Source: Bolinopsis microptera
Lineage: Eukaryota > Ctenophora > Tentaculata > Lobata > Bolinopsidae
Direction of reading: 5' to 3'
Length of the DNA: 64,000 nucleotides
Assembly: GCF_026151205.1 (NCBI RefSeq)
Contig: NC_087074.1
Span: 16,319,962 to 16,383,961 of the forward strand
Below are positions 1-64,000 of the stretch, piece after piece. Position 1 is the stretch's first letter. Each line of letters begins with the position of its first letter. The notes under the pieces are model-generated. The model saw nothing but the letters and a program-made list of their open reading frames with translations. It was not told the DNA's origin and did not search any database. Made by a program: the position numbers and the translations under genes.

Positions 1-1319
1 TTACCCTCCCCTGTCGTCTGGGTAAGGTTGAAGTAGTTCATGTCCGTGTAACCGTCCTCCCACTTGTAGATGCTACTCAGTTCCGGGTCACTGACTCCGA
101 TCCAGAGGAGGTTGAATTTGTCATCCGACTTAACACCGGGGAATCTAGAGTTCACCATGGTAACCAGCTCATCGTTGTGTATCCTAGTTGGAACAGTCGC
201 CAGGTTCCAGCCTGTCTCACCTTCTTTGTTCATATCTTTACAAGAACTCTGGCACTCAGCTCTAGTACCAAGTTTAGCTTCCTTGCAGAACTCGTATTCG
301 ATGTCTCGTCTGTGAGTCATGCTGATGGCAAACGCATCCATGTAAACCCTGCAGGAGAGCAGGTTGGGGGACCCCCTCTTGTAGTTTATATGACCGTTGT
401 CCCCCCAGAATACTCCATAACTTCCCCGGACCCTGAGGTAGTCTTTAGTGTATCCCACCAGGAGTTGAGCGTGAGGCATGGATTCAATAGCACAGAGAGC
501 GTCGTCGTATAAGCCACTGCTGTAACCGTAGTAGTTCATGCTGATGTAGGACCCAAATGCCACTGGTGATCGTAGGAGACCCTCCAGCATGCTAGCCTCG
601 TTTCTTCCTAGAGGGATCCAATTCTGGAGCCAGGTTTTCCTCATAGCATTGTTCTCTCCAGAAGCGATGTGCTCCTGAAAGGCACATGACTGGTAGTCCG
701 AGGTAGTGGGCCAGTCCTCTTCACTCATCAGGTATTGTCGGTCTATCGTTAGTTTGTAACCCTCTTGGGTAGTGCCACCCGCACACCCGCTGTAGGAGAA
801 GGTGCAGTCGATGAAGTACTGCTTCGAGAAGACCACGAACTCTCCGGTAAGTTTCCTGTACACCGCCTCCATAGCTGCAGCATTTGGGAATGCCCAGCAG
901 GCCCCACAACTAGCTTGATCCTGTGGGTCTGACATTCCCAGTTCTTTCTCCCAGTACTGGTACTCGTCAGGCAGAGCTGCGACGGTTCTTTTCCTGAGGT
1001 TCAGCTCTTCCGGGACCTCAGAGGCAGTCTGGGTCAAGTTAGCAGACTGAGCTGCCAGAGCCATCAGAGCAGCTTGTTCTTGGTTGTTGTTTACAGAGAA
1101 CCTGTTCAGACTATCGAGCAGGACTCCGCTAGTAGTCTGTTCAACAGCAGCCGCCGTCTCAACCAGACGTTTGAACCGCTCTTTATAGTCCTCATTGTTC
1201 TTTATCTGGACGTCCCATCTCTTGATAGTGTTCAGGAAGAGTTTCTTGGTGTCGTCTATTGTACTTTTTGAAAGGGAGAGTGTAACGAGTGTCACTATTA
1301 GCAGGAAACACCGATACAT
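1..1319 (-). CDS. secreted papain-family (C1A) protein with C-type-lectin-like tail, 3' end outside window
   Basis: An uninterrupted frame from the ATG at 1317-1319 runs off the left edge (about 439 codons). It starts with a signal peptide (MYRCFLLIVTLVTL...). A prodomain resembling the I29 inhibitor fold follows (spaced F/W/Y/E/R positions, then LNRFSVNNNQE). The mature C1A domain has Q19 and the nucleophile Cys in DQASCGACWAF, GCAGG in place of GCNGG, and the catalytic His in MPHAQLLVGY. Where family members have NSWG before the WG.xGY motif this protein has GSYG, so the usual catalytic Asn is replaced by Gly. After the peptidase comes a CTLD-like stretch (FCKEAKLGTRAEC, GWNLATVPT, WIGVSDPE, YKWEDGY). 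By family knowledge it should be an endolysosomal or secreted cysteine protease, but reduced or altered activity is possible. It appears to be single-exon within the window. Peptidase identity is strong; the CTLD call is good but the domain is cut by the window. Confidence 0.85.
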   Translation of the reverse strand, partial: MYRCFLLIVTLVTLSLSKSTIDDTKKLFLNTIKRWDVQIKNNEDYKERFKRLVETAAAVEQTTSGVLLDSLNRFSVNNNQEQAALMALAAQSANLTQTASEVPEELNLRKRTVAALPDEYQYWEKELGMSDPQDQASCGACWAFPNAAAMEAVYRKLTGEFVVFSKQYFIDCTFSYSGCAGGTTQEGYKLTIDRQYLMSEEDWPTTSDYQSCAFQEHIASGENNAMRKTWLQNWIPLGRNEASMLEGLLRSPVAFGSYISMNYYGYSSGLYDDALCAIESMPHAQLLVGYTKDYLRVRGSYGVFWGDNGHINYKRGSPNLLSCRVYMDAFAISMTHRRDIEYEFCKEAKLGTRAECQSSCKDMNKEGETGWNLATVPTRIHNDELVTMVNSRFPGVKSDDKFNLLWIGVSDPELSSIYKWEDGYTDMNYFNLTQTTGEG

Positions 1320-1720
1320 TATCCTGGAGATATTTCTGTTTTTATTAATATCGCCCCAATTCGAATATGGAAAAGAAAGGAAATGCTTAAACTTGTTAAA
1401 ATCTGATCAATAAATACGAATTGAAAGGAGTGATGCTTTGATTCTTTGATTCTTTATACGCTTCAAAGAGAAACTACAAAAGATTGTAAAAGATGCAAAG
1501 TAAATTGTTAATTTTGATTGCTGTTCGTTAACCATGGTGATTAAATTTAAACTATAGCTCATTATCGGAAACAAGCAAAAGGGAGAAACAGCTAACAAAT
1601 AAATCATTACTTTTTACCCCTCCCGATTTATTTGTTAATCCATAATGTTTTTTTTTAACTTCTAAACTAATATATTTATTTATAAAAGTCGTATTACTTA
1701 TACTTATAGCTATATATATA
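1320..1720. other. gene-free upstream region of the papain-like gene
   Basis: AT-rich sequence with no convincing coding potential. It must contain the promoter of the minus-strand papain-like gene, but no clear TATA or initiator could be singled out. Confidence 0.5.
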
Positions 1721-1939
1721 CGGTTCATCTACAATATCAAAGACCGATCAGAAGACCTACTTCCCTACTACAAGAGAGCACATATCCTTCCTCTTGACCA
1801 AAGGATTTTCTCTCAAGTCTGCCTGTTAACTTATAAAGCTGTGCATGGGATTGCACCGGCCTACATACAGAATCTTGTAGTGATAGAAAACCCATTGACA
1901 ATAGCTAGTACAAGATCAAAAGTAGAAGGAGATTGTTAG
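1721..1939 (+). pseudogene. C-terminal fragment of a CR1-type LINE ORF2
   Basis: The plus-strand frame reads RFIYNIKDRSEDLLPYYKRA and continues through LPLDQRI, VCLLTYKAVHGIAPAYI and TIASTRSKVEGDC to a stop at 1937-1939. It aligns by eye with the C-terminal region of the CR1-type ORF2 at 13275-16244 (RFIYNIDDRDVDLLEYYKKA, LPIEERI). Only about 73 codons remain and the upstream reverse transcriptase is missing, so this is a dead 3' fragment. It is flanked by TATATA-rich simple sequence. Confidence 0.7.
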
Positions 1940-2044
1940 ACATATATATATATATCGACACCGACTTTTAATGTGTAGGAGTACAGCAACAAAATATATA
2001 TATATAGCTATTATACTATATAGCACTTATATCTGACTCAAGAA

Positions 2045-2505
2045 ATGGGAAAAGCATGGGGTGCTCTACATAGACTGAAGGATATCTGGAAATCCAAACT
2101 CTCAAAGAGCCTTAAGATTAGATTGTTCATAGCGGTTTGTGAGTCAGTACTGCTCTACGGATCAGAAACCTGGACACTGACAAAGGCTCAAGAAAAAAGT
2201 TTGGACGAGACATACACAAATATGCTGCGTATTATATGGTGCTGGGTAGCTCATGGAATGACAAGGTCAGCAATATAAATATAAATGTGTATGGTAGCCT
2301 ACCAAGGCTGTCAAACAAGTTACGAAGCAGGAGATTAAAAATGGCGGGACACTGCATCAGATATCCTGAGCTACTTGCCAGTGATTTAGTCTTATGGGAA
2401 CCTACGCACGGTAGAGCACAGCAAGGCCGACCAAGACAAAGCTACTTGTCTACGTTACTGAAGGAAGTTGGGACAAACTCTAAAGAGGAACTGTGCAAAC
2501 CCTGA
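2045..2505 (+). pseudogene. frameshifted C-terminal fragment of a second non-LTR retrotransposon
   Basis: Two overlapping plus frames together give a typical LINE tail. 2045-2278 reads WGALHRLKDIWKSKLSK, ESVLLYGSETWTLT, TNMLRIIW. 2236-2505 reads NKLRSRRLKMAGHCIR, LVLWEPTHGRAQQGRPRQSY. The frame changes near 2240-2278, so the copy is broken. The GSETWTLT / RRLKMAGHC / GRP pattern is widespread in animal LINEs; I do not assign a clade firmly. It differs from the CR1-type fragment just upstream. Confidence 0.7.
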
Positions 2506-4139
2506 TGCGGGACAGGGATATAATATATATGGAGGGGGTTATCTGGAGTAGATCGGACTTAGTTCCGACATAGTAGTAGTATAGTAGTAGTTATACTTAT
2601 AGCGTCAGATTAATGAATGTGGAGAAAAGAAAATCAAATTATCGAACATAATTTGACGGCCCACTATTAGTACTCCCACTAACAGCAACTATACTCCCAG
2701 CTAGCCGCTGTCAGTAGAGCTACTTTAACTTACAGACAGTGTGAACTACAAAACCTCTTGATATTAACAGGAACACTCACAGACAGAGACAGTAATTCAA
2801 ATTAAGTAAGGTTTCACTCAATTAAAGGTTTTAAAGACATTCTAAGAAGAAAAGAAATTACGCAAGGAAAAGTTTTCCTAATCGACTTTTACAATTGTCT
2901 GTTGGACCCAGCGAAACTCGATCAATAATTTGATAGTGTAATTATAAAAATATATAACCGTTCCATTTTGCTAATTAGATATAAACTTGCAAGGAAACAA
3001 TGAAGAGGAATGGGCGTGGCCCAAGGAGGACAATTTTCCTGTTCTTCACCTGAATAATATGTTTAATGACAATAATTAAAGACAGTTGACTGGACGTTAA
3101 AAAGACTGTCATCCTCCGTAATTAAGTAATTAGACCTAGGGACCATAGTTCGTTAGATAGTTTTGTCCAATCTAGACTTGCTATTGTCTGCCTGACTACA
3201 TGTCTAATTTATTTGTGGGGAGGTATTCAATCTTTAAGTTTAAATTAACACTATTTAAGATTATATACTGACAGTGACTATCTTACATGATCACAACACT
3301 AGACACACAACACTTCTGATGAAGAGTGTTACCATAGTTACAACACTACTGATGAAGGTCACAGAGAAATCAATCTACAATATAAAGATATAATAATATT
3401 GGGAATCAGTGAAATTATTGGATTACGATGAATGGGGACTTGCCACCCAATGGCAACATTACTAGAAGAGATAACTAACAATCAGCGTATTCTATATGAA
3501 TGGTTAGTATTATGATAAACAATCACTCAATAACTCAACTTCGTGACAAAATATTCCATTAATTATTGGCAGGAAAGTAAACGTGCACAGAAACAACCGT
3601 TAAAATATGAACAACGCAGTTGATGGTAACAAAAGAGAGACTCGGAGAGTGTGGTACTAAAACAAAAGGGGAACTGATAATTACTCTCTCAACCGTTCAT
3701 TGTTTATATTGGCTCACTTACAAGCCACTTTGTTGGTTCAAGCTTGACCATCGCCTCTTTGAATGGTGGACCTTCGCGACCACGTATTATACATCACTTA
3801 GTGATGATCACTATTATACCAAACAATGAGAACACAATGTAGTACAAATTGCTCAATTACATGTTACCCGACAGTACGTGTTTACTATCATAACACGTGC
3901 TAATCTATGCTATTAATAATGGTTTATTAATAATATGCTATAAATAAATATTGCCCCACTTATCTCAAACATAAAATATTAATCTAAAATTAGCAGCTAT
4001 TTGTATAGTAGAAGTGTAGACACAGCTCACTACTGCACTACACTAGCTAGCAACAAGTGAATAACTGAATAACATTGTTAAATGTATACTAGAAAGCCTG
4101 TGGTCACCCGTCACAGGGAGTATTCTTTGTTAGTATTTG

Positions 4140-4510
4140 TTATTGAAAGAAAAAAACATCCATCCAAATTACCGATGATATAGCCGATTATAATGTAAAA
4201 CAGATTAAACACAACATAATCACCAGAAAATGATCAAAATGACGTTCCAACAATCATTGCGCGTGCACGTGCGCGTTTCCGTAAGTGTTGCTATGCAAAT
4301 TCAAATCATTCTTTGGTAGTCAGTTTTTATCGCATCAAAAAATATCCGTCACAACCGAAGATACAGCCAATGTATGTATAATGTAGCTTGCACTAAAAAC
4401 AACGTAATTCATAATTATCACAAAACCGATCAAAATGACGCTCGCAAATCTTTGCACGTGCAAGTGCACGTTTAACACCGTTACCATGGTTGCTATGCAA
4501 CTTCCTATTT
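4140..4510 (+). repeat. two copies of a dispersed repeat carrying CACGTG-rich core
   Basis: Two diverged copies follow each other (about 4140-4305 and 4325-4510). Both have ACCGAWGATAxAGCC, a GATCAAAATGACG block, then a GC-rich core (GCGTGCACGTGCGCGTTT and GCACGTGCAAGTGCACGTTT), then TTGCTATGCAA. A third copy lies at about 35735-35885 (CACAACCGAAGATACA, ACACGTGCACGTGCAAG, CTATGCA). There is no coding content. Probably an old non-autonomous element. Confidence 0.55.
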
Positions 4511-5427
4511 CTCGTCTGATTTGCACGTGGGCGGTACTATAACTCCGTCATTCTCATATTTGTTTCAAAATATTAGATTGGGTGCTTATTTTTTTGCACT
4601 TATCTCATGCTGTTCGTATGTGTTATCTTATGCTGTTCGTATGTGTTATCTTCTGCTGTTCGTATGTGTTATAATGATTAGTGTAAACGTATAGAAAGCT
4701 CAAGAGGTGGTCAAGACAATAAATCATTACAAGTTGGTGTTTAGCTGTGCTCAGACGCTATCACAATCAAGTACCCGGAAACAGGTTGCTTTGTAGCCCC
4801 CGGTAACTCGTACTCCGTTTTATAGATCTAAATTTTAGAGTACCTTTTATTTACCAAATTGAACATAATAATTTACATACTTAGTTAGAATGTGCTTAAT
4901 TACCTGACCTGTAGATTATATAATATATTCTAGATACTACAGTATTATGTGGTTATTAAACCGCCATACCTACAGTTAAACCCCGATTTACATAGATTTT
5001 GCATAAAAATTCGCAATTTACGTACAACTATCAGTATCAACAGATTCCTATAGTTGTGATACCTTAAACAGAAGCGCATGCGGCATGCCAAGATTAACTT
5101 ACAAATATAGGTCAATCAAGATCAGTAGCTAAAAGAAATCACTTTGCTCTCACCAGCTCTTTTGTCCAACTAGTATCAGCATATTTGTGTGATATGGTAT
5201 TTTTCGGGGAAATTGAATGCTAAATTGGACAGCGAGTCAGAAATCTAAAAGTGTAACAGATCCAGCTCTATCTATCTTTTAATAATATTGACTGAATTTA
5301 TTATGTAGATAGTAGTAGGTAGTAGTAGTAATACTAGTGGTAGTAGTAAACCCGCTATGGGTTGGCATGTGAAAGCAATTTCCTGATGAAATGAGTTCTA
5401 TACTGCAAATTGAATAGACCTGTTTAT

Positions 5428-5747
5428 GTTACTATAGTAACACGTGACTTGTTGCTATAGTTACTATAAATTGAATATTCGTGAATCTTCCTGCCATTTT
5501 ACGTCAGGTAAATTTTTTCAAGGTCAAGAACGAAAAGATAATAATATAAAATATAATGATTTGGTTGGAAAACCAAGGTTTACTTATAAGCGAGGATCGG
5601 ACGTAGTACCTCTTCAAAACTAATGAACTATTTTAATTTTAATAAGAATATATCATTTGTCGGACGTGGTTAACGAGATTCCGACTAATTACTATAGTAA
5701 CACGTGACCAGTTACTATAGTACCACGTGACTAGTTGCCATAGTAAC
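5428..5747. promoter_or_regulatory. cluster of RFX X-box-like palindromes fused to CACGTGAC E-boxes
   Basis: Five 14-mers match the inverted-repeat X-box pattern GTTRCCNNRGYAAC closely: GTTACTATAGTAAC (5428-5441), GTTGCTATAGTTAC (5451-5464), ATTACTATAGTAAC (5688-5701), GTTACTATAGTACC (5711-5724), GTTGCCATAGTAAC (5734-5747). Three of them share their last base with a CACGTGAC E-box (5441, 5701, 5724). RFX factors are known to bind X-boxes; that this cluster is a working enhancer is inference, and no gene start was identified nearby. Confidence 0.4.
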
Positions 5748-8298
5748 TTCAAATTAACGGGGGAGGAGTTGTCCGGGTCAGCACAGCTGTCAGTCTGCAA
5801 GCGGTCTGAAAACCGAGATCTAGATCTGCAGTCAAATATACAAATTTGCAATTAAAATAACTAGTTCTTTACCTTGTGACGTGCCAAAGTAAATTAGTAA
5901 TAGTTTATTACTAGTACCTGTGAAGGGTAATTAATAATTGTAGCTTACCTGGGACTTGTCAACCGTCTGACGTCACTCTGACGTCACTTGCAACTTAATC
6001 TTCCTGATGTTGCGTAATGGTTCTCCGGGCCGGTTTTCGAGTCACGCTGAGTTTGAAGTGGTACCTCATTACACCGATTTTAATGAAAATTAATAAAAGG
6101 GATGGATGATCTTGTAAATTTGTGAATTAACGATAGAACATGCTTCATGTGCGCGACAAAAGTGACTTCATTTGCATTTAAAGTTTAGTTAAATTTGTCA
6201 CACTAAGAAATTGCATAAACCCTGGTTAGAATTCCGATAGTTGTCTCATCCGTTAGGCAAAATTTGTCTTATAACAATATCTAGTCTTAATTTCTAACAA
6301 TCTGTTTTCGCTCTTTTGAGTGGGTCGATCATATAATTGATGTTTTGGGACAAAGTGAGATTCTCCACTCAGAAATGTTAACCTTGTCACACTATAAACA
6401 TGTAACGGAGTAAATATGGACCCCTTGCTGCCGTGTTTGACCAAATTGTCGAGTTTCCAGTTGATAGGATGGATATACATATGACGGTTACCTACATATT
6501 TTTTGTTAAATGGTGCGCCCAGGTTTACTCTGTCACATATTTAAGAAAATATATAATGAGGAATGTTTAACTTTAGGGAAAGTAGTCTGGTAGTTGTCCG
6601 GTAGTTGTCGGACTACTGAAGTTGTCCGGTAGCCCAGTCATGCCCAATTATACAAGGAACATCGCTCACATTAATTGCAGTAAATGCACAACTAATATAA
6701 TACTAATTAAACAACGCAACTTATATAAGTATATTAGCTTGTTAAAACTAACAGAAGAGAGAATCGCGGGGAAAAGAGAAACGGCAATCAAAGGAATCAG
6801 GGAAGGGAGTAAGTGCCCAATTACACAAGGAACATCGCTTATATTAATTACAGTAAATGAAGGAATATCGAATTCTAATAGAGGAAAAGTTCTTGAAAAT
6901 AAGGACAAGAAATTTTAACTTCATTTTTGTGACAATGTTATCAGCAACTGCAAACTGCCTTCTCTTAAATCAACTGTATTGTCCATACTCCTTATATGGA
7001 GTTTTCACACTTTTCAAACAAAAATCAGATATAAATGATTTTTGTCCAAAATTGAAAATTCCATATAATGTGACAGACTTACCTCATTTCACAATAACCA
7101 AGTGCATGTATAAGACAACCATTCAAAACAACATATATTAGGGCTGTGATACTGATCGGTAGAAGAACCATCAAATAATGAGTTAAAATGGTTTTGAGGA
7201 CACATCACAGTAGAAAAGAGGTATCGTATTATAAGTGTGACAAAGTTCACCAAATATTTCCTTATAACCGTCGATTCCGTACCCTTTAACCAATGTTGTA
7301 TTATATAATAATAATAATAATAAGGCCCCCGCTCAGAACACCAGAGCTAGTGAGTAGTGGGTCCGAGGCTGATACTCGTGGTCAGCACCCCCGGGGTCGG
7401 TAACGGCAGCAGTCCATTGGATGGCTGCCGGCTAGAGCTACTCACTCCCTGGCATTGCCAGATGTCTTCTTCCTGAGGTTCAGTTATAGCACAAAGTTTA
7501 AACTATTAACACTGTTAGTTCCCCCGTTACTAGTCCAAGTAACGGGCTAGAACTTGACCAAACAGCTGGTGAAACACCTGTAGACCACCAGAACCTCAGG
7601 CTCTTATGTCCCTTCTCAACATCACTTAATGCTATCATGAGATTTTGTACTTGCTAAATATTCATGTTTAGGAGGGAAAAAGAAAAGAAAATTACAAAAA
7701 AAAGTTAAAAAGAAAAAAAGAAAAAAAAAGCACAAAATGGAAAAACCAAGAAAAATATCTGTAACTGAGACAGCAGTATTTTAGGATTTTAAGATAATAT
7801 ATCTCCTGATTTTTATTCGATATCATAGCAGCACAGACTGCTGGTACTGAAAGAATATCATTCCTTTGGAAATACTACTTTCTATAATGTTACCATACCC
7901 AGCACACTCGAATAATTATAACATTGTAATCATATTATTATATTTCATTGTATATTATATTTCATTGTTTTGTTTTTACTTGTCCCCCGGGTAATTCCCT
8001 TTCTTGCCTCTCGTTGGTGAAAATCTTTTATCCTTCTGCTCTAGCTCTTGGTTTCTTGACTAGGTGCAATTGACACCTAGTGGTTTTCTTTCCGGGCATG
8101 GACTGACCCGCAGATGTCCCCCAATCTTAAGTTGTGGACTCGTGACAAAAGGATGTGTGGCCATGGGTTAAATGGTTACTAACGGGTCTACTACCCAGGA
8201 GGTAGCTACCTGGGGAGCTGGGCGACGCGGGGCAACGCTCAGTGCTCTGTTTTCCCTGCCAACTCTCTAGGGGGTATTTCAAGTCCCCCAGTTATGAT

Positions 8299-11200
8299 AT
8301 GAATTCTCTCTCAAATTTTTCAAACTCTCCTACTCTCCCTACTAATGGGTCAGAGCAGGATCAACAACCTAACATCGCCCCTCCAGCTCGCCGTGAGAGG
8401 AAGGCTCGCACTGAGACTTCCACTCGTCACACGTGGAGCAAGGAGGACAACATACAGCTCATGACGCTGTATTACCAGAGTCAACCATCCCGCTCTGGTT
8501 ACAGAATGAGACTCCGGTCACTGTGGGATGATGCCGGACTCTTCACTTGTACAGAACAAAGATTGGCAGACCAAGCAAGGTCAATCAGAAATAATAATCT
8601 CCTCTCAGACATAGAACTACTGGAGATTCGAGGTACTCTTCCACCTAGCGTAGTGGAAGAGGCCCCAACAACGACAACTCAAGCTTTACCAACAGTCTCC
8701 CAAGCAATCAGGACGTTAAGGGATGCAACTATCCCAACTGTTGCCGCCGAAGAACTCACCCCCACCGCAACGGTACCTGATTTTGACAAGGAGGCAATCA
8801 TTGAGCGGCTAAAAACCCTCTTAGAAGACCCTTCAGTGATAGAAACCAAGCCCCTGAGACATGTGAACAGAAAGAAGCTTATGGAGGAAACATCTCTCAT
8901 CAACTCATGTATAGCAGAGATTCCTACTTCTTCAATCACTGAAACCAACACTTTATTGCTTGCAGGAGCACATTTAGTCAGCGAAAGACTTGATGAAAAA
9001 CCTGCAAATAAGAATGCAGAGAAGCGGAAAACTCCGCTATGGAAAAGAAGAATCGAAGATAAGATTACCCAGGTGAGGAAAGACATCTCTTATCTCGAGG
9101 AGAAGAAGAAAGGTATTACACTTAAACAAAAAATACTAGAAGGGCTCAACAGACGTCACCCCCTGTTGAAGAAAAAGGGTATATCATGCATCATTGAGGA
9201 GCTCAAGCAACGTCTTCGTGCAAAAGCAGCTAAGATAAAGAGATTTAATAAAAGATGCGAACGATACCACCAGAACAAGTTGTTTGGAAACAACCAGAGG
9301 CAGTTCTACAGAAACCTTCAAACAAACCCTGAAGAACAGGATATCTCCCACCCTGAGGCTGACAAGGATTCTTGTTTGAAGTTCTGGAAGAACATATGGG
9401 AGCAGCCGGTTGAACATAACAGTGATGCTGAATGGTTACCGGATGTCAGAACAGCACTAGCCTCAGCAGATGAACAGCGACAGTTCGTTATAACTAACAC
9501 CCTGGTTGCAGATAGAGTGAAGAAAATGACCAATTGGTCCTCTCCTGGTACAGACGGACTGCATGCTTATTGGATAAAGCACTTTAAAGAACTCCACAAT
9601 AGGATTGCAGATCAACTTATGAATTGCTTAACCAACGCTGATATCCTAGACTGGATGACATTGGGACGCACGTACCTGCTCATAAAGGACCACTCCAAAG
9701 GACCCATCCCAGGCAATTTCAGACCTATTACATGCTTATCAGCTATGTGGAAACTGTTCACTGGTCTAATCACAGATTCCATATACAACCATTTAGACCA
9801 GCAAAAACTCCTCCCCACTGAGCAGAAAGGGTGCAAGAAGAAGAGCAGAGGATGTAAAGAACAGTTAATGATAGACAAACTCATTCTGAAGAACTGTAAA
9901 CGAAGGAAGCGGAACCTGAACATGACGTTTATAGACTACAAGAAGGCGTATGATAGCGTCCCACACTCCTGGATTCTGTCTTGTTTGACCATGTGTGGTA
10001 TCTCTTCATCCATCATAGACCTGTTTGAAGCCTCCTTCAAACAATCGTATGTTAACCTGATGCTTGGTAAAGTTTCCCTTGGGAGAATTAAAATTAATAG
10101 AGGTCTATTCCAAGGAGACTCAGTATCACCTATTCACTTTATCATTAGTCTTATACCCCTGTCCATTCTTTTGAATAAGCATGATATAGGATATTCTCTG
10201 GACAGAAAAGATGGACCAAAAGTGTCGCATAGGCTATACATGGACGACCTCAAGTTGTATGTCGAGAGTGAAGACGAAATGCAAACACTGGTTAATACCA
10301 CAGCAGAGTTCAGCAGTGACATAAAAATGGAATTCGGGCTAGAGAAATGTGCCGTGGTGAAGGTAAAGAAGGGAGCAAGAGCCGTTTTCGAAGGCATCTC
10401 CCTACCCACAGGTGAACAGATCCATGAGTTGGAGGACGAGGGCTATAAGTATCTGGGAATACTAGAAGCCAATGATATACTACACAAAGAGATGAAAGCA
10501 CTGGTTACAAAAGAGTATATCAGAAGAGTTAAAAAGGTTTTAAAATCCCAGCTTCATGGCAGGAATAGTATACAAGCAATTAACACCTGGGCTGTACCTG
10601 TGATAAGATATGGAGCTGGAATTCTCTCATGGAATGCTGGAGAGACCAAAGCCTTAGATGTCAAGACCAGGAAACTGATGAGGATAAATGGAGCTCACCA
10701 CCCCCAAGGAGATGTTGATCGGTTATACGTAAGCCGTCAACTGGGTGGCCGTGGGCTACATAGTATAGAGGAAGTCGTAAAGAGAGAGGAGAATGCACTC
10801 ACCACTTATGTGGTGAGAAGTAGAGACCCAGAACTGATTGCTCTGAAGGACTACTTTGTCAAAGACAAGATACTCTTGGGTGAAGAGATAGAGAAAGATA
10901 TCGACCGAACACAACGCGAGGAAATCCGCAAGGAGAAGTGGACTGCTAAAGTGATGCACGGACAGTTCGCAAGGCAGATGATGGGTATAGCGGACCCGTT
11001 AACCTCTTGGAACTGGCTCACTCAACAAGACTTGAAGAAGGAGACAGAAGGATTGTTGATAGCAGCCCAAGACCAAGCACTTAGGACTAATTATGTGAAG
11101 CACAGGATTGACAAAACACCTGGCTCTTCTCCCCTCTGCAGACTCTGCAGAAATCATTACGAGACAATAGACCACATACTGAATGGGTGCCCAAAACTTT

Positions 11201-11706
11201 CACAGACAGAATATAAGTGTCGGCATGACAAAGTAGCTGCCGCATTGCACTGGAGTCTGTGCAAGGAATACGGCTTCCCACGCAGTAAAAGGTGGTACGA
11301 ACACCGGGCAGAGAAGGTGCTGGAGAACGAAAAAGTAAAGATATTGTGGGACTTCCATGTCCAGTCGGACCACGTTATCGAACACTGCAGACCGGATCTC
11401 CTCCTGGTAGACAAGGTAACCAACGCAGCAACCATCATTGACGTTGCAGTCCCAGGAGATACCCGGATCCTGGATAGAGAACAAGAAAAGATACTGAAAT
11501 ATCAAGACCTAAAAAGAGAAATTAAGAAGAACTGGAATTTACGAAAGGTCACAATCGTCCCTGTGGTGATAGGCGCATTAGGAACTATCACCATTAACTT
11601 TCGTAAACACCTCGACGCAGTCCACTGCAATCTGAGCATCTCTAATCTCCAGAAGACAGCTCTGCTTGGATCAGCCAGAATTCTCAGGATGGTCTTAGAC
11701 ATATGA
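8299..11706 (+). CDS. R4/Dong-type ORF: reverse transcriptase with C-terminal restriction-like endonuclease
   Basis: The first in-frame ATG is at 8299; the frame is open back to 8206 without another ATG, giving 1135 residues from ATG. The N-terminal region has a Myb-like, possibly DNA-binding, segment (HTWSKEDNIQLMTLYY ... EQRLADQARSI). Basic coiled-coil sequence follows. The RT core starts near WSSPGTDGLHAYW, with motif A FIDYKKAYDSVPHSW, motif B GLFQGDSVSP and catalytic YMDDLKLY (about 10237-10260). The C-terminus has a zinc knuckle C-x2-C-x7-H-x4-C (CRLCRNHYETIDHILNGC) and then the nuclease-like RPDLLLV...IIDVAVP. The protein would nick the target and prime reverse transcription there. No frameshift or stop interrupts it. 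Confidence 0.88.
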   Translation: MNSLSNFSNSPTLPTNGSEQDQQPNIAPPARRERKARTETSTRHTWSKEDNIQLMTLYYQSQPSRSGYRMRLRSLWDDAGLFTCTEQRLADQARSIRNNNLLSDIELLEIRGTLPPSVVEEAPTTTTQALPTVSQAIRTLRDATIPTVAAEELTPTATVPDFDKEAIIERLKTLLEDPSVIETKPLRHVNRKKLMEETSLINSCIAEIPTSSITETNTLLLAGAHLVSERLDEKPANKNAEKRKTPLWKRRIEDKITQVRKDISYLEEKKKGITLKQKILEGLNRRHPLLKKKGISCIIEELKQRLRAKAAKIKRFNKRCERYHQNKLFGNNQRQFYRNLQTNPEEQDISHPEADKDSCLKFWKNIWEQPVEHNSDAEWLPDVRTALASADEQRQFVITNTLVADRVKKMTNWSSPGTDGLHAYWIKHFKELHNRIADQLMNCLTNADILDWMTLGRTYLLIKDHSKGPIPGNFRPITCLSAMWKLFTGLITDSIYNHLDQQKLLPTEQKGCKKKSRGCKEQLMIDKLILKNCKRRKRNLNMTFIDYKKAYDSVPHSWILSCLTMCGISSSIIDLFEASFKQSYVNLMLGKVSLGRIKINRGLFQGDSVSPIHFIISLIPLSILLNKHDIGYSLDRKDGPKVSHRLYMDDLKLYVESEDEMQTLVNTTAEFSSDIKMEFGLEKCAVVKVKKGARAVFEGISLPTGEQIHELEDEGYKYLGILEANDILHKEMKALVTKEYIRRVKKVLKSQLHGRNSIQAINTWAVPVIRYGAGILSWNAGETKALDVKTRKLMRINGAHHPQGDVDRLYVSRQLGGRGLHSIEEVVKREENALTTYVVRSRDPELIALKDYFVKDKILLGEEIEKDIDRTQREEIRKEKWTAKVMHGQFARQMMGIADPLTSWNWLTQQDLKKETEGLLIAAQDQALRTNYVKHRIDKTPGSSPLCRLCRNHYETIDHILNGCPKLSQTEYKCRHDKVAAALHWSLCKEYGFPRSKRWYEHRAEKVLENEKVKILWDFHVQSDHVIEHCRPDLLLVDKVTNAATIIDVAVPGDTRILDREQEKILKYQDLKREIKKNWNLRKVTIVPVVIGALGTITINFRKHLDAVHCNLSISNLQKTALLGSARILRMVLDI

Positions 11707-11807
11707 TATTATTGAGAGTATAATACACTGTAGATACTCTATATTTAGTTTATTCTTCACTGGATACTGTAATAAACACTTTTTACCTGGTCCTCTTATA
11801 TCTCTTC

Positions 11808-12350
11808 CCTTGCTATGCAAGCCCTGTCTCTTGTTTATACAATTTTTAACCCGTATATTGGGTAGACTGTGTATTTGTTATGTATTTTATATTATACAGT
11901 TTTGTGTACAAGTAATTATTGTTATTTACTGGACTAAGGGGTATACATGTGTTGGAGTTTTTCTCTTATTTTTCTTCTCTTGCTCTGCATGCCCTGATTC
12001 TTGTATAAACATGATGTTTGTTTAATATTGTATATTCTTGTATTGATTGTGGTATTTTGTGGGTCAGATTCAGCAATACCCAATGGGTACTTGCTGAATC
12101 ACTGTTTTATACACTCTGTAGCCAGTCCCTGTGTTCCGTCCCTTGCCCTGCAAGCCCTGTTTCTTGATTATACAGCATTTATTTATCGTGTATTACATTG
12201 TAGTATGTAATAAACATTTGTAGTAGTGTAGGATTGTTTGAATTTCTTTTTGCTAGGTTTTATAATATTTATTTGTATAATTTGTGATTGTTTCTCCCGG
12301 TTTTCTTCCCTTGCGTAGCAAGCCCTGTCTCTTGTAAAAACAACCTCGAA
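11808..12350 (+). repeat. about 165-bp imperfect tandem repeats in the LINE 3' UTR
   Basis: The word YTTGCNNNGCAAGCCCTG with TYTCTTG recurs at 11811, 11981, 12144 and 12312 (spacings 170, 163, 168). Copies one and three also carry GTAATAAACA (11769, 12206), an AATAAA-like polyadenylation signal. The copies are diverged by substitutions and small indels. Tandem 3' UTR repeats occur in LINEs; their role here is unknown. Confidence 0.6.
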
Positions 12351-12815
12351 AGATTTGTAGATACACATAGTCTCTACACCTTTACCCTCTGGTCCCTAGG
12401 GTCAGCTGATCCCGGGCCAGAGGAAAACTACCGACTGCCAAGGTTTGACGCCTAGGCAGTCGAGACCTCTTATTGAGACCCTTTATAATAATAATAACAA
12501 AGTATTTATATCCCGCTCATATTAGCAACTAGTAACCAAGAATGGTACTAGCTACTAATGTCAGAGCGGCTGTCCAAACAAAGATAAAACTTTAATAATT
12601 TAGAATTCTCCAACAAAAAATTCTCAATTTCCTTTAAACTGCTTATTAGTAACACTAACGTCTAAAAACTATATTATACGACAGACATGGTGGTACAATC
12701 AGACATCAGATGGAATAAACTATAAGAGAAAAATAATAATCTCGACACATAATGGTTACCTTTATTTATTCAAAAGAATTTAATTAATTGAACTTCATTA
12801 TACACTCTTCTTTAT

Positions 12816-13095
12816 TTGTAGATCAAAACAACAAACACAAACTGAGGCCTGCATCCCCGTCAATACCACACAATCATTTAATGAGTTGCTCAAGGTAGTA
12901 GACCAGGCCGACGGATCCCCAGTCCGATTTCCCTGAGTATTGTCGCACCCAATTAAGGGAACTCGCACACTACATCACCCTGTACCCAACAGCTTGCAAG
13001 CAAGCTGCCGTTCACCCACCGGTTCACTGAGGTACAGGTAGATTGCCGAAGCATGTGCTACCAACTCTGCAATCGTGTGGTACCGGCCAAAGATA
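12816..13095 (-). repeat. unclassified repeat, possibly a SINE-like unit or LINE 3' tail
   Basis: This segment is GC-richer than its neighbours. On the minus strand it has GTTGGTAGCACATGC and CCGGTTCACTGAG, loosely like A and B boxes, and ends at ACAAATAAAG. It sits directly downstream of the CR1 element's TTTTTATTTTTATAAA. It could be the true 3' tail of that LINE or a separate SINE insertion; the two cannot be told apart without other copies. Confidence 0.3.
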
Positions 13096-13274
13096 CAGGT
13101 TTATAAAAATAAAAACAAGCCAGGGCATGGCAAATGGCAGTCTAGTCTCTCCGGACTCCGTGTAAGTGTAACTATACACACAACTCATGACAGTTAAAAA
13201 ATCCCATGGAATAATCTACAAACTAAGGCCAGGTTCTAGGAACTTTCTAAAAAAGAACACAAATATAAATACGA

Positions 13275-16244
13275 CTAGGTATGTTCTAGATTATTGAAAA
13301 AATGGGTTTTTAAAGCCCGTTTAAAAGTATCAATGTTGTTAGCTTTTCTTACCGTATACGGTAGCAAGTTCCAGAGTTTTGGGGCTGCGTTGCTAAACCT
13401 CCTATCACCTAGCCTGATTTTACTGGGTCTACTAACCTTAAACCTTAAGTCATCACCAGACAGTTGCCGTGTTTTAGAATATGCTGCCTGGGAGTCAATC
13501 TGAAGAAGTTCAGACAGATATGGTGGTGCTTGGCTGTACATAACCTTATACGCCAGAAGACAAATCTTGAAACTTATTCGTTCTTCAATGGGGAGAATGT
13601 GTGCTTTTTTGTAGTATTCAAGAAGATCTACATCACGGTCATCGATGTTATAGATGAATCGTATTCCAGCATTCAGTACAGATTTGAGCTTTTTCAGTGA
13701 CTTCATCGGTAGGCAAACATACAGTGCATTACAGTAGTCAAGCTTCGATATAACCAGTTGCTTCACTAGCATAACTTTTAAACTTTCATCAAGATAACAT
13801 CGTATTCTCTTCAGATTAGTTAATGCCCACATTGACTTCTGTTTAACATTGTTTAGCTGTCTTTCCATGGTAAGAGCTGGGTCTAGTTTGACTCCTAAAC
13901 TCTTCCAATTGTCACCGACACATTCTGTTGGCATCACTTCCGTACTCCCAAAATTAACAGAAATTTGATTCTGTCCAAATTCTCTAAGAACCAAAGGCTT
14001 CCCAATGACTAGTAGCTCTGTTTTTGACTCATTAAGTTTCATATAATTTTCAAGCATCCAGGCCCTTATTTCATCAAGGCAGGCATTGATCTTAATTTTC
14101 ATTTCACTTAGTTCTCCAGGTATTAGGGGTTCAAAAGAAATGTAGAGCTGCGAGTCATCTGCATATAGCTGAATACGAATCCCATATTTAGCAGCTATCT
14201 TCTGAAGTTGTTTAATGTACAGGATGAACAGAATCGGTCCAAGCAAAGATCCCTGAGGCACTCCAAAAAGAAGACACATTACATCAGATAGCTCCTGACC
14301 AACTTTGACATTGAACGATCTTGCATGAAGATAATCCTCAAACCAGCTGTTAGCTTTACCTGTGATTCCAAAATCAGCTAAGAGTTTTCTGATAAGTATC
14401 TTATGATCTATTGTGTCGAAAGCTGCTGAAAGGTCTAGCAGGACCAGTGTCACAATTCTACCCTGCTCAATTTCCCCAAGAATGTCATCAGTCATTTTCA
14501 ATAATAAAGTTTCACAGCTATGTTTTGGTCTATAACCAGACTGAACTGGACAATGAAGATTTTCTGCATCCAAGTATTCGTTGAGTTGACTGAGTATGTA
14601 TTTTTCAAGGATTTTGGACATAACCGGGAGATTTGAAACTGGTCTATAGTTTTTTAGACAGTCAGGATCTGCTCCATCCTTTTTGAGGGTGGGTCTGACC
14701 ACTGCTCTCTTAAGATCTGATGGAAACTTAGCAGTTTCAATGGAAAGGTTGACGATGTAGCAGAGAAATGGTGCTAGTTCTTTAATGCAGTGTTTCAGGA
14801 GAAACATGGGTATTGGATCTAAGTCACAGAACTTATTTGACATACTTTTCACCAGGGTTTCCATCTCGGACACTTCTACTGCTTTAAAAGTCTCTAACTT
14901 TGACTCCTTTTTATCACCTCTCGGGTTTTCCTGGGGTTCGGCCGGTACATCACGAAGGTTTTCAATTGAGGACCGGATGTTTTCCACTTTTCCAGAAAAG
15001 AAAGCTTTTAGATCATCTGCAACTTCCTTGGGATTTCCAGATGGCATACTTGTCTGAGAATTACCCAACAAGCGATTGACTTTCTTGTAAAGGGATTTAA
15101 TATCACCTGATGAAGCTGTGATAGAGTTTCTATAGTATCCCTTTCTTTTTTCAAACTCCATACCCTGAAATTTATCCCGAAGTCCTACGTACGCTGATTT
15201 AAGTCCTTTTCCAGACCTCCAAGCTCTCTCTGCTCTTCTTCTCTTTCTTCTCACTTCTCTCAGCTCTTCATCAATCCAGGGAGTTTCATTAGCTTTCACT
15301 TTCCTGTCCACTTCTGGGCAATGGGTGTCCATAAGGCTCGAAAGAACCTCATTGTACTGTGTAACAGCTTCGTCTAGTGACCAGTCAAAGTTTCCTTGGC
15401 ACAGAGATGAGTTCTTCAAACTTTCTCTAAAAATGTTTTTGTCAAGATCTTTAAAATTTCGGTAATTAACCTTTTTCCAAATCATCTTGGGTTTCTTACA
15501 GCAGTGATACTCTAAATCAAAATGAACCAGAAAGTGGTCGGAGGATGTTCCTGATTTGGTCACAGAAACTGGGCCCATTCTGGACCTAAGGTTTTCTGTA
15601 GAGAGTATAAGGTCAATTGTACCACCTTGTTCATGCGTTGGTACAATAGGCATGATTTGATAAAGGTCATAGTCTTGTAGAAGTCTTACCAATTTCATAG
15701 GGTACAAATCATTAGGACGCTCCATGTGAATGTTGAAATCTCCCATCAGAAGAGGGATACCAGTCTTGGTACTTAAGTCATCTAGGTAGCTCTCGAACTC
15801 CTCTAGAAACATACATTCCGTGTATCTAGCTTTCTTTGTATAAGGAGGCCTGTATATGTTCACAAAGCGAATCGAATCTGTCTCAGTCTCAGATTGGAGC
15901 AATGCTTCCATAACCTGGAACGTTTTGTACTTAGTTACCTTTTCGTTAACTTTTAAGGTTATTTCTGGTCTGTAAAGGAAAGCAATACCTCCTCCACCTC
16001 TGTGTTTCCTAGGATTTGATAGTATCTCCCAGCCATAACTCTTGATCTCTTGAATCTTTACACTATCTGCCTCCTTAAGAAACGTTTCCTGTACAAAGCA
16101 AACATCACATTTCTGATCATTGAGGTGCTCCATCACTCCCACTGTCTTATTTACAAGCGATCTGACATTAAAGGTTCCAACCCTTAGGTTTTTGTTCTCT
16201 TTGTCATTAGCTCCTTTACCCTGATTTGGTAGGAGTTTTTTGCA
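13275..16244 (-). CDS. LINE ORF2, APE-type endonuclease and reverse transcriptase
   Basis: The frame is stop-free from 16244 to 13275 (990 codons with stop). The first ATG falls inside the endonuclease, at the M of GVMEHLND near 16130; translation from a plain ATG would lose the first EN motif, encoded just upstream (NLRVGTFNVRSLVNKT). Endonuclease motifs: FVQET, RGGGGIAFLY, VNIYRPP, LLMGDFNIHME, GTIDLIL, SSDHFLVHF. RT motifs: NYRPVSNLPVMSKILEK, SAAFDTIDHK, GVPQGSLLGP, YADDSQLY. The C-terminus is the CR1 tail (FIYNIDDRDVDLLEYYKKA, SNAAPKLWNLLP). The frame is -1 relative to ORF1, which suggests a gag-pol-like fusion by frameshifting. Confidence 0.85.
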   Translation of the reverse strand, partial: CKKLLPNQGKGANDKENKNLRVGTFNVRSLVNKTVGVMEHLNDQKCDVCFVQETFLKEADSVKIQEIKSYGWEILSNPRKHRGGGGIAFLYRPEITLKVNEKVTKYKTFQVMEALLQSETETDSIRFVNIYRPPYTKKARYTECMFLEEFESYLDDLSTKTGIPLLMGDFNIHMERPNDLYPMKLVRLLQDYDLYQIMPIVPTHEQGGTIDLILSTENLRSRMGPVSVTKSGTSSDHFLVHFDLEYHCCKKPKMIWKKVNYRNFKDLDKNIFRESLKNSSLCQGNFDWSLDEAVTQYNEVLSSLMDTHCPEVDRKVKANETPWIDEELREVRRKRRRAERAWRSGKGLKSAYVGLRDKFQGMEFEKRKGYYRNSITASSGDIKSLYKKVNRLLGNSQTSMPSGNPKEVADDLKAFFSGKVENIRSSIENLRDVPAEPQENPRGDKKESKLETFKAVEVSEMETLVKSMSNKFCDLDPIPMFLLKHCIKELAPFLCYIVNLSIETAKFPSDLKRAVVRPTLKKDGADPDCLKNYRPVSNLPVMSKILEKYILSQLNEYLDAENLHCPVQSGYRPKHSCETLLLKMTDDILGEIEQGRIVTLVLLDLSAAFDTIDHKILIRKLLADFGITGKANSWFEDYLHARSFNVKVGQELSDVMCLLFGVPQGSLLGPILFILYIKQLQKIAAKYGIRIQLYADDSQLYISFEPLIPGELSEMKIKINACLDEIRAWMLENYMKLNESKTELLVIGKPLVLREFGQNQISVNFGSTEVMPTECVGDNWKSLGVKLDPALTMERQLNNVKQKSMWALTNLKRIRCYLDESLKVMLVKQLVISKLDYCNALYVCLPMKSLKKLKSVLNAGIRFIYNIDDRDVDLLEYYKKAHILPIEERISFKICLLAYKVMYSQAPPYLSELLQIDSQAAYSKTRQLSGDDLRFKVSRPSKIRLGDRRFSNAAPKLWNLLPYTVRKANNIDTFKRALKTHFFNNLEHT

Positions 16245-17377
16245 TCACTTGATGAGTGAGTTCTGGACATCACCCACAGTTTTTCTCTCACATAAAATGG
16301 ACAAAGAGTGTCTGACGCCTTGTGTCTTGGATCTGACTTCTCTGATCGATTCTTGCTATGTGAACAGTTTGTGCATCGTATGTCCCCTGTCTGTTTCTCT
16401 TTCTTCTTAATACAGTCCTTCGATTTGTGGCTTCCTGCACAGTAGAAACATGTTGGGTCTGAGTCCTTGGACTTGCAGTATATGGATCCACTTGTATGAC
16501 CAAAACCTTGACAGTGATAACACTGTATAACGTGATACCTGTCTCTGACAGGGTACATTTCCAATCCCAGACAGATCCTGTTTCCAGCCTTTTTGATAAT
16601 TTCCCTTATAGCCGATGAAACCTGTAAAACGGCAAACCTATCCTTGTCATCCATAAAGACAGCCTTGAACTCATCACCATTTTCCATCAGGGTCTTGATA
16701 GTGTCATTCTTCTTCAGGACACCCTCCACTAGCTCTTCTTTCGTCTTTATGTCTGCATCAAGGCCTGAGATAGTTATCTTTGGATTAAGCTTCCTCAGTT
16801 CTTCCGACTTAGATGTGACATTATATTTGGATTTAAGCGCTTCTTCTGCATGACCTAGATCCTCTTTGGATTTGAACACCAGTCTGGCAACACCTTCAGT
16901 TTTAGGGGGATTAGCCCTAACTACAGGAATATTGCTCAGTTTTCGCTTAAGATCCTTTTTCACAACTGTTACCCATTCTTCACCCGAGATTTTATTATCT
17001 CCATCAGGTCCCAAGTCCTCAGACTTCTTTTCAACCACCAAAGTGTGCCTGACCTTCTCAGTATGCAAAGACTTCACACCAGAATAACCTGACTGAGCTG
17101 TTGCCAAGCTCTCCTGAATAATATGTGGCAGTGTAGAAGCTAGTTCCTCTCTTACAATAGCTAAAACCTGTGCATGTGTACTGGATTCTTGTGGGCAAGA
17201 CAGAGCTTCGATTGCTTTTTCAGCTAAATTGTAGGCCATTTTTAGGGACTGCCAAATGCCCTCCTTTGTATTAGTACACTTTTTAACATCATCACACTCA
17301 GATATTCTTACCTTAAGGGAGGTGTTGATTTTCTCCAACTCTATCTCCAGTTTCTTCTTCAACTTCATATCCGCCAT
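16184..17377 (-). CDS. LINE ORF1, gag-like protein with CCHC zinc knuckles
   Basis: 397 residues from ATG at 17375-17377. The N-terminus is a charged coiled-coil-like stretch (KLKKKLEIELEKINTSLKV). The centre is RRM-like in character (VARLVFKSKEDLGHAEEALK, ITISGLDADIKTKEEL). The C-terminal third carries cysteine-histidine knuckles: CYHCQGFGHTSGSIYC, CFYCAGSHKSKDC, then CTNCSHSKN...HKASDTLCP. Such proteins coat LINE RNA and act as nucleic-acid chaperones. The 3' end overlaps the ORF2 frame, and an A AAA AAC heptamer lies in the overlap at 16235-16241. Confidence 0.82.
   Translation of the reverse strand: MADMKLKKKLEIELEKINTSLKVRISECDDVKKCTNTKEGIWQSLKMAYNLAEKAIEALSCPQESSTHAQVLAIVREELASTLPHIIQESLATAQSGYSGVKSLHTEKVRHTLVVEKKSEDLGPDGDNKISGEEWVTVVKKDLKRKLSNIPVVRANPPKTEGVARLVFKSKEDLGHAEEALKSKYNVTSKSEELRKLNPKITISGLDADIKTKEELVEGVLKKNDTIKTLMENGDEFKAVFMDDKDRFAVLQVSSAIREIIKKAGNRICLGLEMYPVRDRYHVIQCYHCQGFGHTSGSIYCKSKDSDPTCFYCAGSHKSKDCIKKKEKQTGDIRCTNCSHSKNRSEKSDPRHKASDTLCPFYVREKLWVMSRTHSSSDAKNSYQIRVKELMTKRTKT
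16235..16241 (-). other. A AAA AAC slippery heptamer in the ORF1/ORF2 overlap
   Basis: On the minus strand the ORF1 codons read GCA AAA AAC TCC, giving the canonical X XXY YYZ -1 frameshift heptamer in phase. The -1 frame opens just upstream (after TGA at 16245-16247) and leads without a stop into the EN start motif of ORF2. Whether slippage occurs is inference; no stimulatory structure was computed. Confidence 0.45.
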
Positions 17378-17521
17378 AATGCCCTGTCAAGTACTGAGGA
17401 CCAGACTCGGATTTCCAAACTCTTTAGTTCTGAGAAAAACTGTACAGTAGTATTGAAGTAAGATTCCAAATCCTCAAATTATTTGTTATATAGTAGTGTT
17501 GAAAGTATTAAAACGCTACGC

Positions 17522-17692
17522 TAATCTAACTGCGTATAATGCTATTACACTATTAATTGCACGAGGCGCAGCCGAGTGCAAATTGATACAATAATCGCAC
17601 GAGGCGAAGCCGAGTTCGATTATTGCAGTTATTTCACGAAGCGCAGCCGAGTGTAATAACTGGTGCAATCGCATTATACATGCAGTTAGATT
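17522..17692. mobile_element. small fold-back element with nested GCACGAGGCGCAGCCGAGTG hairpins
   Basis: The outer ends are inverted copies (TAATCTAACTGCGTATAATGC and its complement with small changes). Inside are three variants of the 20-mer GCACGAGGCGCAGCCGAGTG, each flanked by its own short inverted repeat (TTGCAC/GTGCAA, AATCGCAC/TTCGATT, TTTCAC/GTGTAAT). There is no coding capacity. It lies just upstream of the CR1 5' end. Confidence 0.6.
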
Positions 17693-17699
17693 CGCGTAT

Positions 17700-19367
17700 A
17701 ACTCCACGAAAGGATCTCATGCTTGGACAGTCTCCTGAGGGTCTGCGACTCAGGTTGCTACTTTACTGACGCCAGCGACCAGGGGTTTCAGTCTTGAGAT
17801 TAACCAGGTGTCTTTTTTTGTTCAGAAATTAATTGTTTTTAACTATTTTTATTTGTGTGAAATATTTGTATGTGTGTGTTTTAAAACAACGCATAAAGTG
17901 CTTTTTTGTCACGAAGCCTCAAGCTTCAAGAATTTTTGTGTATGATACCTTGGTTTTGTCGAGTGTAGAGTGATTAATCATCATCGTGGTTTTGTTAATG
18001 CTTATCTTATCCTCATGAGATTTGTTTGCAGTGTATAAGTACATGTAACTTAAAGATAAATTCCAACTATTTCCGATTAATTGTCAATTAATTGAAATTT
18101 ACAGGTAATCTGAATATGTTTATTCAGTGTTCCACTAAATACGCCTTAACCACTTTATTATAACGTTTAACAGTGCTAATAGGCTGGGGTCCCCAGGTAA
18201 TGAGATATACGACCATTACTAATAGTAATACTCTTGGAAGAGTTCTTAGCTTTCTTTTAACTACAGATTATATTATTTTAGTTAGTATCGACATGAATGT
18301 TACGATTGCAGTCTATTTATTTATTATATTGTAATAAATAAACCGGTTTCAAAGCCCTTAAGGGTGGCCATCGGGTCTTTAAAACAGCTCAATAGTAAAG
18401 AGTAACCTTATCATTTAACATAAACTTGTTTATGTGAGTACACCACATTAAATTATTTAATCATCACTAAATGTTAAATGTATTTACCTTGAGTTGAATG
18501 GCAGTATGATATGTTAAATGTATCTACCTTGAGTTGAATGGCAGTATGATATGACGGCCAAAACTCGTTTCTAAAATATAGACTTTCCACTTTAAGGTGA
18601 AGTACAGTTCCTTAATTTCAAATATGCTTCTTTGAGTTGGCACATTGTTAATATGATAACGGTGCAAATTGTACCAAATTGAATAACATGTCATTAGACA
18701 AGGGATATCGTTTCAATTTAATTTTGATAATCTTTCAAAAAAGTCATCGTTTTATTTAATTTCATCAAGTAGTCTTACAGATTAATAGTTCTTCTAACTT
18801 TGTTTCACTAGCATAATCGTATTAATCAAACAATTCTGAATTTCGCGTTTCAAAAGCTGTATTTACAAGTAGATAAAAAACATAAAACCGTTTTTAAAAT
18901 AAAATAGCTGTGTGCTTTGTTCAGTTGAAATAAAATGAGGAAAAACGTGGATAGAATTTATAAAACCTACCGATTTCACAATTTGTCACGTTTTTTATAT
19001 AATACGTTTCAAATATCTTTCCATGTTCAGCAATTGTTTTAAACGGTCTGTTTACTGCTTAGTGCTGATGTTTACTGCTTAACGCCACTTATTTATGCTG
19101 ATGAATATTCGTTTGGAATATGTCCTTCCTTTGATGAAAGCGATTTTCGAATTTCCTATTCTGTCGATATAGACTATAGACAATAGAGGCTTCAGCAGCA
19201 AATCCTTTTTGAAAGAATGCAGCTAATTGTTCTGGTGTGCTACGGTTTTCGTACCAATTAGTACAGACAGACTACTAATTCTGTTGTATTCCTCCGCCAC
19301 AACTCCTGCAACAATATCATGCTCTTTGATAAATTCATTTTCATCACAATTCGCTACATTATTTTAT
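17700..19367. other. gene-free interval and 3' flank of the LDLa-GPCR gene
   Basis: AT-rich with no supported gene. It holds a 42-bp direct duplication at about 18474-18553 (both copies contain CCTTGAGTTGAATGGCAGTA). At 19200-19340 there is a short minus-strand open stretch (NCDENEFIKEHDIVAG, VVAEEYNRISSLSVLIG) that may be a leftover of a related receptor tail or chance. Confidence 0.4.
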
Positions 19368-22300
19368 CTAAATCTTTGATGATGATGTTTCGCATTCTTC
19401 AGGAATACTTTTCAATGTCCTGCGCATAATAATAAATCTACTTGCGAGATCTTCTTTTCTTTGGAATCTTTCAAAATACTCAGTTGCTATTTCTGTATCA
19501 CTCAATGTGGCAACATTCTTTTTACTGATATCTGACTTTGAAGCAGACTCAGTAGTATCATCATTTTTGTACAAACCAGTAGGTAATTTCCTGTTCACAG
19601 TTCTGTTAAATGGAGTCATTTCTTGTACTGGGGGCTCATTTGTATTGAGAGCAGATTGTGGAGTCATTTCTACGTTTCTTTTTACATGTCTTTTCCTTTT
19701 TATAGTTATACCTACTTTCCTTAAGGATAATACACATTTTCTGATATAACACATGTAAAATAGAGACACCCAATACCTGACTTTGTTTAGCATCAACTTA
19801 GCTGTTAGGGTTATGTAGTTATGATATAGGATGGGGTTTATCACAGAGTTTATTGGTAGAATCACGATCGAAGATATTGGATAAAAGGCTGTAGCATCCA
19901 TTAATTCAAAAGAGTGCAGTGCACACACCAACATAAAAGGGACCCAACAAAAGAAATCTGTCGCAATTATGATGGCTATGTGATTGTCGGTCTCCTCTTT
20001 GTCTCTTGAGCGTCTATTTTGATTTCCATAATTGCATATTCTAGCTCGTTGCTTTGAGCTCTTTTTAAAAAGTAAAACTTTACTGTAGCAGATGAACATG
20101 ATGGTGAAACACAGAAAATTTAGGGTTAAACTTGACCATACATAAGCCTTTTGTGGGTCTTCTTGTGATACGAAGTATTTGAAGAGACATACGCCATCAT
20201 TGCCATAAAAATGGATTTTACGTCTCCCTATACCTCCATATTGGTTTGAAAACATTTTGTCTATCAAGTTATTGATTTCTGCCCAAGTGAACACTTCAGA
20301 GCCAACGATTCTTCCATAATACATGCTTATCTTGTTAATGTGTGTGTCTTTGGTGACAAATGCTGGAAATATCGTGATTTTCGGATTATAAGTCATGCCA
20401 TTGACGAAGATATCCTCATATCGGACCATTAAGGGGATATAAGCCAGAGCAAATGACGCAATTGCTATTATGAAGATAATGACAACCATTTTTGCAAATG
20501 TATATTTGGATGTCATTTTTTGGACTTTGATAATTCCGATAGCTCTAAAAATGCTAAGAATTGTCATCGAAAAGAGGGATATTTGACCACCGAAAGTACT
20601 AAACACTCCCAACAAAGCACACCCATCACTGGATAACCAATTAAATCTTTCTTTGCAGTAAGATTTCGCAAACACGAGCGAATCCAAAGTAGCGATGGTT
20701 AACAGGTACACTCCTGTTATCAAATCCCCAACATGGATGACAGTTGTCAGAGCTTTATTGTTCAATGCCGATGTAAAATCTCTGGTAGCCAGGTGTTTAA
20801 GATTCTTGAAAAGTTTGACAGAGTTTAGTATAACTGCTGCACAACCAACAACCCAACTGAATACTTTTAGAGAGAGTTCTGAAATAATTATTCTCGTACA
20901 GTCCTCATTGCACTCGTCGGTGTAGTCATCACAATCTATTTTCCCATCACATTTCTGGCATCGTGTAATGAATCGTTTTGAAGTTTTACACAAAAAGTTA
21001 TTGGTGCAATTATCTTCATCTGAGCTATCACCACAATCGTCGATCAAGTTGCAAACCTTGTCATAACTGACGCATCTATCATTTTTGCAGAGAAAGACAT
21101 TATTTTGATACTTCCCACTTTTCCTGTTTTTCTTCAAAAAAGTTAGTCGATTTTTATTCTCTATCGTGATTACCCTGTCTTTGTATTGGTTATTAGCCAA
21201 ACAAGAGTCATGGTTAAGTGATCGCAATGGACAAGAAGGTTTATCTTTGCATTTTCCCGAGCAACTAAGATAAACGTAAACTTTTCCAAAAACCTTTCTG
21301 CAGTCTACGATGGCCTTGGGTAAAACTATTGTTGGTATACCGTTGAGTCCAAAAATTGAGACAGGCAAGAAATCTTCTTGGACGCATGGTGATATGTAGT
21401 GACCTAAACTTTTGATCACTCCGGCAACACAATACGTAAGAAATTCCAATGGTTGTGCTATTCCAGTGGCAATTGGGTTTGTAAAAACATGTTCGGATGA
21501 TCTAGTCTGACCACAAACTCTTGCATGATCGCAAATGTCATGACCGTCACATAGGTCTTGGAATGTTACAAAATAGTATGATCTAGGGCTGCATATGTAA
21601 ACATCTTCGCATTTACTACTGTCAGGCACATAACGAGACAGGCTGCCGACTCCACATGTTGGCCACATCTCTGTTTCGTCCTCTCCGTCTAAACAGTCTT
21701 TAATTCCGTCCATCAGCCACGAGATAGGTATAGAAAGTTCTGTTTCATGACGATACCTGCGGGAACATGTAGACAAAGTCATGCTATCACAGATCATAGA
21801 TGTTTCATCACTTTTGTCGGAGCAGTCCAAAACTCCATCGCAAAATCTATGCTTATGGACATAACAGGAGGGAGTGGTTCTCAAACATAGGCTGTCGAAC
21901 CCATCATCGCACAAACCTGGGCTCTGAACGCAGGTGGCAAATTTAGACACCGTAGATGGGTATCCGTCAATCGTACACGACACTACTCCTCTCATTGGGT
22001 CCGTACAATTGGTTTGATCGATATACAATTTGCAATATGATTCATGCGAATACCTTCTCAATTGATTGATTAGATCAACACGAGTAAAGAGCCCAGAACA
22101 TCTGGTAAAATTGCATTGTTCTGCATGTCCATTATTGATCGAACATTTCGTTTCCTCACGATCTTTGCAATGAAGTATGCGATCACACATACTACGGAAG
22201 TGAGCTGTTTTGAAAATATATATATGATTTTCACTTAGTTTTCCATCACAAAACCAATCATAACGATAACCATTACACAATGCCTCATCACGACACAGAC

Positions 22301-22681
22301 TATCATCACATAATCCATCACATTTAGTGATAATGTTATCTTGGGGAGGGATGGCATCGACATACAGGTCGAACATGTTAGGTACCCTTCCCTTAATATC
22401 TTTTGAGAAATTCGTCTCACAAAATGGTCCCGAAATGTGTCTAGTTGGTGGAATCAAATCCATCGCGATACAACCTTGGTATACATGTGGATCATCAGAA
22501 CAGATCTTTGAAACACTAGTGTGTGACAGATATGACACGTCATCTAACATTCCATCAGGTTTCCTTATTGGCAAATATACGTAATATGCCGAAGAGTCTA
22601 AGCATTCAAAAACTTCAAAATATGCATCGATTTGACAAACATTTTTCAGAAATCCCCTATGTTCAGTAATGGTACAACTCT
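19368..22681 (-). CDS. last exon: LDLa-like repeats, 7TM domain and cytoplasmic tail
   Basis: 1104 codons including stop, entered at acceptor CACTTCAG (22682-22684); the exon contributes about 1103 residues. The extracellular part is cysteine-rich with LDLa-like units, for example HRFCDGVLDCSDKSDE, GIKDCLDGEDE, CNLIDDCGDSSDEDNC and KCDGKIDCDDYTDECNEDC. Seven hydrophobic segments follow (LKVFSWVVGCAAVILNSV; TTVIHVGDLITGVYLL; CALLGVFSTFGGQISLFSM; FAKMVVIIFIIAIASFALAY; VWSSLTLNFLCFTIMFI; IAIIIATDFFCWVPFML; ISSIVILPINSVINPILY). The DRY box is degenerate (IFRAIGI). The tail is basic then acidic, ending EECETSSSKI. Two conserved-looking LDLa units lie directly before TM1. Confidence 0.88.
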
Positions 22682-25600
22682 CTGAAGTGATCTTGTTATG
22701 ACATCAATTTTAATTCCTTTCCAATAATAAGTGAATTAAGAATGAATGAAAATACCTGTCAAGTTTACAATGTTCATATCCTATAGAGCTAAAGCTTATA
22801 ATTATTATATTGTACACAACAAATAAAAAGAAATACGGTAAGATGCTTACCGGGTTGTATATTGCACAAAAGTCCCAATGAATAATATTTATTCCTGTTA
22901 TACTTATTATCATTCTTCTCTAGGATCTCCAAGGAGTAGGAACAGTTTTCGAAACCAAGATAACTTTTAGCTTCATCACAGTTAAGGATACTCATTGCTT
23001 TATCATATCCTTGTTTATATCGCATCGCTCTCTTATCGTCGTGTTCCAAATTAACTTTTTCTTGTTCATCAACCGATTTATCGTACCTATGATCACAAAT
23101 ACATTTAAGGGTTCAATTGATTAATCTGCTTGACAATTTGTAGTTTGTAGTTTAAGTTTAACTTCTTGATTTTAGAACTATTCCATTTAATCTACCTTAC
23201 TCGGGATTATTATGACCGGGATAAAGTGGTGGGTTTAGGGTAATTTCGCCATATTTTTCCCGAACCACATTTTCACCGGTCGTTAATAAACCCGCCTACT
23301 CAGCTTTTAGGGTTCCCAAGGGGTATGGGTGCTCATATTTTAATCGTTGTCTTATATTCACTAAAGAAGACTATTGGGACACTTGTTGTAGGTTTTTCGA
23401 CTTCATTTGGCTAAAATTGCAAAAAATTCACCTTTTTGCCCAATTCTTGTCATATATCCTTATTGTCAAATTTGATTTAAATAGGCCAATTTTTAATTTC
23501 TTAGGTATTGACTATCTCTACATAATGAAATAGGACTCAAAGTAAAAGTAACAGTTAAATTAAAACTTGAATTTATCTTATCTCCCTTTATCTTAATATC
23601 GATCTGGTTGTTACGCTTCAAATGTTAAAAATTATTTTCCATCTAGTTTGATTAACCACGAGTCATTATTTCTGTCTACTTTCAACAATTATTGATAATT
23701 CGACTTGTTTCACAAGTTTTAGCAATGCGAAAATTTCTAAACTTGCTTATCTCTAATAAGGAAATTTACATCTGAGACAAAATTTTTGAATCTAAAATTG
23801 AAAGGTTGGACACCGGTAAAATGGCGACCGGGAAAATGTGGTGGGTTTTGAGCAATTTCGCCATATTTTTCCCGAACCATATTTTAACCGGTCGTTAATA
23901 AACCCGTCGTAATAATCCCGAGTAAGGTAGTTTATTATTCATAATGGTTGTTTCGGAAGTTTTAAAACGTGCTTAAGGTACAGGGGCTGTATTTGGACCC
24001 TTAGGGGTGGTGGTAGGTTCTGGTGGTAGGTTCTGCCTGCAAGCAAGAAACCTGCAAGCAAGAAACCGAAATATCAAAGGAAATATCAAAGACGACTCAT
24101 AATACCTTGATCTTTAATGGATACGCAATCACAATACTTAAAAATAGTTTTTACTTGTCAAATAACTGTTTTACCGTTTGATGATTCAATTCAAATACAA
24201 AATTAGCCTAAATCAAAAATTGACTTATCACGCTCACTTTTACTTCGCTCTCGTAGAAATCTATAGATCAGTATCGTCCAACAATTCGTGAATGCACTAA
24301 TTCTAAACAAAGCGTTACTTACCAGGCTTCTGTGAAAAACGAGACCTCTGCTCCGAACCAGTCCTCTGAATGGTCGTAACCAAGTTCCCTGCATATGACA
24401 TCTGCTTTGTGGTCTAAAAAATCCGCCAGGGAGACGGTTACAGTCTGAAAACAAAAACGGTAGACAAATTTGGTGGTAGGTAATGCTCCATTTTAACGAA
24501 AGGTTTACAGTCCTTAGCAGTTTGTACCGAAATTTCACAAAGGTTTATAATCGTACGTTTCATTCGCAATTTAAATTTCTCCTTTTTGGATGCAAATGTT
24601 ATCTTTGAACTTATCAAGAAAACAAATGTTTAAAAAAAAATTATAGATACCGATCAGTGTCTCCAAAATAAAAAGGCGACCAATCTATTATTGATTATTT
24701 GTTAATAACTCAAGAACGGTTTGAGAATATCATTAATTATTGTACAGTGCTGCAGGATTTGATCTCTAAAGGTCGTGAACACATTTAAAGAACATATTTG
24801 GGCTTGATGGCCTAATGAAGTTTAAAAACATTTTCCAAAATCTGTCTCATCATTTATATTTTTTCATTGTGCATCTCGGTTACCCTTATATCAGTAGTTA
24901 CTTGCATCGCTGTAAGTGCGCCACTTGATCAGATGTACGGACCTGATCAGTAAGTCACTGCACCCTCGAGCTGCAACTAGCTCCTGCAGCTCTTGCCAGG
25001 GTGGATCACATCGTTATTATGTAGTTAGAGCATTGGACCTTTGAGAGTCTGCTCTATTTCAGATTATGAATGCAATGCACTGAATTTAAACGATGACATG
25101 TGCTTGATAGCATCTCCATAAACTCTTTAAGCATTTTAATCATTGACAATTTCGAAGAAAAATGTATGAGGTTTCCCCCGAAATGTTTCTTTTTTGGGGC
25201 CTAGCTTCCAAAATGAGAGCTACAGCAATTATACAATATCAATAATTTTCAGGCCTTCCTCACGGAATGACAAATAATAATCTAACCCAGTTTAGCACTT
25301 TCGCCAAAACTATTCCAGCGCTTCCATTGCTCGGTTTCCCATCTGACCCGTAAAGAGCAAACTGGACTTCATCTGTAATAGTAAGCAATGTTTTAGACGA
25401 TTATCAAATACACAGGGTTTAGTTTTCAAAATTCGATTTTTCCAGCCTCAGTTCGATTTGTTTGTCGTTAAACAATGTATGTTTTACCCTTCAATATGTT
25501 TGAATGACCCATTTGGCAAAATAAACCAACAGCTTCCTAATTTGGTCCCAAATAGATATGCAATTTTGGCACGTTTATACCGTGATTCTCGGAGCAAAAC

Positions 25601-28600
25601 GAAAAATGCACGGTTTAAAGTTTTTGATTGACACAATCACAATTATAACTTCAAAAATGTTTTAAAAATCTGGTCACATATAGATTTGTGAAACTAAGGT
25701 TGGTTAAAGTAAAACTTATAATTTGAAATTATGTCAGTGAAAAGTTGTAAAAGTTACTTGGGCAATTGTGTGTGCTGCAGTTCTCGTGTTCATGAGTTAT
25801 GTTCCCTTCACAAAATCGACTGGTTACTGATCGATATGATATAGTATCTAGACAACGCCGTTCTCTGAAACGAGTGCCTCCTCCACAGATGGCTGAACAG
25901 CTTGACCAGCTGCCAAAATCTGACCAAGAAAATCGTTCGTAATCATAATCTGAAACAGTTTTGTTGTTAGATAGGATAGTACCAGAAAATCTGCATTTTC
26001 GAATATTCGGTTAATCCGATTATCACAATGCTGGCAAGCATTACCGTCGCCCTTATATTCACAACACTATTTACCCCCTATACTATTATATCCCCTTTAT
26101 TGATTTCCAGGCATTAAGACTCATCGAAAGTAGATCAGCAGGTACATTTAAGTTCAAAACATTCTAATTCAATGTTAAAGATGACAGGAATAATAATAAG
26201 AAATAGTTATATGGAGGTTTTTAAGAAATTTGCGCAAAATACGCGCCAGCATGTTATACGAAATTAGGTAAAAAACCCAAAATCGCCATATTCAGGTGCC
26301 TTAAAAACCATGTTAAAATTGAGTTAGAGATCTGAAACTTTGCAGGGCGTCTAGACCTTGTCCAAATCGACTGTTAAAAAAATTTCATGTTTCAGGAGTA
26401 TCGTGAAGTGGGTTTTCTGGAACCCCTGTTTTACAACAGATTGTCGTGAAGATATATATATAATATAGACGCTTTTTGCAGTCAATTGTAGCCTACATTT
26501 AAGTGTCCGTAGATTCGAAAGTATAAACGATACAGTCATCTCGAACCACAGGTTTTAAAGATAATCGTTTAAGCTTTAGTTTACATTGTATTGAAAACTA
26601 ATTTAACGTCATCATCATCACTTGATGACGTCATCAAATTAAGTGTTTTAAAAACTTGATTTTTGACAAAGTAACAACTTTTCAAATCGATTTTACGCTA
26701 TTAAAGAGTAATTTTATTCAAAATCTGAGGACATTTTCACCTTAGATAATTGTTCAAGCATTCCGAAAATCTACCGGAATAGTTTCCTACCTTGCTCCTT
26801 CATAAAGATATTTGCTATTGAAGTTAGTGCTTTTTTGAAGAATAATTTTATAAAAACACAAAAGTTGTGAATTAGTATTCTCTGGTGTTGGGTCATCCCT
26901 TGGGTTGTGGAGCTCAATTTTGCTTCTTAAAGGTGTAAATTGTGTTATAGGCTAGTTTTAAAGTTAAAAATCGAAAAGTTGCACACGTGGGGACACGCCC
27001 AAATTTATTTAAAATAGCTAAAATCACTAAAAATTTTGATTTTCACGATTTTTATCAACTTTGGAGTCCCGTTGTGATCCAAGTTCTTTTTGAAATCTTC
27101 TGAAACTTTGCATGCTTATCAAACTATATATAAAGTACCACTATGCAAAAATTTACGGTGATTCAATATTGTATGCGCACGCAACGTCCGCTCAAAGTTT
27201 GCACGTGCGAAAGGTGAGAATTTTGCTCATTCGTGATTTCGAATATATTCTGCTTTCCACGATATTTAAATGGCATTATATATGAATTTAATGCCAACTT
27301 GAATGAGTAAAAAGTGCCATATTCAGTCGGTTATCGACAGATATACCTAACTAAACACAAGGAAACGTTTTCAAAGGCAGAATTTCGAAATCGTCGGAAT
27401 TACCTCCTTGTTAATGAAGTTTCGATTGTGTAAATTATCCTGACATTATAATCAAAAAGAGATGATATTTGACCAAAACCCATAATCATGGGTAGAGTGT
27501 ACCGCTGCCAGTGTCTCTCTTTTCCAAACAAAAGGAAATGATATTAATTTGAGGAACCGTCCGCTAATGCAAATTGATACCGAGAATGAAATCGGTCGCT
27601 CGCTTTTTCCATTCGATCACGGCTTACGAATTGTAATAAAGCTTATTGATTTGAAAAAGCGAGCGACCGATTTCATTCTTGGTATCAATTTGCATTAGCG
27701 GACGGTTCCTCAAATTAATATCATTTCCTTTTGTTTGGAAAAGAGAGACACTGGCAGCGGTACACTCTACCCATGATTATGGGTTTTGGTCAAATTACCT
27801 TATCGGACCTTATTTGACTTGATTTTAAATTAACGGACATAACTATGAACGGACATTAAAATGAACCCACAAAGATGAACGCTAGGACCTCCAGCGTTCA
27901 ATAAATGTCCGCTCAAATAAGGTCCGATAAGGTAAGTACTAGTATAACAGTAGCACAATTGTCGTGCTAAAAGGTATGTGTGTGTTTTTCTAAGTTGTTT
28001 AATAATTTACCACAGTCTAGTTCGTCTGATCCGTCTGTACAGTCGTATTCAGGCCCCATATTGCCATCACAGACATGATCATCCCGAACACATTCACGAC
28101 CCTTCAAACATTTACTGGATCCTTCAGGACATCTGAATTCTGTTGGGGTAGTCAATAATTGTATGTTCAGCTTCTAAGCTATAGGTGCAAATAGTATTTA
28201 AAAATATTTAAAATGGGTATGATACATTATCATATTGGCTTTGTACCAATATATATTTATACCAATATATGTATATACCAATATACAACTGGTTTTCTTC
28301 TCTTATAGAAAAAGGGCTCTACTAGCTGTAGCTAGGAGCATGAAATATCGGTACAAAGCAAACTATGCAATTGTCAAACTATAAGTTTCATGTTTGAAAA
28401 GCAATCTTCAGTGACATAATTAACATAAAAATGGCAAACATAATACAACACAGTGCTCCTTTATCAAATTTTATAGTTAACAATTAACAATTACTCAATA
28501 CTACTAAACCTATATAAATAACTACAAATCCTAATAACTAATAAATACTAACTAAATATGTCTAACTAAGAATTTCCTAGAGTGCCTACATTTAGAAATA

Positions 28601-30437
28601 ATTTCTGATCTTTTATTAATAATGCCTGGGGTTTTAAGTATGTATAGTTTCTCGTCTAAGCAGAGGCCACAATGCCCCGCTCCAGCCTTATATTTCTTCG
28701 ATTTAGTAATAATCTTCCAGTCTATGCTATATTCAATCATCTTCTCCTTGAGGTCCCATATCAATTTTGATAACTCGGTACTTAGTCTGTGCTTTGAATT
28801 CTTAAAACTTTGTCGATGATTGTACCACCGTGTCTTAAAACTGTTTTCAGTCAATCCAATATAGGCCGTTTCCTTGTTATATTGGATTGACTGAAAACAG
28901 TTTTAAGACACGGTGGTACAATCATCGACAAAGTTTTAAGAATTCAAAGCACAGACTAAGTACCGAGTTATCAAAATTGATATGGGACCTCAAGGAGAAG
29001 ATGATTGAATATAGCATAGACTGGAAGATTATTACTAAATCGAAGAAATATAAGGCTGGAGCGGGGCATTGTGGCCTCTGCTTAGACGAGAAACTATACA
29101 TACTTAAAACCCCAGGCATTATTAATAAAAGATCAGAAATTATTTCTAAATGTAGGCACTCTAGGAAATTCTTAGTTAGACATATTTAGTTAGTATTTAT
29201 TAGTTATTAGGATTTGTAGTTATTTATATAGGTTTAGTAGTATTGAGTAATTGTTAATTGTTAATTATAAAATTTGATAAAGGAGCACTGTGTTGTATTA
29301 TGTTTGCCATTTTTATGTTAATTATGTCACTGAAGATTGCTTTTCAAACATGAAACTTATAGTTTGACAATTGCATAGTTTGCTTTGTACCGATATATAC
29401 CAATATATGTATATTGACCCATCATCTGTTTTTCCGCTTACTTAATAATCCCACCCCATATTTACTTAACCCGGTTTGGTTTTTTGAGTGATATTTCGTT
29501 TTTGACTATAGCTTTACGCAAGAACTATACAGATCTGCTTGGTAGTTGGCACGTACCAACTACCAGAGTTGCAGGTGCTGGCAAAGTTCCAGCACACTGC
29601 TTATTATTGAGTTTCTTGAACAGTTGGCTCGTACCAACTACCAGAGTTGCAGATGCTGGCAAAGTTCCAGCACACTGCTTATTATTGAGTTTCTTGAACA
29701 GTTGGCTCGTACCAACTACCAGAGTTGCATATGCTGGCAAAGTTCCAGCACACTGCTTATTATTGAGTTTCTTGAACAGTTGGCACATACCAACTGCCAG
29801 AGTTGCAGGTGCTGGAAAAGTTCCAGCACACTGCTTATTATTGAGTTTCTTGAACAGTTGGCACGTACCAACTACCAGAGTTGCAGGTGCTGGCAAAGTT
29901 CCAGCACACTGCTTATTATTGAGTTTCTTGAACCATTTCCACACTTCCAAAATCTGTGTCCACGGTTACACTCATCCGCTAAATTTTGTCGTAGCGAGTG
30001 CCCAGTTTGATATGTCACCGTGTATCGTCGTCTACTTAGTACTTTAATGAGGTTGTATTAAGTTCAAAAGAGACGATATCGACGATATAGACTCCAACTG
30101 CTTTGGTTGCTTTTAAGTATAGCACCCCAAAATTGGTTGTAGGCGTATTATTGTTGAGGTAATTTAGCATGATTAAGCCAAAAATGGACCAAATATGGTC
30201 CATTTTTAATGAGTTTTACGGACAAAAGTACTTCCAGGAAGGTGTATCGGGTATCCCTATAACGTATGGTGCAGGAAATACCCGTAAGGCCTTCTACTAA
30301 ATGATTTAGTTAAAACAAACCGTCACACCCATCTTCATCTGATTCATCATCGCAATCTTCCTCTCCGTCACACAACCACTCACGTCGTATGCAACCAACA
30401 CCATCTGAACATTTTCTGAGGCCCTCTAGTTCACACG
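19368..30437 (-). CDS. LDLa-TSP1-SRCR multidomain receptor with LGR-type 7TM domain (3' seven exons)
   Basis: Exons in transcript order: 30321-30437, 28011-28139, about 25758-25949, 25287-25372, 24323-24444, 22851-23086, 19368-22681. Every junction has AG/GT and matching phase, giving about 1397 residues plus an unseen N-terminus. Domains: LDLa, LDLa, thrombospondin type 1 repeat, SRCR domain over four exons, further LDLa-like cysteine repeats, then a rhodopsin-family 7TM most like LGR/GRL101 receptors (VGDLITGVYLLTIATLDS, CWVPF, NPILYHNY) and a long cytoplasmic tail. By family it is a plasma-membrane G-protein-coupled receptor whose ectodomain binds an unknown ligand. No leucine-rich repeats were seen, unlike type C LGRs. 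Introns carry several mobile elements. No signal peptide or first exon was found. Confidence 0.8.
22851..25372 (-). CDS. exons 25287-25372, 24323-24444, 22851-23086: SRCR domain
   Basis: Joined translation begins NEVQFALYGSDGKPSNGSAG, continues IVLAKVLNW / TVTVSLADFLDHKADVICRE then LGYDHSEDWFGAEVSF, and ends with ILNCDEAKSYLGFENCSYS ... YYSLGLLCN. The ADVICRELGY core, the W-T-V strand and the late CSY / LLCN cysteines are those of a scavenger receptor cysteine-rich domain. The cysteine after the WTV strand of classical domains is absent, so the disulphide set may be reduced. A MITE occupies the intron at 23192-23930. Confidence 0.75.
23192..23930. mobile_element. MITE-like element with CTACCTTACTCGGGATTATTA ends, in a GPCR intron
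   Basis: The ends are inverted repeats: CTACCTTACTCGGGATTATTA at 23192 and its complement ending at 23930. Next to each end is a roughly 100-bp subterminal block in direct orientation (AATTTCGCCATATTTTTCCC, GAACCAxATTTTxACCGGTCG, TTAATAAACCCG). There is no open frame. It lies between the second and third exons of the SRCR domain. Confidence 0.65.
25758..25949 (-). CDS. exon: thrombospondin type 1 repeat
   Basis: Acceptor TGTTTCAG and donor GTAACT. The translation contains WSDFGSWSSCSAICGGGTRF, RERRCLD, FCEGN, ENCSTHNCP: the W-x2-W-type start, CSxxCGGGxRxRxRxC core and CxxxxCP end of a TSP1 repeat. The 192-nt exon begins with 2 nt and ends with 1 nt of split codons, so it is another 1-1 module. 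Exact ends may be off by one base. Confidence 0.85.
27467..27795. mobile_element. fold-back element, 143-bp near-perfect arms
   Basis: 27467-27609 and 27653-27795 are inverted copies differing at very few positions (for example ACCGAGAATGAA versus TTCATTCTTGGT), separated by 43 bases. The outer end is ATTTGACCAAAACCC. There is no coding capacity. It lies in the intron between the LDLa-2 and TSP1 exons and directly touches another inverted-repeat element. Confidence 0.75.
27796..27934. mobile_element. 139-bp MITE with TACCTTATCGGACCTTATTT ends
   Basis: A perfect terminal inverted repeat of about 22 bp (TACCTTATCGGACCTTATTT... and complement). Internal copies of AACGGACATTAAAATGAAC and AATGTCCGCTCAAAT, and a GCTAGGACCTCCAGC centre, give further self-complementarity. 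Related copies at 47869-48067 share the ends and the AATGTCCGTTCAAA word. Confidence 0.75.
28011..28139 (-). CDS. exon: LDL-receptor class A domain 2
   Basis: Acceptor CCCCAACAG and donor GTAAAT. The translation reads FRCPEGSSKCLKGRECVRDD, HVCDGNMGPEYD, CTDGSDELDC, a full LDLa pattern including the terminal DGSDE acidic motif. The 129-nt exon is symmetrical in phase (1-1), as shuffled extracellular modules usually are. Confidence 0.85.
28552..28877 (-). pseudogene. Penelope-like GIY-YIG endonuclease fragment (left arm)
   Basis: Minus-strand reading through the spacer gives NKETAYIGLTENSFKTRWYN, then HRQSFKNSKHRLSTELSKLI, WDLKEKMIEYSIDWKI, GHCGLCLDEKLYI and a stop. YIGLTE...FKxRxxxH, the TELSKxIW helix and the CxLCLxEK knuckle are hallmarks of the GIY-YIG domain at the C-terminus of Penelope-like elements. 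The reverse transcriptase is missing, so it is a 5'-truncated fragment. Confidence 0.75.
28878..29189 (+). pseudogene. Penelope-like GIY-YIG endonuclease fragment (right arm)
   Basis: The same protein fragment as the left arm, residue for residue from TENSFKTRW to RKFLVRHI, on the opposite strand. It begins abruptly at YIGLTEN; the few residues before it (NKETA) exist only in the left copy because they are encoded in the spacer. Confidence 0.75.
29545..29935. repeat. 78-bp tandem repeat, five copies
   Basis: Each unit has GTACCAACTACCAGAGTTGC, a GGTGCTGGCAAAGTTCCAGC hairpin-like stretch and ACTGCTTATTATTGAGTTTC. 78 bp is 26 codons, so both strands show long open frames made of 26-residue repeats; these are by-products of unit length. 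It lies in the LDLa-1/LDLa-2 intron, next to the Penelope palindrome. Confidence 0.85.
30321..30437 (-). CDS. exon: LDL-receptor class A domain 1
   Basis: The exon is bounded by CAATCAG and GTTTG. Its translation has the LDLa signature: CSDGVGCIRREWLCDGEEDC followed by DDESDEDGC, with the DCDDESDE calcium-binding acidic cluster. It starts with 2 nt of a split codon and ends with 1 nt that completes GAA with exon 28011-28139. It is the most 5' exon that could be supported. Confidence 0.8.
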
Positions 30438-30439
30438 CT

Positions 30440-31740
30440 GATTGAATAACGAAGATAAATTTAGTTCGCGATAATTAATAAAATAGTTGTGGAGGTATTT
30501 CAGATTTCCATATTTATCACCGTACCCCTGGGGCCTGGACACGAGCAGGTACTCTGACGCAGGTATTCACGCAAATTCCGAAAATTTCGCAACACTGGCC
30601 ACTGTTTGTTAGGTGTGGTCGGAACACCTACAAAACAGTGTTTTATAGATTTAGTTATTGTTAAATTTCAATAAAATCAGAAATAAAAATATTTCAGCAA
30701 AAATAATGCTATGTAATGCTATGTAGTGCTATGTAATGCTATGTAATGCTATGTAATGCTATGTAATGCTATGTAATGCTATTTAATGCTATTTAATGCT
30801 ATGTAATGCTATGTAAATGTAATGCTATGTAAATGTAATGCTATGTAATGCTATGTAATGCTATGTAATGTTATGTAATGCTATGTAATGCTATATAATG
30901 CTATGTAATGCTACCGCCTCAGTCTAGTTCTAATGGTGTGTAAGATTGACGCGATTGACGTGATCACGTCGCGCCGCACAAATTAATTTGAGCCGGTTAT
31001 CATCACAACAATATTACGGGTGTGATTATCGTGCCGACGACACTAACTCTAAGTCCTACAAACATTGGCAAGTATCGCGAAATTTTATGCGTCAATACCT
31101 GGGTGCTTGCGGCTTATCATGTGCCGATTTTAAATGACTTGATCCAGAAAAAGAAGTATTTGATTGGAATTGTCGCTGCAGAAACTTTCAAAAAAGTATA
31201 AAGTAAGATTATTTGAGCGCATATAACATACGTACTTTTGTTTCAACATACTTACTCTAAAATTAAATAGCTCCACAATGTGACAATGTATCATGACAAA
31301 TCAATATTATTTGTATAAAGCCCCTTCTCCACTACCTGCTAAACTTATCTAAATAAGACAACGAAATTGTGTTTACCTGAGACTCTTAATTAATTGAACT
31401 GCTTCAAATAAACATATATTTGAAGTCACTATTGTGACGGTACATTAGAACTAGACAGAAACAAAGTGTGAAGGGCCTGAAGGGTCTTTTCCGAAAAAAT
31501 ATTACTCTTTTTTTCTTAAAAAAAAGAAAAAGAGAGGCTGGGCCTGGGTGGCCCTCGAGAGGATAGCATGTGGATGCTTTGCCTACCTCTGGGGTATGGC
31601 AGTCCTATGGGAGGATGCGGGGGGAATCAGAATGTGTAATGTAGAATGATGGTAAGTGTTGTAAGATGTGTCGTGCATGAACGCTTAATTGGCAGCTGGG
31701 TGTGGAAGAGAAAGGTGAACTAAAACGATGTGTGAGTAGT
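30440..31740. other. interval without a supported gene
   Basis: Apart from the 10-bp minisatellite it holds no gene. A cysteine-containing open stretch at about 30528-30628 (minus) was tested as an upstream exon of the LDLa-GPCR but does not join in phase. T/A homopolymer runs and GC-rich low-complexity sequence lie near 31500-31620. Confidence 0.4.
30704..30913. repeat. 10-bp minisatellite AATGCTATGT
   Basis: About 20 copies of AATGCTATGT with a few variants (TATTT, an AATGTAATGC insertion pair, GTTATGT). It lies about 270 bp upstream of the first supported exon of the LDLa-GPCR gene, so it may be intronic. Confidence 0.9.
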
Positions 31741-31750
31741 CGCTATGTCA

Positions 31751-32140
31751 CACCAGTCTAGTCCAGCTCCTTTCGTACAATTAAGCGTTTGGTGCGGTTT
31801 GCGAAGTTGACAATAGTGGAGATGTGTTGGTTGTCGAATATTTCATTGACGGAGAGGTAATAGTCCTGGAAGTATTGACCTCTTATTTGGGCAATAGCCG
31901 AACACTGTCCTAGAAAGTGTGAGAAAGTCTCCTCTCCGTCGCCGCACATAGGACAAGTACTGGTGCTTGATTTTGCGAATGGTATGGAGGTGTTTGTTTA
32001 AGCCACAATATCCCGTGATGAGGTGCACTACAATTCTGTAATTTTGTCTGTTGTTGCTGAGTGTAGTGTTAAGATTTTTGATGATGTTGATGTGTTTGTG
32101 ACCGAGTGTCAGTTTGGTGTGTCTGGACTCATGGGACCAT
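31751..32140 (-). pseudogene. frameshifted LINE C-terminus with zinc knuckle
   Basis: The minus-strand frame reads LGHKHINIIKNLNTTL, NNRQNYRIVVHLITGYCGLN, KHLHTIRKIKHQ. After a frameshift near 31968 it continues TCPMCGDGEETFSHFLGQC, SAIAQIRGQYF and ends VRKELD stop. HLITGYCGLN...CPMCGDGEET...H-x4-C is the usual tail of Jockey/R1-like LINE ORF2 proteins. No RT remains upstream. Confidence 0.7.
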
Positions 32141-32729
32141 CAGTTAACCAGGTTTCTTGATTCAGTCTGGTGACTTTGTCGTCGATCAGGCGTTTGATGT
32201 AAGATTGTGGAATTGCGCACTTCAAAGTGGATTCACTGGTTGTGCCAGTCACAAATATTACTTTTGCTTAAACTAATAAACACATTACAATAACAATATC
32301 TTAAAACTATTTAAAGTTCAAGTGCAAATTTCAAATTAAGTGTAAAACACATTTTGTGTATACTATATAAATATTGAGAAGCAAAGAAGCTCACCTATGT
32401 CCAGTATTTCGTGGGTCAGATGAAACAGCCAACACATGAGAGCACCAGCAAGTAGATTCATCAAGCTAAGATAGAAGATATGTAGAATGAAATCATGTAA
32501 TATATGCATTTTTTATCGGTAATCTTTTGAACAGAAAATAAACGAAAATTACCGTGACACCTTTTTGGTTCGATAATTTGCCGTTTGGTTATCTTATTCT
32601 TACTCTAGGCGGTATTGGAGGGACCCATAGGGTTCTTCATTTTCCTGGAAAACAATTTGGACTATAATCATTGGAAGGGTGTTTCAACGATTTCACAGCA
32701 TACTTTTATCAAAACCTAACAAATAGGTA
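32140..32729. other. gene-free interval
   Basis: AT-rich sequence between the LINE tail and the SINE. The first 60 bp may still be decayed LINE. Nothing else was recognised. Confidence 0.4.
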
Positions 32730-32739
32730 GACTTAGAGT

Positions 32740-33007
32740 ACAACATACAACAAGATACAAGGGCAGGTCTCCCCCGAACGTTGGGATGGCGTGAGGTTCT
32801 TATCTCCTTTTCAGTAACCCTAAGCCACTCTGTGCCGAGGCACTATACTAGCTGTAGGGGGGTTAGTCCTACGAGCCAGAGAGTGTGTATCACCAGCCGA
32901 AGCTGTGCCAAATCACAGCTTGGTAACTGGCCGACTTGCATTCGACCGGATTTGATCCCGGGTCTTCTGCTTGGGAGGCAATAGTGTTACCACTACACCA
33001 CCCGGCC
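32740..33007 (-). mobile_element. tRNA-derived SINE with target-site duplication
   Basis: On the minus strand the head reads GGCCGGGTGGTGTAGTGGTA (A box), a CCTCCCAAGC anticodon-like loop (CCC, so tRNA-Gly-like) and GGGATCAAATCCGG (B box). A roughly 190-bp unrelated body follows, with GTGATACACACTCTCTGGCT. The tail is a TTGTATCTTGTTGTATGTTG simple repeat. GACTTAGAGT flanks both sides (32730-32739 and 33008-33017), a clear target-site duplication. Confidence 0.88.
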
Positions 33008-33078
33008 GACTTAGAGTGGACTATGATAATTATAATGTCTCATTCTTCCGAAAAATTCTGAAAAATATCTTCCGGAAG

Positions 33079-33330
33079 ATATAGAGTGGAGATGTAGAGT
33101 GGAGATGTAGAGTGGAGATGTAGAGTGGAGATACAGAGTGGAGATGTAGATTGGAGATGTAGAGTGGAGATGTAGAGTGGAGATGTAGAGTGGAGATGTA
33201 GAGTGGAGATGTAAAGTGGAGATGTAGAGTGGAGATGTAAAGTGGAGATGTAAAGTGGAGATGTAAAGTGGAGATGTAGAGTGGAGATGTAAAGTGGAGA
33301 TGTAGATTGGAGATGTAGAGTGGAGATGTA
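33079..33330. repeat. 13-bp minisatellite GTAGAGTGGAGAT
   Basis: About 20 copies of GTAGAGTGGAGAT with GTAAAGTGGAGAT and GTAGATTGGAGAT variants. The same unit flanks the 7-bp array at 43155-44290. It runs directly into a different 18-bp repeat. Confidence 0.9.
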
Positions 33331-33640
33331 AAGCTGTGTGATACTTTAAAGCTGTGTGCTACTTTAAAGCTGTGTGCTACTTTAAGGCCATGTGCTACTT
33401 CAAATCTATGTGCTACTTTAAAGCTGTTTGCTACTTTAAAGCTGTGTGCTACTTTAAAGCCATGTGCTACTTTAAAGCTGTGTGCTACTTTAAAGCTGTG
33501 TGCTACTTTAAAGCTGTGTGTTACTTTAAAACTGTGTGCTACTTTAAAGCTGTGTGCTACTTTAAAGATGTGTGCTACTTTAAAGCTGTGTGCTACTTTA
33601 AAGCTGTGTGCTACTTTAAAGCTATGTACTACTTTATTCA
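33331..33640. repeat. 18-bp minisatellite TTTAAAGCTGTGTGCTAC
   Basis: About 17 copies of TTTAAAGCTGTGTGCTAC with point variants. 18 bp is six codons, which explains the long repetitive open frames on both strands (CYFKAV and HSFKVA units). No coding role is supported. Confidence 0.9.
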
Positions 33641-33854
33641 ATGCACGCTTAGAACTCACAAGATCTCAAATGCAGTTTGATAACTGATACAAATTATATC
33701 AGGTGTCTTATATCGACAGGTTATTAAAAAAATGCTCTGTAACGATTTATTCTATTGAAACTGACAGTTGCAATCTCACGCGGTTCGCATTTGATAGATA
33801 AGTTAAGCATTGAGCTCCGACGAAGATGAGTTCTGTTGTGTGCAAACTTATTTA

Positions 33855-34141
33855 TTAGTGTATGTACTAAGAGCGTCAACTTGCGGGTGAACATTTTGTG
33901 TCTCAAAACCCAACATATTATACATCATTGGAAAGGTCTCATTGAGTAGAGTCGTTTGGTACCAAGTTTTGGGGAAATGGCTGCTCCTAGCGAAAGTTAT
34001 AGCCCGTCAAAGTCCCAAAATTGTCACTTCAGAAAATTGGGCGGGACATCGTGTTCTTAAACTTTTTGACAAATTTTTTTAACAGCATATTGTTTATCAC
34101 AGTTTTTTACACAAGATTTGCTGTATGCCGTAATTTTTAAT
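33855..34141 (+). repeat. left copy of a long inverted repeat
   Basis: About 290 bp matching the complement of 40318-40605 with scattered differences. Shared words include GCGTCAACTTGCGGGTGAAC, TTGGAAAGGTCTCATTGAGT, GGCTGCTCCTAGCG, GGGCGGGACATCGTGTTCTT and GATTTGCTGTATGCCGTAAT. It could be one end of a 6.75-kb element or one of two independent repeat copies. Confidence 0.75.
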
Positions 34142-34370
34142 CCATTATTAGAGTCACAATCAATTTATTTTGTCAACAGAGTTTGAAATACTTGAAGAGA
34201 CAATTGATATTCCGCGTGGTTCGCGGCGCGCTTCTTTGTCTACAAATTGTTAAATTGCGCGTTACAATTCCGAGTAACGTAGCAGAAGACGTTTCCCTGA
34301 ATTTTGTTGGGGATTTTGTAGGGGATTTGACACGGATTTCAAATCCCCTAAAAATAGTTTCGAATTGTCC

Positions 34371-34860
34371 CTGGGAGTGGCCTGAGTGGGTCAAGACGTC
34401 GAAAATTAGTTTCTCTGGTTGTTGGGGTCAGGTACTTCCTATCTAACCACCAAATCATGTTCCAAATACCCCGGAACATAAATCTCCTACAGGGGTAAAG
34501 ATTCTCATTCTTGATTTGACCTGGATTTCAGTAATTTTGGGGTGGGCGAGGCCCCTGGGAGTGGCCTGAGTGAGTCAAGATGTCGAAACTCGGTCTTTCT
34601 GATGGTTTGGGACAGGTAATAACTATTAAACATCCTAAACATGTTCCAAATACCCCGGAACATAAATCCCATACAAGGGTAAAGATTCTCATTCTTGATT
34701 TGACCTGGATTTCAGTAATTTTGGGGTGGGCGTGGCCCCTGGGAGTGGCCTGAGTGGGTCAAGATGTCGAAACTCGGTTTTTCTAATTGTTAGGGACAAG
34801 TACTAACCATTAAACCACCTGAAAATGTTCCAAATACCAGGGAACTCATACAAGTGTGAA
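34371..34860 (+). repeat. 185-bp tandem repeat, about 2.6 copies
   Basis: CTGGGAGTGGCCTGAGTG recurs at about 34371, 34555 and 34740. Between them are matching blocks (ATGTTCCAAATACCCCGGAA, AAAGATTCTCATTCTTGATT, TTTGGGGTGGGCGxGGCCCC). It lies inside the region bounded by the long inverted repeats. Confidence 0.8.
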
Positions 34861-34869
34861 ATCCCCTAC

Positions 34870-36820
34870 ACAAATCAAGGAAACGTGCTCTCCCGAGCAG
34901 CGCACGAACAATGCCAGAGTGCATTCTCGGTTTTTGTGTCGAATGTGAATCTAACTTATTCTGAAACTAGTTATTAACAACTATAATTGGAATTAATTGT
35001 AGAGAGTTCAGCTAGTAATTAGCCACGTCACTAATTACTTAATAAACCAATACATAAATTAATGAAATGGTGGCCTGGTGCCCCCATTTATGGCCTGCTT
35101 GCTCCCAACTGTATCTAGAACCGTTTGTTAATAGAACGAGATCAGGTTATATCTTAAATCTTTATGGTATGCAACTAGTATGCTGAAGTACACCCAAACA
35201 TGCGAGGAGTTTATTGAACATTTAAAGCATTAAAGACTATTGCTGTAATGCTGTCTGTATCCCTAATAGTGAGTATTAAAATATAGATTATAGGTATCTA
35301 CCATTTCACAAGTCTTAGTTCCCGAATTTGTTCTGACATCGAGTGAATCGTAATTGTAATCAGTACAATACAAGATGAATTTAGCATCATTTTAGTTTGA
35401 TTTCTGTTGCCGGTCTAGAAGATGTTCGTGATATTGCGCATAATTGATCGAAGTATAATGGTTGATTCCATCGTATGTGGTGCATACCTTACAAGACATA
35501 TTTATGTAGATCATAATTAGCGGGGATCGAAATTATGGGGGAACGAAAATATGGGGATTTTTTTCAGAAATTCAGTAATTCAGTACGAAATTTCAGAAAT
35601 TCAGTACGAAAATATGGGGATTTTTTCCCATTTTTTCCAAAATCCCCGAATTTCGTACCATATAAATATGTCTCGACCTTTATTTTACTCTAAAGACATA
35701 CTAGAAAATCCGTTGTCACAGGGAGGAAGCTAGAAATCAATTTTTATCGTATCATAAAATTTAAATCACAACCGAAGATACATGCTATTATTTCGTAGAA
35801 CACTCTAAACTCAACAGTAAATGATCGAAATTTAGCTCCAAATTCTTAACACGTGCACGTGCAAGTCTCCGCCTGCTTTACTATGCACGGGAGTGGTTGT
35901 ACACACAAACAGAAATCAAATACATTACATATCGTGTAGTTATTGACTACTGATAACACATTCATAAATATGGCGAAATATCAAATATTATCAAAAATTT
36001 AAAACTTGTAAATTTGTCAAATTCATTAATTAGTCTCAACTGATATATAAAATAAAGTAAAACATCGCAGCAATAAATATAAGATGAAGACATTGACAGC
36101 TCTAATAATAGATCAGAAAAAGAAAAATGGCGTTATTTAATAAAAATCGAATCGAATAACTTAAACTACAGGTGCTAGGGCCCTTGTAAACAATCGTAAT
36201 ATCCTGTGAATTAAATCGATTGATTCTAATTGGTGTTCATCACTGATTAGAGGCAACAAAAGGATAAGCTAGTCAGCAGTAAATAGCAATGCATCAGTCA
36301 GCGAACGCCATCGATCGTAATGTGTCTTGCTCCAAGCTTTTAACACCTGAAATTATATGTTTTGAATAACAATTACACTTAAACAAAATAACGGAACTCA
36401 AAAAGCTATTACGTTACAATATCTTAATAAAATTCTGGGTAACTAATTTAATTAAAACCATACCAACATTGAACCTACGTCTTACAATGAGCGCTATAAT
36501 TTTTAGAACATAACAGCTGATAACCACCTATAACAAGCATGAAGCACGTGATTAAAACCCCCGATTAGGGTCGGGCAATCTATCGCTACTACTGGTACCA
36601 CTACCACTACCAGGTATGAGCGTAAGCTGCGTAACAAACTTAAGATGAAACGATTGATCTCTATGTAGCACTCTGCACTATATTATATGTATACGTATCA
36701 CTATTTTGCCTAGTATTACTGATAAGATGGTGATAGAAAGTAAGCACTTATTTTCTAAATAAAATGGTATTTACTTTAAATATCAGGATGGCAATTACTA
36801 GCCTGGGCTGATCTTCGTGA
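34870..36820. other. gene-free interval
   Basis: AT-rich sequence with no supported gene. It holds the third copy of the CACGTG-bearing repeat (about 35735-35885) and a local direct duplication of TTCAGTACGAAATTTCAGAA-like words near 35565-35620. Confidence 0.45.
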
Positions 36821-36828
36821 TAATATAT

Positions 36829-37600
36829 ACAGTAAAACCCCGACTTACAGTACAGTTTGGGGAAAGATAAATAGTGCGGTAAATCAGAGTTTTCACTTTT
36901 TGGTCCCCTTGGCCGTCGGATCACATGGTTTCTCTCCGCACAGAATTGGTTCCCAATTAGTGGTCATGGACTATGGTTCACAAGTACTCAAGTGAGGGGT
37001 ACTAAAACTGTGTAGGTTCAATGCTATACAGTACGCTCTTTGACCAACATCAGAAACAAAACATTATTTACCGCCCCTTCTGTCACCAAGGATCGACCGG
37101 GACTGCTTTTTTGGCCGGGACTGGAAAGGAGTGCCGGAACCAGGTATACGCCGGGACCGGGATTCAGCCAGATTTGGGACCGGGATCATAGCTAAGAAAA
37201 CCAGCACTTAACACTTACACTAAAATCTGGTATCCGCAACTGATAAAAAGCACAAGCACAGCTTACCCAACAAATTGGCACTTGACTCTGACAGTGTTTT
37301 GTTTATTAATTGGTAAATAATTTTGCTTTAAACTTCAGTTTTTCAAAAAATCCGGGATTAAACCGGGATCCCGGTCGAACCTTGTCTATCACTCCCTGTC
37401 ATCTCTTAGCTCTCTGACACCTTATTGCTTAATGCTAAGATCCTAGCTTAACAATACGTAACACACTCATATGGAGTCTTTATTCTAGCTCGACGGTACT
37501 GTAAAACCACTAATTGGGAACCAATTCTATGCGGAGAGAAATCATGTGATCCGACGGGGACTAAAAAGTGAAAACTTTGATTTACTACATTTCTTACATG
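36829..37600. mobile_element. inverted-repeat element, possibly pogo/Tigger-like remnant
   Basis: About 36868-36965 and 37507-37600 are inverted copies (AAGTTTTCACTTTTxxGTCC, GTCGGATCACATGxTTTCTC, GAATTGGTTCCCAATTAGTG). The left end begins TA-CAGTAAAACCCCGACTTA, which resembles pogo/Tigger ends flanked by TA. The centre has GGGACCGGGA-type GC words but no transposase. Confidence 0.5.
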
Positions 37601-38004
37601 TGCATCTCTTATTGCTATAATTCGACGACTTATCTGCTACTTTGTGTCCGGTGCTATACAATTGTGAGTACGTTATGGAAGATGTGTACTTAGACTCTCT
37701 AATGTAGTCAAGTAAACATTTTGACCAGCTTTCAGATGCTTCTAATGATCTTGGTATTTGGGTTGAGGTAATGAAGACAATAAACTTTGATGAAGATAGT
37801 GATATCACATTCGAGAAGTTCAAGAAACCAAACAAGGACGTTCTAGTAAAGCACCTTTTTGATGCGTTTTAGGGTATTGTCTAATATCAGCGTATTCTCC
37901 ACGAATAAAAAGATAGAGGAAATGAAAAGTGAAATCATCAGTGCTCAGAAATCAGCAAAAAATGCAGAGGAAACCCTTCCCCCAGCTCTGTCTCCACTTT
38001 CACG

Positions 38005-38303
38005 GCAGAAAACTTGAAGAAAGTAGTTTGGAATGTTGTAGCTGAAGAAGATCGCAGCAGATTGCAGAAATGTCTTCATTTTTAGTCTCAAGGAGGATAC
38101 AGGAGAGAAACTTGGCGATCAAATTTGTGATGTGTTTGAACAAATTGCAGAAAAGCCACGCTTCGAAGCTGCTCAAATTGGGAATATGTCTGCTGAAAAA
38201 CCCAGAGCTGTCAAAGTATCATTTTGAAACTCTAGCACCGTTCATCAGATACTGATCAAAGCTAAAGAACTCAGACTGTCTCAGTGTTTCAAAAGTAAAT
38301 AAA
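38005..38303 (+). pseudogene. decayed LINE ORF1-like fragment
   Basis: With one frameshift near 38060 and an in-frame TGA at 38225 the plus strand reads AENLKKVVWNVVAEEDRSR, NVFIFSLKEDTGEKLGDQ, VFEQIAEKPRFEAAQIGNMS, RAVKVSF, NSSTVHQILIKAKELRLSQC. This is the pattern of LINE ORF1 proteins in which an RSRNVxIFGL core is followed by EKPR and RPVKV...ILxKAKxLR. A further decayed part probably lies at 37740-37870. Confidence 0.5.
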
Positions 38304-38759
38304 GGTATATATTGTCACTAGTGAGATTGTATAGGGTTGTACACTCCCTCTTTTTCTCTATTGTCACCATAAATTGAGAACGTTTTGAGTTAGGAACTCC
38401 AAAATTTCCAGACACATTTGGACTTGGTTTGATAATTGAAGTGCTTTCCTATAACTTCAAGTTCGTTGTTTACAACTAAGCCGAGTTATGACCATTTTAA
38501 GATCTGGCACGGATACATGATCTGGCACTTAATCTGTGATTTCTTCACTCAATCAATGGCACTTAATCAGTGATTTCGAATGATTTAGTTTCAAATTATC
38601 ATTCAATTAAGTAACTTTTGGTGATCAATCCAGTGATCAAAACCAAATTGCCCAATCTTGCCTAAAAACGATGTTTAAATGTTGCATTGAAAATATCCAC
38701 TTGCTAAAGTCACAATGATAAGAATTGGCTGTAAATAAACTGGTAAGTAGATGAGCATA

Positions 38760-39008
38760 ACAGTGGAGTTCCCACCTACGAGTGGTAAACTGAGAGGTGG
38801 CGCACTTGAGAGGTGGCGCGGTGTATGCAGAGTATGATAATGTCAGCCTTGCGGCGCAGCTGACATTAGCTTTCATTACGTTTGAATTATCGCGTCCACG
38901 GCAAGGCTGACATTATCATACTCTGCATACACCACGACACCTCTCAGGCGCGCCACCTCTCAGGCACGCCACCTCTCAGCCACCACTCGTAGGTGGGAAC
39001 TCCACTGT
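38760..39008. mobile_element. imperfect palindromic fold-back element
   Basis: The ends ACAGTGGAGTTCCCACCTAC and complement lie at 38760 and 39008. A second perfect block (GTATGCAGAGTATGATAATG/complement and GTCAGCCTTGC/complement) is nearer the centre. GAGAGGTGGCGC words are repeated two or three times in each arm, which shifts the centre of symmetry by about 7 bp. No coding capacity. Confidence 0.7.
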
Positions 39009-39009
39009 A

Positions 39010-40317
39010 ATGAACTTAACAGGCATCAACCATCCTTAATGTTAACTATCAATAAACAAGTGTGTTTGTACAACGCAGTTTTAGGTATTTAATGGGTTTT
39101 CATCAGTAATAATTCTTACTTGAAAATTACAGTCAGTTGGTGGTACTGTTAAATAGTTGTAAAATGGTAATGGTAAATAGGACTGTCATTTCTCTCCACA
39201 ATCGCTTGGTAAGAGGTTATCTTTTATTATAAAGGCTGAGCTAAAGCAGTCATAAGTATACTAAGATAAAAAAGGTCACATCAAGCTTGAACAGAGTACT
39301 TACATATTTCAGCCCATAGGATCGGTTGTTAATTATTATATCAGCATACAATAATGTTTGTCAGGAAAGCATTCGTCCCAAAGGAAATTCTGGTTCAGCT
39401 AGAAATAATGATATTTGAAGTTCATATTTTAAATTCAAATATACTTTAATTAGAATAAACAATATACATCAAGTTAGGTCTGTTTCTACACCAGGAAAAT
39501 AGATTAATTGAAAAAAATTGCTTCAAAACCTTCAAATACCTGCATTTCAAGAAATAATAACGAAACAGGTCTTCGAATTCGATATTACAGCTTAACTAAG
39601 ATAATCAAACTAAGTGGGACACACCAGCATTACAAAGCAGCTGTTTTTTGGCAAATGTGATTATAGGCCATTATTGAAGGCAGATATCTAAAGCTTGGAA
39701 TGCGTTTCGGGCATCAAAGAATGTGCACCTGTGTACCAAGGCAATTGCACGATTCGATTGGAAGTACATAATATATTTTTTCTAACACATAATACTGTCC
39801 GTTATTGTTTATACAAGGCTTGAATGGGTTAATTGTAATTTCGGTATGAAGCATGATTGAAATGATCTGATAAAAGTGTAAAACGTTCAAATCCTGTCCA
39901 GAACTAAACGAGTGTAACAAGGGATATAATTTAGCAACATCCTGATCCACTAAGCTATTCTATACTAGAACAAGTTTCTAGTAGTCTTCAGCACATCGCA
40001 GCCAAAACGCAGTAACACTAACTCAGTTATATTAAATACCCTCTCAAGATCATTTAGTAACATCTGCATTACAATGTGCAACAAAACAACTACTATCAAA
40101 CTAAATATACGGTGTGTGCATTGAGGCTCTATGCTAATTGCTATGAGCGGCAACAAAAAGAAATTCGACCGAAAAGTATCAGCGCATATTTGATATGAGA
40201 ATAAAAATGGCGCAACAAAAAATTTGGTTAAATCTCCTTATTGCGATTTCTAACTGCGCGGCGTAGCGCGTACTTTGAAATCCAAATAAAAATTATTTTT
40301 GATTCAAATATCGGAAA
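39010..40317. other. gene-free interval
   Basis: No supported gene; small open frames look random. AT-rich sequence leading into the right copy of the long inverted repeat. Confidence 0.4.
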
Positions 40318-40605
40318 ATAAAATTACGGCATACAGCAAATCTTGTGTAAAAAAATGTGATTAACAATATTCTGTAAAAAAATGTCGTAAAAAAAATTTA
40401 AGAACACGATGTCCCGCCCCATTTTCTAAATTGATCATTTTTGGGACTTTGACGGGTTATAACTTCCGCTAGGAGCAGCCATTTCCCCAAAACTTGTTAC
40501 CATATGACTCTACTCAATGAGACCTTTCCAATGATGTATAATATGTTGGGTTTTGAGACACAAAATGTTCACCCGCAAGTTGACGCTCTTAGTACATACA
40601 CTATA
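40318..40605 (-). repeat. right copy of a long inverted repeat
   Basis: Complement of 33855-34141 with scattered substitutions and small indels. The two copies face each other across about 6.2 kb that holds no transposase. Confidence 0.75.
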
Positions 40606-40776
40606 TGTAAAGGTTTGTAACGTCATACAACTTTGTAATTAAGCTAAGGTCAGGATCGCAGACAACAAGATCGCTTGTCAAACAGAAATAAAAACTCGCT
40701 CCAAGGCTTATACTGACAGGTTCCTTAAATTCATTTATAGATGCATTAATTAGGTACCATTATATTTATATAACGA

Positions 40777-42415
40777 TACGGGTAAACCGCCCCTAAAACG
40801 TCACCTGTTTTTTGGGCCCAGATTGCCGAGTTAGGGCTAAATTTACAGGGTTCTGAAGTGTCTAGGAATAATATTTAAACCTTTTTCTAGCCTGCCAGGA
40901 AGATTTGGAAATTTGAAAATAAAATCAGGTACAATTTTTTTGACGTTGAAATGGGGTCACTTTTAAAACACCACCCCTAAAATGTCAACTCTATATGTGT
41001 GATAATTACAAAATGTACAGGAGGCCTGATTTATCTTTTGTCACTAGTACTATTTGTTTTGTCTTATTAAAACATTAAGCTACTTGAAAACATTCGCTCA
41101 CTAAAGGAAGTACCTCAAAACCGTAATCACCCCCTAAAATGTCACGTGCACCACCCCTAAAACGTCAGCTAAAACAGGTTGTGTAGCACTCAGAATGTTG
41201 CTCAATTATTAATTTTAACCACTTCTGGGACAAATATAACCTATTTCTGAGAGGTGTCGACCAGAATTTCTCTCTCTGTTGAAAAAAAATGGTGGAATTT
41301 AGTCAATTTACTTTTTGTGACATTTTGGGGACTTTTTTTTGAATACCCAGAACTTACGGCAAAACAGTAACTCAGTCAACAAAATTTACACCTGTAGTTA
41401 GATTATCTAGTTATAAACTAACAATTGGCACAAAAGAAATGGATTCAATATGATTTTAACCTTGTGCAAATTGCATGTTTTAATTGCATTTTTTGGGATT
41501 TTTAACATCATCCTGCATTTTGGCAATTTTAGTGACCTGTAGTTAACTAATCCAACCCAGTAATCGATCTGACCTTCTCTATAGACTAGATTTGACTGCT
41601 TTTAGCAAAATTGAATGTCAAAAACTACGGTTTTTGGTACTTACTAGTTTATGGTAAACCTATGATATGCCCCCTAAAATGTCATTTTTTTCTCCCCTAA
41701 AATGTCAAATTTGTATTTTGTTCGCATGGTGTGCGATAATAGCTCTTGTTTTGGCACTTGTTAATTATTAACATCAACTATTAACGAAATGTGAGTATGC
41801 ATTGCATCTTAGGAAAAGCCTGAGTAATTTGATCAGGTTAAAATGACATTTTAGGGGGGATAATTAGACATTTTAGGGGATGTTTATTGCAATTAATAAA
41901 ATAAAACTAATTCCTTGAGCTGCCAAAGCTTTCTAATATTACCATTAGATGCTAAATATGATGTTTAATAGGCTGGTACCTCCATTTTATGATGCTTGTA
42001 GTCTCAAAGCCAGAATCTGATAAAATGACATTTTAGGGGGCGGCCAGGTGACATTTTAGGGGAGGGTAGTAATATTGAGTAATGTATAACTTTCCATATC
42101 TCCAGTCATATGTACAAAGTTGCTAAAATATGTAAATATCACTATCCTAGACCAAAACCGAGTTAATATTAATGAATTCCAGAGTTATAAAATTGTGCGC
42201 TTTTTTTCAAAAGTAAAAAATTCGTACAAAGTGAAAAAAATGCCCTTATGGCATCATTTAGATTCAATTTCAGGATGTGGCAGGGTCTGAATGATATTTT
42301 TTTATGTTTAGGAGTTACAAATGATTAGGTAAGATACTTTCTAAGAAGATGGGATCCAATCAATCAAGAGTGGCGTTTTAGGGGTGGGTGACATTTTAGG
42401 GGCGGTTTACCCGTA
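40777..42415. mobile_element. 1.64-kb non-autonomous element with twelve mirrored CCCCTAAAATGTCA motifs
   Basis: The ends are inverted repeats TACGGGTAAACCGCCCCTAA / complement, compatible with TA target duplication. The 14-mer CCCCTAAAAYGTCA occurs six times forward in the left half (40790, 40974, 41131, 41154, 41671, 41694) and six times reversed in the right half (41844, 41866, 42026, 42049, 42371, 42389). Most come in pairs 18-23 bp apart. No open frame of note. The repeated motif could be the binding site of a transposase encoded elsewhere. Confidence 0.75.
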
Positions 42416-43154
42416 TATATATATATATTACATTACAAATTTCGTAATACTCTCCCCATAGCAATAAATTATTTCTGTCATCCTTAACATAGAATTAAAA
42501 TATTTTGAACCAAAGATAAACATGCTGAACGACTTCTGATCAGTCTAAATGTAAAAAACATTGTAGAGAGACTGGTCGTGAAGGCTGACGTATTTGAAGC
42601 TAACTTTGTAACTCTTCGGGAGATTTCGAAAGTAAGCAGAGCAGAGGCGACTTGTGGGCTACATCGAGTGATGGCGGGGTCAGCAGGGCCACTGAAGCAG
42701 AGCTACATCGACAGTCAAGACCCTTGCTGCTGTGTCTGAGGGTCTAGCTAGGATCTAAGCAGAGCTACATCGTCAGTCAACACCCTATACTCACTTTTAG
42801 AACAAATTAAACAAATGTAATTTGTGCACATTATCTAAAATTATTGTTTAAAAGGTAACAAAAAATATTAACAGTAAAATTGATTAACATTAGGCTTACA
42901 ATTGTTGACTTATTTCGCATAGATCATCTTAGAAATTAAGAAGGGCATACAATCAACTTAACCCAATCAATGTCTGGAGGGCTGCAAATTTTCACATGCC
43001 CAGCACTTAAGATTCTTAAGAAGTTGTGCGAGATGACGATACATAGAGGCCGCAAAATTATGAGGACTACCATATCTTGGTGGAACCTAAGCGATCCATG
43101 ATATCACGACAGGCCCTAGGTCAGTTCCTAGTCGGTGGAATAGGGACTGGGGAG
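42416..43154. other. gene-free interval
   Basis: No gene was seen. A GCAGAGCTACATCGxCAGTC word is duplicated at about 42696-42720 and 42757-42781. Confidence 0.4.
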
Positions 43155-44290
43155 AGGTGGAATGGAGATGTGGAGTGGAGATTTAGAGTGGAGATGTAGA
43201 TTGGAGATGTAAAGTGGAGATGTAGAGTGGAGAGTGGAGTGGAGATGTAGAGTGGAGATGTAGAGTGGAGAGTGGAGAGTGGAGAGTGGAGAGTGGAGAG
43301 TGGAGAGTGGAGAGTGGAGAGTGGAGAGTGGAGAGTGGAGAGTGGAGAGTGGAGAGTGGAGAGTGGAGAGTGGAGAGTGGAGAGTGGAGAGTGGAGAGTG
43401 GAGAGTGGAGAGTGGAGAGTGGAGAGTGGAGAGTGGAGAGTGGAGAGTGGAGAGTGGAGAGTGGAGAGTGGAGAGTGGAGAGTGGAGAGTGGAGAGTGGA
43501 GAGTGGAGAGTGGAGAGTGGAGAGTGGAGAGTGGAGAGTGGAGAGTGGAGAGTGGAGAGTGGAGAGTGGAGAGTGGAGAGTGGAGAGTGGAGAGTGGAGA
43601 GTGGAGAGTGGAGAGTGGAGAGTGGAGAGTGGAGAGTGGAGAGTGGAGAGTGGAGAGTGGAGAGTGGAGAGTGGAGAGTGGAGAGTGGAGAGTGGAGAGT
43701 GGAGAGTGGAGAGTGGAGAGTGGAGAGTGGAGAGTGGAGAGTGGAGAGTGGAGGGTGGAGGGTGGAGAGTGGAGGGTGGAGAGTGGAGAGTGGAGAGTGG
43801 AGAGTGGAGAGTGGAGAGTGGAGAGTGGAGAGTGGAGAGTGGAGAGTGGAGAGTGGAGAGTGGAGAGTGGAGAGTGGAGAGTGGAGAGTGGAGAGTGGAG
43901 AGTGGAGAGTGGAGAGTGGAGAGTGGAGAGTGGAGAGTGGAGAGTGGAGAGTGGAGAGTGGAGAGTGGAGAGTGGAGAGTGGAGAGTGGAGAGTGGAGAG
44001 TGGATAGTGGAGAGTGGAGATGTAGAGTGGAGATGTAGAGTGGAGATGTAGAGTGGAGATGTAGAGTGGAGACTGGAGATGTAGAGAGGTAGAGTGGAGA
44101 GTGGAGTGGAGAGTGGAGATGTAGAGTGAAGATGTAGAGTGGAGATGTAGAGTGGAGATGTAGAGTGGAGATGTAGAGTGGAGATGTAGAGTGGAGATGT
44201 AGAGTGGAGATGTAGAGTGGAGATGTAGAGTGGTGATGTAGAGTGGAGATGTAAAGTGGAGAGGTAGAGTGAATATGTAGAGTGGAGATG
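43155..44290. repeat. 7-bp satellite GAGAGTG flanked by 13-bp GTAGAGTGGAGAT units
   Basis: 43265-44005 is about 105 almost pure copies of a 7-bp unit (AGTGGAG), with only a few GAGGGTG variants near 43750-43780. Both sides (43155-43264 and 44005-44290) carry the 13-bp unit AGTGGAGATGTAG. The 7-bp unit equals the first seven bases of the 13-bp unit. Long open frames in three frames and on both strands are by-products of the period. Confidence 0.95.
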
Positions 44291-44827
44291 ATAATATGGT
44301 TTTTGGGAAGTTTGTTTAAGTTCACTGATTTTTTGTTTTTTGGATTGATTTTATCCAACTTGTTTTGAGTCAATTAACATTAACAGTGGAATTTTTTTGT
44401 TTCTTTATTCAGTGAATTGTGTCAAATTATTGTGTGAGTACAATTAATAATACAGTTTAATTGGTTGTTCCGGTAACCGGTTATTAATATAAAATTATTA
44501 ATCACAATGTCAAACTTAAAGATATATAGCAGTCACAGTATCTCAACAAGGTTTTAAATAAAGTTAATTGTGATTTGTCTGATAAAACTGACGATGAAAA
44601 ATTCGTCGAAAAGTATTTAAAACGCACTTACTGTGACGGATCCTCAGTATTTACATAAATAGAAATTAAATAAAAATAAGATTAAAAACAACTAACAAAG
44701 TCTGCAATTAACAAAAATATTGAGAATTTCGCAAACAACTAATCAACTCTAAAAACTACTCTACAAAACGATTAGTTGGCAGGTAGAGCCAGTTTTTGTA
44801 TACAAAATTTATTCCCACAAATATAAA
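44291..44827. other. 3' flank of the adhesion GPCR gene
   Basis: AT-rich, no gene. It should include the 3' UTR of the minus-strand adhesion GPCR; AATAAA-like words are common, so no single polyadenylation site can be chosen. Confidence 0.4.
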
Positions 44828-46532
44828 TCAAATGTTCGCATTATTGTCTGACTTAGCCGGAAACTCATGCTTGCCTGTTTTGTCGCTGGCCGTTGCGTAC
44901 TCTGCACTTGCGTACGTGTGATCCTCGTTGGAAGCGGCGGCGTTCTCATAAATGTTGTCAGTTTGGTTTGGGGCGGCGCTGGCGCTGACCGTCGTTGCCT
45001 TAGTGGCTGCTGATTTGCCGGCGGCGGCGGCGGAGGATGATGTCGTGGTCCTCTTCTCTTCTTGGAGTCCAACCTTAACTAGCCAGTGAGACTTTACCTG
45101 GTCGTTTAGCACTATATAGAACAGGAACACGAATATTCCCTGAGAGATTGGAGGGTTAATTTTATTAGTATTAAACAGATCAGTATGTAAAGCGTTTTTT
45201 ACTTTGTGGGCTAGCTTGATTTTCATAAGGCTGATAGACTTGTTAAATGCATACGAAATAGAGGAAGCTGTAGAAAAGACGGACCTGTGAGCTATTGAGA
45301 AGAATGAAGAGATATTGCATCCCCACTTGGAACTGAGGGGCTGGGATGGACATGAATATACCGAAGAACCAGCCTGTTCCGAGCAAGACCATCACCCCGA
45401 CTGCTGCTTTGAGCTGCCGCTGAAATATAAGTTGGTTAGAATGTTTACGACATTTAAATTAAGCACTTGTTATGATTATCGTACATATTATCAAACGAAT
45501 CAAAAGAATATGATAAAAGATTCTTCGACAAAGTTGAAAGACGCAAAATATTAACAACCTTAGGACTCACCAAAATTTGTTCTTGATCAGAGATGTTGCC
45601 GGAGGATTTTGAGTTCTTGATCACTTTGGCAACGAGTGCGAAGAATACAAGGTTCACCAAGATAACCAAGACAATGGGGGCTAAGAAGAGGGCGTAGAAG
45701 GAGATACTTTCAGGTCGGATAAAGCACATGGTGTCCGCAAGGTACCCATGTTCAGTGAAGGTGAAGCTACCCACAGTGTGCTGCTTCGTGAAGACGAAAT
45801 ATCCGATGAATGGTATCGGTAGAGGGATACCTAGAATATGGTAAGGTTATTTGGATGATAAGAATATATAATCTTCTAATTGAAATATTGACATCTGAAA
45901 ACGTTGAAAAAAACAATTGAATAACTAAGATTATGAAGAAGAGTGTTAAGGTACATACCCCATGCTGCGAGGTTAAACTTTAGCATATACTTTGAGATAT
46001 GAGACCCGAACACTTGTACGAGAGAGAGGTACATAAGGAACCCTTCGACTACCATCCAGGCAAAGACCACAAGCCATAAGTAGTGCTGGATCATCGCGTA
46101 CACGGCACATCCCGTCGACTTCTGAAACGGGTGGTGGTTGGTTAGTCGGTCTGGTCAGTATTCAAAAAGGTTTGATAATTTGATTAAAAAGGATCATCAA
46201 TGGTAAGCAGCTGGAATCCTATATTATCTGACAATAGTTTATCATTTAACTATTTAACTATTTAACCTCTAAAAGTAACTCTAACTTACCAGTTTAATGA
46301 GTCCGGTATCATCAGCAGAAATGAATGCGTCCTGGATGAGGAACATCAATGAGGCTAACAGCAGGGCGCCAGTGAAGCAGATGTTGATCTTAGCGGACCG
46401 AGTTGAGCGAAGGGCTTTAGCAGGAAGCAAGAACACCAGAGTCAAGATGAGACCGACGGTTGAAATTCCGAGAAGAACATACGTTAGGTAGCTTTGTACT
46501 TCAGCAAACCCACGGTCAATCTCGTAAGCTGA
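44828..46532 (-). CDS. exons: 7TM region and cytoplasmic tail of the adhesion GPCR
   Basis: Exon 46290-46532 encodes TM1-TM2 (YLTYVLLGISTVGLILTLVF; NICFTGALLASLMFLI). Exon 45959-46121 encodes TM3 with HYLWLVVFAWMVVEGFLMYL. Exon 45571-45830 encodes TM4-TM5 (PLPIPFIGYFVF; SFYALFLAPIVLVILVNLVF). Exon 45285-45419 encodes TM6 (VGVMVLLGTGWFFGIF). Exon 44828-45139 encodes TM7 (GIFVFLFYIVLNDQVK) and a tail of about 85 residues rich in S/A/T, with two tyrosine motifs (DNIYENA, HTYASAEYATA). The W-x-VEG in TM3 and GTGWFFGIF in TM6 are signatures of class B2 receptors. Confidence 0.9.
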
Positions 46533-49500
46533 CTGGAAACATTTGGCGAATGAGTGTTTGAAACGGGTATATACAATTATTAGTTAAATGAGTTTGAAGC
46601 GAGTAATAAAGTATTACACCGCATAAAACGTATTATGTGTCATGATGGTTATCAAATATGTTCCACAGAGAAGTGGTTATTTAATTCTTACCATGAGGAC
46701 AGCAAAGCTGGTGTTGTGAGAGCACAAACAAAGCACTCCATCTGACGGCTTAGCAGAGTTGTAGATAGTCTCGCAACCCTCCTCCCACTTCGCTTTGACA
46801 GGGTCGTATTTTGCGCAGATGTACGAAACTTGCATTCTCTTGCCGTCTGGCTCCGTGTTGAGGCTGGAGTTCGTGTTGCCCTAAAAGTTGTGGAGGGTTA
46901 GAAAATATACGTACAAAGGAATTATTTACGTTAAACTTAATGATGATAAGGTGTATACTTGTTTACAATTCTTAGGCCAGTGCCATTACCCTAAAAAAGG
47001 TAAATTACCACATCATCCAGAAGCTTATTTGCTACAGTGTAATACAAATTAAGTATAGTAATCATACAAATAACTCACTATATCGATGGTGGGCTTCATG
47101 AAGAGGTTTAGCTTAAAGTTATCGGGTGCGTTTTCAACTTTGACCTCCGTGATAAACGAGTTGACGAAGCTTTTTTTGGCGTCTCCACCGTCTTTGTTGG
47201 CTGCGTCCTCTAGCTCACTCTTCAGATCATCCAGGATTTTAGTGACGGTTTCCTCGTCCTCCTCGCCCTCCTCCTTCGTCACCAAGGATATGGTGGTGTC
47301 CGGCATGAGTGTCGAGTCTGTGATCAGGACCACAGCCATGTCCACATCCTCGTTCGTTTCTCCCGACTTTGTCTCAATCTGAATTAATTTCATAGTTAAA
47401 TATTGTAATAATATGATGATAAATGCATATCATTTACTTAGTGAGATAGCTACTGTGTACAAATTGTATCGCGGAAAACATTGAACAATTAGAACTATTT
47501 ACTTTAGTAGCAAAGTAAAGTTGAGTACTAATAATATACTGACCAATAGAATTGTGTTTTCCTTCTCCTCTTTGTTATCGCTTGATCCAGATCCTAATTC
47601 GCAGCCTTGAAGATCCTTACCATCTCGGTTTGCTTTAGGAAGGGTGAAGGTGACAACACCATTATTGCTTGGATTACTCTCACCACCACCTTTCTTAAGA
47701 TCGATCACGGCTATGCGAGGAGACTTGATTATCTTGTTCTTGACAACAGTTTGCTTAGCAACGTTTACAATCTGCGTCACCAAACTGGGAGGAGATGTGA
47801 GTTACGATCTAATATAAGCACTGTAGACCCTTGCTCTATTAAATATACCTTACCTCCCAGGTATCAGTTCCTTATCGGACTTTATTTGAACGGACATTAA
47901 TTGGACGCTGGAGGCCCTAGCGTTCATTTTAATGTCCGTTCAAATAAATTCCGACAAGGTAGCTAAATTAAATATATTAAATGAATGCCTTTGAGCGTTC
48001 ATTTTAATGTCCGTTCAAAATTATGTCCGTTTACAAAATGTCCGGTCAAATAACGTCCCATAAGGTAGTAATAAGTTAGCTCATGTCTTTGTGTACAAAT
48101 CATGTATGAATTTCGACAGCACTTGAAGTAAAGTACAATTCGCACAAAAACAAAAGAAATGAAAACAATGTACCCATCAAATTTGGTGCATATGCCCAAA
48201 AATGGGCATATGGTTTTTGGCTTGTAACTCACCCATCAGTGATACTGCTGGCGGACTGGGTTTCAGTGTCGTCATCTGCTGTCTTAAAATCAGACTTCAC
48301 AAGGTTAGACACGGTGTTCAGGACGCTCTGGGTCACTGCCTCTGAGATATTCCCGCCTTCTTTTTCTCCCTCGTCGCTTTTGACGATGGATTCTAGAACG
48401 TCAGAGACGGCCTTTACGTCACCGATACCGTTCATGACCGTATTATTTGTCATCTTCTCCATCTGTGCCGTCTTATCTTCATTCGAGACATTCTGAGGAG
48501 AAGGTCGTTACATAACATCGGCAATCGGAAATTAAGTACGTTTTGAGCTAGTTGCATGAGATTACTTTATTTGAGAAACCATGCTTTTTAACCTGTTAAA
48601 CTGAGTTCTAATAAATTACTGAAATAACCTGATCGTCGACTAGACTTTCTATGGCTATGGTGTTCGCAGTCTTCTGACAGTAGTAAGTCTTCTCCACATA
48701 CGTTTTCTTAGCACTGTCCATCTTGCAGGTGAAAACCGCGGTGAACTCGTCAAACTCACATTTCTGAGGTTCTGAGCTGCTGTCGAGCTCCAGCCAGTCG
48801 TGGCTGAATGTTCCGTACTGTGTTTGGAACTCTGTTTCAGAGGCACAGCCTTCTCCCAGATCACCTAAAAGTTAGATAATACAAATGCTGAATATCATTG
48901 TTTCTTTTGTCTTCATTATAATATATATATTAATAATGCACTTTAAAAGTGAAACGTTAGATATTGAGTTGTTGGCTTACTTATGCATTTCTCGATTAAA
49001 ATCTCCTCAATTCCATCATTCTCCATCCTAGCTCTAACAGCTGCTGGAGATCCCGGAGGACATGGTTCGCACTTCGCTGCATCCTTTCCAGCGTACGTTT
49101 TATCCGGACAGTTCAAACACACGACCTGTCCAACTGAAACATGTTATTTTGTCAGACAAGAAATGATTTAGATGGGCATTATACGTATAATAGACAGTAG
49201 ACACCTAAGTAGTGATTATATCGTCACATTTGGTGTTATCAGACGTTTTCACTTCAAATTACCAGGACAATTAATGGCTACTTTTGTAATCAAAATCGTT
49301 TAATTAGTTTAATAAATGGCTATTTTCGTCGTAAAAATTAGGAAATTTTATAAAACTACTAAACGGTACCTTTATCAGTAAACATATTTTCCCGACACTG
49401 TTTGCATTCAGTTTTCCCTATCTCGTCTTGATATGTTCCAGTAGCACAAGGATCACAGTCAGTTAAGCCAGCATTTGACTTTGTTCCCTGTGGATATAGT

Positions 49501-52500
49501 TGTTGTTAGTTTGACCATAGTGAGCAAATTTACGGAAAGGAAGATAAATCTGCTTGATAACACAATAATCTCTTAGATCATGTCAATCTTCTTAACTAAA
49601 AAAAGTCAAGAGAACGTTATGTTGCTGACCTGAGGACAAGCCACACACTGAGGCGAACCATCTTCCGTGGTCACATAACCATCTTCACAGACTTCACAAG
49701 TGTTCTGTCCGGCTTTGTCTTGATACTTGCCACGAACACACAGGTCACAGTCTGTTAAAGCTGTGTTTGACTTTGTTCCCTGTGGAAAGTGTTGAACATT
49801 AAAAAACGCAGAAGCGGGCATATATTTGAACCTCTCATTATAATCTGATCTAACTAAAACTACTTTAAACATTAAGACTGAGATATAACGGTCGTAACTA
49901 GAATGGATATCAAAAAAAATAAACTATAAAACTAACCACGGGGCACTCTGTGCAAACAGACGCTCCAGCAGCAGACATCCATCCAGAATCACATGGAATA
50001 CAGTCGTTGTCAGATATCCCTCGTTTTTCACCAGCAGGGCAGTCTTCACAAGTATTGCCAGTGCTATCTCGTATCTTGCCCTGATATTGAGCTTATTAGC
50101 AAAGCCAAACACAAGAACAGTTTATTATTTTACAGTTGAAATAAGATAATTACAGTTTGAGATATTATGATGACTACATTCCACTTACCACATCACACGT
50201 CAGACATTCTCTATTGTCCGTGGTGTACTCCTTCATATGAGTGCAGCTGTAACAGTAGTTCGAACTCTCTGCTGGGTTACGGGTTCCGACCGGGCAAGCT
50301 TTACATTCGACTTTGGTGCATTTTGAGGGATCAATTACAGCGACAGCAGTGGCAGACGCTCGTTCAGGGTTAGCAGGATAGTTGCAGTCCGCATCAGCAC
50401 CTTCTGCATAATATTCTTGTCCCTGAAAGAAATAATAGGTTTCAATAATATATGAAAGTCCTCCATCACTGAGAAACCAACTTAATTATTCAACGTTTCA
50501 ATGTGACAACATCCTATTCATGATTTAGAAAGATTTTCATCAAAAAAGACAAGACAACTAAAATTCAAAGACAGCCAACTAAAGTACAGAAACAAATGCC
50601 AACTTAAAGTACAGAAACAAAAGGAAACTTACCGCATTACATTTCACACACTCTGTCTTTAGCTTTCCCTTGTTAGGAACCTCACCAGCCGGACACACAT
50701 CACAGGACACTGCTCCGCTATAAGCCTGAACTTTACCTATTTCACACACTTTACAGGCTTGTGTTTTGTCTGCTGCGTATGTTCCCTGAATATGAGGAGT
50801 GCAGTTAGTTTATGATTATTCCTAGATAAGATGTGGAGTGTGAACAGTTGGAACCTATAATTCAGAAATTAGCATAGCGATTTAGAGAAGTTTACCTACT
50901 TCACACACTTTACAGGCTAGCGATTTAGAGAGGAGAACCTACTTCACACACTTTACATGCTAGTGTTTTGACTGTAACTAACCTGTTGACACTGAGTGCA
51001 GGTCTCAGACCCCTCACTAGCAGCAACATAACCAGGAGCACAGACTTTACAGCTGCTTTCTCCTGACTGTCCTGTCTGATCATTGTACTTCCCTGCAGGA
51101 CACTTCTCACAACTTGTCTTACTATCTTCGTACTGACCCTGTAACAGGTACATTTCAGTAATACGTGCAATTAAGAAAAACGGCAAATTCACACAAAATC
51201 ATGAGATCGCCCTGGTAACCCTGGTAACCCTGGTAATCCTGGTAACCCTGGTAACCCTGGATGGGATGGTAACAATAACACTTAAAAGCATAAATACCAA
51301 TTCGTAGCACAAATTATCTAACTCAGTGCGTGTTAATCTAGTGAATATAAAGAAGATATTGTCCTTACCACTGGACACTCCGTACATACGGACAAGCCCT
51401 CTGTTATAGTCACATGACCAGCTACACATTCAGAACATTCGGTCGCTCCTTCAGCACCGGAAAACTTTCCGCTTGGACATTCAACGCAGGAACCCTGCCC
51501 TGGATTTTCTTGGTAGTATCCCTGTAAATGTATGAATAAATATTAAATTAACAAATATGTCACAGACGATCAATTTCTTTTAATTTCTTGGATGTCTTTT
51601 ATACTGGAAACCACAAACTAACACAACTCGCAAGTAAACTCCTCCCTTTACACTTACAGGGCTGCATTCAGTGCACTCTGAACTTTTAACTGCACTGTAA
51701 GTTCCAGCTTCACAATCCTGACAAGCCCCACCATCAGCACTACTCTGGAATTTCCCCGCCCCGCAATCAACACAGGCAGTTCTCGCAACGTCAGCTTCCT
51801 GACCCTGAAAAGATGTTTTAGATAATTTGTTATTTCCTGTCAATAACTCTTGTCGACTGATTTGCTTCCACTATAATAGAAGTTACCTTTAACTGAATAT
51901 AATACGTGTGTTTTAGTCTGTAATTAGCATATTAACGTAACTCACTTGTTCACAAGGGTCACACGTGTCCCTTCCCGTAGTTGCAGTGATAGTTCCTACT
52001 CCGCAGAGAAGACAAGTTTCTTTTCTTTGTTCAGGCTGATATTTCCCAGCTGCACAAGGAACACAAGCAGTGTTATCAGAGTTCGGTTCTTCTCCCTAAA
52101 TGGAAAAAGTAGATATCAAAATAACGTCACTATCTGATATTGAATACTAAACTGAAAGATCTAACAGCAACTTTCGAGCAAGCTGTGCTTTAGATATTCA
52201 TCTATTTTAAATTAATGTCGTATTAACAATAGTGCCTGTGTCGTTTTAACAATAGCATGTGTCGTATTAACAATAGCATGTGTCGTATTAACAATAGCAT
52301 GTGAAACTACCTTATCACACTGCGTACACGTCGTTGCTCCTTCAGCAGAGATTTCTCCATCTCCACAAGATTCACATGATTGCAGTCCAGCAGCCGCTTG
52401 ATAGTAACCTGCCGCACAATTCTTACAGGCTTTATCTTTCCCATCTTCGTAAGTTCCCTGTGAATATGAAGTAGTAGTCAATTATTGAGAGTAGATAGAG

Positions 52501-55438
52501 GCTAACAACAGCAAATAACATTAGCTGTTTCCAGGTTAGCAACCTAACCTGGGAATTCAATAATTCAACATAAAGATGTAGAGAGAAGAAGCTGACTATA
52601 ACTACTTCACACACTTTATAAGCTAGTGTTTTGACTGTAACTAACCTGTTGACACTGAGTGCAGGTCTCAGACCCCTCACTAGCAGCAACATAACCTTCA
52701 GCACAGACTTCACAGCTGCTTTCTCCTGACTGTCCTGTCTGATCATTGTACTTCCCTACAGGACACTTCTCACAACTTGTCTTACTATCTTCGTACTGAC
52801 CCTGTAACAGGTACAAGTTAGTTACACTGACACATTACCTGTAACAGGTACAAGTTAGTTACACTGACAAATTACATGTAACAAGTACAAGTTAGTTACA
52901 CTGACACATTACCTGTAACAAGTACAAGTTAGTTACACTGACAAATTACCTGTAACAGGTACAAGTTAGTTACACTGACACATTACCTGTAACAGGTACA
53001 AGTTAGTTACACTGACACATTACCTGTAACAGGTACAAGTTAGTTACACTGACATATTACCTGTAACAGGTACAAGTTAGTTACACTGACACATTACCTG
53101 TAACAGGTACAAGTTAGTTACACTGACACATTACCTGTAACAGGTACAAGTTAGTAACACTGACACATTACCTGTAACAGGTACAAGTTAGTTACACTGA
53201 CATATTACCTGTAACAGGTACAAGTTAGTTACACTGACACATTACCTGTAACAGGTACAAGTTAGTTACACTGACACATTACCTGTAACAGGTACAAGTT
53301 AGTAACACTGACACATTACCTGTAACAGGTACAAGTTAGTTACACTGACACATTACCTGTAACAGGTACAAGTTAGTTACACTGACACATCACCTTTAAC
53401 AGGTACAAGTTAGTTACACTGACACATTACCTGTAACAGGTACAAGTTAGTTACACTGACACATTACCTGTAACAAGTGCAGATAAATAAAGTTTGTAAG
53501 TGGTAAGAAAATAAATGATCAACAATAATTCTATAAAACTAACCACGGGACACTCTGTGCAAACAGACGCTCCAGCAGCAGACATCCATCCAGAATCACA
53601 TGGAACACAGTTGTTGTCAGATATCCCTCGTTTTTTACCAGCAGGGCAGTCTTCACAAGTATTGCCAGTACTATCTCGTATCTTGCCCTGGTATTGAGCA
53701 TATTAGCAAGGCCAAACACAATAACAATTTATTATTTTACAGTCGAAATAACAAAATTACAGTTTGAGATATTATGATGACTACATTCCACTTACCACAT
53801 CACACGTCAGACATTCTATTTTGTCCGTGGTGTACTCCTTCATATGAGTGCAGCTGTAACAGTAGTCCGAACTCTCTGCTGGGTTACGGGTTCCGTCCGG
53901 GCAAGCTTTACATTCGACTTTGGTGCATGTTGAGGGATCAGTTACAGCGACAGCAGTGGCAGACGCTCGTTCAGGGTTAGCAGGATAGTTGCAGTCCGCA
54001 TCAGCACCTTCTGCATAATATTCTTGTCCCTGAAAGAAATAACAGGTTTCAATGTACAGTATAGTAATGTACAATGTACAGTAATGTACAATGTACAGTA
54101 AGTGAAAAGAGCTGAAAATATTCTTATACTGAGAAACCCTCACTTCCTCCTTGTATTAATTGTCATTATCAGAAAGTTCCCAAATTAAGAAAGATCTACA
54201 GAACTAAATAAAGTATTATTTGAGATTAAACTGAAAGTACTCACAGCCGGACACTTGACACAAGTTCCTTTGTCAGCGAGGACAACTGTTGGAGCAGCAC
54301 ACGACTGACACTTGTTCAGCTTCTTGTGGTCTAGTGTCTTAGTGTAGAAGATCTTCTTTACTGAGTTGTCACACTGGGTGCAAGCTTTAGCTAGTTCTGG
54401 GTCTGAAGCGAAGTCTGTGCGGGCGTCGTGTGAACCTGAGATGTTTTGATGATCATGAAACTGGACTTTCGATCATAACGAAAACAGAATAATTTTGAAT
54501 AACAGAAACTTGATAGTAGTAATATTTACATATATCGTTGGAGTGAATTAATAAATGTTTTATAGAGCTAACAGTAACAATTTGTGAAGAAAGAGTCATG
54601 TGAACTGTACTTAGTACAGTAGGTACAGAGTAAGGTAGTGTACTAACCATCTTCACAGACTTTACAGCCGTATAAAGCAGTGTCACTGTGAGTGCCGCTG
54701 TCTGTGTTGTAATATCCTAACCCACACGGATAAGTTGCTGAAATTAATTTCTCTGTTAACACCACAAATGGTCGTGATATCAAAAAGAAGATAATTTAAA
54801 AGAAGCCATTACATGAAATAACTATAAAAAATATAAAATATAACGCAAAATAAGAAAAAACTAAGTTAACACAACTAACCCCAAGTTTTCCCGACTACAA
54901 CAACTTCAGCGAGTTCCGCAACGACACTAGATCCCTTAATGATGACTTGTGTAGCGGCAAGTCTTTCCTGGCAGATGAACTCTTTGGTATCCTTACCCTC
55001 ACTTAAAGGGTCGCCAGCTGTACATGGGACCTGTTCGTCTAGGTTATTGAACTGGGCATCTGATTTTTGGGCACTTGTGTCTTCTACGTACACCTGAAAT
55101 GTAAACTTTATAGCTTCTTTAGGTCAAGTATTATGCAGTTTTTGATCAATTTCTTCCCAAAACTAATATATTAGGCATCCTTATGTCTCTTAGAAAATTA
55201 GAACGATTTCTTATTGTCATTACCTTCCACCCGGCAATGCTGGCATCCGCCGTTTTGGCATAAAGAATAACTTTGTAGATGCCTTGCCTTTCTGCAGGCG
55301 ATCCGTCAGAAGCCCATCGGAAAGTGAACGGCCCATCACTATTTACTGCGTTTTCCAAATTCATATCTTTTAATATACCGTTGTTGTCATTCATGATTTG
55401 GGAAGTTGTTCCAGAGAGATTCTCAAATCCGTTCAAGT
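44828..55438 (-). CDS. adhesion GPCR with ephrin-receptor-like cysteine-rich ectodomain (28 exons, 5' end missing)
   Basis: Exons in transcript order: 55224-55438, 54880-55093, 54648-54737, 54245-54435, 53796-54029, 53544-53687, 52646-52801, 52311-52457, 51946-52095, 51658-51804, 51369-51521, 50983-51138, 50633-50785, 50189-50422, 49937-50080, 49630-49779, 49370-49487, 48981-49133, 48629-48864, 48233-48492, 47544-47784, 47079-47378, 46692-46880, 46290-46532, 45959-46121, 45571-45830, 45285-45419, 44828-45139. All junctions are AG/GT and in phase, giving about 1761 residues. Order: galactose-binding-like region, about 15 cysteine-rich GCC2/GCC3 (ephrin-receptor-like) repeats, GAIN, GPS, 7TM, short tail. 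By family it is a cell-surface receptor that self-cleaves at the GPS and is activated by a tethered agonist. The first coding exon and signal peptide were not found. Confidence 0.88.
46692..48864 (-). CDS. exons: GAIN domain and GPS of the adhesion GPCR
   Basis: Exons 48629-48864, 48233-48492, 47544-47784, 47079-47378 and 46692-46880. They begin GDLGEGCASETEFQTQYGTF, run through helical acidic segments (VSDVLESIVKSDEGEK) and beta-rich segments (PRIAVIDLKKGG, VTFTLPKANRDG), and end in the GPS: CAKYDPVKAKWEEGC ... GVLCLCSHNTSFAVLM. The four GPS cysteines and the H-x-T/S cleavage triad (HNT-S) are present, so autoproteolysis is plausible. The stalk after the site (SFAVLM) is a typical tethered-agonist sequence. 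Confidence 0.88.
47869..48067. mobile_element. one and a half copies of the TACCTTATCGG MITE family, in an adhesion GPCR intron
   Basis: 47869-47961 has CCTTATCGGACTTTATTTGA at one end, CCGACAAGGTA at the other, and a GACGCTGGAGGCCCTAGCG centre like the copy at 27796-27934. 47993-48067 is a second, one-sided copy with AATGTCCG words repeated three times and CCCATAAGGTA at its end. It lies between exons 47544-47784 and 48233-48492. Confidence 0.7.
48981..54737 (-). CDS. exons: tandem ephrin-receptor-like (GCC2/GCC3) cysteine-rich repeats
   Basis: About fifteen exons, most of 144-156 nt with phase 0-0, each give one unit of the type G-x-Y...C-x2-C-x-G-x-Y/F-x9-12-C-x2-C-x-x-G...C-x2-C, for example KTSCEKCPVGKYNDQTGQSG and KACKNCAAGYYQAAAGLQSC. 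Two longer 234-nt exons (53796-54029, 50189-50422) add CNYPANPERASATAVAV and CYSCTHMKEYTTD. The one-exon-per-repeat, same-phase layout allows exon gain and loss by unequal crossing over. Exons 53796+53544 are near-identical to 50189+49937, and 52646 to 50983. Confidence 0.88.
51207..51255. repeat. 9-bp repeat CCCTGGTAA in an adhesion GPCR intron
   Basis: About five and a half copies of CCCTGGTAA, one with a substitution, between exons 50983-51138 and 51369-51521. Confidence 0.85.
52802..53475. repeat. 37-bp intronic array repeating a 3' splice site
   Basis: About 18 copies of a 37-bp unit that includes CCTGTAACAGGTACAAGTTA and GTTACACTGACACATTA. The transcript-3' edge is the real acceptor of exon 52646-52801 (CCTGTTACAG on the minus strand). 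Every unit therefore carries on the minus strand a branch-point-like CTAAC, the same acceptor, and directly after it GTAATG, a plausible donor. It fills nearly the whole intron between exons 53544-53687 and 52646-52801. Confidence 0.93.
54880..55438 (-). CDS. exons: N-terminal galactose-binding-like region of the adhesion GPCR
   Basis: Two exons (55224-55438, 54880-55093) read LNGFENLSGTTSQIMNDNNG, GPFTFRWASDGSPAERQGIY, KVILYAKTADASIAGWK / VYVEDTSAQKSDAQFNNLDE, CQERLAATQVIIKGSSVVAE, LAEVVVVGKTW. The last strand pattern (AxxVxIxG...LxLAEVxVxG) resembles fucolectin/F5-8 type galactose-binding domains. The fold assignment is moderate; sequence identity to any one family looks low. Confidence 0.55.
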
Positions 55439-55530
55439 CTGATGGGCGAAATTTTGAGTATCCAAATCAAAAATATATAAGCAAAGTACATGGTTTGAAA
55501 AAATAATTTGTTGCACTATACAAATTACTA

Positions 55531-55782
55531 CGTTACTAGGTTACTAGGTTACTAGGTTACTAGGTTACTAGGTTACTAAGTTACTAGGTTACTAGGTTAC
55601 TAGGTTACTAGGTTACTAGGTTACTAGGTTACTAGGTTACTAGGTTACTAGGTTACTAGGTTACTAGGTTACTAGGTTACTAGGTTACTAGGTTACTAGG
55701 TGACTAGGTTACTAGGTTACTAGGTTACTAGGTTACTAGGTTACTAGGTTACTAGGTTACTAGGTTACTAGGTTACTAGGTA
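55531..55782. repeat. 8-bp minisatellite TAGGTTAC
   Basis: About 31 almost perfect copies of TAGGTTAC with one TAAGTTAC and one TAGGTGAC variant, about 90 bp upstream of the most 5' adhesion GPCR exon found, so probably intronic. Confidence 0.95.
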
Positions 55783-56399
55783 CATGAGGCGAGGTCAGAA
55801 CCATTGGATAACAGACTGGAAGAACGAGGATCTTAGAAACAAAAGTAAAAAGTAATCTAATAGTAATAAATACTAAACGGCGCAGAGCAAAAATTATGGC
55901 TCCATGGTCGCGCGCTGGTTTTCCATGTTACACGTTGCATATAATTTCTTTTGTCGCGCGCTGGCCACTGACGTACATGATGCTCGTCCGTTTAAATCCA
56001 ATACTGAAAAATTTGTATTCTTTCGCAACGTAAGCAAGAAGTAATTTTACTTGTGTTTTAAAGGATACATAACAAAGGATACATTTCAGCTTCTTCTTTT
56101 ATTTCCGTCTTCTGAAAATTTGAAATCCGTCAGTGGGAAAGTTAACAACATAATAATTAAATATTCAATTTTACTTTATCATTTTGGTGAGGCTGAATTT
56201 AACAAATTAAACATTGTACGCGACGCGAAGTGAGCGAACGCCGTGTCAAACGCGGGCACGATGATCCGTCGGTTAGTGATAGCACAGAAAGAATTAGTAT
56301 TTTATTAAAATAACGCAAAAGAATCGCATTTCAAATAAACGGCAAACACTTGGTCATGCTGTGCGCGAATCAAACTATGTATGCGAAATCGACATGACA

Positions 56400-57180
56400 A
56401 GTCTCTCTACTGTTTGCTATAAAAGGATACAAGTTTAGGCTAGTCCATCAGGCATCATTCTACTTGAGGCTAAGAGCTAGTCATCAGTCATCAGGTTCCC
56501 AGAGGAGCAGCAAAATCTGGATCAGTTGAGAAAACAAAGCACCAGCAACTGAGCTCCCCCTAACCTAACCCCCTGCGTTACTCCTACCGCTACGTCACGC
56601 CACGACGCTGTCTATTGGCTGCAGCAGGGCGCCTCCTCCACAGGAGCCTCTACTAAGAGCGGCTGCGCGCTGGGGCTGGTGGAAGAAGCGCACGACGGCT
56701 CAGTGCTCACGTGCAGCAGGGAGCGCTTATCTCGTTAATCCCACCTGGCTGTGTAAAGGAGCCGGATAACCAAGCTAAAGATAGCAGCAGGCTAATGGGC
56801 TGTCCAATGAGAGGGGGAGAATGGCTGGTTCTAGCCGGTCATTGGACAAGCCATTAAAGGAGCAGAGATGCACGCCTGCTCATAGGCTAACATGCGATTA
56901 GAGGCAGTGAGAGAGGGGAGCCGTCCTGCACCAGCTAATGGCTTCAACACATTGAGTACAGACAAGTACTTGCTGGCTTAGCACATGATCCTTAATGCTG
57001 TGCTCTGATTGGTCAGAACGCTAAATGTACAGCTGCTATTGGGTAAGCTCGTAATTCCCCGTTATCATGGTTGCCCCGGCGAATGACGTGTTGCATTGCT
57101 TGCCGTGCTGGGAGCGAGAGTTGAGAAAGTGGCACGTGCGAGGTAATGCAGGGCTAAGGGAGATATTAGGCAAAGTAGAG
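56400..57180. promoter_or_regulatory. GC-rich island with five CCAAT boxes and CACGTG E-boxes
   Basis: A TATAAAAGG lies at 56418-56426 on the plus strand. ATTGG/CCAAT occurs at 56614, 56804, 56841, 57008 and 57038, four of them as CCAAT on the minus strand. CACGTG lies at 56708 and 57133, and twice more just outside (57437, 57491). The 56795-56857 stretch is an inverted repeat (TAATGGGCTGTCCAATGA and diverged complement). It lies about 1-1.7 kb upstream of the first known adhesion GPCR exon. Promoter function and target gene are inference; an LTR or other element is an alternative. Confidence 0.35.
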
Positions 57181-58585
57181 ACCCCTGAACAAGACTGAAT
57201 CCTTGATGTTAAGCAGCATGGTTAATGTATATGTACCTATAAAGATTAGGGCTGATTTAGATTAGTATATATTAGAGTGCACTCTTCAAGTGTCCGGTAA
57301 GAGAAACTACAAATGCTACACTCGTGAGTATCGTACTGATACAGAGAGAAGAATTGTGAAACAAACAGAAAAGAGCGAAGTAGAGATGTGAGCAAGTGAA
57401 CTGACAGTGCTTTCAACCATAATCAATTCAAATCCTCACGTGACCTGACCAGCTCCCCAGCTGTTCCGTTGTCATACCAACCACTCCTGTCACGTGCTCC
57501 TCACCTGGTCCCTATCTGACCGCTCGGAAAACTGTCCAGTTTGAACACAAACGATAAATTCATTGTCTTAAAAGTTAGCTTACGCTGTGGGTAGAAGTAA
57601 AGTGACAGACTGGACCCGGCAGGTTGAGAGAGAGGAGGGAGAAAGAGAGGTAGTATAGTATATAGTAGAGAGGATGTTAGTAGCTAATGCACCAGGTGAG
57701 GAGGCTTCAAACACCTGACTATCATACAAAAACAGATAGTCAGGATGCAGATAGTAAACATCCCATGAGGTTTCCATTACAGCGCACTTGTAGAATTTAA
57801 ACTAGTGACGTAATGGTAGATTTAGTGATGCCTTTCTGTGAACAACTAATTGTGAGAGTAGAGGTCACAAACTACTAAGTTACTGCCTACTACTCTAGTT
57901 ACCCTGTCTTGGCTACCTTTTGATTGGGTAGCTAGTTGAACTTTATTATTTTATTATGGACACATTGGATCTCTGTTAATAACAATTTTTGACATCTGTT
58001 GTAATACAGTAATGTATGTGATTTTCGCGTTTTTCCTCATTTATTCTGATCATGGATATTGATTGATACTAAGATTTTCACATTTATGAGAGTTTTTGAA
58101 TTTTGGTCGCGTAATTTTGATTTTATTTGATTTTTGAACAAAATCTTTGTTTAATTAGATTTCCCTTTTTTTTACCAGTGGCTTACAAGCTTCTGGGTCC
58201 TGTTTTGAATTTTTTTGAGTGGATTGTTAGGGCCCTGGCATTTGCCGACAAAGCGGTTTTTATTTTTATGTTTTATAATCCTGTTGATTTTGTGGGATAC
58301 TGAAGGGAAAGGAAGCAGTTCTAACGAGCTCTTCTCAAACACAAGGATATAACTTGTGAACTCGGCTAGTATATATGAAACATTTGTCATGGAGTTGTAG
58401 AGGGAGTTATGTGCCTCGCCGGGCTAAAGTAGTGGATGACCTTGCTGTACGGCAAGTTAAACAAGGATCTGAAACTACTAGGTTCCGTACAGACTCAACT
58501 CTGCACCCGTGTCAATATGTTCATTATATGCAAGCCTCTTGATTTATATACCGTTTTGAAAATTTTTCAAATCTAAAAATCTATC
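57181..58585. other. interval without a supported gene
   Basis: No coding similarity was found. Two CACGTG E-boxes lie at 57437 and 57491. The rest is AT-rich with GAGAGAGG-type runs near 57625-57650. Confidence 0.4.
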
Positions 58586-58587
58586 TA

Positions 58588-59850
58588 ACTCACCAGTGTG
58601 AAGGTTACAAACTCACCAGTGTGAAGGTTACAAACTCACCAGTGTGAAGGCTACAAACTCACCAGTGTGAAGGCTACAAACTCACCAGTGTGAAGGTTAC
58701 AAACTCACCAGTGTGAAGGTTACAAACTCACCAGTGTGAAGGTTACAAACTCACCAGTGTGAAGGTTACAAACTCACCAGTGTGAAGGCTACAAACTCAC
58801 CAGTGTGAAGGTTACAAACTCACCAGTGTGAAGGCTACAACCTCACCAGTGTGAAGGTTACAAACTCACCAGTGTGAAGGTTACAAACTCACCAGTGTGA
58901 AGGTTACAAACTCACCAGTGTGAAGGTTACAAACTCACCAGTGTGAAAGCTACAAACTCACCAGTGTGAAGGTTACAAACTCACCAGTGTGAAGGTTACA
59001 AACTCACCAGTGTGAAAGCTACAAACTCACCAGTGTGAAGGTTACAAACTCACCAGTGTGAAAGCTACAAACTCACCAGTGTGAAGGTTACAAACTCACC
59101 AGTGTGAAGGCTACAAACTCACCATGGTGTGAAGGTTACAAACTCACCAGTGTGAAGGTTACAAACTCACCAGTATGAAGGTTACAAATTCACCAGTGTG
59201 AGGGTTACAAACTCACCAGTGTGAAGGTTACAAACTCACCATGGTGTGAAAGCTACAAACTCACCATGGTGTGAAGGTTACAAACTCACCAGTGTGAAGG
59301 TTACAAACTCACCATGGTGTGAAAGCTACAAACTCACCATGGTGTGAAGGTTACAAACTCACCAGTGTGAAGGTTACAAACTCACCAGTGCGAAGGTCAC
59401 AAACTTACCAGTGTGAGGGCTACAAACTCAATAGTGTGAAGGTTACAAACTCACCAGTGTGAAGGTTACAAACTCACCAGTGTGAAGGTTACAAACTCAC
59501 CAGTGTGAAGGTTACAAACTCACCAGTGTGAAGGTCACAAACTCACCAGTGTGAAGGTTACAAACTCACCAGTGTGAAGGTTACAAACTCACCAGTGTGA
59601 AGGTTACAAACTCACCAGTGTGAAGGTTACAAACTCACTAGTGCGAAGGTTACAAACTCACCAGTGTGAAGGTAACAAACTCACCAGTGTGAAGGTTACA
59701 AACTCACCAGTGTGAAGGTTACAAACTCACCAGTGTGAAGGTTACAAACTCACCAGTGTGAAGGTCACAAACTCACCTGCAGTGTGAAGGTTACAAACTC
59801 ACCAGTGTGAAGGTTACAAACTCACCAGTGTGAAGGTCTCCTACGTCATA
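58588..59850. repeat. 23-bp tandem array containing donor-like GTGAGT on the minus strand
   Basis: About 54 copies of a 23-bp unit (AACTCACCAGTGTGAAGGTT plus ACA). Variants are GGCTACA, AAGCTACA, a 2-bp insertion CATGGTG and rare CACTAGTGCG. The minus strand of each unit reads CACTG-GTGAGTT, a strong 5' splice-site match. The array's right edge abuts a possible short minus-strand exon (59836-59870). Confidence 0.93.
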
Positions 59851-60039
59851 CCTTGCCGTTGTTTCTGCTATCACAAACATTAACTATTTCTAATAACGAG
59901 GTGATGTTAGTAACGAGCTGCCTATATTGTTAGTTATATAGTATAATAACACGGGTTACACTAGTATAATATCTATAGCTTAGGATACGTATTAGTATGA
60001 GTATATTAGTGTAATATATAAGTGTATAAGTATAAGAGA

Positions 60040-61465
60040 AATCATTTCCTTGTGAGCTAATTGTAACGTTAACAGTTGTTCCTTGTGAGCTTATTGTAAC
60101 GTTAACAGTTGTTCCTTGTGAGCTTATTGTAACGTTAACAGTTGTTCCTTGTGAGCTTATTGTAACGTTAACAGTTGTTTCTTGTGAGCTTATTGTAACG
60201 TTAACAGTTGTTCCTTGTGAGCTTATTGTAACGTTAACAGTTGTTCCTTGTGAGCTTATTGTAACGTTAACAGTTGTTCCTTGTGAGCTTATTGTAACGT
60301 TAACAGTTGTTCCTTGTGAGCTTATTGTAACGTTAACAGTTGTTCCTTGTGAGCTTATTGTAACGTTAACAGTTGTTCCTTGTGAGCTTATTGTAACGTT
60401 AACAGTTGTTCCTTGTGAGCTTATTGTAACGTTAACAGTTGTTCCTTGTGAGCTTATTGTAACGTTAACAGTTGTTCCTTGTGAGCTTATTGTAACGTTA
60501 ACAGTTGTTCCTTGTGAGCTTATTGTAACGTTAACAGTTGTTCCTTGTGAGCTTATTGTAACGTTAACAGTTGTTCCTTGTGAGCTTATTGTAACGTTAA
60601 CAGTTGTTCCTTGTGAGCTTATTGTAACGTTAACAGTTGTTCCTTGTGAGCTTATTGTAACGTTAACAGTTGTTCCTTGTGAGCTTATTGTAACGTTAAC
60701 AGTTGTTCCTTGTGAGCTTATTGTAACGTTAACAGTTGTTCCTTGTGAGCTTATTGTAACGTTAACAGTTGTTCCTTGTGAGCTTATTGTAACGTTAACA
60801 GTTGTTCCTTGTGAGCTTATTGTAACGTTAACAGTTGTTCCTTGTGAGCTTATTGTAACGTTAACAGTTGTTCCTTGTGAGCTTATTGTAACGTTAACAG
60901 TTGTTCCTTGTGAGCTTATTGTAACGTTAACAGTTGTTCCTTGTGAGCTTATTGTAACGTTAACAGTTGTTCCTTGTGAGCTTATTGTAACGTTAACAGT
61001 TGTTCCTTGTGAGCTTATTGTAACGTTAACAGTTGTTCCTTGTGAGCTTATTGTAACGTTAACAGTTGTTCCTTGTGAGCTTATTGTAACGTTAACAGTT
61101 GTTCCTTGTGAGCTTATTGTAACGTTAACAGTTGTTCCTTGTGAGCTTATTGTAACGTTAACAGTTGTTCCTTGTGAGCTTATTGTAACGTTAACAGTTG
61201 TTCCTTGTGAGCTTATTGTAACGTTAACAGTTGTTCCTTGTGAGCTTTTTGTAACGTTAACAGTTGTTCCTTGTGAGCTTATTGTAACGTTAACAGTTGT
61301 TCCTTGTGAGCTTATTGTAACGTTAACAGTTGTTCCTTGTGAGCTTATTGTAACGTTAACAGTTGTTCCTTGTGAGCTTATTGTAACGTTAACAGTTGTT
61401 CTTTGTGAGCTTATTGTAACGTTAACAGTTGTTCCTTGTGAGCTTATTGTAACGTTAACAGTTGC
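60040..61465. repeat. 33-bp highly homogeneous satellite, about 43 copies
   Basis: The unit contains TTGTGAGCTTATTGTAACGT and TAACAGTTGTTCC. Only a handful of single-base variants occur (first copy GAGCTAATTG; TTTCTTG near 60180; GAGCTTTTTG near 61247; TTCTTTG near 61402). Such uniformity over 1.4 kb implies recent expansion or ongoing homogenisation. Confidence 0.96.
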
Positions 61466-61599
61466 GAACTACCTTATATCGGGTACAATAATTGACGTGC
61501 ATTATATTTTCAACCGAATTTTAGCCGTTCAAAAATCTGACTGCGAAACCGAAAAGTTCGGTCTCAATGCAGTGGCGTAACGTTGCATGTTGGCGCACA

Positions 61600-61677
61600 A
61601 CTCATTATTTAAACTAACTATTTAAACTCATTATTTAAACTAACTATTTAAACTCATTATTTAAACTAACTATTTAA
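61600..61677. repeat. 26-bp tandem repeat, three copies
   Basis: Three copies of a 26-bp unit (CTCATTATTTAAACTAACTA...) directly follow each other. Confidence 0.85.
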
Positions 61678-61776
61678 GCATTTTACTGGAGACAAACTGA
61701 GCTCCGTAATTGAAGAGTCAGTTTACCAACAAATCAATTACATAACTAAATAACAAGTCTCTACAATTGTTGTCGG

Positions 61777-61821
61777 CTTCCCTGGCCCTGTTGTCGGCCC
61801 CCAACAACAGGGCCAGGGAAG
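61777..61821. other. perfect 18-bp hairpin
   Basis: CTTCCCTGGCCCTGTTGT (61777-61794) and its exact complement (61804-61821) are separated by a 9-nt C-rich loop. The stem is GC-rich in an AT-rich setting. It could be a small fold-back element or a structured RNA; no neighbouring gene explains it. Confidence 0.7.
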
Positions 61822-61983
61822 GGTTCTTTGTGTTTATAATTACAAAGAGTTTACGCGAATATGAACAATAAAACAATATATTTCAAGGTTTTAAACACAA
61901 AAGGTAACGGACAAAGCTCCGAAAAGGAACTACAGAGAAATAAAAGGTAGTGAAACTTGGAACCTCCCTTTTCAAACAGTTTT

Positions 61984-62073
61984 CTACGTCACATGAGTTG
62001 ATAAGGTGGTCACAATGGTATAAACCAGTATGAACACTTCTCTACGTCACATGAGTTGATAAGGTGGTCACAA
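61984..62073. repeat. 58-bp direct duplication
   Basis: CTACGTCACATGAGTTGATA and AGGTGGTCACAA occur together twice, starting at 61984 and 62042. Confidence 0.8.
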
Positions 62074-62079
62074 ATTCCA

Positions 62080-63880
62080 ATCAATGATACGCCCTTCACA
62101 ACGTTTAAAATGTACAGATTTTTGTCTGAATAGGAATACAATGTCTACAATATATAGGAATAAATTAGGTGGTAACTATAGTGGTATGAGTGGTATGTCA
62201 AACAAACAAAGGGAGACCTGCGAGACCAGTAACAAACAAGCGATTTGTATGAATAGCCGGCGGAAATTGTCTAACATTCTAACATAATTAAATAAATGTT
62301 TAAGTAACACAACTACATGATTGCTGATAACCGTGGCTAGTAAGTAGTAGCAGCCACTGACTACTATGAATTAGCTGTGGGTAATACAATGTGATTATTA
62401 ACAGAAGTGACTCAGAAGTGTGACTAACGTCTAACAGTGGCCCTGTAGTGGAAAAGTTCAACAATCAACAGCGTGTTATTTCATTCAACTGCAGTTAAAT
62501 CTAGCGTCGATTCTATCATTATCAATTATCGATCGATAAATGACCAATTGCTGATCAATAAATGATTGTCGATCAATTACTGATCACTTACTGAATTACG
62601 AAATTGAAACAATTTGGAGCAAAACATTTGACTGAAAATTGAAAAAAGGCCCAAAAACAGATCGTTTTATCAAAACCCAACTAGTGGGTACAATACAAAT
62701 GTATGTGCATTTACGGTATGTGATAAAACCATTTGTGGTTAAGAAATTGGGCCCATTTAAAATAGTTCAGGGAAACTTTATAATTGCTCTAATTAATTAC
62801 TAAAATAGTGGAACGTTGTAATTGTTTGATATATAATATTAATTATGATAATGCCAAACGTTATACTTGTGTAATGTGTAATTAACGTAAGAAAAAGTAA
62901 ATTTACTGACGTACAACAGTCAGTATTTAATTCAGATTCTATATTTGTAACAACTAATTAATTAATGAACAGTAAACAAGGCCAGAATCTGGGGTAAAAC
63001 TATTGAACAGTAGTGGACTTGTTACGGAACAAGTTCCGTGACAATTGCTGTAACAAGTATCGTAACAGGTGCTGTAAGTGTAACAAGTATCATAACAGGT
63101 GCTGTGATTGTGAGAAATGCTGTTACTACTGTGATCACGAAAACATTGCAATCTTAAGGATTACGAGTGTGGCCAAGGAAATGATGCCGGGCCGGGAAAT
63201 CCGCGGCGAAATCTATGCGGAAATGAGTGGGGTCGGGGAGAGTGGGAGGTTGTCTGACCCTCTAGACCCGACCATTACTCCAAGTACTCTTAATTATAAT
63301 TGTAATCTTAATTAGAAAGCTGCACTAGATCACCGCGTGATAACCCTACTTTTCAGCAAGTCAAGGAACAGATCCTAATTAAACTTAAAGGTGAGTAGGG
63401 TATGGCTGTAGTTGCTGGTTGTTGGGCAGCAATGATCGCTGGTTGTGGGGCAGCGGGACTCCCTTGATAGTTGATAATTGTCTAGGTCGTTAGTTGAAAA
63501 CGATTTATTTCTAAGTTGGTTTGTCGATGAAAACGCAGCTGTCTAGAGTAAGGTACCCTACTTATAGGTCATTATTGTAGTAATAACAACTATTATAAAG
63601 TGAGTTACTCATAATTCATTATTGTAGTATTAACAACTATTATAAAGTAAGTTACTCATAATTCATTAATGTAGTATTAACAACTATTATAGAGTCAATA
63701 AAAAGAAGCAGGCACCTTCATAAGGTTGAAGGTTGAGTTGATTAATGCGAGTGTATTAAATAAGTGTTAATGATTAATACGAATTAACTAGAAAGGAGGT
63801 ACCAGTTTGCTTAAGTCTCGTGAACTTAAAGTTGGATCTATCCGTCACATGAGACGCGTGAGATATACAGGTTAGTAATC
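62080..63880. other. interval without a supported gene
   Basis: AT-rich sequence. It holds near-duplicate GTAACAAGTATCxTAACAGG words at 63050-63100, a TGCTGGTTGTxGGGCAGC duplication near 63410-63452, and three copies of a roughly 60-bp unit with ATTATTGTAGTATTAACAAC at 63565-63690. Open frames at 62084 and 63013 show no protein-like features. Confidence 0.4.
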
Positions 63881-63883
63881 GAT

Positions 63884-64000
63884 GCTGCCTGGGTAACAAG
63901 ATTGTTGCCTGGGTAACAAGATTGTTGCCTGGGTAACAAGATTGTTGCCTGGGTACTTACAAGATTGTTGCCTGGGTAACAAGATTGTTGCCTGGGTGAC
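63884..64000. repeat. 20-bp tandem array of X-box palindromes, cut by the window edge
   Basis: GTTGCCTGGGTAAC or a close variant occurs at 63884, 63904, 63924, 63944, 63967 and 63987, with a 20-bp period (one 23-bp step). Each 14-mer matches the RFX X-box pattern GTTRCC-NN-GGYAAC. The array continues past the right edge. Confidence 0.85.

Follow-up and report, generated by a model that had tools for sequence, protein, structure and literature searches.

Structure of the receptor gene

The window, by which we mean the whole stretch of 64,000 nucleotides that was analysed, contains a gene of eight exons on the minus strand, which runs from an ATG at 32509 to a stop codon at 19368 and comprises 1436 codons plus the stop (4311 bases). 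The predicted protein consists, in this order, of a signal peptide, two LDLa modules, a TSP1 repeat, an SRCR domain encoded by three exons, a Cys/LDLa-rich ectodomain of approximately 590 residues and an LGR-type class A 7TM region, and we infer from the sequence that the receptor sits at the cell surface.

Exon 1 (32395..32509) carries the start codon and the signal peptide MHILHDFILHIFYLSLMNLLAGALMCWLFHLTHEILDI with its hydrophobic stretch, and ends in a phase 1 donor. The earlier note on this DNA had left the signal-peptide exon to be located, and it was found by comparison with the nearest copy of the gene, copy B (see below), in which the corresponding exon shows an 84% DNA match in the same frame with a 3-base gap that preserves the frame. 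Exons resembling exon 1 are also present in the paralogous loci L005 and L007. A second minus-strand gene at 48946-54472 had been considered as the N-terminus and was dropped once the signal-peptide exon was found; it has many exons of approximately 60-residue Cys-rich repeats that on reading are GCC2/GCC3-like or ephrin-receptor-like.

Exon 2 (30321..30437) and exon 3 (28011..28139) each encode an LDLa module (Pfam Ldl_recept_a, 1.3e-9 and 1.1e-5, respectively), and exon 4 (25758..25949) encodes a TSP1 repeat (TSP1_ADAMTS 1.2e-7, TSP_1 6.3e-7), the TSP_1 score being 29.9 bits against a cut-off of 21.6; all three exons are of phase 1-1. The SRCR domain is divided over exon 5 (SRCRa, 25287..25372, phase 1-0), exon 6 (SRCRb, 24323..24444, phase 0-2) and exon 7 (SRCRc, 22851..23086, phase 2-1). 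Exon 8 (19368..22681), which is entered in phase 1 through an acceptor at 22681/22682, encodes the Cys/LDLa-rich ectodomain core, the 7TM region, the cytoplasmic tail and the stop codon. All exons lie on the minus strand, and the linker exons and the 7TM exon have AG at every acceptor and GT at every donor, two of the donors being weak (GTTTGT after LDLa1 and GTTAGA after SRCRa). Joining exons 2 to 8 gives an open frame of 1397 codons without a stop, which bears out the proposal in the earlier note that six linker exons join the 7TM exon in perfect phase. The LDLa and TSP1 modules read there were likewise recovered when the joined protein was compared with Pfam, which reported Ldl_recept_a (2.3e-16) in six stretches, 7tm_1 (3.1e-15), and TSP1_ADAMTS and TSP_1 above their cut-offs. 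The region preceding TM1 contains 75 cysteines and nine N-glycosylation motifs.

The intron between the two LDLa exons holds a near-perfect inverted duplication (28552-29189) with nearly the same 116-residue open reading frame on both strands, GIY-YIG-like or Penelope-like on reading. Approximately five tandem copies of a repeat of approximately 78 bases are found at 29544-29933, and copy B has this repeat too.

The SRCR domain

The SRCR module, also named in the earlier note, is recognised through the family profile, the window sequence alone remaining below the Pfam cut-off. The three SRCR exons together match Pfam SRCR at 0.014 and exon 6 alone at 0.018, both below the cut-off; no SRCR is reported in the whole joined protein at E up to 1, and some of the canonical cysteines are missing. 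A family profile with two more canonical members matches CD163 at 8.5e-16, which places the domain in the SRCR superfamily. The assignment of exons 5, 6 and 7 is based on their splice sites and phases, on the exon order in the paralogues and on this family profile. Pfam SRCR itself matches six of six family members at E up to 0.1, the best at 1.2e-13 and the window's own at 0.014.

When 22 oriented paralogue loci were scored with the SRCR profile, five of which had helped to build it, SRCR was found in 12 (L004-L009 and L019-L024), and in L019 and L020 it lies inside the long exon with a weak score (0.001 and 2e-5). Nothing was found in the other ten (L010, L011 and L025-L032), for which the upstream sequence read extended over 1.2 to about 9 kb. 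What is constant in the family is therefore the LDLa-rich core with the 7TM region, SRCR being common and not shown to be universal.

The 7TM core and extracellular loop 2

The 7TM region (19818..20888) is defined by Pfam 7tm_1 (2.1e-15), by hydrophobic segments and by comparison with solved structures. The 7tm_1 score of 57.3 bits against a cut-off of 30.5, together with matches in seven of seven family members at E up to 0.01, places the receptor in class A. With a profile of seven long exons the GPCRs in the PDB were ranked as LHCGR (92 bits), TSHR (82), FSHR (81), RXFP1 (80), entry 8w1z (62), labelled GPCR family-1 protein, which we take to be nematode FSHR-1, and SSTR2 (40), while chains of LRP2, VLDLR and LDLR in the same ranking matched through their LDLa modules. 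The glycoprotein-hormone receptors and RXFP1 thus stand far above other GPCRs, in agreement with the LGR-type assignment made from the letters alone, and RXFP1 ranks first among GPCRs when the window member is searched as a single sequence. A single-sequence structure prediction of the 7TM part reached a pLDDT of 37, too low for a fold search.

The TM3 arginine, CWxP and NPxxY are kept in all seven aligned members; NPxxY in TM7 reads NPILY in the window, and its N, P and Y columns are invariant. Only the arginine of the E/DRY motif in TM3 is present, the window reading FRA and the other six members having no acidic residue before the arginine. This motif is known to vary within class A, but with the acidic residue missing in all seven members G-protein coupling cannot be assumed.

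No leucine-rich repeat (LRR) family was found by Pfam at E up to 1 in the joined protein of the window member, as the earlier note had it, and the long exons of seven members likewise gave none at E up to 0.01. No LGR hinge region with its conserved motif was seen by eye before TM1. Since an LRR ectodomain was looked for and not found, we call the receptor LGR-like and not an LGR. It does carry LDLa modules, of which a type C LGR or GRL101 has at least one. Neither GPS/GAIN nor 7tm_2, the marks of Adhesion GPCRs, gave a match at E up to 1.

Two LDLa modules lie directly before TM1 (20898..21104, exon-8 residues 526-594), the first identified by Pfam and both falling within a match to the paired LDLa modules of VLDLR and within the seven-member alignment. 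The other prominent element is a long conserved extracellular loop 2 (20187..20426, exon-8 residues about 752-831), in which many residues are invariant across all seven paralogues. Between the aligned TM4 block and the loop-2 cysteine block the window receptor carries 71 residues, compared with 6 in RXFP1.

One gene or two neighbouring genes

The same exons might instead belong to two neighbours, one encoding a secreted LDLa-TSP1-SRCR protein and the other a separate 7TM receptor. In-phase joining alone is weak evidence against such an arrangement, phase-1 modules being common in metazoan ectodomains. In six paralogous loci (L003-L008), searched over 10 kb or less each, the exons found keep the same order as in the window gene: SRCRa and SRCRb in all six, SRCRc in five (not L008), LDLa in four (not L006 or L008) and the TSP1 exon in three (L003, L004 and L005). 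The upstream exons are present twice in L007, and the L006 receptor has a TSP1 exon 12.9 kb upstream, outside the fetched stretch. In L005 the phases agree at every determined boundary: LDLa1, LDLa2, SRCRa and SRCRb were compared at either end, TSP1 and the long exon at their acceptors.

A genome search with the SRCR exons of the window gave 48 matches, and 41 of them, serving 14 receptors, are located on the same strand within 12 kb upstream of a matching 7TM exon, where approximately 0.3% would be expected by area. Three more belong to a truncated family copy near 20.505 Mb (L033, C3:20501000-20505999), in which SRCR and TSP1 exons are followed by the start of the long exon and no 7TM match was seen in the stretch read. 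The remaining four, near no known long exon, speak for separate genes; one of them was followed for a further 4 kb, which contained no long exon. The TSP1 exon behaves like the SRCR exons: of its best 10 matches 7 precede a 7TM exon, one of them by 12.9 kb, and when 16 of 150 matches were entered with a 16 kb limit the figure was 9 of 16. Furthermore, no start codon with a signal peptide stands at the head of the long exon, and no stop separates the two parts.

Given the co-location of SRCR and 7TM exons and the exon order repeated in the paralogues, two neighbouring genes are very unlikely, and the single receptor gene of the earlier note is upheld by this conserved co-location, by the head of the 7TM exon and by the shared phases.

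Size of the family and its N-terminal modules

Four genome searches for the 7TM exon gave 54, 78, 77 and 83 matches, of which 279 of 292 were merged into 139 genomic places on 13 contigs (C1 to C13), the 13 omitted being 5' parts of exons already listed. The family thus occupies at least 139 places, a lower bound since the searches score the best candidates only; the count takes in partial copies, and for 12 of these places at least one search reported a stop within the match.

The N-terminal heads differ between subfamilies. Subfamily A (the window gene, copy B and L004-L008) has LDLa and, where found, TSP1; subfamily B (L009, L023 and L024) has three exons of a hevein-like repeat; and subfamily C (L021 and L022) has an exon that is tentatively galectin-like. 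In all three subfamilies these modules precede an SRCR. The name hevein-like is our own reading, one such exon having given no Pfam match when scanned, and the galectin-like exon matches Pfam at 0.002 in one of the two members, which is below the cut-off, its profile giving no match among solved structures. Using part of the 139 places, we found the best 7 of 88 hevein-like matches beside three receptors and the next six beside none, so the repeat is also widespread elsewhere. For the galectin-like exon, 5 of 9 matches were beside four receptors, the four negatives having been checked by eye against the full list. LDLa-like exons were also seen by eye upstream of L030. A tree of 16 receptors joins the window gene and copy B to the two members of subfamily B (support 100/99), and gives the subfamily C pair and the L019/L020 pair a support of 99-100 each. 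The architecture given in the earlier note stands as to the single receptor gene, its modules and their phase, whereas the signal-peptide exon, the at least 139 loci and the variation of N-terminal modules between subfamilies had escaped it.

Two further candidates for N-terminal modules were rejected. An F5/8C-like exon near L020 (Pfam 0.001, below the cut-off) is not claimed as a family module because, when 21 of its 58 matches were tested against part of the receptor list, only two had a receptor next to them. Very long open frames at three loci, which had been expected to carry further N-terminal modules, begin shortly before the core in the stretches fetched and overrun its 3' end, and so added none. 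Among other receptors, the genome gave 32 matches to ionotropic glutamate receptors, some of which occupy long uninterrupted frames. The ligand-binding domain of a Mnemiopsis leidyi glutamate receptor is the best match, at 72-75% identity, which marks the host as a ctenophore other than M. leidyi.

Rates of change between the window gene and copy B

Copy B (L003 and L002; C3:2180021-2189490) lies 14 Mb away on the same contig and is 96% identical to the window gene in the 7TM exon. Over LDLa1, LDLa2 and TSP1 the two copies differ by 41 nonsynonymous and 9 synonymous changes (dN 0.134, dS 0.116), and over the long exon by 50.2 nonsynonymous and 34.8 synonymous changes (dN 0.019, dS 0.053). With counts rounded, a Fisher test separates the nonsynonymous to synonymous ratios, 41:9 and 50:35, at p 0.007; a difference is also seen in dS (p 0.046). 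The N-terminal modules of the two copies differ in length by 1, 3 and 7 codons, always in frame. SRCRc of copy B differs by one base in a homopolymer, which breaks its frame as read and points either to an error in the assembly or to decay of the copy; since the broken frame distorts them, the SRCR rates were not used.

Only one close pair was compared, and in it the N-terminal modules are near neutrality whereas the 7TM exon is constrained. As far as substitutions can tell, this contrast agrees with recognition modules that evolve quickly on a signalling core under constraint; rates near neutrality may equally stem from relaxed constraint and not from diversifying selection, and conversion between the copies may have homogenised the 3' part.

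Possible function of the receptor family

On balance we lean towards a family of LGR-like receptors without LRRs, expanded in ctenophores and occupying at least 139 places, that would sense external or non-self cues. A conserved Cys/LDLa-rich stalk stands where LGRs carry LRRs, preceded in many members by SRCR and subfamily-specific modules. Sensing of outside or non-self cues is favoured because the loci are so many and the heads differ from one subfamily to another, and a role in pattern or matrix sensing, as first suggested, is plausible for the window receptor, although the data speak more for a large family with sensory or recognition tasks than for one matrix sensor.

Mechanistically, the N-terminal modules and SRCR would bind an external ligand, which could be glycan, microbial, prey or other non-self material, and binding would move the LDLa pair abutting TM1 and the long loop 2. 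These two would then act as a tethered activator switching the 7TM region, as proposed for RXFP1, where loop 2 is reported to have a tethered-agonist role, and the activated 7TM would engage a G protein. The accessible part of a study of RXFP1 describes LDLa as the activator and contact of exoloop 2 with the ligand (PMC4561518).

Alternatively, the family could consist of LRR-less hormone receptors of the relaxin/insulin type, its numerous paralogues serving endogenous peptides, insulin-like or other, and large GPCR families can be peptide receptors. In favour of this, the 7TM region is closest to those of glycoprotein-hormone and relaxin receptors, multiple LDLa modules occur in GRL101, and the ligand of RXFP1 is contacted by exoloop 2 (PMC4561518). 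Nevertheless, LRRs, the usual hormone-binding part of LGRs, were not found, at least 139 loci look to us beyond the needs of a hormone system, and the N-terminal modules vary among subfamilies, so we regard this as improbable. TSP1, LDLa and SRCR are on the other hand typical of matrix and cell-surface binding, and all are present here. The receptors could accordingly serve matrix or cell-cell recognition (adhesion, allorecognition or mechanosensing) and not outside cues, much as the amphioxus adhesion GPCRs carry SRCR and LDLa in the excerpted text of PMC2246102. It is, however, 7tm_1 and not 7tm_2 that matches, with no GPS/GAIN match, and the number of loci in our judgement resembles sensory or immune repertoires, which leaves such a role unlikely.

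Returning to the sensing of external or non-self cues, a bolder and more doubtful version, which we put forward tentatively, would be a repertoire of the ctenophores' own comprising well over a hundred recognition GPCRs, in which a constant LDLa-rich LGR-like core with swappable heads (LDLa-TSP1, triple hevein-like or galectin-like, with SRCR behind the heads in many members) would wire carbohydrate or non-self recognition straight to G proteins, replacing Toll-like receptors or classical chemoreceptors. The family suggests, as judged from its genes, that ctenophores built their own large sensor set for outside cues. If true, an LGR-like 7TM can work without leucine-rich repeats, which bears on the origin of LGR activation by LDLa and extracellular loop 2, and at least 139 loci that couple modules of the scavenger-receptor and possibly the lectin-like kind to a 7TM of hormone-receptor type would make a testable candidate family.

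Comparison with known receptors

Among known systems the type C LGRs (RXFP1/RXFP2, and GRL101 as type C2) share the LGR-type 7TM region and the LDLa modules, and TM6 and TM7 align with RXFP1. They differ in that no LRR was found in the window member, SRCR and TSP1 or other modules are added, loop 2 is approximately 65 residues longer in the ctenophore and there are at least 139 loci. The glycoprotein-hormone receptors (TSHR, LHCGR and FSHR) are the best GPCR matches to the family profile, the window member differing again in having no LRR found. The amphioxus receptors resemble the present one in placing SRCR or LDLa before the 7TM region, but belong, according to the accessible part of PMC2246102, to the Adhesion family, whereas the window gene has 7tm_1 and no GPS match. 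For Mnemiopsis SRCR proteins, the figure legend in the available part of PMC11797021 lists TSP1 and LDL in its SRCR panel and names 7TM only within the C-type lectin panel, and that part describes no SRCR-7TM receptor. According to the same paper, 12 SRCR genes of Mnemiopsis showed a change upon re-exposure to Vibrio. The GPCRs discussed in the available text of PMC13231562 belong to clades that radiated independently in ctenophores, no domain architecture being given there; a selection scan between Mnemiopsis species in the same text found GPCR activity enriched among the top-tenth genes, with 79 GPCRs. A GRL101-like receptor is raised in the sensory tentacles of starfish according to the accessible part of PMC6267866. 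Neither the Mnemiopsis scan nor the starfish data show a function for the ctenophore receptor family. No paper combining LDLa, GPCR, TSP1 and SRCR was found among the open-licence literature.

Other features of the window

A 400-residue open reading frame at 16184-17386 on the minus strand has zinc-knuckle-like Cys motifs and is probably a retroelement protein, with no significant match in Pfam. Also on the minus strand, a fragment at 18124-18267, with no Pfam match, resembles TM6 of a GPCR by eye and lies partly within the 3' flank that is conserved between the window gene and copy B.
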